From a virus: DNA of 42,697 bases. The translations under genes and the position numbers were made by a program. Location: IMG/VR virus record IMGVR_UViG_3300021365_002616, positions 1-42,697 of that record. One strand, given 5' to 3'. Numbering within the stretch: the first letter of the stretch is position 1; each line of letters begins with the position of its first letter. This document shows positions 1-42,697 of this stretch, piece after piece. The notes beneath the pieces were generated by a model, which was not told the origin of the DNA, ran no database searches, and worked only from the letters and a program-made list of their open reading frames with translations.

Positions 1-1458
1 TGATGGACCTGCAAAGATGTAGTTATCATTTAGGGCTACATCGTAATTGTTGTAAGTGTATGACAGGAAGTCCATAAAATTCATACTGTGAAGACCCACT
101 GAGCTATCTGGCCTTTCGGCTACCGAAGGCTTTGGAGCCGAAGGCTTCCCGTCTGTATACTCAAATGAATCTTTTGTTATGCAGTAATTGAAAGGCAAGC
201 GCTTCTTAGGTATTTCTGTAATTTCACCACTATCAATATCTTTTAAAATTTCAAGCATTCTAGATGAAAAATTTGTACTTTGAATTAATCTTCTGAATGT
301 TTGTTGGTTTTGGTTTGGTTCTATTTTATGTTCGTGCGGGATGCTAATAGAATGTCCGTAATCCGGCCAGGGGGCGCCGCGGCTAATAACTGTGTTGGTG
401 TGTCTATCAAATTTAATTTGAATATTAAAAAAGGTTGATAGTTTTTTCTCTATACCTTTTTCAACAAAAGGCTCTTCAGCCGACTTTCGCCTTAAATCAT
501 CTTTTACGTATGCAAAATAATGTTGATCAAAAACAATATTTTGCATACTGTTCAATGCAGCTTGTTGAAATTCGGAATTTTTGTTTGTTTCCGTAAAAAA
601 CTCACCAAAATATTGATCTTGGCCAAGGTCCTTCCAGTAATACCCAAGGGGAAAATGATAATTGTCAGTTTTGCGTCTATTGGGTGAGTAATTAATTTGT
701 TCGCGAGTCGCGGCTTCGTCGACAGTTATAGGGGAAAACCCCGGGAGTCCATCCTCCATGGCAGTTTCAGCATATGCTTTACGAAAATGTTCACTAACAA
801 CATAAAAATTTGGCATCAAAAGTTCAGATTCTAAATTATTAGACCAATCTTGATATTTTTGCACTTTATCGCTGTAATCATAATAGTTTGAAAAAATATT
901 AGTCCTTGTAAAGTAATACGGCATATCGATCCCCAAAGACTCATATGCCTGCTGTTCTAGATAATCAGCAGGAACCGTAAGCAAGAATGTTGAATCGTAG
1001 TGAATATTTTGTGAATTTAATCTCTTTGGTAGTGTTTGGCCAGCATATTGGCCGCCAAATAAAAATTGTTTCCAATGATAATCGCCTTTAACTGATTTAT
1101 TGTTTTTATCCGCATACAATCTTATTGGTATTTTAAGATTTGGGATGTCTACATTTTTGTCAATTACTTGTATTCTGGCTGGATTTATTTCCGCATATTG
1201 TATTAACTCACAATCATCGGGAGTAATTCTGTGAATTTCTGTTCCAACTAAATTTTCAACTTTTTGCACGGTATACTCGTTTAGCGCAATTGACTTATCT
1301 CCAGAACTAGGAATTGTTGAATAGTAATAAAATGAGCCAAATATTCTTCTCAATAAGTCCGCGCCTGTATTAAGGTTATTAATATCACAAATAGTATCTG
1401 TGGGAATTAGGTATAAAGAATTTTTTAGGCTGCTTGGGCCGCTATAGTATTTAGGCAT
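1..1458 (-). CDS. Unrecognised structural-type protein, C-terminus cut by window edge
   Basis: I translated this frame by hand: it starts at ATG 1458..1456 and stays open for 486 codons to base 1, so the C-terminus lies outside the window. The start overlaps the stop of the preceding gene by one base (TAATG), which implies translational coupling. The protein begins MPKYYSGPSSLKNSLYLIP and is rich in Tyr, Asn, Asp and Phe, with no signal peptide or membrane segment. I recognise no enzyme motif. As the last visible member of the baseplate/tail block, and given its composition, it is probably a virion component such as a peripheral baseplate, tail fibre or adhesin protein. That role is inferred from position only; the existence of the gene is well supported. 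Confidence 0.85.
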   Translation of the reverse strand, partial: MPKYYSGPSSLKNSLYLIPTDTICDINNLNTGADLLRRIFGSFYYYSTIPSSGDKSIALNEYTVQKVENLVGTEIHRITPDDCELIQYAEINPARIQVIDKNVDIPNLKIPIRLYADKNNKSVKGDYHWKQFLFGGQYAGQTLPKRLNSQNIHYDSTFLLTVPADYLEQQAYESLGIDMPYYFTRTNIFSNYYDYSDKVQKYQDWSNNLESELLMPNFYVVSEHFRKAYAETAMEDGLPGFSPITVDEAATREQINYSPNRRKTDNYHFPLGYYWKDLGQDQYFGEFFTETNKNSEFQQAALNSMQNIVFDQHYFAYVKDDLRRKSAEEPFVEKGIEKKLSTFFNIQIKFDRHTNTVISRGAPWPDYGHSISIPHEHKIEPNQNQQTFRRLIQSTNFSSRMLEILKDIDSGEITEIPKKRLPFNYCITKDSFEYTDGKPSAPKPSVAERPDSSVGLHSMNFMDFLSYTYNNYDVALNDNYIFAGPS

Positions 1459-2579
1459 TAGTAAGAACCTCCTCCTCCACCGCCACCGCCGGGCATGCTA
1501 ATAGTTGTGCTGGGCGAGGGGGTAGTTGTATTCGGAGAAGTTGACTCACTGCTAAGCTGTGCGAAAGTTGTATAATTTTCACGTAATGCTCGGGGCGAAG
1601 CTTGTCTTCTGGTGGTGGATCCTTTTGGAGCTTCGGAAGTTGTTGACAATAATTCGTTAATTCCTGTTACTATACTCGCGACATACTCTTCGCTATTTGT
1701 CTGTATTTGAGCGGGTGTTTTGAATGTGCTTTTTAAAGATTGTCTAACATAGTCATACCCACTGTCATAATGATGGTTAATGGTGTTGTTATATAATTCC
1801 ACGTCGCCGGCGGTTCCCCCTTCAACAGGGTAGGGTACACCGTGGTTTGGATAACTGCCCTGGGCTTGCTGAACGGCAGTCATCTCTGTCGGGGAGGGCC
1901 AGAGTCCGTCTTCATCTGTCAGAAAAGGAGTGTCTCCGCGAACTTTGATGATTTTCGTTGAATATAATACTTGCGTAATCGAAAGCTGGGTTCTACGATC
2001 GGTGAAGTTAAGCAGCTCACGCTCAGTTACTCCTAATGCATAACGTATATCAGCGTAGAACACATCGAAAGGGGCAGCTGCCCACTCGGTTTCATAAAAT
2101 TGGATCGCATCACGGCCGGGGCTTTGGTCACTTGAATTTTTATAGTACCACGCGTCGGATATTTGACCGGTTTGATATACTTGGAGGTAATTATCAGAAG
2201 CGCCGGGAAGGCCATTTTCGTAAGCCCACACCCGGGTCATTATGGTGGACAAAAAGCCTTCGTCCCATGCAAAAAAACCACTTCTGTCTGTCGCACTAGA
2301 AAGATTTGGCGGTTCTGTTATAACACTTTTTATACAATATATAAGATAATCGGCGCCAATGTCTCGAATTTCGGTTGCATATGCAGGTTCACGCCCTCTA
2401 TCGAACGAAAGTAAAGTTGGCAAGGATAGAGGTGTGGCACGAAAATTAATCGGGGTGCGGATGGCAATATTCTCTTCAAGAAAAATATCGTAGGAGGGAA
2501 AAGGCTCGCCGGCATTGTATCTTGTAAACACATTAACTACTTGCGCGTGCGAAGTCGAAATTTCTGGGGAAAAGCTCAT
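1458..2579 (-). CDS. Unrecognised structural-type protein with polyglycine C-terminus
   Basis: This 373-residue protein has no catalytic motif, signal peptide or membrane segment that I can see. Residues 1-300 look globular and aromatic-rich. Residues about 315-360 are low complexity, rich in Ser, Thr and Pro, and the chain ends in SMPGGGGGGGGSY with eight consecutive glycines encoded by a GGN-repeat tract. Its start overlaps the upstream stop by four bases (ATGA). An AGGA sits about ten bases before the start. Its position in the tail block suggests a virion protein. Polyglycine runs occur in some phage adhesins, such as the polyglycine II sandwich of S16 gp38, but a single terminal run is not enough to assign that function. 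A flexible linker or assembly tail is equally possible. Confidence 0.85.
   Translation of the reverse strand: MSFSPEISTSHAQVVNVFTRYNAGEPFPSYDIFLEENIAIRTPINFRATPLSLPTLLSFDRGREPAYATEIRDIGADYLIYCIKSVITEPPNLSSATDRSGFFAWDEGFLSTIMTRVWAYENGLPGASDNYLQVYQTGQISDAWYYKNSSDQSPGRDAIQFYETEWAAAPFDVFYADIRYALGVTERELLNFTDRRTQLSITQVLYSTKIIKVRGDTPFLTDEDGLWPSPTEMTAVQQAQGSYPNHGVPYPVEGGTAGDVELYNNTINHHYDSGYDYVRQSLKSTFKTPAQIQTNSEEYVASIVTGINELLSTTSEAPKGSTTRRQASPRALRENYTTFAQLSSESTSPNTTTPSPSTTISMPGGGGGGGGSY
1468..1495 (-). repeat. GGN trinucleotide tract encoding eight glycines
   Basis: The coding strand runs GGC GGT GGC GGT GGA GGA GGA GGT immediately before Ser-Tyr-stop of the 373-residue protein. Codons alternate (GGC/GGT, then GGA), so this is a degenerate microsatellite rather than a pure repeat. 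Such tracts can change length by slippage in whole codons, which would vary the tail without a frameshift. Variation is an inference. Confidence 0.6.
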
Positions 2580-3190
2580 CTTTTGATGTTCCTTTTATTT
2601 GTTTTGGATAGCATTTTATTATGTGATTTTTTCACACTTTGAGTCATTTTTGCAGCAAGTTTTACTTTGGCACGAGATTTTTGTGATCTTAACTTTTCTT
2701 TTTTATTTATGTTTTTAATGGCTTGACTTCTTTCTTGGTCTAAATCATAAAATGAATCATTTTGATCTTTAAACTTATCCCCTGCGCGTTCTTTTACCGG
2801 CGTCAACGTACTTAAATCCGGATCAACTATTTTTGAATTTTTGATAGTTTCATCTTTATTGGTTGAACCTACGAGAGAAAAATCTTTTAAGCTGCCGGCA
2901 AGACCGGGAGAAAGCTCTTCTGTCTCAACAATAGCGAACCCTATAGCGTTTAAGGTTCCTTCACATTTATCAACAAGATCTAAGCCAATATTATTTAGTG
3001 TCATATATCCTTCATTTTTAAGTTCGTTCGCAGCTTCTATCGTAACTGAATTTGGATTGGAAAATAGTGTTACGGGCCCAGATTTCGAAATTAGTTTAAG
3101 CTTTTGATAGCCAGTGTTATCACCGCCGCGGCGGGAGCCTCCGGAATCTGTTTGTGATGGGGTGTTATTTGTTCTTGAATAGTCAGACAT
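2576..3190 (-). CDS. Small unrecognised protein with strongly basic C-terminus
   Basis: This 204-residue protein has a polar N-terminal third rich in Ser, Gly and Asn. A middle part (about residues 30-110) could be a small alpha/beta fold. The lysine- and arginine-rich C-terminal tail (about residues 150-204) contains clusters such as KKEKLRSQKSRAK and ends TNKRNIKR. No membrane segment or known motif is visible. It is the first gene after the largest gap in the window (3191-3286) and its ATG lacks a clear Shine-Dalgarno sequence. Its stop overlaps the next start (ATGA). A basic tail could bind nucleic acid or an acidic partner in the virion, or act as an assembly chaperone. These are guesses, and no family was recognised. 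Confidence 0.75.
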   Translation of the reverse strand: MSDYSRTNNTPSQTDSGGSRRGGDNTGYQKLKLISKSGPVTLFSNPNSVTIEAANELKNEGYMTLNNIGLDLVDKCEGTLNAIGFAIVETEELSPGLAGSLKDFSLVGSTNKDETIKNSKIVDPDLSTLTPVKERAGDKFKDQNDSFYDLDQERSQAIKNINKKEKLRSQKSRAKVKLAAKMTQSVKKSHNKMLSKTNKRNIKR

Positions 3191-3286
3191 TTGTTGTACG
3201 CTAAAATAATTATTTAATAAATTAAAATTTATTCCTTTTTAAAATTAATAGTTATAAGGAATTACCCTAATAACCTTTATTCGATT
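3191..3286 (-). promoter_or_regulatory. Largest intergenic gap, AT-rich; possible late promoter
   Basis: These 96 bp separate the 1387- and 204-residue genes and contain no ORF or RNA gene that I can see. On the minus strand the region is very AT-rich. It holds TTTAAT-TT-ATTAAA, a 6-bp inverted repeat, and an ATTAAATA about 15-20 bases before the next ATG, which differs from the T4 late consensus TATAAATA at two positions. A weak AAGG/CCTT hairpin lies nearer the upstream stop without a T-tract. In a region where nearly all other genes overlap, a gap like this is the natural place for a promoter. The exact element is not certain. Confidence 0.3.
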
Positions 3287-6200
3287 TCAACTGATTTCAC
3301 TTAATAAACTTGTTATTTCAATTGTAGAAAAATCATGTTCCAATTTGGAGCTTCCGAGAGTACCAGTCAGAGGTCCGTAAGGATCATCAGGGTTCATAAA
3401 ATCAGATAAACCATATGACTCTAATATTCCCAAAGCAGTCTCTGTGTCGCCTGAGAGCGCGGACGAGGCAACATTAGATAAGATTCTTCTTAATTCATGA
3501 GTAGTCCAGTAAGAGCGGCTCATTAAGTGGTTACGCAGATCAAATACAAAATCTTCATCCGTGCCGGCACTAGAATAATAACTAAAAAAGTTATTAAAGT
3601 GTCGATATTCCGCGCTATAGAATTTTACGCTGGTATATCCTGCCACTTCCTCTGGGCCTGGCGTACTAAAAGCACGCCAATGAGCTATTCGAAGTCGCTC
3701 TAAAACTGCCAAGCATCTTATAACAGTTCGGTATGACCTTCGTTTAGCTATTTGATCGTTGGCGTCGCTAGAGTCGGTTCCAGAGATGACTTCGGGTATA
3801 CCGGGCCTCAGTCTACCAAATTGTCGGGCTGGGTCAGATATGTTGGCGTTGTGAGGAAATCCATCGACATCTACATCAATTGTAGTATATTTCATTATCT
3901 TATTTAGCCAATACGCCGCCATGGTCGGTGCAGCAGCCTCAAATGCATCTTCGGTTACATCTCCTTCAGGTTTAACACCAAAAAAGGCTTTACTTTTTAG
4001 TTGTCCTACAATAACATCCCTGAATTCACCTAATGTTTCTGACTCGCCAAAGAAGCCGAGGCCGGTGGAGGTCGCATATGAGTCTAAATGGTAATAACTC
4101 AGCATCATCCTTGCACCGGGTCCGCCCGGGCCCGTAGAGGGGAAATACACGAGTTCAACTACTTTTGCTGCGTTTGATACAGTCTCATATGCGCTCACAC
4201 CCTCTCGGCTGTCGGTGCTTGACAAGAAATCAGATATACTTTCATAGGCGCCGTACCAATCCGGATAAAGTTCCCCTCCAATGACTCCGGCGCCGGTGAC
4301 GGAATCCCGGACTAGGGCGTCCTCGGAGTAGGAGCCGGCTTCGGCGATCGACAGGCCGCCCAGGGGGCCAAAGTCGTGATCTGCAGTGAAATTGATTGCT
4401 TCTATTGTTCCTATTGGGATTGTAAATTCTGGAAGTGCATTGTAGCTAAGGTCTACCGAGGTGTCTTCCAAAATTATATCATCTGGAGTGACATCGCCGG
4501 AAATTGGTTCCCAAATTGGCTTTTCGTTGTAAAATTGTAATTTTCTTTTTCCGATGTCTTCACCATCATCGGATGGAAATACTTCCTTCATCCTATTAAA
4601 TGGAGTTGCGATACCGGTACCAACGCCCACTCCGCTGCTGGTCTCAAGATCATTAATTACTATGTAATCAATTACTGCTTTAAATTGATCAGCAAAAGCG
4701 GTTAGTTGAAATAAGTTACCAGTTCTGGGGCTAATTTTTATTACAGTTTCTTGGACTTTCTCGTTAAAAACATCCGTGTCGATTTCGGTACCTGTAACTC
4801 CAAACAACAACTCACCTAAAGCATTTGCCAGGTATGCCGCTGTGACCCATATATCACTATCTGGGAATATTTCTTCTATCTGATCAATAAAGAATTGATT
4901 GAACTCATTTGTTATATTGTTAAAACTGCATATATCATTGGCATATCCATAGTATTCAGAAAAAGAATTATATACATCTACTATATAAGATACAAAATTG
5001 TCATAAGACAGCTGTGTTTGATCTTCAACCTCAATAGTTATAGAATAACAAGTTTTCCTTTCTCCTAAGTTGTTTGATGTCTCAATTAGGGTACTGCGTT
5101 CTTCATCATCGACTTCAATAGTGTTATAATAAGCGACATCATCATCCATAACATCGAAAAAGCTGAAGCACATTAGCCTATATCCATCATAGACACGCAG
5201 ATAACGACGGTCGGTACCTTCAAGAAACTCAAAGTCAAGCTTTTTATTTTCGACTACATCATCTAAATTATTAACATTGGTGAGTCGGGCGCTTTCTGTT
5301 CTTGCGAGATCCCAATTAACAAACTTTAAGGTCGAGGCCTTCGATGAGCCGCCAATAAAAAACCCCGGCCGTAAATATTTACTTCTTTCAGCGTAAATTT
5401 CCGCTTCTGAGCCGGCTTCCCCCGAGTCCTTGCCTCCAAGATATTTGAATTTATTTATAGAATTCTTTGGATAATCCACATATTCAAGTTCGGGTGCTGG
5501 GTCTGTGTGCATCACCGATGGGGTTACCATTGATAGCTCCAGTTTAGTTCTAAGAAACTTATCATGAAATGAAGCTATGTCAGTCGCATCTAAGCGTAAT
5601 TCATTTCTAGACAATTCAACTTTGGTAACAAAGAAATTCTCATATGGGATATTAATTCTAAAAAGCTTTTGTAATTTTTCAAGATCAAAAACGTGAGCTA
5701 TCATCGACTGGGTTCTAAGTGCTTTCTCATAATCAAATAAGAAGGTTCCGTGGTTATACACTAGTGCATCTCCGGATCTAAGATCAACATAACTGTCAGC
5801 ACCGGTGGCGGGGCCGTTCAGCGTTGGGTTTAGTAATTCAGATCTCGTCCTTCCGTAAGAATGTGTGTACCTTCCTGTGCTTACGGAGCTTCTGTCGGAA
5901 GTATCAAACTCAAAAGCCAATTCTTCGTGAGCCATATAGCGAGCTTGCACTGTTGTAAAGCCCTCGGACACATACTTAGCCTGTAACTCATCTAGTAATC
6001 TATCCAATGTTTCGCTTTCATCAGCAAAACCTTCTCTAAACGTGCCGGCACCATCGCTGGATATCCCATACAAATCTGCTAGTTGTTCGTCTGTATAAGA
6101 AGTTATAGAATCGGTCATAAAAGCCTTGCGTGCTAATTGCATCCATTTATTAGGAATATAGCAAGCTGATGGGCTTGTATACGGCACGCCGCGGACAACA

Positions 6201-7450
6201 TCTGCAGCACGGATACCCGAGGTAGGTTCCGGACTAAGAAGGCCTGACGGGTCTGGGGGAGTATATATTCCAGTGTAGAAGCCATACCTATTGTCTACGA
6301 CTAAGCTATCATAAAGCAGACGAGTGTCTAAGGCATCTTGGTCTTGTACTGATTGAAGTATTTCAGCGAATGCAACTACAAACTCGGCATAAAATGTTCC
6401 CGACAAACTGGTTGGTGATTTATCAGGGTATGTCGCGCGATAATTAGAAAGTTGAGTCAATACGCCTGTTTTGTTACTCGAAGCATTTATAATAGCTTCT
6501 AAATTTTTAATGTTTGTATCTAGACTTGTGTCAGCTTCACGCGAAGCGTTGTGCATTTCTATTAAAGCTTCAATATCTGTTTTGATATTATCAAAAGAAT
6601 AGTTGTCAGTAGTGTAAAATTTGCCGTTAGTGGATTGTAAAACTTCGTCGAAGTACGGTGTACCATCAGGTCTAACATAAGCTTGGAAAAACTTTGTTGC
6701 TATTCTGTTTTTGTCTAAAACATGATAATATGATATATCACTAAAGTAAGAGTTAGAACTCAATTTTTCTAAGATGTGCGAAAGGTGCGCGGCGTCCGAA
6801 GAAGTAGTGTAGTCTAATTCACTGAATCTTTCGCTAAACAGTCCGTCATCTGTGCGTTCTGAAGGTGGGCCGGTGAATGGGCCAGACGCTTCAATTCCTG
6901 TGTAGGTGAAAAACATCAAATTTTCTATTTCGTGAAGATTGGGTATTTCAAATTCACCAAAGGCATCGGTGTTCATTTTTACTTTTATGTTATTAATTTG
7001 TACGATTTCGTTGCCGGCGTCGTCAAAATTGGGGCCGACGTGTAAAATAGATTCATAAATATTGTCCGCGGATACAAGATCCATTAACGATATTTTTATG
7101 TAGCGGTTCTTTGGGTATTGATCAGGTGTTCGGTACATCCCGTATACGTGCCAAAACTCTAGAGATAATTCATTTTTATTTAAATGGTCCTTGATCCAAG
7201 GCTCGTAAGTCAAATACGCATATAGGTAAATATTACTTAAATGTCGCTCAACAAACTCTCTTGCCGTGCCTGATTGCATATAATCTGGTTTAGTGAGTTT
7301 TATTGTTAAAGTGGCCACTATTTCTGTGTGGGGGGTGCCAGCAGGATCCAGCGAGTCCAAGTAATTTAGAGTAATTCTGTCAACAAAAACATTAGGCATT
7401 TTAGTACCAAATTGTTCTTTAGTTATACCTGCTACATTAATACTAGACAT
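3287..7450 (-). CDS. Giant unrecognised structural protein (1387 aa)
   Basis: A 1387-residue open frame begins at ATG 7450, overlapping the upstream stop by one base (TAATG). An AGGA lies about seven bases before it. No signal peptide, membrane segment or enzyme motif is visible. The composition (many Tyr, Asp, Ser, Thr, Asn, few Cys) is typical of phage tail or baseplate proteins. The N-terminus (about residues 15-60) looks like a beta-rich start, residues about 290-345 contain heptad-like helices, and residues about 1020-1070 are encoded by an unusually GC-rich DNA patch (4255-4380). It lies downstream of gp25, gp6 and the gp7-like gene, where T4 encodes peripheral wedge and pin proteins (gp8 to gp12). 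It may therefore be a peripheral baseplate or fibre-attachment protein. No homologue was recognised. Confidence 0.88.
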   Translation of the reverse strand: MSSINVAGITKEQFGTKMPNVFVDRITLNYLDSLDPAGTPHTEIVATLTIKLTKPDYMQSGTAREFVERHLSNIYLYAYLTYEPWIKDHLNKNELSLEFWHVYGMYRTPDQYPKNRYIKISLMDLVSADNIYESILHVGPNFDDAGNEIVQINNIKVKMNTDAFGEFEIPNLHEIENLMFFTYTGIEASGPFTGPPSERTDDGLFSERFSELDYTTSSDAAHLSHILEKLSSNSYFSDISYYHVLDKNRIATKFFQAYVRPDGTPYFDEVLQSTNGKFYTTDNYSFDNIKTDIEALIEMHNASREADTSLDTNIKNLEAIINASSNKTGVLTQLSNYRATYPDKSPTSLSGTFYAEFVVAFAEILQSVQDQDALDTRLLYDSLVVDNRYGFYTGIYTPPDPSGLLSPEPTSGIRAADVVRGVPYTSPSACYIPNKWMQLARKAFMTDSITSYTDEQLADLYGISSDGAGTFREGFADESETLDRLLDELQAKYVSEGFTTVQARYMAHEELAFEFDTSDRSSVSTGRYTHSYGRTRSELLNPTLNGPATGADSYVDLRSGDALVYNHGTFLFDYEKALRTQSMIAHVFDLEKLQKLFRINIPYENFFVTKVELSRNELRLDATDIASFHDKFLRTKLELSMVTPSVMHTDPAPELEYVDYPKNSINKFKYLGGKDSGEAGSEAEIYAERSKYLRPGFFIGGSSKASTLKFVNWDLARTESARLTNVNNLDDVVENKKLDFEFLEGTDRRYLRVYDGYRLMCFSFFDVMDDDVAYYNTIEVDDEERSTLIETSNNLGERKTCYSITIEVEDQTQLSYDNFVSYIVDVYNSFSEYYGYANDICSFNNITNEFNQFFIDQIEEIFPDSDIWVTAAYLANALGELLFGVTGTEIDTDVFNEKVQETVIKISPRTGNLFQLTAFADQFKAVIDYIVINDLETSSGVGVGTGIATPFNRMKEVFPSDDGEDIGKRKLQFYNEKPIWEPISGDVTPDDIILEDTSVDLSYNALPEFTIPIGTIEAINFTADHDFGPLGGLSIAEAGSYSEDALVRDSVTGAGVIGGELYPDWYGAYESISDFLSSTDSREGVSAYETVSNAAKVVELVYFPSTGPGGPGARMMLSYYHLDSYATSTGLGFFGESETLGEFRDVIVGQLKSKAFFGVKPEGDVTEDAFEAAAPTMAAYWLNKIMKYTTIDVDVDGFPHNANISDPARQFGRLRPGIPEVISGTDSSDANDQIAKRRSYRTVIRCLAVLERLRIAHWRAFSTPGPEEVAGYTSVKFYSAEYRHFNNFFSYYSSAGTDEDFVFDLRNHLMSRSYWTTHELRRILSNVASSALSGDTETALGILESYGLSDFMNPDDPYGPLTGTLGSSKLEHDFSTIEITSLLSEIS

Positions 7451-9258
7451 TATTCATCCTCGCATATATCAGTTTCTGGCAACAATGCCCCAAGGTCAGA
7501 TGAGCCCGGGATTGGCGGGTTGCAGACCTCTGGGCTTGTTGCTGAACCGTATATATCATAATAAACTCTTTTTAAATCCTCTTCAGCACAGTCAAAATCG
7601 ATGTCGATATAATATGAATCTCTATTGAATGTGCTAGCACAACTACAAGCAATTTTACCACTTACATCGCTATCTGTTAAGACATTAAAGTAATATTCAA
7701 CGGAATCTTCGGTTATATTTGGGTTTTTAACTTCTTGTTCTGTCGATGCAATCATTAGACCATCTACAATCTGCTCTATTGAATCGACAAAGTATTTTCT
7801 TTTTAGTTCTACACCACTGGCAATATAGCCACCTGAGAACCCAGTGGGATTGATTCTTGCTTCAGCAGCGGTGCTGGTGATTGTCTTATTAACATCAACA
7901 GCGCGACTAGTTATCTGATTTGTTAGCCTGATTTGGAAAGCTCCCCCTGAAAAAGCGTGCGCAGCTACATCACCAATTTGACTTTCATCGATGCTAATTT
8001 GCAGTTCATGCGTCCCAGTGTAACACCCTACACCGTAAGTAGCTCTACAGCGGCCTTTAGCGATATCGCCAGCATCTGATTTGTTATAGTCAGAGGGATA
8101 TCCTCTAGTGGTTGAACCATCGTCTTGATTTAGGGCAGACAACAGGTTAAGAATGGTTCCTTTTCTGTTAGCACTGGAGCCACCTAGAAAATAATTGTTT
8201 GATACTACTATGCCAATATTACCAGCAGAGGGCGCCGAAACTGGATCTGTGTTGTCAATAAACTGAAATGTCTGGGACCGTACGCCATCATTAATAGTGA
8301 TTGTATCGCCTACTGCTATAGGCGAAGCCCCTACATCTAAAGTAGCGCTGGCTTTAGTAACTATACCAGTATCTTCAATTATTTCAAAAACTTCAATATC
8401 AAAGTTTTCGGTAAGCAACTGTGTGTTGACTTCTTCGGCATACACCATTACATCATTTTTTATTAATTTAATTGTTGAGCCATCTAAGAATGGTGAAGTC
8501 TCACTAATAAAATCTGAAGGCGATTCTTCTGTAAGGAACTCAGAAGGTTTACTAATCTCCAAGGTGTAGTTTGCTTTTATATCAACTTGGGGAATGTTAA
8601 ATTCTACTACTTCATTATCAAATTCTGCTGATGTGTTATTGTATCTTGTAATGTCTTTAGTTTCCACATTGGTGATTTCACCTTGGCAAGTCAAAAGTTT
8701 CCAAGCTGGCGCATGTTGCGTGTTTTTTCCTTCAAATGCAGCATCACCGATTGCAGATTCAAACGACAAAACATTTGGTTTTGGTACGAATTTTTTTGGT
8801 ACGATGTCTAGGTCGAACAGAGAAGTTGAATCACGAACGTACTTATATCCAGCGCTGCTGAAAACATAATCGGTGAAAATTCCTTCGGCTGAGTCATATC
8901 CCATATATGAACCCAGTACTGGGACGAGGGGCTCAAGTTCGCCGGCCGTTATTACAACACCATCGGGTCTTATAACAGCTTCATCGTAAGTTTCTCCCAC
9001 CCATTCGCTTTCTGGGACTGTATTTTCAGCTTCCTCAAACAGCAAAATGCCTTCGATAAATTGTGTTTCAGTTTTTATTCTTTCATGAATTTTGGTTTGT
9101 ACTTCAGTAAATCCGGCATACTCGCTGTCATAAGTGATACCAGTGTCGAAGAAAGCATAATATGCCGGCTTCAACTGCCCCACAGAAAGACGGTGCTTGC
9201 CATAAGGTGTTAATTGAAAATCTATAACTTGTTCTTTTTTATCTAAAAATTTAGCCAT
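7450..9258 (-). CDS. Virion structural protein candidate, Cys-bearing C-terminus (602 aa)
   Basis: This protein opens with MAKFLDKKEQVIDFQLTPYG, followed by a segment about a 'YAFFDTGITYD' stretch and a helix (about residues 55-75). From memory, similar N-termini occur in marine myophage structural proteins, but I could not search for them. Residues about 310-470 form a glycine/serine-rich insert that looks like a beta-sandwich, with GDTITINDGVRSQTFQF near its start. Cysteines are scarce in the first half but appear in the insert and near the C-terminus (CSC, FDC, VCNPP, ICEDE), an uneven distribution. Start and stop both use TAATG overlaps with neighbours. It probably sits in the baseplate or tail next to the giant gp7-like protein. 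The exact role is unknown. Confidence 0.85.
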   Translation of the reverse strand: MAKFLDKKEQVIDFQLTPYGKHRLSVGQLKPAYYAFFDTGITYDSEYAGFTEVQTKIHERIKTETQFIEGILLFEEAENTVPESEWVGETYDEAVIRPDGVVITAGELEPLVPVLGSYMGYDSAEGIFTDYVFSSAGYKYVRDSTSLFDLDIVPKKFVPKPNVLSFESAIGDAAFEGKNTQHAPAWKLLTCQGEITNVETKDITRYNNTSAEFDNEVVEFNIPQVDIKANYTLEISKPSEFLTEESPSDFISETSPFLDGSTIKLIKNDVMVYAEEVNTQLLTENFDIEVFEIIEDTGIVTKASATLDVGASPIAVGDTITINDGVRSQTFQFIDNTDPVSAPSAGNIGIVVSNNYFLGGSSANRKGTILNLLSALNQDDGSTTRGYPSDYNKSDAGDIAKGRCRATYGVGCYTGTHELQISIDESQIGDVAAHAFSGGAFQIRLTNQITSRAVDVNKTITSTAAEARINPTGFSGGYIASGVELKRKYFVDSIEQIVDGLMIASTEQEVKNPNITEDSVEYYFNVLTDSDVSGKIACSCASTFNRDSYYIDIDFDCAEEDLKRVYYDIYGSATSPEVCNPPIPGSSDLGALLPETDICEDE

Positions 9259-12200
9259 TATTCATCTTTAAGTAATATATTTACGTCCATTTTAATTAGT
9301 TCAACGAAAGATAAGTAATCATAAGGCCAATTAAAGCCAAAGTTGTATTTTTTCAAATCAGTAGTCTCTTGTTTTACTTGTCTTGTTGATTCATTTGCTT
9401 GGTCGGGAATGAGATCATAATAGTCCGTTACGGCCCTTTGTTTCACCTTAAACACCATCCATCTCAGGTTATCGTTCATCAGTACTTTTTCATTGATTAA
9501 TTCGTTATTTGCTATATTGTGTGCGACTGATGCCTCTTGGAAGTGAACTTCTTTTGAATCTCTGGGGGCAAGGTTTTGCCAAATGTACGAAAGGTCATCG
9601 CGATCAAATTCGTATTTAAATTCGAACACGTACATTGCAATTGGATCTACTTCTTTATTGTTCAAGAAATCAAATTCAGGCGGGAATACATATTTTTCCA
9701 TTGATTGTTTTAATCTTCTTAAAGACTCACCAGCGGTGTTTAAGCTGTCGCCCTGTGCTGAGCCAGCCTCTTGTTTACGCGTAGCGCCAAATCTTCTTTT
9801 GGGTATTGAAATAAATTTCTTTCTTGTCTTTCTCAACTTAGAGTCTTTTGGTAGCTTTTCCCTGAGACTTTCATTAATCTCCTCTATAACATACGGTATT
9901 GCTACAACTGCCTCATGTACTGCAAAGCTTTCTTTTAATTGGCCAAGTTTGGCGCTTGAGTTAGTTTGGTCAAACCCACAAAGTGAAGATAGTGAGCGAA
10001 CATGCTTGTAAAGATTTAGTCTTCTTTCATTTTGCTGAGACGGAGTAACTCCTGTATCAGCATTATTAGCGCTGATTGCATTGCCGTTATACGGCGTTTC
10101 TCTGTCTCCAGCCAGGACTTCATAGTGATTCCTCAACCAGTCCTCTGGAATGTCTGTAATCTCCAGGAAAACGCCTTTATTGGGGTCATCTGGGATAACA
10201 CCGAACTGATGCCACATTCCTCTTGGGACAGACGCCGATCCATAAGTTGGAAGAGTTAGGGTGTTGTTTTGCGCACTGATGCCATGTATTCCTTCATCAT
10301 TGAAGTTGAGCATCGGTGTCTCCCATTTAGGTTGAATGATCCATTTATTACCAACTGGATTGTTGGAATTTTTAATAACTTGACCAAATTTATCAGTTTC
10401 TTGTTGAAGAACCTTTTCGGTACCAAAGATTTTAATACTAGAAGTTAGCTGCATTGAGTTAACATTAATCCTCTTGCCATCGTAGATTGATGGAACTGTA
10501 CGATCACCACGTGGGCCGGTGCCGTTCATAGAATCCGTATTATGTTGTGTTTGCTCTACCGGAATCAAAACAGGGATTGAGGCGGTTAGGGCACTAGCAC
10601 CGATTTGCCTAGGCTCACCGGCGTCAAATCGCCAGCAAACAACTTCTGTTTCATTTAAAATTCTGTTTAGATCATACTTTTCAGGCGTGGCAGTAGTAGC
10701 TTGTAGCTTATCAACAACATGTGGTCTGAAAATTAAATCAGCCCAAGCCTCACCATCATAATATGGCGGTGTAAATGCTGGATTGTATCCACTAAAGCTA
10801 TCTTTTGCTGCAAACTGAAACGCTCCAGAGAGTGCATTTGAGCCTGTTGGTCGACCCGCGCACGAAGGACCGAATGCTGTAGGTCTACTGTACATAGTAA
10901 ACGTTTCTTTGAACAAAGGATTATATTGAGGATCTTGCGGTAACGAGTATTGACCAACGGACTGAGTTCCGTTAATAGTTCTTTTTGCACCATTCACAGC
11001 GTAGAAGCTAAGTGCCCCTTTCGAACTATACGAATCATATTCATTTTCATAAGAGCGCGCGCCGTTGTGAGATCTGCGCAGCTTAATTCTAGCCATATAT
11101 AGGGGGCGACTGTTGGCGAAATTACTATCTTTGGCAAACTGGATGTCGTCTAAGACGGTGTTTGACTCCAATCTAGTAATACCTGCATCCTGAAGGAAGA
11201 ATTCTCCACAAGCACCAAAGAAGTTACGCGCCATTAGTGTGTAAATCCCATCAGCGTTATCAGTGAAGGAGGCGCTGGCAGCTTCTCTTTCAAAAGCAGC
11301 ATCAACTCCCTCGTCAGCAAACTGCCACTTCCAATCTACGCTCATAGATGGATGTGATTCCATATCGGTAAAGACAGTATTAAGAATGTATTTTCTTGGC
11401 TCGACAATAGCTTCGAAGGGAATTCTTTTATCCCAGCAGTGTCCACCAAGATATTGATTACCGCCCGAAACTGCCAAGTCAATCGTGCCGGCACCAGTTA
11501 TAGAGAGAGCCCAGTTGTTCGTTGATTGGCTAACTTGTGTGCCATAAAATCTTCTCAATTTTTTTCTATGGTTCGAAACAACTGGATAATCCACTGCGAT
11601 ACCGGATTTTATCGAGTTATATAAAATTCCAGGTGAGACTATCGGATCTAAAAGCAGTTTCATAAAACCACCAGCTCGATCATAAATTGTAGCCGGCCCA
11701 CCAAAAGATTTATTTGTGAAGGTCTGCACTCCACCTCCGCCACCGGAACCGGAAAGTCCTACAACAACTGCATCCTTGAATGAATCAGTAAACTGCGCAG
11801 CCAAATCTATTGTTCGATCAGCCGGGTAAAAACCTTTATATGGGTTGTATTTAATCGCAGCATTGCAACTTAATTGTATTTCTTTTGCGTTCAGTAAGCT
11901 ATCTCTCTTGACGCCCAAGAAGTTTTCAAGAAAATCAGAATTAGAATAATCTATGTAGAAATTATCATTAGCGCTGGATGAGTTTGTACCTACAATTTCA
12001 AACAAATCTGTTTTAGACTTGTTGTTGATTCCAAACTTAAAATAATCTTTAACATGTTCACTCATTCTATACTCTGGCACCACCGCATAGCCTTTCGCCA
12101 TTAATTTTAAATCGCTCTTAAAATCATCGTAATTGTTGTACCATGGGAGTGACGCGGAGGGCAAGAATACAGACGAAGATATAGCACTGAAGAAAGAGCC

Positions 12201-15200
12201 CGAAGTGGACTGATTCGCCAATTGTGCCACGATACCTGCTTGGGTGCCGGCTTCCCACTCAGCTTCGCCGGCAAAAGTATCAATTTGATGCGCAGCAGTA
12301 AACATTCCAGTCCAAGAACCAGTTTCTGGAATTCTCACACCCGCGGGGGAGACGACTGACTTTGGAGAACCAAGCTCATGTTTTCTAGCGTATAATGGTG
12401 CTGGAGTTACCAATGCAAATTTAGAGCCGTCATTGGCAATATTGAAGTAACTAAAATATGTGTTCTGTAATGTTCCTGCGGCAGGTACATTGAAGTTGAA
12501 GGCGATTGCGCCGCTTAAAGGTATGAATGGTTTGCGACTAAAGTAATCTGCTGGAATTGCATTATACTGAGAGCTACCTGTCGTGCCGCTAATAAAGGTT
12601 CGAGTCAAGAAGTTCGCAGGAGCATCAAGCGGCCAACAACTTTTGCTAACTGGGAAGCCGACGAGAGCAGTGCGTAGGGTGTTACCTACAGTGCCTCTTT
12701 CAGTTCTTGAATCACGCCAAAATTTATTATCATAGCCGACGCGCTTACTCGAAAACGCCCCAAATTCATTTTTCAATGATGGGAATAGGTTTTGTTTGTA
12801 TAAAAACCAATTTAGAGTTGCATCGTCGCTGCGGGCCACCCTCACAGCATCGCGATAAGGTTCGTTTACCAAATCGTAATCAAGCTCAAAATAGTTGTTA
12901 AGTTTTAAATCGTTGAAGAATATCTTCTCATTTGTGTTGGTGAACTTGAGGGTTACATTCTCTCTTGTGCCGCCATCTGGACCAGCTGTTGCTAAGTCAA
13001 AGTTTATGTAAGATAGGCGACCTTTCATTGATAAAGGTCTTAATTCATGAGTTGATAATTCTCGGCTACTTCCAGTTGCAATAACTAATCTATTAGCTCT
13101 ACGATCGTTTATCAACATTTTGTTATTTTGTTGGTGGAATTTTCTCCACGTCCATCCGTATTTTGCTTTACGTGATGTTAAAAGTTGATTTAAATAGTTT
13201 GGATTTGCAGAGGTAATGCCGGTAAGATCCCGGTTAGTGTAGTTTAAAACATCTACACTGCTTGGGAACCCAAGTGTATGACTACTGGCGGTTATTGGAT
13301 CATTTATAATAATGTTCAGTTCTGTTGATGGTTGAAAAAGGCCATTAACGGTGGCATCTGAAGCACTAATGAATGTCCAGTAATATTCTATACCTGCTGA
13401 AGACGTTCTAAATGCATTATATGCTTCACCTCTATCCACATTTTGATAACCAGCATATTTTATATCACCAACATTCAACACCGAGCTGGAGAACCACTGA
13501 TACTGTCTATCCGATGCCGGTATTGGCCTTTGCACGAATGCATTATCGAATCGAGAGCTTGTGATAAACGCTGAATTGTTTTCATTAGACGCTTTTATTA
13601 TTTGCTTTCTGTTTCTGTTAATTTTGTGGAATGAAGGAAGCTCTTCGTAGGAGGCTCCTGGGTTTGCAACAAACAAAGAATCTCTACCAAACCTAGCTGA
13701 GTGACGTGCAAGATGTGAGCGCAGCCCATAATCTTTATTGTGAATATCGGAAACTTGAATGTTTGTTGCTCCGCCGGCAACAACTGGTTCGGATATAGTG
13801 CCACTAGGGCCTTGCTGCGGTTTTATTACCGTTTGGTTCCTAAATGAAAGTGCGTTATATGGCGTCATCTCCGTTGATTTAAAATCAAGATAACCCTTTG
13901 TCATGACTTCAATGCCGCCAGGAGCAGCAAATCTGGTAGTTACAATAGTCTTGTTAACTGTGCCAGTGAGATAGGCAGTGCTGTAATCTCCAACAAGATC
14001 AACGTGAGAGTTTGCAGTTCTTTTAATGTCGTAAATGCTTCTTACATTAGTAGTAAATTTAACATCTGCAACTTGTGGTGGCAATGTGGGTTGACTGTCT
14101 AAGAATGCGCGGGCATTATGGAAGGCACCAAAAGAACTGACGACCTCATATTGCTCTTGGAAGTTGCCTGGTACAGTTTTATTATTCTGAATTGTGTTAA
14201 CGTTTCTAATATTTACAGGCCTTTTTGCAATGTGATCTCTGTATAGGTAAGCTTTGCCATGGTGTGGGTACGGGTAGGGCACAGTGCCTGCGGGTGGATT
14301 GTAGTTTGCCGGTGGGTAGTCTGGACCAACAACACCAATCGCGCCTGACGGAACGATGTCGCAAGTGCCAAGCAAAATTCTCCAAGCTTCTGGACGATTG
14401 TTTTGTTGATCTGTGCCAGCATTAATATCTATGTGTCGGGATTGATGACCACCTACAAGATGATTAGTGAATGGACCCTGCATTGGCACTTCCGCGTGAT
14501 CGCCATAAACGTCGTTATGAACATTGGTTATCATCAAGCTGTTAGTTACTGCTGAGACTACTTCCGCATTATAGCCAGAGTTCACCTCAACGCTAGCGCT
14601 GTATACGTTGAACGGAAACGCCATACCAGACTTGACATTTTTGTATCCCAAACCAGATTCCCAATCGCGGCCGGTCTGCACTTTAAATGTTTTCTTTTTC
14701 TTGGTGATAACGTCGCTTGGCTTAGTAGCATTTCTGAACACTGGAATCTCAGTAGCGTCACTTACAAATCCTACCATAACATTTAGTGGGACAATTTTGC
14801 CGCCTTCGTGGTTTATTGGGCCGCCGGGTTTGGTAATAGAGGCTGCGAAATCAAAGTTCTTGACGCTCTCAAAGTTTGTTCCACCGCGAATGTCACGAGT
14901 TAACATTCTAGAATTATTCAAATTCCTTCCGTAATTCGTATCTTGAATTTCTACATTCAAGCTCATTGGAGCTGCTTTTGTTTTTCTAAAAAATTTGGTT
15001 TGTTGATATGCTGTTCCGTCAGTCTCTCTTAATGTCGGAGGAGAGGTTGCGCCAGAAACTGCTGGTACTGAATATATGACATCCCTGAATTTGTTTCTTT
15101 GCGCATCAATAATTGCATCGCCGGATGTAATTTCTTCAGAGCTACGATCAGCACGTTTTTTCCAAAAAGTAAGATGTGTTGTGGTAGATCTAGGGCTGCG

Positions 15201-18200
15201 TTTTTTAGGAGTACTGCTATCGACATAATCCCCGTCATCGCCAGCATCTCCAGGATCGCCGGTGTCTGAAAGAATCGTGGAGCCAACCGGGAATATTCTT
15301 TCAAGACTAAATTTATCCCCGTCAAAAATTCCTAATCTGTTTTGATATTTGTTTCTCTCTAGAACATGACTCTCAACAACATTTTGAATGTCGTTTATAT
15401 ATTCTGAAGATGCTGGTACCAATTGGGATATAATCGTTGTGATCGCGTCGTCAAACCATTTGTAATACTCGGCGTATTTTTCAACTTCAGTTATTTTGTT
15501 AACTCTACGGAAAAAGATTTGTCTAAGTTTTTCTATTTCTTTGTATCTGTGTCTGTAATAGTTAACGGGGTGGCCAATAATGTTATGAAAGTCAATAACA
15601 CCCGCAAAGAAGTCTAACATTTCTTGTGAAATTGCTTCGTATAAACTTTTTTCTAGAGAATAAACAAAATTTGGCAATATCTCTTCTCTTCTTAGGTTCG
15701 GACTAAGGTCATCTTCGTCAGTAAAAATCTGAATCATATCCGATGATACTGGTCTTTCCGGGTCGGTGAATCTGTAGCTGTTCAATCTTTTCTTGTTAAT
15801 TATTTTGCTTGAAGAAGCCTCGAAGCCTTCGCCAAAACCGGTATAATATTGTCCGGAGATTTTTCCAACCCAATTAAAGTCATCTCTGTCTGTGACCGAA
15901 CCCGAGCTAAAGTCTTGAACAGTAAAGTTGCCTGAAGAATCAGAACTTGTTACATTTCCAAAATTCCAATTAAGAGCTAAAGTATCATGACCTAAAGCTT
16001 CAGTATAAATATTTGAACCATCTAGTCCACTTAGAGATTGAATAGAACCAGAAAGACCAATGTTTTCTAGATCAAGTGCGTGTTGCTGTAAATCACAATC
16101 TTCAAGGTATTTGGTCCAGAATGCAACTGACGACATTAAAACATCGGAGTAGTGGTTAATCGCGCCTGTAACATTTACCTTATCTGCCCCAACATAAGCT
16201 CTCTTACCCGAAAGAACATATTTGTGACCAGCGGTTTGTGTAATTTGTGTACTAACCTTAAAAGAATTAAACAGATCTGTTGTTTTTGAATTATAGCCCG
16301 AGAAAATCAAATCATAGTTGTAGCTACCGGTTTTTGGCCACACAAAAGTATCAAGTGGGTAATTTTGCGGCTTAACTCTTACCGATAAGTTCCACAATTC
16401 GTCGTTGTAAACATCATTAAAAATTGAACTGGTCAATGTGAGTGCAGTAGCACCGGGATTAGCCACAACTAACTTGAAGTAACCTGATTTTGATTGTAGT
16501 TCATCTCTGACAAAATATATTTTGAAATTACCATAATCTTGATCGCCACCGGTTGCGGTTGTGTCTGTACCAGCGGATGAGCTGACAATTGTTCCATCGG
16601 TTGTGACTGTACCAAACAGAGACATTTCAGTGTAATTGGGTCTAAGTCGTGTATCAGCCGTGTTCATAACATTGAATTCAGGAAAAACAACATTCGCTTC
16701 GTAAGTAAAGCCATAGCCAAATTGATTTGTACTACCGGTTAAACTACCAGCAACAACTGTCGAGTTAATCCCCGGCAAAAGATTCGCTGTTCGGGACCTC
16801 TGATAAACAACTCCATCACTATTGGCTTGTTTGCTAAAGTTAATGCAGTTTTTCTTTATTAAGTTTAATTCCAAGTTATTTTTAAGAACTATTTCTGCAT
16901 TATTGGAATTAACCTTTAATCTAAGAAGCTTCTCATCAACGTTGAAACATTTGAGAACATTTTTAATTGCTTGTTCTGTACCTTTCGCTTTATAAATCTC
17001 TGTTAAGTTATTATAAAGATTTTGGTAAATCATGTTTTTAGCTTCGTTCAAATCATTTTCAAAAACAACTTTGTCTGAACGATTCATAAATTTTTCTAAG
17101 ATACTTGAATCAATGAATATTTCTGGGGAGTACAGGCCCAAGGATTGCGGCAAGTGTTCAGCGAAAGGTATAGCTTTAAATGTTCCACTTGTGTGCGTTT
17201 GATGTCTAAGTTTTGGTATTTCAGAAATTTGTAAATACAGTTTATCAAAATAAGCTCCCATGATATGGGTTATATATCTCAAATCCGTGTTTTCATTTTC
17301 ATCGTCTTCTTGCACAATCCAACTTGGTACTAAATTTAGTACGGATGAATTATTTTGATAATCGTAAAATGTACCACTATTTAACAGTCTACTCTGCAAA
17401 TTAACATAATCTGGGTGATTTGTTCTGATAATTGGATCTAAAAACTCTTTTGTAGCTGCAGAGGCAGAAACAATAGCAGAGCCTGTGTTTCTTGCCGCGG
17501 CTGTGTATCCTGTCCAGGTTCCATTTGTAACACGGCCGGCATAATCAAGCACGATGCTGTCGGTAGCTGTTTGGCCTGTGATTCCCTCATTGAACTTATA
17601 ATATACCCCAAGTGTGGTGTTAGAGATATCACTGTTATTTCCGCCGCGGACTTGTGTAAACCAATTGTTTCCAATCTCTTTTGAAGTTCTTGACGTTTTC
17701 CAGAATCTAAATTCGTCCAAAGAACCAGAAAGTTTACCGGCGCCGGCCGAACCGGTTCGTTCTGTTCCAGATGTAGCAGGGATAGAATTAGTGACAAGTG
17801 CACCGATTCTGCCAACCATACCTGGCTCATACAAAGCGCCTATAACTCCACCATAGTTGGTGGTGCTGTTCTTTTGTCCGTTAACATATAGAGAAGCGCT
17901 ACGAGCCGATAAAACGACAGCGTAGTGTGCCCAATCTCCAAACTGACTTGGAGCAAAATTGCCAAGTTGCATGTCTCTGATTATGCTAGAACCGGAAGCA
18001 ATACTAATTCGGAAGGGAGCAGTTGCATCGTGGGCGCCAGTTATTTCTAATGTTAATCGACCATACTTAGCACTAGAAGATAGTTCATTATTCCACATAT
18101 CAAAAACAACTTGTTTTTGCGTTGTAGCTTCGCCAACAGAACCGGTTTTCATCCAGAATTCTAATGTTACCCCATCAGTAAAATCGGATCTTAAGTTAGA

Positions 18201-18779
18201 CGTTCTTGTGCCACTGCCATAGGTTGATGGTAAGCCAGCTGTTGTATAAATCGATTCATCGTATATGTTTGAATAATTATATTTGCTGTCGTTTGGATCA
18301 AACATCAGATCTTTCAGCTTAGAGGTTGGGGCCGAGCCAGTACCTGGACCCCCTACAAAATCAATATATTCGCCTGTGGAGGGCAAAGCATATCCATTCT
18401 GCATTGCAGAAAGTGTGTAGCCGGTCTTGTTGAGTGAGATATAACCAGTTGTTCTTGGATAATCGTTATCTAAGACATACCTCTCAACATCAAGACAACC
18501 ATTTAAGAATTCGTTAATTTCAGCTTCTGAACCATCATACGGATAGTAATCTGTAATACGAGCTAACGCAGATTTGTAGTATAATCGTGCTGAGCCATAT
18601 TTAACAAAGTTTTCGGGCTTAGAATAGTCAACTTGAGGAACATATCTTTCTTGATCTGTCCTTCTGGCTTCAATGTTTCGAAACGATTCACCATCTTCGT
18701 TGAATAAATCTTTTGAGGATACATCGCTTACAAATTCTTGAATCTTATTGTTTGATTCAAAAAGTTTTTTAATACTCAT
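9258..18779 (-). CDS. Giant baseplate wedge candidate (gp7/gpI-like) with LamG lectin domain
   Basis: At 3173 residues this is the largest gene in the window. Residues about 160-425 look like a LamG/concanavalin A-like lectin domain (Laminin_G_3 type): GVTLEFWMKTG at 203-213, GDWAHYAVVLSARSASLYVNG at 281-301, LSGSLDEFRFWKTSRTSKEI at 350-369, and LGVYYKFNEG at 390-399. Residues about 440-615 resemble a tail-wedge core. A helix ending in YKAKGTEQAIKNVLKCF (from about 596) recalls the HRxKGT(x)xAI motif of P2 gpI, the partner of gpJ, which corresponds to T4 gp7. The gene lies after gp25 and gp6, in W-J-I order, with one gene between. The remaining 2500 residues are beta-rich and unassigned. T4 gp7 is about 1032 residues, so this would be a threefold expansion. 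The ATG overlaps the upstream stop by 11 bases. The LamG call is firm; the gp7 equivalence is inference. Confidence 0.85.
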   Translation of the reverse strand: MSIKKLFESNNKIQEFVSDVSSKDLFNEDGESFRNIEARRTDQERYVPQVDYSKPENFVKYGSARLYYKSALARITDYYPYDGSEAEINEFLNGCLDVERYVLDNDYPRTTGYISLNKTGYTLSAMQNGYALPSTGEYIDFVGGPGTGSAPTSKLKDLMFDPNDSKYNYSNIYDESIYTTAGLPSTYGSGTRTSNLRSDFTDGVTLEFWMKTGSVGEATTQKQVVFDMWNNELSSSAKYGRLTLEITGAHDATAPFRISIASGSSIIRDMQLGNFAPSQFGDWAHYAVVLSARSASLYVNGQKNSTTNYGGVIGALYEPGMVGRIGALVTNSIPATSGTERTGSAGAGKLSGSLDEFRFWKTSRTSKEIGNNWFTQVRGGNNSDISNTTLGVYYKFNEGITGQTATDSIVLDYAGRVTNGTWTGYTAAARNTGSAIVSASAATKEFLDPIIRTNHPDYVNLQSRLLNSGTFYDYQNNSSVLNLVPSWIVQEDDENENTDLRYITHIMGAYFDKLYLQISEIPKLRHQTHTSGTFKAIPFAEHLPQSLGLYSPEIFIDSSILEKFMNRSDKVVFENDLNEAKNMIYQNLYNNLTEIYKAKGTEQAIKNVLKCFNVDEKLLRLKVNSNNAEIVLKNNLELNLIKKNCINFSKQANSDGVVYQRSRTANLLPGINSTVVAGSLTGSTNQFGYGFTYEANVVFPEFNVMNTADTRLRPNYTEMSLFGTVTTDGTIVSSSAGTDTTATGGDQDYGNFKIYFVRDELQSKSGYFKLVVANPGATALTLTSSIFNDVYNDELWNLSVRVKPQNYPLDTFVWPKTGSYNYDLIFSGYNSKTTDLFNSFKVSTQITQTAGHKYVLSGKRAYVGADKVNVTGAINHYSDVLMSSVAFWTKYLEDCDLQQHALDLENIGLSGSIQSLSGLDGSNIYTEALGHDTLALNWNFGNVTSSDSSGNFTVQDFSSGSVTDRDDFNWVGKISGQYYTGFGEGFEASSSKIINKKRLNSYRFTDPERPVSSDMIQIFTDEDDLSPNLRREEILPNFVYSLEKSLYEAISQEMLDFFAGVIDFHNIIGHPVNYYRHRYKEIEKLRQIFFRRVNKITEVEKYAEYYKWFDDAITTIISQLVPASSEYINDIQNVVESHVLERNKYQNRLGIFDGDKFSLERIFPVGSTILSDTGDPGDAGDDGDYVDSSTPKKRSPRSTTTHLTFWKKRADRSSEEITSGDAIIDAQRNKFRDVIYSVPAVSGATSPPTLRETDGTAYQQTKFFRKTKAAPMSLNVEIQDTNYGRNLNNSRMLTRDIRGGTNFESVKNFDFAASITKPGGPINHEGGKIVPLNVMVGFVSDATEIPVFRNATKPSDVITKKKKTFKVQTGRDWESGLGYKNVKSGMAFPFNVYSASVEVNSGYNAEVVSAVTNSLMITNVHNDVYGDHAEVPMQGPFTNHLVGGHQSRHIDINAGTDQQNNRPEAWRILLGTCDIVPSGAIGVVGPDYPPANYNPPAGTVPYPYPHHGKAYLYRDHIAKRPVNIRNVNTIQNNKTVPGNFQEQYEVVSSFGAFHNARAFLDSQPTLPPQVADVKFTTNVRSIYDIKRTANSHVDLVGDYSTAYLTGTVNKTIVTTRFAAPGGIEVMTKGYLDFKSTEMTPYNALSFRNQTVIKPQQGPSGTISEPVVAGGATNIQVSDIHNKDYGLRSHLARHSARFGRDSLFVANPGASYEELPSFHKINRNRKQIIKASNENNSAFITSSRFDNAFVQRPIPASDRQYQWFSSSVLNVGDIKYAGYQNVDRGEAYNAFRTSSAGIEYYWTFISASDATVNGLFQPSTELNIIINDPITASSHTLGFPSSVDVLNYTNRDLTGITSANPNYLNQLLTSRKAKYGWTWRKFHQQNNKMLINDRRANRLVIATGSSRELSTHELRPLSMKGRLSYINFDLATAGPDGGTRENVTLKFTNTNEKIFFNDLKLNNYFELDYDLVNEPYRDAVRVARSDDATLNWFLYKQNLFPSLKNEFGAFSSKRVGYDNKFWRDSRTERGTVGNTLRTALVGFPVSKSCWPLDAPANFLTRTFISGTTGSSQYNAIPADYFSRKPFIPLSGAIAFNFNVPAAGTLQNTYFSYFNIANDGSKFALVTPAPLYARKHELGSPKSVVSPAGVRIPETGSWTGMFTAAHQIDTFAGEAEWEAGTQAGIVAQLANQSTSGSFFSAISSSVFLPSASLPWYNNYDDFKSDLKLMAKGYAVVPEYRMSEHVKDYFKFGINNKSKTDLFEIVGTNSSSANDNFYIDYSNSDFLENFLGVKRDSLLNAKEIQLSCNAAIKYNPYKGFYPADRTIDLAAQFTDSFKDAVVVGLSGSGGGGGVQTFTNKSFGGPATIYDRAGGFMKLLLDPIVSPGILYNSIKSGIAVDYPVVSNHRKKLRRFYGTQVSQSTNNWALSITGAGTIDLAVSGGNQYLGGHCWDKRIPFEAIVEPRKYILNTVFTDMESHPSMSVDWKWQFADEGVDAAFEREAASASFTDNADGIYTLMARNFFGACGEFFLQDAGITRLESNTVLDDIQFAKDSNFANSRPLYMARIKLRRSHNGARSYENEYDSYSSKGALSFYAVNGAKRTINGTQSVGQYSLPQDPQYNPLFKETFTMYSRPTAFGPSCAGRPTGSNALSGAFQFAAKDSFSGYNPAFTPPYYDGEAWADLIFRPHVVDKLQATTATPEKYDLNRILNETEVVCWRFDAGEPRQIGASALTASIPVLIPVEQTQHNTDSMNGTGPRGDRTVPSIYDGKRINVNSMQLTSSIKIFGTEKVLQQETDKFGQVIKNSNNPVGNKWIIQPKWETPMLNFNDEGIHGISAQNNTLTLPTYGSASVPRGMWHQFGVIPDDPNKGVFLEITDIPEDWLRNHYEVLAGDRETPYNGNAISANNADTGVTPSQQNERRLNLYKHVRSLSSLCGFDQTNSSAKLGQLKESFAVHEAVVAIPYVIEEINESLREKLPKDSKLRKTRKKFISIPKRRFGATRKQEAGSAQGDSLNTAGESLRRLKQSMEKYVFPPEFDFLNNKEVDPIAMYVFEFKYEFDRDDLSYIWQNLAPRDSKEVHFQEASVAHNIANNELINEKVLMNDNLRWMVFKVKQRAVTDYYDLIPDQANESTRQVKQETTDLKKYNFGFNWPYDYLSFVELIKMDVNILLKDE

Positions 18780-20304
18780 TGTTACTCACTCTAAACTTAA
18801 ATAATTCATTTTGTTCTTGCCAAGAACTAAGCTCTTCATCATAAAACGCCACTTTAAAGCCATACTCATAATCAGGTTGCAGCAGTTTCATATCGAAATC
18901 AAAGTAATTGCCAGAGACATCATAGGAAAGACCCGTGGCCAATAAACCGGAGCCGGTGTCATGCGAGACTACTTCTAGATTATCAAATATTCTAAGCACT
19001 CTGTATGATGCCGTTGGAATTGTTATTGTTGGCGCAGAGGCGACAGCTTTGGCGTATATTGTTGGGTTCCAGTTTTTCTCTCGAATGTAAACGTTAAACC
19101 TTGCTGTTTGATCTTGAGCATAGCTATTTTGAAGATTTGTGATGTTAATATAATATGTAGGCTCTCGGGCATGCACAGCGGTACCAAGAGAAACACTGTT
19201 GATTGTGCCAGTGTGAATTTGAGTTGTCCCAAGAGACCACACATCATTTAACACTGATAAATTTTCAACAACTTGTAATCTGGCTTTATATACGCCAGTT
19301 TCGATTTGAGTTGCCGTAATAGAGTCAGCATAGTTATTGCTAGAATCTTTAATTCTTAATCTCGTACTTGTAGGCTCGCCGGCAGAGCTGGAATAAATGC
19401 TGACTGTTAGTGCATCGCTAGATGGTATAGTTTTTAATCTTCCTCTAACGTAATTGTAAAAATAAATATCGTTTATGTTTTCCGTTGATGCCAGAGAACT
19501 GCTAATAAAGAATTGGCCGCGGTGGTCGCGACGTGTGGAATCCCACTTAGCTTGGATTAATGGCTTTTTGAAAAAGTATTGGGTACCGCGGGCAAAGAAA
19601 CGCTTAGTGTAATAAGATTTAGTTGCTCCATCTGGAATGTTCTGAGTTGGCTGATCTTGAGATGCTTTAACATTTTTTCCAAAACCCTTTGCTTCTTGAC
19701 TTGAAGTGAGCTTGATTCCCATGCCGTAATTGGCAACGCCCCCGCCATCGGCTCCGCGGATCCATCTCTCAACCATAGGAGTAATATCAAGATTTAAATT
19801 TTCAAAACCATTAGTAAATAACTGCTCGGCGCGATAATCCGCGGAGCTTGATAAGAAATCGCCTCCGCCAGATACAGAATTCCAAGAAGCAGTGGCAGAA
19901 GCACTCATCCAGTTACTACCTTCTGAGCCCTTAGTCAGGTCTCTGTACCCTTCGAGGTCTAGACCCACGCCTTCTTGCCAATCATTAAAAAGTGGATTAA
20001 CTACGAGTCTCATATTGTTTGGTACAGTCTTAGAAGTCTCGGCATCATAAAGATTTAAGTAAAAGTTAACGCTTCCGCTAGCAGGCAATTTTCCACTGGT
20101 TCTATCGCTAGCAATCTGATCGATTGGGAATTTAACCAAAACACGTGAAAGTTCTTGAGAAGATGTAGTTTGTCTACCATATACCGAGTAAACTTCTAAG
20201 ATATCTGCACGACCAGCATTTGAGCCGGTGGCCCTTGTGTTGAGATTTTCTTTAAAGGTATTAACAATCGTATTGTCAGCAGATGCAGTATAATTTCTAA
20301 TCAT
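18769..20304 (-). CDS. DNRLRE (CBM96)-like baseplate-associated protein
   Basis: The N-terminal 200 residues follow the pattern of DNRLRE/CBM96 beta-sandwich modules. They show a strand with VLVKFPID (about 55-62), SGSVNFYLNLYDAET (76-90), a W-containing NDWQEGVG (107-114), TASWNSVSGGGDF (138-150), then LDITPMVERWIRG (172-184) and NYGMGIKLT (192-200). Residues about 250-511 look like one or two Ig-like beta domains. This family is usually found in secreted carbohydrate-binding proteins. Its place between gp6 and the gp7-like gene suggests it decorates the baseplate wedge. The start overlaps the gp6 stop (TAATG) and its stop overlaps the next start by 11 bases. The family call is by pattern only, and a plain structural beta-sandwich is the alternative. 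Confidence 0.8.
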   Translation of the reverse strand: MIRNYTASADNTIVNTFKENLNTRATGSNAGRADILEVYSVYGRQTTSSQELSRVLVKFPIDQIASDRTSGKLPASGSVNFYLNLYDAETSKTVPNNMRLVVNPLFNDWQEGVGLDLEGYRDLTKGSEGSNWMSASATASWNSVSGGGDFLSSSADYRAEQLFTNGFENLNLDITPMVERWIRGADGGGVANYGMGIKLTSSQEAKGFGKNVKASQDQPTQNIPDGATKSYYTKRFFARGTQYFFKKPLIQAKWDSTRRDHRGQFFISSSLASTENINDIYFYNYVRGRLKTIPSSDALTVSIYSSSAGEPTSTRLRIKDSSNNYADSITATQIETGVYKARLQVVENLSVLNDVWSLGTTQIHTGTINSVSLGTAVHAREPTYYINITNLQNSYAQDQTARFNVYIREKNWNPTIYAKAVASAPTITIPTASYRVLRIFDNLEVVSHDTGSGLLATGLSYDVSGNYFDFDMKLLQPDYEYGFKVAFYDEELSSWQEQNELFKFRVSNNEY

Positions 20305-22097
20305 TATTTAGCTTTTCCTATGAAGTCCGTATTTTTGTACTTAAATTCTACAATCGCATTTTTTGGAATAATCAGTTGGTTACCATCAGGTGAGAGATTT
20401 TTGTTAATATTAATAGTTGCGCTTGAATAATTAGCACCGGTGCGGTTTAATAATCTAGCTTTAACGACATCCAGCACTCCCGGAACAGCATTTAGAGTTT
20501 TATATATGTCACTAATGACTACTGATTCACCAATATAATAATTGCTGCTAAATTCTTTCCCTAAAGCTTCAATACATCGACCAATAACTAATTTTTTATC
20601 CATACCGGGTGTTGTCTTGATACTAAACTCAATCCCTAAGTTAACAATGTATGGGTCAAGAATATCAATTGTATCATTAATCATTCTATATTGATTTAGC
20701 CAAACTTTTAAATTTCTTTTAATTGTTGAACTAGTTTTTTCTAATTTGCCAAATGAATTTTCTGAAACAACATACATATTCAAGTTTCTTTTCTGTGAGT
20801 CAGGATCTCTTTGTACAGAAACTCTTTTAACTGAACCAAACTTTGAATGCATTCTATAAGCTAAGTTCTCATAGTCTGCCTGTGTTACGGCACGATTCTG
20901 AGTCGGAAAGGTATCATAAATTCTTTGTTTAATTTCCTCAGATGTAGCGTTTCTAACGTCGCCAGTAATTGGCAACTCATTTTCAACTTCTAGTGAATTT
21001 ATAACTTGTTGCAACAAACCTTGTGATAAAGTGGTCTTGTCTTCGAAGTCCATATTTACTGAAGCAACTTCGTTAAGCTGTTTAGCGGCTATATTGGAAT
21101 TACCAGGATTTGTTACTCGCATGCTAATTGTCAAAGTTGTGTTTTCCGGCACGACTCCGAGCGCTTCATTTTCAGATAATCTTGTTGGGTCAAAAGACTT
21201 AGCAGTAACGTAAGTTTTACCAAACACATCCATTGATACGGATTGTGGATCTGCGGCGATATCACTGCTGCTCTCTTTTCCGCTACCAAATTGTAGTGAT
21301 ACTGTTGGACCACTTCTTTCCACTGTAAATTTTCTAGATACTAAAAACGGCTTTATAATCGAAGGTACATTATCATTTTTATAATTTGTGTTCGATATTT
21401 CTTTATAAATAATATCTTGCGCTAAGTAATCAACTTCATAATATTCGTTACCATCACTGTCGAGCACCGAGATTATTTCTGAAATGTTCGGAGTGTTTAG
21501 TCTAAGACGAGCAAACTTTTGGAAAGAACCAACAGTAACTTGCTCAGACATCATTTGTCCGGACACAACGCGGCCGTAAGCTTTTATAACGTAATTCGTA
21601 GGTGCACCTGCGGAGTTGGTTGTTCCAACGACTACAGGGTGCTTATTGTCGGCAAAATTAACATTCTCCATTAAAGTGTAAGCAAGTCCGGTTGAACTCT
21701 TGAAGACTGAGCCTCTTTTTAAAATTGGAGCGTAGTTTCTATTTACTCCTAAACCAACTGACGTTGCCGGTACCTGAACATAGAATGCTGCAATTCCGTA
21801 GGTTGATGGTCGGCCCGTGAATTTATAACCCAGGACGCGCCCGTGTCTAAGAATATTGTTGAATTGATATGCTGTATCAAGGAAAGACTCATTAACATTA
21901 TAATCCATATAAAAGGAAAGCTGATCCCCAACGTAAGCGACTGCATCCATCATCAAAGAAGCAAATGAAGCTTCGCTAAAATCTTGAAATGAATCAGGAT
22001 ATAATCTCTCGGCAATTTCTTGCAAGTCTTGCCTTATCGTTTCAAATTCTCGATTTGTATAATTAATTGGAATTATTTTCTTTTGATTATCAGCCAT
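20304..22097 (-). CDS. 6: Baseplate wedge protein, T4 gp6 / Baseplate_J family
   Basis: This 597-residue protein has the features of the gp6/gpJ wedge family. The N-terminus runs NYTNREFETIRQDL then FSEASFASLMMDAVAYVGDQ and YMDYNVNESFLDTA (about residues 13-80), a hallmark of T4-type gp6. Residues about 385-430 include the LAYRMHSKFGSVKRVSV stretch seen in Baseplate_J proteins after the TQADYE motif. The length is close to T4 gp6 (660). In T4, two gp6 chains clamp one gp7 to form the inner wedge core that triggers sheath contraction. The start has AGAGG seven bases upstream. It follows gp25 by 15 bp and overlaps the next gene by one base. Confidence in the family is high. Confidence 0.95.
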   Translation of the reverse strand: MADNQKKIIPINYTNREFETIRQDLQEIAERLYPDSFQDFSEASFASLMMDAVAYVGDQLSFYMDYNVNESFLDTAYQFNNILRHGRVLGYKFTGRPSTYGIAAFYVQVPATSVGLGVNRNYAPILKRGSVFKSSTGLAYTLMENVNFADNKHPVVVGTTNSAGAPTNYVIKAYGRVVSGQMMSEQVTVGSFQKFARLRLNTPNISEIISVLDSDGNEYYEVDYLAQDIIYKEISNTNYKNDNVPSIIKPFLVSRKFTVERSGPTVSLQFGSGKESSSDIAADPQSVSMDVFGKTYVTAKSFDPTRLSENEALGVVPENTTLTISMRVTNPGNSNIAAKQLNEVASVNMDFEDKTTLSQGLLQQVINSLEVENELPITGDVRNATSEEIKQRIYDTFPTQNRAVTQADYENLAYRMHSKFGSVKRVSVQRDPDSQKRNLNMYVVSENSFGKLEKTSSTIKRNLKVWLNQYRMINDTIDILDPYIVNLGIEFSIKTTPGMDKKLVIGRCIEALGKEFSSNYYIGESVVISDIYKTLNAVPGVLDVVKARLLNRTGANYSSATININKNLSPDGNQLIIPKNAIVEFKYKNTDFIGKAK

Positions 22098-22112
22098 TAA
22101 GCGCCCTCTTTA

Positions 22113-22481
22113 TTAAATAGTAAATTGTAACAAATCTCTAATGTTTAAAGCAGGTATCGAATACTCTAAAGCTATCTGCAATGTGTTGTTATCTGGTGAT
22201 GAATTGTCGAAACCTACCCTGCTAACACTAACCACCGGTAAATATTTTAAAACTTGGTCTTTTATATCATTTTCAATTTGCGTATAAGTTGACTCACTAA
22301 AGTTTTGGAATAAATATGTTTGTATCCCAACGCCAAAGTCAGGCATCATTACTCTTTCACCAGGATTTGTCAAAATTAACATCTTTAAATTTTGTCTAAT
22401 TAAAGAATGAAAGTCGTCAATCATAGCGTAGCCATGGATGTCGCTTCTTGTAATTGGTAATTTTACGCCTAAAGTTGCCAT
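22113..22481 (-). CDS. 25: Baseplate wedge protein, GPW/gp25 family
   Basis: This 122-residue protein carries the family hallmark LILTNPGERVMMPDFGVGIQ at about residues 36-55, then QTYLFQNFSESTY and a C-terminal beta strand pair (LQIALEYSIP). The length matches T4 gp25 (132) and P2 gpW-like wedge proteins. The family has a lysozyme-like fold without enzymatic activity in the baseplate. It joins the gp6-gp7 heterotrimer to the tail tube and sheath start. It sits directly before gp6, the usual order. No clear Shine-Dalgarno is visible before the ATG, and a 58-bp AT-rich gap with a 7-bp inverted repeat precedes it. Confidence 0.95.
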   Translation of the reverse strand: MATLGVKLPITRSDIHGYAMIDDFHSLIRQNLKMLILTNPGERVMMPDFGVGIQTYLFQNFSESTYTQIENDIKDQVLKYLPVVSVSRVGFDNSSPDNNTLQIALEYSIPALNIRDLLQFTI

Positions 22482-22500
22482 AATTTGTTAGTCTTTAATA

Positions 22501-22532
22501 AATATTGCTTTTATTTTTTTATTGTCAATATT
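22501..22532. repeat. 7-bp inverted repeat in the gap before gp25
   Basis: AATATTG at 22501-22507 pairs perfectly with CAATATT at 22526-22532 across an 18-base A/T loop. It lies in the 58-bp gap between the 2435-residue gene and gp25. With an A/T-only stem apart from one G-C pair, and no T-tract after it on the minus strand, it is unlikely to terminate transcription efficiently. It could be an mRNA hairpin, a processing site, or chance. Confidence 0.3.
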
Positions 22533-22539
22533 CATCGTA

Positions 22540-25500
22540 TCATCCCAATAAATCTGGGCCGTCACACATTTCTCCGTCTGCATTGTAAGGGTTCGACTTA
22601 AGTCTTCTACGTTGCCACCATGGCAAGATACCGGCGCCTGGCGCAGGGAATAACCTTGCTTTCAAGTTTCTTAACTTAATAAGAGAAGGGCTCTTTCCGC
22701 TTTTCTTGCCCGGGCGATCTTGAGCAGCATAATATAAAGGCTTGAACATACTTTTAATTCTTGATCTAGAGTTCCTCAACAGCTCTCGATCCCATTCATC
22801 CCAGTGCAGAGTGAACGGTGTTAACGAAGGCCTATCTTTTGGATGCATCCAGCCTTCGTTTCCAGTAACAAATGAACCTTGAGCTAATTGCTGTACGTTT
22901 TCAAATACAATATCATCATCGTACCACCACGGTAAGCCGTATGCATCTCTAATATCGTCGGTCATAGTGACTCTTACTTCACCAACTTTTTGGTTAATAT
23001 AAGCTCTAGAGCCGGGTTTGGATTTTACTGCTTTAAGGTTCGTGGGATTGTCACTATCACTTCCTCCCCAGTCTCCTTTTAGTGTTTGATCAGCAACTGG
23101 AAGACCGAGGCCTTTGAGTAATGCCCCCATTATACCACCGAAGCCCTTGTTTGTAACTAACAGAGAACCAAAGTTATCACCGGTACCGACCGTTACTTCA
23201 CCGACACTAGCTAAAAACCCATAATCATTATAAATTGCCAACGTGCCAAGAACTTTCTTCATTGAAAAAATGTAACTGGTAAACATCTTGTATTTTGGAT
23301 CGTGTTTCAGGTTTTGAACCAAACAGTGCAAAAGTTTGCTGTTTGGTTGAACTGTTTGAAACTGTGATGTTTGATAATCAAGTGCATCGACTTCAACGGA
23401 GGTCACGACAGTGCCTTGATAATAAAAGATGAGCCCATGTCTGACCCCAAGGTTACCTTCTATACCAACCTCAACACCGTATTTATTTTTAATCATCCTG
23501 AGAGTGCCAGGGTATATATCGGACAAAAAGCTGCTGCTGGGTTGTGCTAGGATCATACTCTTGGCAGTTTCATCATCATACTTAACGCCGTCAATTGATG
23601 TATATTTCTCAATCTTGAAGGGGCGATCGTCGGTGTAACTACCACCGCTTCCATAATGTGGAAAGTCTCCAATACCGACATTTTGTTTTGTAATTATCGG
23701 TTCAGCGCCCATTGCTATATTGTCGGTTGAGTCGCCTCCTTCTGGTTCTGTGGCGGTTCGGCCACCGGGCGCGGGAACTTCTTTAGTTAATTCGCCCGGG
23801 GGCTCTATCACCGTCTCTACTGTAGCTACTTTCACAATATCGCCAACCGGTACAAGTATATCGTGACCTTGACCTAAAATGTATAGCTCGCCTATATCAT
23901 GTTTAGCGCCTGCCATATAAATTTCGTTGCCATCGTCATCTAGGTGGATATGATAATATCCAATATATTCTTCGGAATATCCAGTGGCATCAGATTCATT
24001 ATTGTCAACTGCTACTCTAAATTGATTGCCGGCTGTAAAATACGGACCTGGGAATACTGAACCTTCTCCGAGTGGATCTGGATCAGCTTTAGATGGAACA
24101 TTGACAGGAACTTCAACAACTTTATCACTGCGATATTTAATTTCACTGTTAACACATTTATTCTCAAATAACCAGTAATCCAAATCATAGATTTTAGCTT
24201 GAAAGCCGGCCTTTTCCATAGCGCCGACAAACTTACTACCCATTTTTGTAAGCTCATGATTAATAAGCTCTTGCAAGAAAATCTTGGCTTCGTCTTCAAC
24301 CTCTTGAATTCCTTCGAAGTTTTTTCTTTCTCTGAAGTTTGCTAAAGTTTCAAAGAAGCCGGCGTCACCTGTCCACTTCTGCTCCCAAAGGCCCGGGACA
24401 GTTTGAGTACGCTTGTTTCCTTTTTCGTCTCTGTACTTTCGAGTGTCTTCTGATCTATAGGTAAATCTATAGTGTGTCTGTAGATCATTAATCGCATCTG
24501 AAGCACTTTGAATGTACCCTCCTTTAACCGGGGTTTCAACTGCTCCGGAGCTAACTAAGAAATCGTAGCATTCAACTGATTGCTCTAAGAAGGAATACCA
24601 GAATTCGTCATCCTTAAAGGGGTTGAAAAACTCCCAGAAAGCCGGCTGGGCATTCTTAAAATCTTCTTCCATTCTTTCGGCAAGATACGCAGAGTAAATT
24701 GTACTATAGTTATCTGGGAATTTTGGTTGTACTGTTGAAAACGTGCCGATTGCCTTCATAATATGAGTGCTGGCATAAATTCTAATGGCAGCTAAAATCA
24801 AAGTATACATTTGTATTTTTGCATACCTAGGCAAAATTCTATCAAAAGGTACCTGACGCTGACATTCAGTATCACTATAAAGCCTAGTATCTTCCTCTAG
24901 GCTTGGGTAATAATCCTCCAACATTTGCTTAATTTCATCAAAGTCTATAAGATTTTTACCGTGCGGCTTGCAAGCTGTATCTCCGGGGAAAAGTGCTTCG
25001 GTTATACCCCACCAACCTGCATAGTGCGGTTTCTTAACATACAATGGAGGATTGTTGAATGTACCACCATAAACCGTTGGATCTAAGACAATAACTCTTG
25101 CATTTTCGCCGTTTACATATTGATCATATGTCATACCTAATTGCATTTCTTCATCATCAAAACCTAGGACTTCTCCAATGAATGTTGAGCGAGAAATAGC
25201 ATCATATGGAATAAATTCGCCGTCCGGACCAAGTACACCATATTCAAACATACCGGGGGTAACTAAATCATGTGAGGCGCCGGTGCGCCACCCATATTCA
25301 TTCTCGCCAATCATTTTAGAAAAATCTTTGTAAAACTGCTGCATTGTCGAATCATATTTCTCTTTCAGCGCAGCAGATGGGCTTTGACCAAGTAAATCAG
25401 CTAGGGCGTATATTTGTGGCGGCATGCCTTTTACTTCAGTCAGTGTTGACAGATAGTTTGGAAAATCGTTTATATCTAATGCTTTCTCTTTGTTTTCATC

Positions 25501-28500
25501 AACATCTTTGTCAATCTTGAAAGCATCTAGGCCGTCATCAATTGCTAAAAACTCAAAGCTTCTAAATCTTTTAATATCGTTCGAAAATAAGTATTTTAAC
25601 ATTGCCAACAGTTTACTTATTAATGATGAGAAAGGCAACATTATAAGTGCTATTACATTTTCAATAGCCCAGCCAACAATTGGAATATTCTCAATCCAGT
25701 TTGGCAAATCAAACGGTGGGAGCGCCATATCTTCGGCAGTAATTTGTTTAGCTAGTGGACTGGCAAACCGTCGATCTGCTCCGTAGTTTACCTTTTCGAC
25801 TATGGCCACTCTAATATTATCATCAGGCCTGTTCCTAATCTTTTTGGTTTCTGGATCTTCTTCAATATCAGAATAAAAACACTGGATCTCAAAACCATAC
25901 GACCAAGTATTGCCGGCCCAAGAGAAAGTGTTGCTACTCCAGTTAGTGCCGTGGTCCATTCCTTGGTAGGTGCCCATAGAATTATCTCTAAAGTCTAACG
26001 CAATGTCAGCGCCGCTTTTGTCATAGCTAGATTTGGGTTGGCCCTTACCACCTGGGTAATTTGGATCGCCTTTTCGTGGTAATCTGATAATTTCTATTTC
26101 ATCATCCTCGGCGGTGATGATATCCGCACGACCTTCAATAACCTTCCCAGTAATGGTGTTATATCCAAAATCAGGTAGAGCGATAGTACTTGTACCTTGG
26201 TTTCCGAGTATATTAGTAGAGTATTCCATTTCAGTAGTGTTAACTTTGTAGATTGTTCTGCCCACATATTTATTGGTAGATGAAAAAGTAAGTTGATCGC
26301 GCAAGTGAGTACCGCCGGCTTTGATTTCTACAAATCCAGGTTCGAGATAAGTGGCACCTCGTCCAAACGCATCGGGATCAGCGTACTCGTTGCCGGCATT
26401 TAAAAATTGACGTTTCATCCACTCGCCAACAAAATATGTTAACTGGCCTTCTTGTTCGGTGAAGGAAGCATTTGATTGCAAGAATGAGAAGAAGCCTCTG
26501 CTGGTTTCTCCACCATTTGCAACGTTGGTTGCAAAGTCAACATAACCTTTCCTATTGGACGATTTTCTGTGGTGATTAGTTAATGGATTGCCAAGAGTAT
26601 CGGCCAAGATCATATTTAAGAATCCAAAATTACTGTCACCCATACCAAAGAATGTGAAGCCGGTGCCCATCATGTCGTCCAAATATTCGTTCTCAAGACC
26701 ATCCAAGGCGGCGCCCATAAAACCAATTGCAGCATCGATTGTTTGTGGTGGTTCGTAAGGAAGTAATCCGTCTTCACAGCCCGGGGTCGATAAAATATTT
26801 GGTATTTTGTCCGACACATATGGACCAATGCCAGTGTTTAGCAGCTCAGTCATCACCTCTAGGTCATCTAAGTTTTCGTCTCTAAGATCACAATATAGTT
26901 GATCAATTTGTTCTTTTGAGGCTCTAGAACCTAAGATTTCTTGTCTCAACTCTTGAAATCTTTGTAATTGTTCTGGGGTAGAGCAGATTGATGGGTTTGC
27001 TGGTGTCCCATCGTCGACGCCCAAGTTGTTGTTACTGTAGTTTTTAAGAATTTCTCTATACTCTAACGGCAGCAGGTTACCAATGCCCTTAGTGAACCTC
27101 GCTATAGAGCTTTTGTTCGGCAGTGCATCGCGGTGCTCAGTATGTACAAATTCTAAAAGCTGATCCGCTGCTTCTAAATATGCTTCTGATGGATTTCCTA
27201 AAAGTGCATCGGAGAATTCTTGCCTGGTTACACCAAGTGAAAGATCGTTCGCGAATGCAATTGTCTTATCTCGATCAGCGAAGGCCGATGGGCCCAAGCC
27301 CATAATGGACATCAAGTCAATCATAGTATTTTCGACAGTCGCATCATCAGCATCATCTCCACAAACATTTTCTCGTAAAATATCCATCAAAGATGTATTA
27401 CCGGCTAACATATCAGGTAAACCCATTACTATATCGCCAGCAGTTTCTAATGCTTTACAGACTGCTCTTACTAAAATTTCACACACTTTAGCTATAATCT
27501 GATTGACTACGATCATAATGATCATCCCTGCTAAGAATTTTGCTACAAGCCAAAGTGGATAAAGTATATCTTTAAATGCAAGTTTAAATTCTAAAGCTTG
27601 ATTAAATGTAGGGATGACCACTTCTCTAGGAGTCCTGCAGAAAGCAAGACCCAGTGATTTAATGAAGTCATCTATTCCAGGGTGGAATAACGGAGGGCGC
27701 GGGCACGATAAGGCTGTTAACGAAAGGATGTCTTTTATTAAGGGGGCACCTGGAAAGTTGTTTAATTCGTCAAGAATAACAATCAAATTATCACTAAAAA
27801 CTTCCAAAAGCGCTGTAATATATGCTTGCATGATAGTATCAAGACCAGCAGAATTGTCACCTGAACCTACGGAGTCCAAACCTGACAATATTGTCCTTTC
27901 AGACCCTGCTAACTCGTTCATGGTTTGGCCATAAGTTGGTGGTTTTACAGACTCGTAGTTGTTTAAGTTAGCTGGATTAGTCTGCACTCTTTCTGCCGCA
28001 ATTACTTCGGCGCTGGCCCAGGGCCTTAACATATTTGGTGTTGTTGGGCCTCCTTTGCCAAGCTTAGCCATTTCCTTTTCGACAATGGCATCCATCTCAG
28101 CTTGCTTCTCAGGAGGTAGTCCCACGAATAATTGACCAAATTGTTCGATTCCCATAGCTTGTAACGCTTTTTTAATAATAATAGGTAATGCATCATCAAA
28201 ACTCATACCGCCCATCAAACACCCAAGAGAGTCAAAGACTAAGTCAAGTAGCCCACACAGTTTTAAACTCTGTAGACCTTCTTCCCACAATGGCTGCATT
28301 TGACCCATAGGGCCACCAGGTGACCCCCCAAGGTTACCGGCTGGAATTGCTGGTGATAGTTTGTTAGCCATATTAGATGCGCCGTCTGCTACGGGAGCAA
28401 AGGCATTAACGCACATCCTTAACACTACATCATCATCAGCAGAAAGCTTAGCCCAGCGCTGATTTTTGGCGAGAATAGCAGCCACTTCTTTTCCAAAAGG

Positions 28501-29847
28501 TGAGTTTGGGTCTTCAGGTGAAAGGCGGTTTAGTTCTTCATCATCTTTTAAGATCTCTTGTAGTTTGTCACGACACAGTGTATCGTTATATAGGTACGCA
28601 ACGAGGTCGCCAAGACCAAAAAGTTCATCTAATACGTCAGTTCCAATTTCATTAATTGAGTCTCTAAGGTTGTCATAAAGACAAGAACCGAGTGTTTCCT
28701 CAATAGGAAACTTAGTAACTTTAATTTCAGGATAAGTATAAGTTTCTAGAAACTCACGCCATGGCTGTTCTACTCTAGAATTTAGTGCACGAGCCATTTC
28801 ACTTAAGTTTATAAAATAGTTTACTAAAGTTTCATTGTTCCAATCAAAACTTTTACTGCTGCCATTGCCAACTAATACTTTTAAGGATTTGCTTGCTGTA
28901 TAAACTGCGGGCTTATCTCCACATTCTTCGGTCCAAACTCTTATCACTCTAAGTCTTTTATCTTTAAAACTAAACTGAAGTTTGGTTACTTTTTCTTTAA
29001 ACAGGCCACTGAAAATATCTGCGATGCCTGCGTTAGGTAGTGCCATTCCCTTACTATTCAAGAAGCCTTTAAATTTGTCAATCATATCGGAGAATTGACC
29101 TCTTGAGAAGATAGCTGGATCTCCTACATCTTGAAGTTCAAAGCGATGGGTGGCCTTTCCGGTTGGACTCATGAAGTATGCGTCACCTTCTCCAATTCCA
29201 GATGAAACCTTCAATAGTTTTGAGTAGAAATAAAGACCTTTGCGTACCCTAATAGACTGGGCCATAAGGTTTTCAGCATTATAACTAACTTTTTCCCAAC
29301 CTGGGCCCGTCTCATCTTCTTCCTCTTCTGGTCCCATAACAGCATCAGCTAAGTCGTAAATAATATCAAACGGCACAGAATATAGTAATTTCAATCTTGA
29401 ATTGGGTCTTGCGTCAAGGTCAAACTTTTTAAATTGCATAGCTTTTGAAACTATACTAATTGTTTTTTCAGTTTTAAGTCTGGCACCAAGAGGACAAAAG
29501 TCAAGCATATTCTCGATTGCTTCTTGTTTGAATTCTTCAAATTTTGCTTGCAATTCTTCGTCTGGAGTGTTGTCAACAGTTCCATTGTCTGATTCAGCAG
29601 CCAAGATAGTTTGTAAATTGGCTGTAGAGCTATAGGGAGTAACTTTTGTTATTTGAAAATGACAAATTTTAGTGTTAAGAAACGGACTAAATATATCTTG
29701 TTTTTTCCAATCTGGAACAATCGACGTTGGATCAGGAGTACAAGGACCCTTACAGGGTAGTTCTGGGGTTGTTAAATCGTCGTCACAGACATCGATAACC
29801 CCATCGCGATCTATATCTTGGTATTTTAAAAATTTTGATTCTGCCAT
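22540..29847 (-). CDS. Giant virion-type protein (2435 aa) with calcium loop and two hydrophobic segments
   Basis: The N-terminus contains DIDRDGVIDVCDDD (residues 11-24), matching the D-x-D-x-D-G-x-x-D-x-C-D pattern of thrombospondin type 3/EF-hand-like calcium loops. A CxxxC (PCKGPC) follows. Two long hydrophobic stretches stand out: about residues 760-795 (LWLVAKFLAGMIIMIVVNQI) and about 1383-1420 (WAIENVIALIMLPFSSLISK). Around residue 1960 there is an acidic loop, GYYHIHLDDDGNEIYMAG. The C-terminus is basic. The start follows the spike-like gene by three bases with no clear Shine-Dalgarno. Between the hub genes and gp25 it could be a central baseplate or hub component or a membrane-penetrating virion protein. 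A tape-measure role is less likely, since long coiled coils do not dominate. No family was recognised, and no catalytic motif was found. Confidence 0.85.
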   Translation of the reverse strand: MAESKFLKYQDIDRDGVIDVCDDDLTTPELPCKGPCTPDPTSIVPDWKKQDIFSPFLNTKICHFQITKVTPYSSTANLQTILAAESDNGTVDNTPDEELQAKFEEFKQEAIENMLDFCPLGARLKTEKTISIVSKAMQFKKFDLDARPNSRLKLLYSVPFDIIYDLADAVMGPEEEEDETGPGWEKVSYNAENLMAQSIRVRKGLYFYSKLLKVSSGIGEGDAYFMSPTGKATHRFELQDVGDPAIFSRGQFSDMIDKFKGFLNSKGMALPNAGIADIFSGLFKEKVTKLQFSFKDKRLRVIRVWTEECGDKPAVYTASKSLKVLVGNGSSKSFDWNNETLVNYFINLSEMARALNSRVEQPWREFLETYTYPEIKVTKFPIEETLGSCLYDNLRDSINEIGTDVLDELFGLGDLVAYLYNDTLCRDKLQEILKDDEELNRLSPEDPNSPFGKEVAAILAKNQRWAKLSADDDVVLRMCVNAFAPVADGASNMANKLSPAIPAGNLGGSPGGPMGQMQPLWEEGLQSLKLCGLLDLVFDSLGCLMGGMSFDDALPIIIKKALQAMGIEQFGQLFVGLPPEKQAEMDAIVEKEMAKLGKGGPTTPNMLRPWASAEVIAAERVQTNPANLNNYESVKPPTYGQTMNELAGSERTILSGLDSVGSGDNSAGLDTIMQAYITALLEVFSDNLIVILDELNNFPGAPLIKDILSLTALSCPRPPLFHPGIDDFIKSLGLAFCRTPREVVIPTFNQALEFKLAFKDILYPLWLVAKFLAGMIIMIVVNQIIAKVCEILVRAVCKALETAGDIVMGLPDMLAGNTSLMDILRENVCGDDADDATVENTMIDLMSIMGLGPSAFADRDKTIAFANDLSLGVTRQEFSDALLGNPSEAYLEAADQLLEFVHTEHRDALPNKSSIARFTKGIGNLLPLEYREILKNYSNNNLGVDDGTPANPSICSTPEQLQRFQELRQEILGSRASKEQIDQLYCDLRDENLDDLEVMTELLNTGIGPYVSDKIPNILSTPGCEDGLLPYEPPQTIDAAIGFMGAALDGLENEYLDDMMGTGFTFFGMGDSNFGFLNMILADTLGNPLTNHHRKSSNRKGYVDFATNVANGGETSRGFFSFLQSNASFTEQEGQLTYFVGEWMKRQFLNAGNEYADPDAFGRGATYLEPGFVEIKAGGTHLRDQLTFSSTNKYVGRTIYKVNTTEMEYSTNILGNQGTSTIALPDFGYNTITGKVIEGRADIITAEDDEIEIIRLPRKGDPNYPGGKGQPKSSYDKSGADIALDFRDNSMGTYQGMDHGTNWSSNTFSWAGNTWSYGFEIQCFYSDIEEDPETKKIRNRPDDNIRVAIVEKVNYGADRRFASPLAKQITAEDMALPPFDLPNWIENIPIVGWAIENVIALIMLPFSSLISKLLAMLKYLFSNDIKRFRSFEFLAIDDGLDAFKIDKDVDENKEKALDINDFPNYLSTLTEVKGMPPQIYALADLLGQSPSAALKEKYDSTMQQFYKDFSKMIGENEYGWRTGASHDLVTPGMFEYGVLGPDGEFIPYDAISRSTFIGEVLGFDDEEMQLGMTYDQYVNGENARVIVLDPTVYGGTFNNPPLYVKKPHYAGWWGITEALFPGDTACKPHGKNLIDFDEIKQMLEDYYPSLEEDTRLYSDTECQRQVPFDRILPRYAKIQMYTLILAAIRIYASTHIMKAIGTFSTVQPKFPDNYSTIYSAYLAERMEEDFKNAQPAFWEFFNPFKDDEFWYSFLEQSVECYDFLVSSGAVETPVKGGYIQSASDAINDLQTHYRFTYRSEDTRKYRDEKGNKRTQTVPGLWEQKWTGDAGFFETLANFRERKNFEGIQEVEDEAKIFLQELINHELTKMGSKFVGAMEKAGFQAKIYDLDYWLFENKCVNSEIKYRSDKVVEVPVNVPSKADPDPLGEGSVFPGPYFTAGNQFRVAVDNNESDATGYSEEYIGYYHIHLDDDGNEIYMAGAKHDIGELYILGQGHDILVPVGDIVKVATVETVIEPPGELTKEVPAPGGRTATEPEGGDSTDNIAMGAEPIITKQNVGIGDFPHYGSGGSYTDDRPFKIEKYTSIDGVKYDDETAKSMILAQPSSSFLSDIYPGTLRMIKNKYGVEVGIEGNLGVRHGLIFYYQGTVVTSVEVDALDYQTSQFQTVQPNSKLLHCLVQNLKHDPKYKMFTSYIFSMKKVLGTLAIYNDYGFLASVGEVTVGTGDNFGSLLVTNKGFGGIMGALLKGLGLPVADQTLKGDWGGSDSDNPTNLKAVKSKPGSRAYINQKVGEVRVTMTDDIRDAYGLPWWYDDDIVFENVQQLAQGSFVTGNEGWMHPKDRPSLTPFTLHWDEWDRELLRNSRSRIKSMFKPLYYAAQDRPGKKSGKSPSLIKLRNLKARLFPAPGAGILPWWQRRRLKSNPYNADGEMCDGPDLLG

Positions 29848-29850
29848 AAT

Positions 29851-30873
29851 TTACGTTAGATAAACATTCGGACTGCGAACGTGTGTATCCCCTCCATAGT
29901 CTAGGAATTTTCTTTTTTCTTCTAATGCCCAAGCCCGGGCATCGAAACTTGCTTCAAGTCCAAATGGAATTGTTAGCCCAGCGACTCTAATTTTTTCAGC
30001 CTTAGCAATTGGATCTGAAAAGGGGGAAGCAATTTCAACTGCTTTCTCAGACATAATATTTAAAAATGCATTAAACATAGTTGCGTTTATTAAATCAACA
30101 TAATGATAAAGAGAATATAAACAAGCAACAAGGTTATGCCCCTTAACTGCAGGTTGCAAATACGGCACCATTTGTATTGGACCCCCTGGCTGGAATAAGC
30201 CCATCCAGTTCAACATACTGTCGGTATAGTTTCCACCAATTAATGATATTGTTCCAGCTTGAGGGGAATCTCCACCCAAACTGTTTTTTTCGTGACCACC
30301 TGAATAACCTTGGTTTCTACCGGTGACAATTTTAATATTATTTCTTGCTATCATCCTAACATCATCAGCCTTTAAAGCAATACCTGAAAGCAGATGCTTG
30401 TTTGAGCCCACATGTGCATCTCTTGGTGCTTGATCAATTCCAAAATGTTTATCTAAGTTTGTTTTTGAGCTGATATAAATTCTAGCTGCATCGCTGGTAG
30501 GCAATGGGCCGACAATAAATCCGTTTGGTGGGCCCGGTTGTTCACCTTTGTTAACAGCTTTAGCATTCAGGTTAGCGCCGCGGCCGACAACCATATCAAT
30601 AGCATCTGAGTTACTGTAGCCGCTAGCGCCGGCGCCGGTACCTAAGTGACCAAGCCTGTCAGAGCCCATAACGATATATGAGCCATAATGTTGAATGACC
30701 GAATTGTTTGGTGCTTCTCTGAAAGTTAAATTCTTTCGCGGTGTTCCACTGTGTAATAATCCAGAGTCACCCGGAATAGAGTTAAAGTTTTCGCCTCTGT
30801 CAATTTTGTCCTGTAAAGGCTCTAGAAACGAAAACGGCCGGGAAAATGCCGGTATCTCTTTAATAAATGCCAT
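29851..30873 (-). CDS. Spike/hub-like baseplate protein candidate (340 aa)
   Basis: Residues about 125-205 form a short-strand repetitive region with ARIYISSKTNLDKHFGI and GIALKADDVRMIARNNIKIV, followed by TISLIGGN. Alternating hydrophobic strands ending in 'ADDVRxxARxxIKIVTG' recall the beta-helix or spike part of gp5/VgrG-type proteins. Residues about 235-275 are helical (LVACLYSLYHYVDLINATMF). The gene lies directly after the M15 hub gene, so it may supply the spike that T4 gp5 carries in the same chain. AGGA is seven bases before the ATG. The spike role is an inference from pattern and position; it is very likely a virion protein. Confidence 0.8.
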   Translation of the reverse strand: MAFIKEIPAFSRPFSFLEPLQDKIDRGENFNSIPGDSGLLHSGTPRKNLTFREAPNNSVIQHYGSYIVMGSDRLGHLGTGAGASGYSNSDAIDMVVGRGANLNAKAVNKGEQPGPPNGFIVGPLPTSDAARIYISSKTNLDKHFGIDQAPRDAHVGSNKHLLSGIALKADDVRMIARNNIKIVTGRNQGYSGGHEKNSLGGDSPQAGTISLIGGNYTDSMLNWMGLFQPGGPIQMVPYLQPAVKGHNLVACLYSLYHYVDLINATMFNAFLNIMSEKAVEIASPFSDPIAKAEKIRVAGLTIPFGLEASFDARAWALEEKRKFLDYGGDTHVRSPNVYLT

Positions 30874-30912
30874 AATTTTGTCCTAATGTAATAAATATAC
30901 CGTTTTTTTAAA

Positions 30913-30941
30913 TTGATTTAAAGTTTTATATTTCAAATCAA
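30913..30941. repeat. 7-bp inverted repeat in AT-rich gap between hub and spike-like genes
   Basis: TTGATTT at 30913-30919 pairs with AAATCAA at 30935-30941. It is in the 71-bp gap (30874-30944) between the M15 hub gene and the 340-residue gene. On the minus strand the loop contains AATATAAAAC, a poor match to a late-type -10 box, and no T-run follows the stem. The gap may hold a promoter or simply a leader for the next gene, whose AGGA lies near 30882. Confidence 0.25.
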
Positions 30942-30944
30942 GTT

Positions 30945-32264
30945 TTAAAGCGATCGCAACTCTTCAGCTAAATCCGGTTCTTCTTCTGCTTCAGCAGCTG
31001 CTTCGGCGTACTGCCTAATTTCTTCAGGTACTGTTTCATCCCCGACTATCTCTCTTTCAGTTTGTGCAGTTTCACCAACAGTGTTACCCCCAGTTGAAAC
31101 AGTATCAACATTATTATCTCTTAAAGATTCAAAGAATTGTTGAACTTGTTCTTCGTTACCCCAATCTCGCGGATTGAAATCAAAGTGTACGGGGTCATAA
31201 TTGCTAAAGTTACCTCCCCATCTAAGAAACAACGGAGAGCCCATAGCAATTTGTGGAAATCCAGTTGATAACCATATTTGTTTATTGGCGCCTTTGCTAC
31301 CGCCGGTTTTTGAAGTAATGAGTGTTCCGTTTCTATCATAAAAGTTTAAGTCAATAGCCATTCCATAAGTGTGGCGACTTCGTGTCGGGCAAAGACCACA
31401 AGAGGCAGGCAGCGCCCTTTCACCTCTTTTCCATGCTTTATGCATTTCTTCTTGGTGGGCTGGATCTCTAAAACCCGATGTAATCTGAATTTTAAAACCT
31501 TGCTCATGAGCTGCATATATAAGCGCTTTAACCCATATATCGAAAGGCGCCTTAACCGCCGGCGGCCCACCGCCTCCAACATATTCTTTATGTGGTTTAA
31601 ATCCCGCAATTAGTGCGGAGTTTTTACCAGGAATATTTGTTTCATCATACAATTCTGCAAGTCTTCTTAGTTCAGATGGCATCTCTACTGCCGGTGGTGG
31701 CTCGTAGGCTTCACCAAATTTAAAGTAAGATCTAATCGAATCACAAGTCTTTTCATTTAGTGTTGTGTTTCCAGTTTCGTTAACGTGTAAAACTTCAACC
31801 AACTCTGCTGTTTGTAAGTTGTAGACCCCACTGCTGTGTTTATGTAGTCTGACCACAACATACGTGCCTATGTTGATGCCACGGTCTGCTTCTGCAACCA
31901 CAGTGGTGTGCAAAGCAACAAGTGCATTTTGCTGACACTTATCAGCCGCAAGTGTAATATCGCACGGATCTTGTAAAATAGCATGCGGGTTATTTCTCTT
32001 ATGAGTTATGCGAACTTTAAACTTTTTAAATGATTGATTCATTTTATTGTCGGCGCCAGCATAACCCAGGGCTTTATATTCATATGGTTCAACAGATTTT
32101 GGGTTAGTTATTACAACCGCTCTAAATTCTGTTTGATTATTAAAAGCCTCTCCATTGTCACCAAATATACTATCAATCAGCGATTCGATACCACCAAGAG
32201 TGTTATCTATTATCTCATCAATATTCAAATGACTTATCAGTGAGCTTTTTTTAACGCCCGACAC
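30945..32264 (-). CDS. Baseplate hub candidate with OB-like domain and M15 peptidoglycan peptidase
   Basis: Residues about 45-165 form a beta-rich region (FRAVVITNPK, INIGTYVVVRLHKH) that may be the OB-fold of gp5-type hub proteins. Residues about 235-370 are a clear M15 zinc peptidase: SGFRD at 263-267, SRHTYGMAIDLN at 296-307 giving ligands H298 and D305, and RWGGNF with DPVHFDF giving H360. The W-G-G...D-P-x-H-F pattern matches L-alanyl-D-glutamate endopeptidases such as the T5 endolysin. The C-terminus is an acidic, Ala/Glu-rich tail. The enzyme would cut peptidoglycan stem peptides during infection, taking the place of the T4 gp5 lysozyme. The start is GTG at 32264, overlapping the upstream TAG by one base. 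A free endolysin is the alternative, but the extra N-terminal domain and the tail-gene context favour a hub. Confidence 0.88.
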   Translation of the reverse strand: MSGVKKSSLISHLNIDEIIDNTLGGIESLIDSIFGDNGEAFNNQTEFRAVVITNPKSVEPYEYKALGYAGADNKMNQSFKKFKVRITHKRNNPHAILQDPCDITLAADKCQQNALVALHTTVVAEADRGINIGTYVVVRLHKHSSGVYNLQTAELVEVLHVNETGNTTLNEKTCDSIRSYFKFGEAYEPPPAVEMPSELRRLAELYDETNIPGKNSALIAGFKPHKEYVGGGGPPAVKAPFDIWVKALIYAAHEQGFKIQITSGFRDPAHQEEMHKAWKRGERALPASCGLCPTRSRHTYGMAIDLNFYDRNGTLITSKTGGSKGANKQIWLSTGFPQIAMGSPLFLRWGGNFSNYDPVHFDFNPRDWGNEEQVQQFFESLRDNNVDTVSTGGNTVGETAQTEREIVGDETVPEEIRQYAEAAAEAEEEPDLAEELRSL

Positions 32265-32560
32265 TACGAAGAATCCTTCTGTAGGATATCATATATTTCG
32301 TTTTTGTCATTCTCAGAAAGCTCAAAGCTTTGTTCTTGATTTTTAGACTTGAGGCCAATAATCTTTACAAGCTGCTCATTTGAACGTTGCATCGTCTCAA
32401 TGTGCTTTGCGGCGACGGGACTAAGTCCTCTGTTGTTGTCGGCATCGCAAGCAATTTGATTTGCTATTTCGTTCAAAAACTCTCTGGCTAATTTTCTATC
32501 ATCTCTAATATTATCAAGAGCCTCACCAATTAAAGTGTCGAGGTCCGCGTTTTTACTCAT
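32264..32560 (-). CDS. Small helical protein next to late sigma factor (98 aa)
   Basis: I choose ATG 32560, which overlaps the sigma-factor stop as ATGA and has purine-rich GGGAG/GTGG upstream. An in-frame TTG at 32578 is less likely. The 98-residue product is acidic and mostly helical (TLIGEALDNIRDDRKLAREF, then AAKHIETMQRSNEQLVKIIG). From memory, comparable proteins accompany gp55 in marine T4-like phages, but I cannot name the family. It does not resemble T4 gp33 as I remember it. A co-activator, a terminase small subunit or a hub chaperone are all open options. Confidence 0.8.
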   Translation of the reverse strand: MSKNADLDTLIGEALDNIRDDRKLAREFLNEIANQIACDADNNRGLSPVAAKHIETMQRSNEQLVKIIGLKSKNQEQSFELSENDKNEIYDILQKDSS

Positions 32561-33294
32561 AAGTTTCCACTCTCCCAATCTGTCTTAAAAGAATAATATT
32601 TCTTTTTAAACTTCTTGAGTGAGTTAACTATCTGTTTTGTATTTAAGCCAGTTATCTCACGCAAGTATAGATAAATAGCTTTTTTGTTAAAAATTTCAAT
32701 ATCGTCTTTTGATTCAAACAGGATATTTATAGCCTTATAAACCTTTAGATCGTTATCTTTCATTTGGTTTTCATCCCACGATTTTATTTCAGAATAAAAG
32801 TGAGACCAAAATTCTTCTGTCTCTCTCTCTGAGAGATACGATTCTGTTGTTGAGAGGAACTCTTCTTCATAATGTTTGGCTATGTTGTCATAGTCAACTT
32901 CTCTCTCGCGCTGCTTCTGTTGTTTTTTAACCTTGTTGATAAACCAATTCTTAGTAATAACTGAAAAGTATGAGAAGGCTTTTGAACCTTTACTCGGGTT
33001 GTATTTATCTAAGATGGTCATTAACCAAATTTTACACTCATCGCGTAAGTAATCGATATTGGGCAAATTGGTAAACTTGTACGTAAACACAATCTTGTCA
33101 ACCATTTCACCTAACGCAGGCTGGATATATGTTACATAAAGATGAGTTCTTTCTTGTCTGCAATTAGTGATTGTATACCTAATAATTGCATCTTCATGAA
33201 CCTGGGTAAAGTAGTGGTTCTTTTTTTTGGCACTACCCTTCTTTCGTCGGCGTCTTCTTCTAACTATTGGTTTAGGCTGTTGCTGCTTGTTCAT
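32557..33294 (-). CDS. 55: Late-transcription sigma factor, T4 gp55-like
   Basis: In T4, gp55 is a small sigma factor that directs host RNA polymerase to TATAAATA late promoters together with gp33 and the sliding clamp. Here a highly basic N-terminus (VRRRRRRKKGSAKKK) precedes helices containing YLRDECKIWLMTILDKYNPS and KAFSYFSVITKNWFINKVKK (about residues 82-124). That is the region 2-like core with the 'KYNP-KG-AFSYF' signature seen in gp55 homologues. The C-terminal part (LYLREITGLNTKQIVNSLKK) resembles a helix-turn-helix. I use ATG 33294 (245 aa); TTG 33300 would add two residues but sits too close to the AGAAG motif. The N-terminus overlaps the previous gene by 23 bp. The downstream tail genes would be among its targets. 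Confidence 0.85.
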   Translation of the reverse strand: MNKQQQPKPIVRRRRRRKKGSAKKKNHYFTQVHEDAIIRYTITNCRQERTHLYVTYIQPALGEMVDKIVFTYKFTNLPNIDYLRDECKIWLMTILDKYNPSKGSKAFSYFSVITKNWFINKVKKQQKQREREVDYDNIAKHYEEEFLSTTESYLSERETEEFWSHFYSEIKSWDENQMKDNDLKVYKAINILFESKDDIEIFNKKAIYLYLREITGLNTKQIVNSLKKFKKKYYSFKTDWESGNL

Positions 33295-33613
33295 TGTCAA
33301 TTTCTTCTGGTTCCTCGGCTATAGTGCCCGCTTCAGTCAAAGAATAGATAAATTCAAAAGTCTCAAGTTGCTCATTGAAAGATTGCGCGTGATCAACTAA
33401 GCCATGCAAAGTTTGATCGCCATAATACATTTCCATCTGATATAGACTGGAGACGTGTTCGGAGAATGAATCAATCATTGTCTTTAAATCTCCAAGTTCT
33501 TCTGAAACATACAAAAGCCTTGAGATAGCAGAGCGAGCATAAACAAAAACACCAATGTTTAACAGCACACTAAATGTTGTTGTAATCGCTAATATAATTT
33601 CAAGTTCAGTCAT
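33272..33613 (-). CDS. Single-pass membrane-anchored small protein upstream of gp55
   Basis: Residues about 5-27 (IILAITTTFSVLLNIGVFVY) form one strong membrane helix near the N-terminus. An amphipathic, partly coiled-coil segment follows (LYVSEELGDLKTMIDSFSEH) with a 'YGDQTLHGLVDHAQSFNEQL' stretch, then an acidic C-terminus. The pattern suggests a small inner-membrane protein with a cytoplasmic tail. I remember a similar protein beside gp55 in marine T4-like phages, without a function. Its ATG overlaps the zinc-ribbon gene stop by eight bases and its end overlaps the gp55 start by 23 bases, so all three are probably co-translated. Confidence 0.8.
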   Translation of the reverse strand: MTELEIILAITTTFSVLLNIGVFVYARSAISRLLYVSEELGDLKTMIDSFSEHVSSLYQMEMYYGDQTLHGLVDHAQSFNEQLETFEFIYSLTEAGTIAEEPEEIDNEQAATA

Positions 33614-33851
33614 AATTTTTTTTAGATCCTTTTTTAAGATCTTCTAGTATTTCTCTATTTTCTTCAATATATTTTTTTGTTAAGTTACCAGTTGATTTCT
33701 CTTTCTTCTTTGATAAGTGAATTGGCTTTGTGAGCATCTTTTTGATTTTATCAGATTGACACTCAATGCAAATATCTTGTTTATCATTCATTCCGTGAAA
33801 TACAGTAAAATCAACTTGGCAACTTTCACAAAAATATATGTAACGTGGCAT
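33606..33851 (-). CDS. FmdB-type zinc ribbon protein
   Basis: The first 40 residues match the FmdB/CxxC_CXXC_SSSS zinc ribbon family. The sequence is PRYIYFCESCQVDFTVFHGM with Cys8 and Cys11, then Cys28 and Cys31 in ICIEC, followed by IKKMLTKP. The four cysteines would bind one zinc ion. The C-terminal half is lysine-rich and probably helical. Small FmdB-like proteins are frequent in phages and bacteria, but their role is poorly known; nucleic-acid or protein binding is possible. Length (81 aa) is typical. It lies between the 80-residue gene (7 bp away) and the membrane protein (8-base overlap). Confidence 0.88.
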   Translation of the reverse strand: MPRYIYFCESCQVDFTVFHGMNDKQDICIECQSDKIKKMLTKPIHLSKKKEKSTGNLTKKYIEENREILEDLKKGSKKNYD

Positions 33852-33858
33852 TTCTCAA

Positions 33859-34101
33859 TTATTCTACCATGTTGAGTAGGTCTTGTTCAGTAATTTTCTG
33901 TTCACTAGAAACGCGTACAGTTGGTGGGTTAGATACTATCAAACCCTGCTCTGTGTTTACTAACTCAAAACCTTTCAAAATTGGTACAATATCCATTTCG
34001 TTCAACAGTGATTCTTGTAAAGCCATCATAACTGCTCCGAGAGCCTGGTTAGATAACTTTAAGCTTGATTGTTGAGTTTCGTTTTCATTGTTAAGTTTCA
34101 T
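33859..34101 (-). CDS. Conserved-looking small protein of unknown function (80 aa)
   Basis: I choose ATG 34101 because AGGAG lies six bases upstream (34108-34112). Upstream in-frame codons lack such a site. The product begins MKLNNENETQQSSLKLSNQA, then a hydrophobic helix (LGAVMMALQESLLNEMDIVP) and a C-terminal IVSNPPTVRV stretch. No catalytic motif is visible. From memory, a similar 'LSNxALGAxMMALQ' protein is common in marine T4-like phages and in gut myophages, without known function. The start overlaps the end of the 82-residue gene by 11 bases. Confidence 0.82.
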   Translation of the reverse strand: MKLNNENETQQSSLKLSNQALGAVMMALQESLLNEMDIVPILKGFELVNTEQGLIVSNPPTVRVSSEQKITEQDLLNMVE

Positions 34102-34339
34102 TTTGTTCTCCTTTATTGTGTTTTTCAATATATGGTTTAACAAACCATTTAGCGTCACCTAATTTGTGACAGTGTACCCAATACCTAACCGTTCCATAAG
34201 GATCGTAAGGGTTGGTAACTTTTTGTTTTTTTACTACTGTGCCAGAACCGTAATCGCGGACAATATTAATATCGGAGTAAGTTTCATACCACTTAACTAG
34301 ATCACCTACTCTTATATCATTTTTATGTGACACTTGCAA
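34091..34339 (-). CDS. SH3-like small basic protein of unknown function (82 aa)
   Basis: The sequence DIRVGDLVKWYETY followed by GSGTVVKKQKVTNPYDPYG and YWVHCHKLGDAKWFV looks like a small five-strand SH3-like or Tudor-like barrel. In this fold 'VGDLVKW' starts the first strand. There is no ATG in frame. TTG 34339 has GGAG five bases upstream, and GTG 34333 has the same GGAG at eleven bases, so the start is ambiguous by two codons. It overlaps the epimerase stop by 11-17 bases and the next start by 11 bases. It is the junction gene between the sugar cassette and the late-regulation genes. Function unknown. Confidence 0.72.
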   Translation of the reverse strand: MQVSHKNDIRVGDLVKWYETYSDINIVRDYGSGTVVKKQKVTNPYDPYGTVRYWVHCHKLGDAKWFVKPYIEKHNKGEQNET

Positions 34340-35180
34340 TACATCTCCGTAAACCAGTTTTTAAATCAATTTTGGCGCGCCAGCCTATTCCATCTAAGCT
34401 CGATGTGTCCGCCCTAGAATTTTTTATGTCCCCATCACGTGACGGTCGCATATCCCAAATAACATCAAATACATTGTCGATATAGTCTTTTATTTCATTA
34501 AGGGTGTGGGCTTGGCCGGTGCCAACATCATAAACTTGACCATTAAAATTGTGTTTATAATTCATACAGTGCAAGTTAGCATCTACAATATCATCTACAT
34601 GAATGAAGTCTCTTGTTTGTATACCATCACCATCTAATCGTAATGGCGCATTGTTCTTTATTTTCTCTAACCATGCAGATATCACAGTTGAGTACGCCCC
34701 ACCGTATTTTTGATCTTCCGAATATACATTAAAATATCTCAAGGATACGGTATCTATATTGTACAAAGCACTATAGATTTCGCATTCTAGCTCAGTCATT
34801 CTTTTGTGAGCACCGTAGGGGCTACTAGGTATCTGAGCAGCTGCGGAGCTAGCAAATATCACTCTCTTGGCGCCAACCAACTTAGCATATTCAAGCACCC
34901 TAGAGGAACCTAATACATTATGGTTCAATGAGTCAGAAGGATTCTCTACGCTCCACTGCACACTTGGCTTAGCGGCCAAATGAAAAATGTATTCTGGCTT
35001 GAATTTAAGGTGACTAAAGTTCTTTTCGTTATCGAACAGGTGCCAGCGAATATCTAATTTTTCCGATGTTACTTGTGACTCTATATCAATGCCATAAACA
35101 CTATGACCTAGTTGCTTAAGTCTTGCAAACAACTTGGATCCTATGTACCCTTTGTGGCCAGTTACCAAGCAGTTAGCCAT
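34323..35180 (-). CDS. NAD-dependent sugar epimerase/dehydratase (GalE/RmlB-like extended SDR)
   Basis: This 285-residue protein has the extended-SDR pattern. The nucleotide-binding loop is TGHKGYIG (7-14), the acidic switch is YGIDIES, FHLAAKPSVQWSVENP lies around 65-81, and the catalytic serine stretch FASSAA is followed by YGAHK (Tyr122, Lys126). RYFNVY and LDGDGIQTRDFIHVDDI complete it. Enzymes of this type interconvert or dehydrate NDP-sugars such as UDP-glucose. The exact sugar cannot be read from the sequence. I choose ATG 35180 with GAGG upstream rather than 35192; it overlaps the previous gene stop by eight bases. It is the last sugar gene before the late-regulation block. Confidence 0.88.
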   Translation of the reverse strand: MANCLVTGHKGYIGSKLFARLKQLGHSVYGIDIESQVTSEKLDIRWHLFDNEKNFSHLKFKPEYIFHLAAKPSVQWSVENPSDSLNHNVLGSSRVLEYAKLVGAKRVIFASSAAAQIPSSPYGAHKRMTELECEIYSALYNIDTVSLRYFNVYSEDQKYGGAYSTVISAWLEKIKNNAPLRLDGDGIQTRDFIHVDDIVDANLHCMNYKHNFNGQVYDVGTGQAHTLNEIKDYIDNVFDVIWDMRPSRDGDIKNSRADTSSLDGIGWRAKIDLKTGLRRCIASVT

Positions 35181-36147
35181 CGATTTCCTCAATCATATCA
35201 AATGCAGAATCCCAATCGGTAAAACGGATTGCTTTATCATCAATATAAAATCTTGCTCTTGGTTTCTCAGCAGTTACTTTGCTAACAAACTGTGCCATAT
35301 TCTGCTCTTTCAACCACTCCCAGACCAATTCAGTACCAGTCTTACCACTAACTAGGCCGCGGTCAGGCTTGGCTTTACAAGTATAAACAATAACTGTGTA
35401 TCGCTTAGAAAGTTTTTCTAGAGCCTCATAGGCTCCTTCTACTGGGTCATCATATATTGTCCCGTCATAGTAACCCTTGGAGCACTTATGAATAACTTTA
35501 TCGAAATCAATTCCAACATTAATTTGTTCATCTGGATAGCTGTGTTCACGAATCTTCCCACCTTTCCAGTTAAGGTTTTTTAAGCCTTCTGGATCATTGC
35601 TACCAATTGGCGGACACACATTGCCGGAGCCATGTGTAAGCTGGTAAGTAAGTAACAAGGTCAATACTTCTGCAGTGTGATAATAATCTGCTCCAAGCAC
35701 AACTTTCGTCAATTCATCAATCTGCATAGGTATATCCTTGGAGGTCAACATAGCTACCTGCATACCGTTGGCCTGAGCCCATTGAAGAGCCTTAAGAATA
35801 TCTATAGAATTTCCAGATGAGGAAATTCCAAGCACCAATGACTTTTTCATTTGAGGTGCAGTACGTGTTGATGTTCTCGCTATTAGCCAATTTACCATCC
35901 ACTGCTCAAAGCTAGTATCATTAATGTACGACGTCGCGACGACGCCAGAACTAGGACAGATTGCGTTCTTGGTTCCGTTCGACAAGCGAGTCATATCGAC
36001 TGCAGCGTGATCAGCCACAGCCATGTTACCGCCGTGACCTAAGACGTATATGTCATCACATTGATTATATTTCTCTTGTAATTGCTCCCACTCAGTTGTG
36101 TGAACAACTTGAACAAATTTGTCACCTATGTTTTCAAAATTAAGCAT
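35173..36147 (-). CDS. Bifunctional GmhA-like SIS sugar isomerase fused to HAD-type phosphatase
   Basis: Residues 1-190 form an SIS domain of the sedoheptulose-7-phosphate isomerase (GmhA) type. YVLGHGGNMAVADHAAVDM (34-52) matches the family's 'GNGGSAADAxH' element, GISSSGNS (107-114) is the phosphate-binding loop, and HTAE (157-160) lies where GmhA carries catalytic residues. Residues about 210-324 form a small HAD domain: GIDFDKV (Asp214, Asp216), VYTCK (254-258) and YIDDKA (Asp303, Asp304). GmhA and the HAD phosphatase GmhB act one step apart in the heptose pathway, so a fusion makes sense. The HAD part is much smaller than GmhB, however, and resembles phage nucleotidase-like HADs. Substrate is unknown. 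AAGGAG lies nine bases before the ATG. Confidence 0.85.
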   Translation of the reverse strand: MLNFENIGDKFVQVVHTTEWEQLQEKYNQCDDIYVLGHGGNMAVADHAAVDMTRLSNGTKNAICPSSGVVATSYINDTSFEQWMVNWLIARTSTRTAPQMKKSLVLGISSSGNSIDILKALQWAQANGMQVAMLTSKDIPMQIDELTKVVLGADYYHTAEVLTLLLTYQLTHGSGNVCPPIGSNDPEGLKNLNWKGGKIREHSYPDEQINVGIDFDKVIHKCSKGYYDGTIYDDPVEGAYEALEKLSKRYTVIVYTCKAKPDRGLVSGKTGTELVWEWLKEQNMAQFVSKVTAEKPRARFYIDDKAIRFTDWDSAFDMIEEIDG

Positions 36148-36825
36148 TTATTTTAACTCCTTGTATCCCTCTAATAAGATTGTGGTATCCATACCTACAG
36201 CAATTATACCATATTCTGAGTATTTGTCAATATGTTTATCTACATCGGTTGGTATATGGACCGCCATCTTGGTAGGGTCAGTAATTACACTGTTGATTCT
36301 TTCAATCGCCTCTAAAAATGTAGGATTGTTAAATTCTGCTGTCACACCTAAACTAGCGGATAGATCATATGGTCCAATCATATAGTGAGTTAGACCTTGT
36401 GCATATATCTCTTCAAGATTGTGAAGCGCTCTTTTTGTCTCAATCTGGGCAACAATAATTGGCGGTTTGTTAACAAGTGTGGAATATCCCCATTTATTTT
36501 GTCTCACAAGCCCTAGGCCGCGAGAACCACCATATTTGGGGTAGGTACACAGGTCTTTTATTTCGGCGGCTTGTGAGGCATCCTCGACAGTTGAGAATAT
36601 TAAACCACTGGCGCCGGCATCTAAGCACATTCTAATGAGTGTTTTATTGATCTCTGTGAGTCTAACCAAACACACTTTGTTTTTTGCCGTAATAATCTGT
36701 ATACAGTTGTGCAGGGTTTCGTTATTGTAACACCCATGTTCTGTATCTAAAACTACTCCATCAAAATCTTCGCAAAGCATTTCAGAAATAATTGTAGATG
36801 GTATTTGTTGCCAGGAAAGCTTCAC
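36148..36825 (-). CDS. HpcH/HpaI-family aldolase (class II pyruvate aldolase)
   Basis: The 225-residue protein matches the HpcH/HpaI fold. Elements are VLDTEHG (25-31, His30), LVRL (53-56, Arg55), AGASGLIFSTVEDASQA (70-86), SRGLG (101-105), IVAQIET (124-130, metal ligand Glu129) and IGPYDLSASLG (150-160, metal ligand Asp154). All key metal and substrate residues are present, so it is probably active. The family cleaves or forms C-C bonds between pyruvate and an aldehyde. Here it could make a 2-keto-3-deoxy acid, perhaps feeding a nonulosonate-like sugar; that is speculation. The start is GTG 36825, overlapping the upstream stop as GTGA, with GGAG eight bases before it. Confidence 0.88.
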   Translation of the reverse strand: MKLSWQQIPSTIISEMLCEDFDGVVLDTEHGCYNNETLHNCIQIITAKNKVCLVRLTEINKTLIRMCLDAGASGLIFSTVEDASQAAEIKDLCTYPKYGGSRGLGLVRQNKWGYSTLVNKPPIIVAQIETKRALHNLEEIYAQGLTHYMIGPYDLSASLGVTAEFNNPTFLEAIERINSVITDPTKMAVHIPTDVDKHIDKYSEYGIIAVGMDTTILLEGYKELK

Positions 36826-37277
36826 TTATATTTCTCCACAAAGTCTGTACATATTCCAGCGCAGTTTCTTAATTGCTGTTCAGTATACAAGCCATCAAAT
36901 TTCTCTGGCATAACACAGATGGACTCTGGTGTTAGAGTGTGACCTGGATATGTCCATATAAATCCTTTGGTTGTTACTGTATAAAAATCATCTTGATGCC
37001 AAAACACATTGAAATTTGATACCTGCTGCGTTAGTGAATGGAGTGCTTGAATATCTTTTGCGTGCAGCCAAAGATTATTTACTCTTTCAAAAAGCCATTC
37101 AGGTGAAACCATATATTGTTGCTCATCATGGCCAAGATAAAATTTAGTATAAAAGGAACCTCGGATGTCTATTTCAACATCATAACCTTTTTCAAGGGCT
37201 CTGTCAATATAAAGTGGATTATTTTCCATCTCAGGGTTTGGGCCAGTCAGATTACCTCTGTGTGCGATTAAAATCAC
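36822..37277 (-). CDS. Short glycerophosphodiester phosphodiesterase-like protein
   Basis: The 151-residue frame from GTG 37277 begins VILIAHRGN and carries the GDPD active-site set: His6-Arg7-Gly8 (HRG), Glu35 and Asp37 in DVEIDIRG, and His50 in YLGHDE. Normal GDPD enzymes have 240-300 residues in a TIM barrel, so about half the barrel is missing although the catalytic residues remain. The GTG overlaps the methyltransferase stop as GTGA, like the next junction. An in-frame ATG at 37304 would add nine residues but has no ribosome-binding site. It could hydrolyse a sugar- or glycerol-phosphodiester, or act only as a binding module. It is probably part of the sugar pathway, given the overlaps on both sides. 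Confidence 0.8.
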   Translation of the reverse strand: MILIAHRGNLTGPNPEMENNPLYIDRALEKGYDVEIDIRGSFYTKFYLGHDEQQYMVSPEWLFERVNNLWLHAKDIQALHSLTQQVSNFNVFWHQDDFYTVTTKGFIWTYPGHTLTPESICVMPEKFDGLYTEQQLRNCAGICTDFVEKYK

Positions 37278-37969
37278 TTCTTCACCACATAAGCTGTGGG
37301 GCATATATAATTTAATGTCTTAATTTGTACGTCTTTATCGGCGAAGAATCGGTCTACTCCTGCAGATTCAGACCATTTATGAAAAGCGTACTCGTCAAAT
37401 ACTACAATGCCCCCCTTAACAACTCTATCCCACATAGCAGTGAGTGCTTCGTAGGTAGGAACATCTAAGTCCAAATCAATGTAGAGCAGTGAGATCCTAA
37501 ATCCAGGACGCTCTTTAACATAGTCGTGGGCAGTTTTAGTAATATCTCCAGCCACCAGTTCAAATTCGTGGTCTTCAAACCCGCAATTCTTTACAAAATC
37601 GCCAAATAATTGTGTTTGGTTGTCTTCATGCTTGTAACCTCGTTTGTCAAACAGGGTACCCATAGCCTCTTTATCAATACCAGACAAGCTCTCAATCAAC
37701 TTTTCAGAGTTAAAAAAGTCAAATCCAACCACCTTTTTACCACTATTGGGGCACAAAAAGCGCTTTATTTTCAAGAAAGTGAGCATTCCGGTGCCTTTAA
37801 ACACTCCGCACTCAACAATATCACCAGGTAAGTCTTTAACTTGATCTACTAAAAGTGTTCTAGCTAATAACTTACCAAATACTTTGGTATCGGGGCTAAG
37901 AATAAACCCATTGAAAAAATCATATAAATTTTGAGAGGTGTCTACAATTTCCAGTTCTTTTAAGTCCAT
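37274..37969 (-). CDS. TylF/macrocin-type O-methyltransferase
   Basis: The 231-residue protein has the SAM-binding loop IVECGVFKGTG (51-61), and the TylF-family signature LLYIDLDLDVPTYEAL (161-176) followed by VKGGIVVFDEYAFHKW (184-199). The acidic cluster (Asp165, Asp167, Asp169 region and Asp192, Glu193) would bind Mg2+. TylF enzymes methylate sugar hydroxyls, so this one probably adds an O-methyl group to the sugar made by the cassette. AGGAG (37975-37979) lies five bases before ATG 37969, and the upstream stop directly abuts it (TAAATG). Family call is strong; the acceptor is unknown. Confidence 0.9.
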   Translation of the reverse strand: MDLKELEIVDTSQNLYDFFNGFILSPDTKVFGKLLARTLLVDQVKDLPGDIVECGVFKGTGMLTFLKIKRFLCPNSGKKVVGFDFFNSEKLIESLSGIDKEAMGTLFDKRGYKHEDNQTQLFGDFVKNCGFEDHEFELVAGDITKTAHDYVKERPGFRISLLYIDLDLDVPTYEALTAMWDRVVKGGIVVFDEYAFHKWSESAGVDRFFADKDVQIKTLNYICPTAYVVKK

Positions 37970-39340
37970 TTATACTCCTTGAAACTTGTTAAAGTAATCT
38001 AAGTCTTCGGGAGTTCCGATACCCCACATCCCATCAAAGTGGAATGTTTTAATCTTTTTACCGTCTTCCAACGCTTCATTAAAAACAGGACAGACGTAGA
38101 ACTCATTGTTAAACCTGACATTGTTCTTAATCATTTGCTCTGCATATTTTACATAATCAGAGCCGTGCTTCCAATAATAAATTCCAGCAGTAGCAACATC
38201 GCTGATGGGTTTCTTCTCTGCAACCTCGGATACAAACCCTTGTTCATCGAGTTTGGCGAAACTCCACTTGGGGTGTGTTGCTGTAAACGTTAACATCCCT
38301 CCATCGACTTCGTCAGCTTCCATAGAGTACATAAACTCATTGCTATCCCAATCTAAGAACTGATCTGAATTTGCAAAGATGAGTGGCTCATCATTATTAA
38401 TAAATTCTTTTGCTAATAAAGTTGTGCAGGCTGCACCTTCAGTCATGCCATCAACCTGCACTATCTCACATCCAGGTGAAATTAGACCGAGAAGATGTTT
38501 CAAATTATATTTTTCATAGTGCTCTTTCTGCACCACGAAGATGTGGCGAGCATCGATATTTAAATTCTCAACAACAAGTTGAATCATTGGCTTGCCTCTA
38601 ACCTCAATAAGCGGTTTAGGGAAAGTATACCCTGCTTGTTGAAACCGAGAGCCGGCGCCGGCCATTGGTATTAGTACGTTCATTTTACCTCCTTGCCATT
38701 TAGGTCTTACATTTTGTTTTCGATTTACTTTGTCAATAGTTTCTTTAATTTTCTCATAAGTTACATCGCTACTATTTTTTACAGCGCATAAGTGTGCACC
38801 ACTATTAATTGCTGCTTTGCGACCGTGATGCGAATCTTCAATTACTACCGTTTCGTGAGGGTCAACATTAGCCCTCAACATACATTTCATATATATTTCA
38901 GCACTAGGCTTTGGCTTTGTGACATCTTGGTTAGAATAAAGAAAGTCAATGTGTTCAAAGAATCCTCTTCTAATAAGTTGCAACTTAGCTGTATCTCTGA
39001 TTGAATTAGTCGCACATGCTAGGGTGTAACCATCAAGCTTTAGTTTTTTAAGAACCTTAATGATTCTATGATCATATTCAAAATTGTCAATTATCTCAAC
39101 TGTCTTTTGTTGTTTAGCTTTCCAGATGGTTGTATGAAACTCTTCTGGTAACCCTTTCTTGTCTGAGAGCATTTGCAATTTCTTTGTTGTTGAAAGTCCA
39201 TCGTAAGTTGACAGATGCTCTGCTCTGTTTACAACATAACGTTCGTCAATGTCTCGTAATGCTAAATTGAGAGCTTCATAGTGAAGTTCTCGGGCATCTA
39301 CAAGGACGCCATCTAAATCAAATACTACTAATTTAACCAT
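37970..39340 (-). CDS. Fusion of HAD phosphatase and sugar nucleotidyltransferase
   Basis: From ATG 39340 (456 aa; eight-base overlap with the upstream stop; GTG 39358 is an unlikely alternative) the first ~215 residues form a HAD hydrolase of the beta-phosphoglucomutase type: VFDLDGVLVD (6-15), TNS (111-113), KPKPS (142-146), IEDSHHG (167-173). From residue 220 a second enzyme begins, MNVLIPMAGAGSRF, with TFPKPLIEVRGKPMIQ and later FANSDQ and MWGIGTPEDLDYF. These are hallmarks of NTP-transferases that make NDP-sugars from sugar 1-phosphates. A phosphatase or mutase plus nucleotidyltransferase would perform successive activation steps. A strong ribosome-binding site lies directly before Met220, so the second domain may also be made alone. 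Substrate and nucleotide are not determined. Confidence 0.9.
   Translation of the reverse strand: MVKLVVFDLDGVLVDARELHYEALNLALRDIDERYVVNRAEHLSTYDGLSTTKKLQMLSDKKGLPEEFHTTIWKAKQQKTVEIIDNFEYDHRIIKVLKKLKLDGYTLACATNSIRDTAKLQLIRRGFFEHIDFLYSNQDVTKPKPSAEIYMKCMLRANVDPHETVVIEDSHHGRKAAINSGAHLCAVKNSSDVTYEKIKETIDKVNRKQNVRPKWQGGKMNVLIPMAGAGSRFQQAGYTFPKPLIEVRGKPMIQLVVENLNIDARHIFVVQKEHYEKYNLKHLLGLISPGCEIVQVDGMTEGAACTTLLAKEFINNDEPLIFANSDQFLDWDSNEFMYSMEADEVDGGMLTFTATHPKWSFAKLDEQGFVSEVAEKKPISDVATAGIYYWKHGSDYVKYAEQMIKNNVRFNNEFYVCPVFNEALEDGKKIKTFHFDGMWGIGTPEDLDYFNKFQGV
38681..38693 (-). promoter_or_regulatory. Internal ribosome-binding site and ATG inside the HAD-nucleotidyltransferase gene
   Basis: AGGAGG at 38693..38688, followed by TAAA and ATG at 38683..38681, is the best Shine-Dalgarno in the window and lies in frame inside the fusion gene. 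The ATG is exactly the first residue expected for a stand-alone nucleotidyltransferase (237 aa, 38683..37970). This suggests either a recent gene fusion that kept the old start, or deliberate production of both the fusion and the free C-terminal enzyme. Confidence 0.65.
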
Positions 39341-40262
39341 TTCTAAATTTCTCTCCACTTTTAAAAGGATGTTTGTCTATATCGTAACACTTATCCGCGT
39401 CAAGCCACATATCACCCTCTCTCCAGCCTACATAATTCTTACCAGACAATTCAATGTCTTTTTCAAAATAGTAATACTGTACAAAACTAGGAACCTTGGG
39501 TGGGCTTGGTGGGTTTTCTACAAAGTCTTTGCTCCATCGAGTTAACCAACCGTAGTAGCTTGGCTGTTGTTTCCAAGTATCTTTCCATTTCCAATAAAAG
39601 ATCTGCGAAGTATGGTACCAACCTTCTTTTGAGTCGTTATTTGACTTAGCAGTGCGCCAATCCGACTCGCCGCCTCTGTAGTCCGATGTGTCTAACTCAA
39701 GCGCGTCGTGTGCATTCAGCAGGCGCCCGTGAATCTTGTCATTGATAAGTGAATGTTCTTTGTTATAAATTAACGCTCTGATATAGTAATCCGCTTCTTT
39801 GTTAGCTGGTGTAAGGAATCTTTCATCCCACATGCCAATCTTTTTTACTGCGTCGGCGGTATAGCTGACAATATTATCACCAAGTTGGCCAGTAATAAAA
39901 TTATATTTTTGATGCATCTTGAGCAAATTAGTGGCCCAGTTTGGATTAAGAACAATATCATTTTGCATTGTAACAACAATCTTGGCATCTGGGTCTTTCA
40001 GATCTTTAAATCCGTGTAACAGTGCTTCATTCCAATTGCGTGCTAAGTTGCCGGTATCCCAATCGGGTCGAGTACTGTTGTGAATTACGTTTACTTTGTC
40101 AACAAACTCAGCGTTTAATTCAAACTCAGAGTGATTGTTTATTATATTGACCTCGGTATTTGGTATTGAACTAAAGTCAGTCTTGTTAAAAAGTCTATCA
40201 AGAGTTTCGTTCAATACTCCAGTTCTTCTATATGTCACGATAAATATTTTTAAATTTTTCAT
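39333..40262 (-). CDS. Glycosyltransferase, GT2/GT-A-like
   Basis: The 309-residue protein starts KNLKIFIVTYRRTGVLNETL, typical of GT-A family 2 enzymes. NIINNHS (39-45) follows, then NLARNWNEALLHG (72-84) and TMQNDIVL (98-105), where Asn-Asp replaces a classical DxD. The C-terminal third is unusually rich in Trp, Tyr and Lys (about residues 215-290) and may bind acceptor glycan. It overlaps both neighbours (ATGA with the CMP-sugar synthetase; eight bases with the fusion gene). It probably transfers one sugar of the glycan built by the cassette. Donor and acceptor are unknown. The fold is likely, though the modified DxD lowers certainty on activity. Confidence 0.85.
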   Translation of the reverse strand: MKNLKIFIVTYRRTGVLNETLDRLFNKTDFSSIPNTEVNIINNHSEFELNAEFVDKVNVIHNSTRPDWDTGNLARNWNEALLHGFKDLKDPDAKIVVTMQNDIVLNPNWATNLLKMHQKYNFITGQLGDNIVSYTADAVKKIGMWDERFLTPANKEADYYIRALIYNKEHSLINDKIHGRLLNAHDALELDTSDYRGGESDWRTAKSNNDSKEGWYHTSQIFYWKWKDTWKQQPSYYGWLTRWSKDFVENPPSPPKVPSFVQYYYFEKDIELSGKNYVGWREGDMWLDADKCYDIDKHPFKSGEKFRNG

Positions 40263-40927
40263 TTTTTTCTCATTTTTTCGTATAAAATTTCTGCCAACAT
40301 AAACTCAAACTCAGTATCAACGTCGACCGCTTCCACTTCATCTAGCATATAAGGATAAAACTTATCGCCTAGAATGTTTTTGTTCTTAATCATAATCTCA
40401 CGAGGTAGAATATTTGCTGCAAAGTTTAGGGCATATATATCTGGTAGATCCTGTGACCTTGGGTGATTCTTAGGATCGTAGTTTATCGCTCTCCCATCTA
40501 ACCACATATACTCTTTGATAATATTTGTGGTAACAACACAGTCGTAGTCTGCTTCACGTTTGTAAATATCGATACATTCTTGTACAGTTTCATCAGTCAC
40601 CAATGGGCTCGTCACTGGAGTCCAGAGAATATCTTTACATTCCAGGCTAGTGGCAAGATGCACGTATACATCCCCCATAGGTACCGTATCACTAGCGTAG
40701 AAAGGATCTCTCTTCATGGGATAAGCGCCCAAGTCCTCTGCAATCTGAAGCATTTCATCATCATCAGAAGTTACTACGACTTTATTAACATCGCGCAGTC
40801 TTAGCGCTTGCTCGACTTTGAGGGTTAACATATTAGAACCCCCAAAAGGTCGGATATTCTTGCGAGGAACACGCTTAGAACCGCCTCTAACAGCAATTAA
40901 AACATTAATATCAATGTCTCTATGCAT
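40259..40927 (-). CDS. CMP-sugar synthetase (NeuA/KdsB-like cytidylyltransferase)
   Basis: The 222-residue protein has the NeuA hallmark VRGGSKRVPRKNI (13-25) with the CTP-binding Arg/Lys pair, VVTSDDDEML (51-60), WTPVTSPLV (102-110) and the acidic metal site DVDTEFEFMLAE (202-213). These match N-acylneuraminate cytidylyltransferases, which activate nonulosonic acids (sialic, legionaminic and related) with CTP; KDO is a less likely substrate. GGAGG (40937-40941) lies nine bases before the ATG, which overlaps the SDR stop as TAATG. The neighbouring GT29/GT42-like gene would be a natural user of the CMP-sugar. No sialic acid synthase (NeuB) is in the window. Confidence 0.9.
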   Translation of the reverse strand: MHRDIDINVLIAVRGGSKRVPRKNIRPFGGSNMLTLKVEQALRLRDVNKVVVTSDDDEMLQIAEDLGAYPMKRDPFYASDTVPMGDVYVHLATSLECKDILWTPVTSPLVTDETVQECIDIYKREADYDCVVTTNIIKEYMWLDGRAINYDPKNHPRSQDLPDIYALNFAANILPREIMIKNKNILGDKFYPYMLDEVEAVDVDTEFEFMLAEILYEKMRKK

Positions 40928-41640
40928 TAAAACTGTCCTCCATTAACGTCAATAGCTGCGCCAGTTATATAAGACGCTGCGTTTGAGCATAGGAACAAGA
41001 TCGGCATTGCCTGTTCTGTGGTAGTGGCAATCCTCCTAATTGGAATTTTTGCCTCTAATTCTGCAATTGCTTCTTCAGACATTGATTCCTGCAGCATTTC
41101 CGTCATAGTTTGACTCGGACACACGCAATTGACCAGTATATTATGTTTTGATACTTCATTTGCAAGCTGCTTTGTTAAACCAATGATTCCATATTTGCTG
41201 GAGGTATAATGTACTCCACTAACGATACTTTTATTTCTTCCAGCAATAGATGATACATTAACTATTCTACCATAATTTTGTCTTTTCATTAAGCTAACTG
41301 CTTCTTTACAGATTACAAAAAATGATTTTAAGTTGATATTCATTACTCGATCCCATTCATCAGTATCGATACAATCTATCGGCTCGCAAAGATTGGTGCC
41401 AGCAACATTAATTACGAAATCAATTTCATCAAGTTTAGAGAAAATGTATTGTATATTTTCTATATTAGTTAAATCACACCTAAGATCCTTCACTAGGTGC
41501 AAATTAGCAGAAGTTCTCGACGCATTATATACAACGCAACCAGCGGCAGCAAGTTGCCGGCAAACTTCTTTACCGATCCCCCTACTACCGCCAAAAACTA
41601 TTGCCGTCTTGCCTAAAAAATTGAAATTTATATCATTCAT
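40927..41640 (-). CDS. Short-chain dehydrogenase/reductase (classical SDR)
   Basis: The 237-residue protein shows FGGSRGIG (16-23), the NVAGTN motif (78-83), the catalytic serine in VNVSSIAG, and YTSSK (Tyr145, Lys149). It ends with the usual ITGAAIDVNGGQF. It is a classical NAD(P)-dependent SDR of the FabG type, here probably reducing or oxidising a sugar intermediate. I prefer ATG 41640, which overlaps the cupin stop by eight bases as elsewhere in this operon and gives a standard N-terminus (MNDINFNFLGKTAIV). ATG 41652 adds four residues. Specificity cannot be read from sequence. Confidence 0.9.
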   Translation of the reverse strand: MNDINFNFLGKTAIVFGGSRGIGKEVCRQLAAAGCVVYNASRTSANLHLVKDLRCDLTNIENIQYIFSKLDEIDFVINVAGTNLCEPIDCIDTDEWDRVMNINLKSFFVICKEAVSLMKRQNYGRIVNVSSIAGRNKSIVSGVHYTSSKYGIIGLTKQLANEVSKHNILVNCVCPSQTMTEMLQESMSEEAIAELEAKIPIRRIATTTEQAMPILFLCSNAASYITGAAIDVNGGQF

Positions 41641-42064
41641 CTTCGTATACATGATTTACATCTGGTCTTGTTATAGCGTATCTAACACCGGGACCGTCAC
41701 CTACACATTTGATGTGATGCCATGTATTTTTGGGAACAACAATAATATCGTTCTTTTTAACTCGTTGGGTTCCTATACCCTCGCTCCACCATTCCCACTC
41801 ACCATCCAAGATTACCCAGTTTTCGTCTGCATCTGGATGAAAGTGTTTACGGTTTCCTTCGCCGGGTTGTTGTTGGATGACAACACCACCAAACAATTCG
41901 TTGTATGCGATACGAACTGCCCAAGAACCCATTCCTAGATCCTCACGAAGGTCTTTTAAATTAACTGTTGAACAGTTTTCATATTTTACTAGCTCTGAAT
42001 GTCCTACACCATCGTTTTTAAGGACATTAACAAGATCGCTATCTGAATTAGTCTTTATTCCCAT
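41633..42064 (-). CDS. Single-domain cupin protein
   Basis: The cupin motif 1 is perfect: G68-x5-H74-x-H76-x4-E81-x6-G88, in GEGNRKHFHPDADENWVILD. Motif 2 is present as VVPKNTWHHIKC (109-120). The three histidines and the glutamate would bind a metal ion. Such small cupins act as sugar isomerases or epimerases, dioxygenases, or binding proteins. Some nonulosonate and CMP-sugar clusters carry one next to the cytidylyltransferase, which fits here. The ATG overlaps the upstream stop (TAATG) and AAGG precedes it. Exact reaction unknown. Confidence 0.88.
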   Translation of the reverse strand: MGIKTNSDSDLVNVLKNDGVGHSELVKYENCSTVNLKDLREDLGMGSWAVRIAYNELFGGVVIQQQPGEGNRKHFHPDADENWVILDGEWEWWSEGIGTQRVKKNDIIVVPKNTWHHIKCVGDGPGVRYAITRPDVNHVYEDE

Positions 42065-42697
42065 TACCTTGTCTCGTTTTTAAATTTTGGTAACAAAATG
42101 AAATTTTTGATACGCATTGATACACTAGTAGAATTTAACATGTTAAGTACCGGTTTGTCAAGTTTAAATCTCTTATCTTTTAATAAAACATTTTTACAAT
42201 GCATCATTTGTGATAATTGGTCGTGTAAAACTTTGTCTGGGCCATTTGGTGTTCCCGAAGATCCATATGTATCTGTATATTGTTTGGTATACTTGCCTTC
42301 ATCTGTCTGCGGTGTGCCCGTGTTGTAAAAATCTAACCCAAATACAGCTAATTCTTTAATTGGGTATCTTAACAGCATATTTAGCGCGCCATATCCAGAA
42401 TTAAAGTTAGCTGAGTAAACAGTGTAAACGCCTTTGTCAAACTTTTCAATATGTTGTTTCGCATAAATTTCCCAATATAGAGCCCACCTGTCCCAAGAGG
42501 TATCCTCATTTCTAAGATGCACAAGCGGTACACCTAATTCTGCAAACTGGGGTTCGTATATTTCATCAACAAACGCCCACGTTCCATCTGATTTCATTTG
42601 ACTTGCTGTGTCATTACATATAACAAATTTAGGCTTATCTTCTACCGGGAGAGTTTTTAAATGCTCAATCACTGGCGGGCCATAATTAGAGTTTAAG
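42064..42697 (-). CDS. GT29/GT42 (sialyltransferase)-like protein, N-terminus cut by window edge
   Basis: The frame is open to the right edge of the window: upstream of GTG 42672 it reads LNSNYGPP in frame, so the true start lies outside. About 210 residues are visible. VYTVYSANFNSGYGALNMLL followed by ELAVFGLDFYNTG resembles the 'SG...A..LGxKEIYLxGxDFY' pattern of bacterial sialyltransferases (GT42) and of related GT29-like proteins. A 'VICNDTA' strand lies near the start. With the CMP-sugar synthetase two genes downstream, a role transferring a nonulosonate-like sugar is plausible. The catalytic histidine cannot be assigned from this partial view, and a DUF115-type protein is the alternative. 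Confidence 0.75.
   Translation of the reverse strand, partial: LNSNYGPPVIEHLKTLPVEDKPKFVICNDTASQMKSDGTWAFVDEIYEPQFAELGVPLVHLRNEDTSWDRWALYWEIYAKQHIEKFDKGVYTVYSANFNSGYGALNMLLRYPIKELAVFGLDFYNTGTPQTDEGKYTKQYTDTYGSSGTPNGPDKVLHDQLSQMMHCKNVLLKDKRFKLDKPVLNMLNSTSVSMRIKNFILLPKFKNETR

Follow-up and report, generated by a model that had tools for sequence, protein, structure and literature searches.

Studies of host recognition by contractile-tailed phages usually turn to tail fibres and spikes. In solved baseplates the wedge protein BW3 forms a heterotrimer with two copies of BW2 and serves as an attachment site for receptor-binding proteins (PMC10811340). BW3 proteins related to P2 gpI (PF09684, Tail_P2_I; TIGR02242), such as XM1 gp17 and pyocin PA0619, follow gp25/W and gp6/J in gene order; P2 gpI comprises 176 aa and XM1 gp17 only 242 residues (PMC10457771). 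Dit, a baseplate protein of siphophages, can carry inserted carbohydrate-binding domains, which promote adsorption (PMC10688798). According to the available part of a report on jumbo phages, Laminin G3 domains, the same domain family as the LamG domain described below, already occur in tail fibres and other virion components, and that part describes neither LamG in a wedge protein nor an exchange of cassettes (PMC7824862).

The window analysed here is an entire IMG/VR virus record of 42,697 bases, probably a fragment. It contains an ATG-initiated frame of 3173 codons with no internal stop on the minus strand, whose predicted product is referred to as P0001 (Table 1). The initial annotation had proposed a single gene of this length (leaving its strand unstated), a LamG domain near the N-terminus, a KGT...AIKNVL helix at about residues 599-609 and a W-J-I gene order with one inserted gene, and all of these features were recovered. 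Searches of the whole protein against PHROGs, Pfam and NCBIfam returned LamG as the sole family, and residues 1-2006 had no tblastn match among annotated phages.

Table 1. Features of the P0001 locus (coordinates in the window; residues refer to P0001).
Feature	Coordinates	Strand	Basis
gp25/W-like baseplate wedge protein	22113..22481	-	PF04965, E 1.8e-16
gp6/J-like baseplate wedge protein	20304..22097	-	phrog_6, E 2e-22
511-aa gene between J and the P0001 gene; position conserved	18769..20304	-	synteny in relatives
P0001, candidate BW3/gpI-type baseplate-wedge protein, 3173 aa	9258..18779	-	intact ORF; relatives in 56 loci
Conserved N-terminal part, residues 1-160	18300..18779	-	residues 51-100, mean identity 0.67 to relatives
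LamG-A, residues 160-425	17505..18302	-	PF13385, E 1.5e-11; 102/102 relatives
gpI-like helical region, residues 450-620	16920..17432	-	helices in AlphaFold model; homologous in Mel-JY01, immuto and huge phage
Invariant KGT motif and following helix, residues 599-609	16953..16985	-	alignments A1, A3, A4; in register with gpI and TIGR02242
LamG-B, second LamG/pentraxin-like fold, residues 640-1005	15765..16862	-	AlphaFold model; PDB matches, Z 17.3 to ~11
Conserved helical segment, residues 1040-1160	15300..15662	-	most conserved segment (0.62); homologous in cultured relatives
Variable linker, then conserved SPRxT...WxxRA motif, residues 1160-1215	15135..15302	-	sequence
C-terminal extension, residues 1216-3173	9261..15134	-	extra-LamG sites in relatives at ~1500, 1702, 1735, 2200, 2418
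Confidently predicted single body, residues 1974-3173	9261..12860	-	AlphaFold, pLDDT 77.6, pTM 0.84
602-aa gene, stop/start overlap with the P0001 gene; position conserved	7450..9258	-	synteny

As shown in Table 1, the P0001 gene lies downstream of gp25/W and gp6/J within the baseplate block, as do the BW3 genes of the gpI type. The inserted 511-aa gene, for which no family was found in PHROGs, Pfam or NCBIfam, separates it from J, and the 602-aa gene follows downstream. This order recurs in almost all relatives whose flanks are long enough.

Residues 599-601 of P0001 are KGT, followed by EQAIKNVL, and each of the three motif residues is invariant in alignments of 49, 16 and 35 sequences. Profile-profile comparison with hhalign aligned this helix in register to gpI and TIGR02242; the balanced 35-sequence profile matched 42 gpI/Tail_P2_I sequences with an E-value of 9.7e-5, a score of 35.0 and a probability of 58% (scores of 27.2 and 29.9 were obtained with the close family and with 133 sequences, respectively). 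The controls, namely 28 decoy profiles of neighbouring genes (at most 14.9), other P0001 windows (at most 21.3) and the reversed profile (11.8), place the relation of the KGT/RGT helix to gpI above the decoys. TIGR02242 was matched by 12 of the 35 relatives and every other family by at most one; long TIGR02242 relatives likewise have an N-terminal stretch, of approximately 450-510 residues, ahead of the motif. The alignment covers a short stretch of about 38 columns, and none of the sequences taken singly attains a curated cut-off. P0001 scores 11.8 bits against TIGR02242 (cut-off 51.85) and does not match PF09684, and is therefore not counted formally among the members of these two families. 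A second gpI-like gene was found in none of 11 long relatives (one match each, in records that may be incomplete), and no Tail_P2_I was found elsewhere in the genome of the seven relatives examined. These sequence comparisons indicate that the KGT region is weakly but specifically related to the P2 gpI/Tail_P2_I/TIGR02242 wedge family.

The proposal of a gp7/gpI-like wedge protein, for which profile and structure comparison with P2 gpI and T4 gp7 had been suggested, is supported for gpI, by gene order, the KGT motif, the hhalign match and the lack of another gpI in 11 long relatives, and not for gp7, to which no sequence link was found. T4 gp7 resembles P0001 in following gp6 in gene order and in being a BW3 enlarged by additional domains, whereas it has one third of the length, no KGT motif and no sequence match to P0001-family profiles; searches of PDB sequences with two gpI-region profiles (A3 and A4) yielded nothing credible and no gp7 chain. 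The AlphaFold model of residues 430-1629 has low confidence as a whole (mean pLDDT 60, pTM 0.41) but is good at residues 640-1005. Foldseek and VIA searches with this model returned mainly LamG-like folds, and the absence of BW3 proteins from lists filled in this way says nothing against BW3. Position and motif thus support the identification of P0001 as a probable gpI-type (BW3) wedge protein, which differs from P2 gpI in its length, in having two LamG folds and in its extension of 2000 residues.

P0001 relatives were encoded by all 63 candidate stretches of one scan (56 loci), so the reading of this gene is not a product of chance. A scan with the gpI-region pattern revealed at least 599 stretches, of which at least 528 were confirmed as P0001 relatives. 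Full-length relatives comprise 2968-4112 aa, and the family is a large one, of uncultured and apparently marine phages. The gpI-like (430-660) and helical (1040-1160) regions also match positional equivalents in unannotated proteins of Microcystis phage Mel-JY01 (WWT39511, 1336 aa) and Flavobacterium phage immuto (QQO92079, 1265 aa), and both regions are present in a 1404-aa frame of an uncultured 484-kb huge phage (LR756508). All three are encoded downstream of J, like P0001, and are without its C-terminal extension; LamG was searched for in the Mel-JY01 and immuto proteins and not detected. In addition, the protein of one relative (L057, 1118 aa) ends just past the helical region. The short equivalents and this end point indicate that residues 1-1160 make up a free-standing unit, similar in size to T4 gp7 (1032 aa), and that the remainder is an extension.

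Bacterial genome collections yielded relatives on three MAG contigs (two of Maricaulis and one of Flavobacteriales) and on a WOR-3 “chromosome”. These carriers were rejected as phage hosts, since all look like binned phage contigs. The 2.8-Mb WOR-3 sequence (L063, isolate bin77, accession no. CP070664.1) contains a P0001-type gene broken at an N run, with unrelated genes beside it, and is probably a chimeric scaffold stitched with N runs. The giant protein encoded after gp6 of Atu_ph07 was also rejected as a relative, as no P0001-family profile matched it credibly.

Several other genes of the window were inspected. A 2435-aa protein (22540-29847) without an assigned family is encoded upstream of gp25, and almost all relatives conserve it there. 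The region 32557-33300 shows a weak match to a late sigma factor (phrog_234, E 0.0019), and Mel-JY01, immuto and L057 carry relatives of this gene in a comparable position upstream of their baseplate genes. A cluster of genes for sugar metabolism (34323-42672) encodes a nucleotide-sugar epimerase (phrog_540), a phosphoheptose isomerase (phrog_1238), a HAD hydrolase (phrog_8468), a FabG-like reductase and a methyltransferase, and possibly constitutes a phage-borne nucleotide-sugar pathway.

The N-terminal LamG domain (LamG-A) matches PF13385 (Laminin_G_3) at residues 192-369 with 45.1 bits (cut-off 27.6), within a conserved block of approximately residues 160-425. It is present in every one of the 102 distinct relatives that include an N-terminus, and its mean pairwise identity (0.56) is close to that of the gpI region (0.57). 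Being as conserved as the gpI region and never lost, this copy is likely to have a structural role. The single LamG of the initial annotation has to be supplemented by a second one in the core, LamG-B, which was not detected by sequence profiles and is assigned to the LamG/pentraxin fold by the predicted structure only, with matches to fifty PDB entries. It is more likely that LamG-A and LamG-B are fixed parts of the rim, or that they bind a common ligand.

The relatives contain extra LamG copies at seven sites (near residues 307, 663, 1500, 1702, 1735, 2200 and 2418), with Pfam checks of three proteins. One or two such copies are found in 32 of the 44 relatives of at least 2700 aa; P0001 of the window itself has none. 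Differences between near-identical relatives concentrate in inserted cassettes. Two proteins (L051 and L055) are approximately 98-100% identical except at residues 721-953, where identity falls to 30-60%, and this stretch coincides with an extra LamG (762-956). L004 and L009 differ at residues 319-435, corresponding to a small domain inserted within LamG-A, while L015 differs from the otherwise near-identical L017 and L050 at residues 2441-2596 and 2721-2880 of the extension, two segments that are not LamG by the profile used. These differences come from metagenome contigs and might reflect errors of assembly, although the breaks run along domain edges.

A small, beta-rich-looking segment with the pattern ITI.DG..TFTL...INA was observed both in the 602-aa neighbour (residues ~300-470) and as the diverging insert within LamG-A (site 311) of L004, L009 and L053.

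The exchangeable extra cassettes are better candidates for host recognition than LamG-A. LamG folds can also have purely structural roles, and P0001 could be a BW3 protein in which every LamG copy either docks the real receptor-binding proteins or ties neighbouring wedges together, the cassettes following the docked fibre genes. Such an arrangement would agree with the docking of receptor-binding proteins on BW3 in solved baseplates (PMC10811340) and with the presence of LamG-A in all relatives, conserved like the gpI region and unlike a typical receptor-binding domain. The extra copies, however, vary freely in number and position, and one of them is strongly diverged between otherwise nearly identical proteins, which makes a structural role for all copies rather unlikely.

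The initial annotation had left some 2500 residues unexplained. These are now partly accounted for by LamG-B, the helical segment 1040-1160 and the C-terminal body (1974-3173). The body is a confidently predicted fold for which no resembling structure was found in the PDB (best Foldseek E-value 0.92, VIA Z 5.1); weak Foldseek rows hinting at a capsid-like beta-sandwich (E 0.92 and worse) were taken as noise. Seven viral predicted structures resemble it along the greater part of the chain (E 1e-34 to 1e-77); one is labelled as from an uncultured marine virus and none has a named function. Relatives of the body were found only among unnamed viral proteins.

The size of P0001, its lectin content, the weak gpI score and a C-terminal stretch of 1200 residues matching no solved protein could together suggest a giant adhesin, or a protein resembling a fibre, whose gene happens to adjoin those of the baseplate, with a chance likeness at the KGT motif and with the 511-aa gene, or another one, as the true gpI. 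This is hard to reconcile with a motif that is invariant across divergent subfamilies and scores far above decoys, or with the finding of no other gpI and the low scores of neighbouring-gene profiles against gpI, and we consider it quite improbable. A frameshift or assembly artefact is ruled out by the more than 20 full-length relatives that are intact.

The explanation that we consider probable, without regarding it as secure, is that P0001 is a BW3 wedge protein, in the gpI/gp7 position, carrying a LamG scaffold with cassettes that bind host sugars and are swapped to change specificity. According to this model, the P0001 gene would encode the third wedge protein of a contractile-tail baseplate, and its helical KGT region would pack with gp6/J and gp25 as the wedge core, as the motif, the gene order and solved baseplates suggest. 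Atop this core, (i) two constant LamG-type beta-sandwiches and (ii) the C-terminal extension of approximately 2000 residues would form a scaffold, whose loops take in further LamG cassettes. Extra cassettes situated at the baseplate rim may bind host-surface or capsular sugars, and their exchange by recombination may alter specificity. The place of P0001 in the virion, its binding of glycans and its effect on host range are thus predictions of the model.

By analogy, P0001 is best read as a putative “evolved” wedge protein, the contractile-tail counterpart of evolved Dit. In both cases domains of a sugar-binding type are inserted in a baseplate protein, in some members only. Evolved Dit differs in belonging to non-contractile tails, in the protein concerned and in its modules; moreover, the effect on adsorption was shown for Dit (PMC10688798), whereas for P0001 it would be a prediction. 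A more far-reaching version, in which BW3 itself recognises the host through exchangeable LamG domains, so that binding and wedge rearrangement occur in one chain across a large uncultured lineage, is a tentative and somewhat doubtful proposition.

P0001 is probably a core baseplate protein, encoded once per genome, reaching approximately 4100 aa in this family and combining constant with exchangeable lectin folds. The exchange at the level of cassettes is the most informative new fact about the family. The swappable LamG cassettes suggest that the baseplate itself has a part in host choice, and if they bind sugars, sequence alone could flag host-range differences among uncultured phages.

Follow-up and report, generated by a model that had tools for sequence, protein, structure and literature searches.

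A marine viral gene cluster, probably for a surface glycan, with a possible pyruvate-aldolase route to CMP-activated ulosonic acids

What might a virus make with a CMP-sugar synthetase and a pyruvate aldolase encoded in the same cluster? In the routes to CMP-activated ulosonic acids that are described to our knowledge, the sugar acid is made from PEP by a NeuB- or KdsA-type synthase. The stretch analyzed here (the window, 42,697 nucleotides) comes from a marine bacterial virus, and its right end is filled by 11 abutting or overlapping minus-strand open reading frames at positions 34323 to 42696. All eleven genes listed there by a first-pass annotation, made from the sequence alone, are present:

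34323..35192, minus strand: NAD-dependent sugar epimerase/dehydratase, 289 aa (PF01370, 8.9e-48)
35173..36147, minus strand: SIS-HAD fusion, 324 aa, a GmhA-like sugar-phosphate isomerase fold plus a HAD phosphatase-like domain
36148..36825, minus strand: HpcH/HpaI class II pyruvate aldolase, 225 aa (PF03328, 7e-20)
36822..37304, minus strand: minimal GDPD-like protein (mini-GDPD), 160 aa (phrog_34507, 1.1e-29)
37274..37969, minus strand: TylF-type O-methyltransferase, 231 aa (PF05711, 1.1e-9)
37970..39358, minus strand: HAD phosphatase-nucleotidyltransferase fusion (HAD-NTP), 462 aa (HAD_2, 8.6e-28; NTP_transferase, 1.8e-13)
39333..40262, minus strand: GT2-like glycosyltransferase, 309 aa (PF00535, 1e-5)
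40259..40927, minus strand: CMP-sugar (ulosonate-type) synthetase, type A, 222 aa (CTP_transf_3, 1.4e-13)
40927..41652, minus strand: short-chain dehydrogenase (SDR), 241 aa (PF13561, 3.3e-45)
41633..42064, minus strand: cupin, 143 aa (PF07883, 3.2e-12)
42064..42696, minus strand: two-domain glycosyltransferase, C-terminal 210 aa of 636 aa, cut by the window end

These genes make up only the downstream portion of their operon. A near-identical contig (L025, 99.95%) lengthens the cluster by ∼8 kb and eight genes, namely glycosyltransferases, a methyltransferase, a cupin-like protein, a 196-aa DegT aminotransferase (mini-DegT) and, adjoining it, a GDP-mannose dehydratase; the cluster is thus one of 19 genes and not of 11. 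Extension to the right had been proposed as a check; it yielded the aminotransferase and no NeuB, KdsA or GHMP kinase. Compared with a relative at 42 to 94% protein identity, pN is 0.04 to 0.40 and pS 0.65 to 0.88. With pN low and synonymous sites near saturation, the genes are real and under strong purifying selection. Among 20 related contigs, 11 have a T4-type Gp23 capsid gene and none has a Photo_RC gene. Cyanophage origin was rejected, and no close cultured relative was found.

Most of the identities first proposed were borne out: Pfam matches were found for the HAD-nucleotidyltransferase fusion, aldolase, TylF, cupin, SDR, epimerase, GT2 and CMP synthetase. The mini-GDPD has no match in Pfam, yet its assignment is supported by the metal/catalytic motifs HR(G/A)N, E(I/V)D and GHD, invariant across 16 homologues. 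The aldolase, which among proteins of solved structure comes closest to 2-keto-3-deoxy sugar acid aldolases, was aligned to solved aldolases; its catalytic Arg and His and its metal-binding Glu/Asp are invariant in 16/16 phage homologues. For the SIS domain the Pfam match is weak (1.2e-4, under the cut-off); the predicted structure is GmhA-like (TM 0.74 to 5i01) and closer to GmhA than to KdsD, and GmhA is also nearest in sequence. With the HAD part matching phrog_1238 (7e-15) and its DxD, K and DD motifs intact, the proposed fusion of a GmhA-like isomerase to a HAD domain holds. Loss of the SIS active site was considered and dropped, since the active-site His aligns with that of GmhA and the Glu is replaced by an invariant Asp. 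The fusion was not found in the cellular genomes searched; in most window-like contigs the epimerase/dehydratase gene lies downstream of it.

The type A synthetase has CMP-sialic acid synthetases as its best solved relatives. It scores 93 bits against the PseF model (curated cut-off, 205.7), and no Kdo synthetase model gives it more than 33 bits. The truncated glycosyltransferase, whose full 636-aa gene lies at L025:6954-8864, had been called GT29/GT42-like. The GT29 (sialyltransferase-family) half of that call stands, with a PF00777 match at 1.3e-5 that spans only ∼50 residues and a match at 2.4e-11 in a stand-alone homologue of the domain; the GT42 half does not, as a weak CST-I match is confined to a separate upstream DUF115-like gene.

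No standard synthase accompanies these enzymes in the window or its extension. The extended contig has neither NeuB (PF03102) nor KdsA/DAHP (PF00793). Of 71 contigs, 65 lack NeuB, and of 50 related contigs only 2 have a KdsA/DAHP match above the cut-off; both models recover their targets in control genomes. A standard NulO or Kdo pathway with an overlooked synthase was rejected on these grounds, the NeuB, KdsA/DAHP and DHDPS models being mostly negative over whole contigs. The cluster resembles the Kdo pathway (KdsD, KdsA, KdsC, KdsB) in its SIS-fold isomerase, HAD phosphatase-like domain and CTP-dependent PF02348 synthetase, and some window relatives have a KdsB-like synthetase beside the aldolase. 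Unlike in that pathway, KdsA is missing and a pyruvate aldolase of another superfamily is present, the isomerase and phosphatase-like domains are fused, and the window synthetase is not KdsB. Similarly, a synthetase closest to CMP-sialate synthetases and a nearby GT29-family transferase recall the nonulosonate pathways (sialic, Kdn, pseudaminic and legionaminic acid), with a HAD phosphatase step as in the Kdn pathway, but the window and its extension lack NeuC and the PseB/PseC set as well as NeuB.

The most telling linkage of the set joins the aldolase to a CMP-ulosonate-synthetase-like enzyme. Among 34 aldolase lineages (70% clusters with at least 3 kb available on either side), the locus includes such a synthetase gene in 31, no more than five genes away in 24 and adjacent in 13; NeuB is present in the loci of two. 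A reciprocal scan found the aldolase in 45/45 type B synthetase loci (34/34 at 95% and 24/24 at 70% dereplication), and 29/34 type B synthetases have GT29 or DUF115 no more than three genes away. The synthetase partners of the aldolase are non-orthologous, being type B, type A or KdsB-like. A KdsB-like enzyme adjoins the aldolase in two related contigs, in one of them above the TIGR00466 cut-off; the gene order in L074 is KdsB (TIGR00466 169.5, above the cut-off), aldolase, SIS-HAD. One lineage (G017/L022 and G034/L065) encodes KdsA and NeuB, each followed by its own synthetase, leaving a third, type B synthetase for the aldolase, and in L085 NeuB likewise has its own synthetase while type B lies two genes from the aldolase. 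Three aldolase lineages without a synthetase are accompanied by a TPP enzyme and are probably one clade. The pairing recurs in dozens of other viruses, often followed or accompanied by a D-2-hydroxyacid dehydrogenase.

We read the cluster as a viral surface-glycan operon whose core could bypass PEP, a pyruvate aldolase forming the 2-ulosonic acid (sialic- or Kdo-like) that is then activated with CMP, a reading in which our confidence is evenly balanced. The SIS domain would isomerize a ketose phosphate to the aldose phosphate. The HpcH/HpaI aldolase would condense this with pyruvate into a 2-keto-3-deoxy sugar acid, replacing NeuB/KdsA; this step is proposed because of the genomic linkage and the intact active site. 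The HAD domain would then strip the phosphate, the cytidylyltransferase, whose fold and family are evident, would presumably take the acid to CMP-ulosonate, and the adjacent GT29-family transferase would put the ulosonate onto a glycan. The methyltransferase, cupin and SDR and the separate HAD-NTP/GDPD and GDP-mannose dehydratase/DegT modules may decorate the product or supply other sugars. The simplest candidate products would be Kdn-like or Kdo-like acids, derived from fructose-6-phosphate and ribulose-5-phosphate, respectively. Weighing against the route are NeuB in two aldolase loci and in a small cellular contig, the recurrent D-2-hydroxyacid dehydrogenase, to which it gives no role and which on Roseobacter plasmids accompanies a synthetase with no aldolase nearby, the three lineages that lack a synthetase, and the usual cleavage direction of HpcH aldolases.

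In the window itself, the aldolase-synthetase link is less certain because its synthetase is type A, and outer type A relatives adjoin SIS-HAD without the aldolase. Among 25 interior loci of these relatives (95% dereplication), SIS-HAD directly adjoins the synthetase in 20 and the aldolase occurs in none; of 33 outer type A contigs, 31 lack HpcH above the cut-off and nearly all lack a DHDPS-family aldolase, and nearly all of the loci lack NeuB and KdsA. From these neighborhoods, the type A synthetase may not depend on the aldolase. Two pathways could then share the window operon, one in which type A, SIS-HAD, cupin and SDR activate an acid (a host-supplied ulosonate or a non-ulosonate) and one in which the aldolase makes another product, such as a 2-oxo/2-hydroxy acid substituent, as the 2-hydroxyacid dehydrogenase that often follows it would suggest. 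We consider this unlikely, though a serious rival: type A and the aldolase are both kept in 9/9 dereplicated window-like clusters, the aldolase is elsewhere tied to three kinds of CMP synthetase, and type B loci without SIS-HAD indicate that aldolase and synthetase do not require it. The link in the window is based on these nine closely related clusters and on the position of type A, which takes the slot held by type B in sister clusters.

Genomic comparison shows a mosaic of interchangeable cassettes with conserved linkage. The modules that move separately are CMP synthetase with aldolase; type A with SIS-HAD, often with the cupin-SDR pair (the SDR travels with cupin and type A); HAD-NTP with GDPD; and GDP-mannose dehydratase with DegT. 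Conserved neighborhoods rule out a random gene collection, an outcome that the first-pass annotation had named as fatal to its proposal. They also split the eleven genes, and its single pathway is not supported; its CMP-sugar branch with an aldolase is supported, the set as a whole is not known to match any described pathway, and a surface or virion glycan remains the likely purpose. The HAD-NTP fusion, which is two separate genes in L007 and L019, is ∼60% identical in Synechococcus phages S-8S55, S-PRM1, S-CAM9 and B23. Sugar clusters of cultured cyanophages (S-8S55, S-PRM1 and B23) share this fusion and the GDPD, and B23 also has TylF, but the window-type synthetase, the SIS-HAD fusion and the aldolase were not found there.

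The same comparison bears on the heptose-like product that had been offered beside a nonulosonate-like one. If SIS-HAD acted as GmhA plus GmhB and HAD-NTP supplied an HddC-like step, a GDP- or CDP-heptose/hexose pathway could yield a methylated heptose, with the CMP branch secondary; the closeness of the SIS domain to GmhA and the presence of an NTP transferase domain fit this scheme. It is improbable, and was rejected as the main reading: a GHMP (HddA-type) kinase (PF00288) is absent from 33 contigs, including the extended one, while the control was positive in 14/14 genomes, and the partner that moves with HAD-NTP, in cyanophages too, is GDPD and not SIS-HAD.

HpcH aldolases usually work in the cleavage direction, and characterized HpcH/HpaI relatives are catabolic. 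The aldolase might then cleave or recycle a host ulosonic acid, the cluster remodeling an acidic sugar instead of building one. In Escherichia coli, YhcH is a catabolic partner of the pyruvate aldolase, for which it opens Neu5Ac (PMC8141875). The NanA-YhcH system shares with our loci pyruvate aldolase chemistry on an ulosonic acid and, in cellular relatives, a YhcH-family gene beside the aldolase, but NanA belongs to the class I DHDPS-type enzymes and serves breakdown, whereas the viral enzyme is class II HpcH/HpaI and lies beside a CMP synthetase. That the aldolase is constantly paired with a synthetase that consumes CTP and with a GT29-family/DUF115 transferase points to synthesis, as does the location of cellular copies in polysaccharide clusters that also encode flippases and glycosyltransferases, and we regard cleavage as slightly more improbable still than the heptose scheme. 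Viral ulosonic-acid enzymes that act on a surface glycan are also seen in prophage EpaA/EpaB of Acinetobacter (PMC12053666); these convert a host-made sugar, whereas the window virus seems to carry a larger pathway.

The synthesis reading may extend beyond viruses. Our cellular sampling covered two phyla and a plasmid set. In Verrucomicrobiota (L253, L255, L256, L258 and L260), the synthetase adjoins the aldolase, preceded in two loci by a YhcH/anomerase-family gene, and archaeal loci have the orders HpcH-KdsB (L267) and synthetase-YhcH-aldolase (L034). A small cellular contig (L035) has NeuB and one visible synthetase; on Roseobacter plasmids, the synthetase occurs with a dehydrogenase and no aldolase is near. 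We tentatively propose, at somewhat less than even confidence, that phages, bacteria and archaea share a route whose ulosonic acid, the substrate of the CMP synthetase, comes from a class II HpcH/HpaI aldolase and not from a PEP-dependent synthase; where the dehydrogenase is present, the donor could be hydroxypyruvate and the product a 3-hydroxy (non-3-deoxy) ulosonic acid. Our literature search, with most subscription journals outside it, found no paper linking an HpcH aldolase with an acylneuraminate cytidylyltransferase and no account of a pyruvate-aldolase route to CMP-ulosonate. If the proposal is true, genome surveys keyed to NeuB/KdsA overlook producers of acidic surface sugars, viruses included, and the enzymes could be tools for making CMP-ulosonates. 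One cultured bacterium, Acuticoccus sp. I52.16.1, encodes the aldolase, a cytidylyltransferase, a phosphoglycerate dehydrogenase-like protein and a HAD protein in a single run, which makes the link open to testing there.

The eleven minus-strand sugar genes that the first-pass annotation described are all present as ORFs in the window, a 42,697-base piece of the virus record, where they overlap or lie end to end from 34323 to 42696. An IMG/VR contig (L025) matches the window at 99.95% over >17 kb and reaches 8.2 kb beyond it. In this longer contig the right-end gene is complete and encodes a 636-aa protein with a GT29-type domain at its end. Transcriptionally upstream of the window genes, the extension carries the following:

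two GT4 glycosyltransferases
a third transferase-like protein
a DUF115/MptE-like protein with weak sialyltransferase similarity
a cupin-like protein
a methyltransferase
a GDP-mannose 4,6-dehydratase (GMD)
L025:5414-6004, a 196-aa DegT-type aminotransferase adjoining GMD

The DegT-family protein, a candidate minimal perosamine-type aminotransferase, is conserved in ∼10 contigs; it is about half the usual length, with the sequence motif that surrounds its PLP lysine intact. Between the extended contig and one relative, proteins are 42 to 94% identical while synonymous sites are near saturation (pN, 0.04 to 0.40; pS, 0.65 to 0.88), which shows that the cluster genes are maintained.

A scan of 2.9 million viral contigs with the SIS-HAD fusion, the aldolase, and both kinds of CMP-ulosonate-like synthetase (type A, found in the window, and type B, found in sister clusters) returned well over a hundred loci, whose ORFs were called and labeled by profiles made from the window cluster's own proteins. 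The sugar cluster proved to be a mosaic of recurring modules: GMD with DegT; the HAD-nucleotidyltransferase fusion with GDPD; type A synthetase with SIS-HAD, sometimes joined by the cupin and SDR; and synthetase with HpcH aldolase. The minimal common set comprises the GT29-like transferase, synthetase, aldolase, and SIS-HAD; nearly all else differs among L013, L016, and L017. The HAD-nucleotidyltransferase fusion (window 37970-39358) is ∼60% identical in cultured Synechococcus phages, which share the module that it forms with the mini-GDPD (36822-37304).

A CMP-ulosonate-synthetase-like gene accompanies the aldolase in 31 of the 34 aldolase lineages that have ≥3 kb of sequence on both sides, and in 13 it is directly adjacent. 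Reciprocally, the aldolase is present in all 45 interior type B loci (34/34 after dereplication at 95%). The partner's family varies (type B, type A, or, in L074 and L096, KdsB-like) and the pairing is constant. The three synthetase-free lineages have a TPP-dependent enzyme alongside instead. A recurrent cassette distinct from the synthetase pairing is found in L075, L089, L090, L094, and L095: a TPP-dependent (IlvB-like) enzyme comes before the HpcH aldolase, and a second HpcH-like protein, an iron-sulfur-like protein, and a small HAD come after it, with no CMP synthetase. An HpcH aldolase fragment also lies at 231564-232082 of OR844989.1, a 282-kb record labeled Staphylococcus phage that may include bacterial DNA.

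Some phages that also carry classical synthases allow each synthetase to be matched to a partner. In the G017/G034 lineage, KdsA and NeuB each precede their own synthetase, which leaves one more, of type B, to the aldolase. The NeuB gene of L085 likewise overlaps a synthetase of its own, with the aldolase two genes away from type B. NeuB was not found in 65/71 contigs, nor KdsA/DAHP synthase above the cutoff in 48/50; positive controls matched in both searches, and most contigs are fragments, in which absence is not proof. We place the window system as a variant among CMP-ulosonate pathways, outside the Kdo and NulO families, whose defining synthases were sought and not found in the window or its extension. 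The part of the literature that was searched contains no account of an HpcH aldolase that supplies a CMP-ulosonate synthetase.

All catalytic residues are retained in 16/16 aligned phage aldolases, whose nearest relatives are 2-keto-3-deoxy sugar acid aldolases. The type A and type B synthetases are similar to each other as well as to CMP-sialate synthetases. The SIS domain is predicted to adopt a GmhA-like fold (confidence of the full SIS-HAD model is modest: mean pLDDT, 79; pTM, 0.55); its active-site His is conserved and the Glu is replaced by an invariant Asp, at positions that have active-site roles in GmhA. In the simplest scheme, inferred at every enzymatic step, the isomerase would act first, followed by the aldolase, the phosphatase, CTP activation, and GT29 transfer. 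The logic would be that of the Kdo or Kdn pathway, but with the PEP step replaced. A D-2-hydroxyacid dehydrogenase often accompanies the aldolase-synthetase pair; that it supplies hydroxypyruvate as the aldol donor is a guess.

The window's own synthetase fits this scheme less simply. Outer type A relatives have SIS-HAD as their partner, never the aldolase (0/25 dereplicated interior loci), and almost none of their contigs contain another ulosonate-forming enzyme, so type A may function independently of this aldolase, and the two could serve separate products in the window. However, 9/9 window-like clusters keep both, and the slot behind the GT29 protein is occupied by type A in window-like clusters and by type B in sister clusters. 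In L175-L206, L211, and L216, type A immediately adjoins SIS-HAD, and HpcH, NeuB, KdsA, and DHDPS aldolase are absent from nearly all tested contigs.

The pairing of aldolase and synthetase extends to cells. A phage-aldolase profile was run on 388 genomes from the bacterial phylum of one Verrucomicrobia MAG and 371 genomes from the archaeal phylum of one Woesearchaeota MAG. Close members turned up in these two MAGs only, at 284 and 332 bits; the next-ranked cellular aldolases (110 to 144 bits) also adjoin synthetases. Synthetase-adjacent aldolases occur in bacterial L253, L255, L256, L258, and L260 and in archaeal L267, where the partner is KdsB. A YhcH/anomerase-family gene precedes the aldolase in L255 and L258 and is sandwiched between synthetase and aldolase in L034. 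One plasmid of a cultured bacterium, Acuticoccus sp. I52.16.1, carries a single gene run:

L271, 5201-8362, aldolase, acylneuraminate cytidylyltransferase, phosphoglycerate dehydrogenase-like protein, and HAD hydrolase

On plasmids of Roseobacter and relatives (L268, L269, and L270), a CMP synthetase is followed by a phosphoglycerate dehydrogenase-like gene, with no aldolase near the two. The Thalassovita plasmid among them has a separate KpsF-KdsA-KdsB set.

With its many glycosyltransferases beside tail, baseplate, and endolysin genes, the operon fits either host-surface modification or virion glycosylation. A T4-type capsid gene was found in 11/20 related phages tested. The window also contains two very large minus-strand ORFs, 9258-18779 (3173 aa) and 22540-29847 (2435 aa), whose neighbors include:

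20304-22097, baseplate-wedge match
30945-32264, endolysin match
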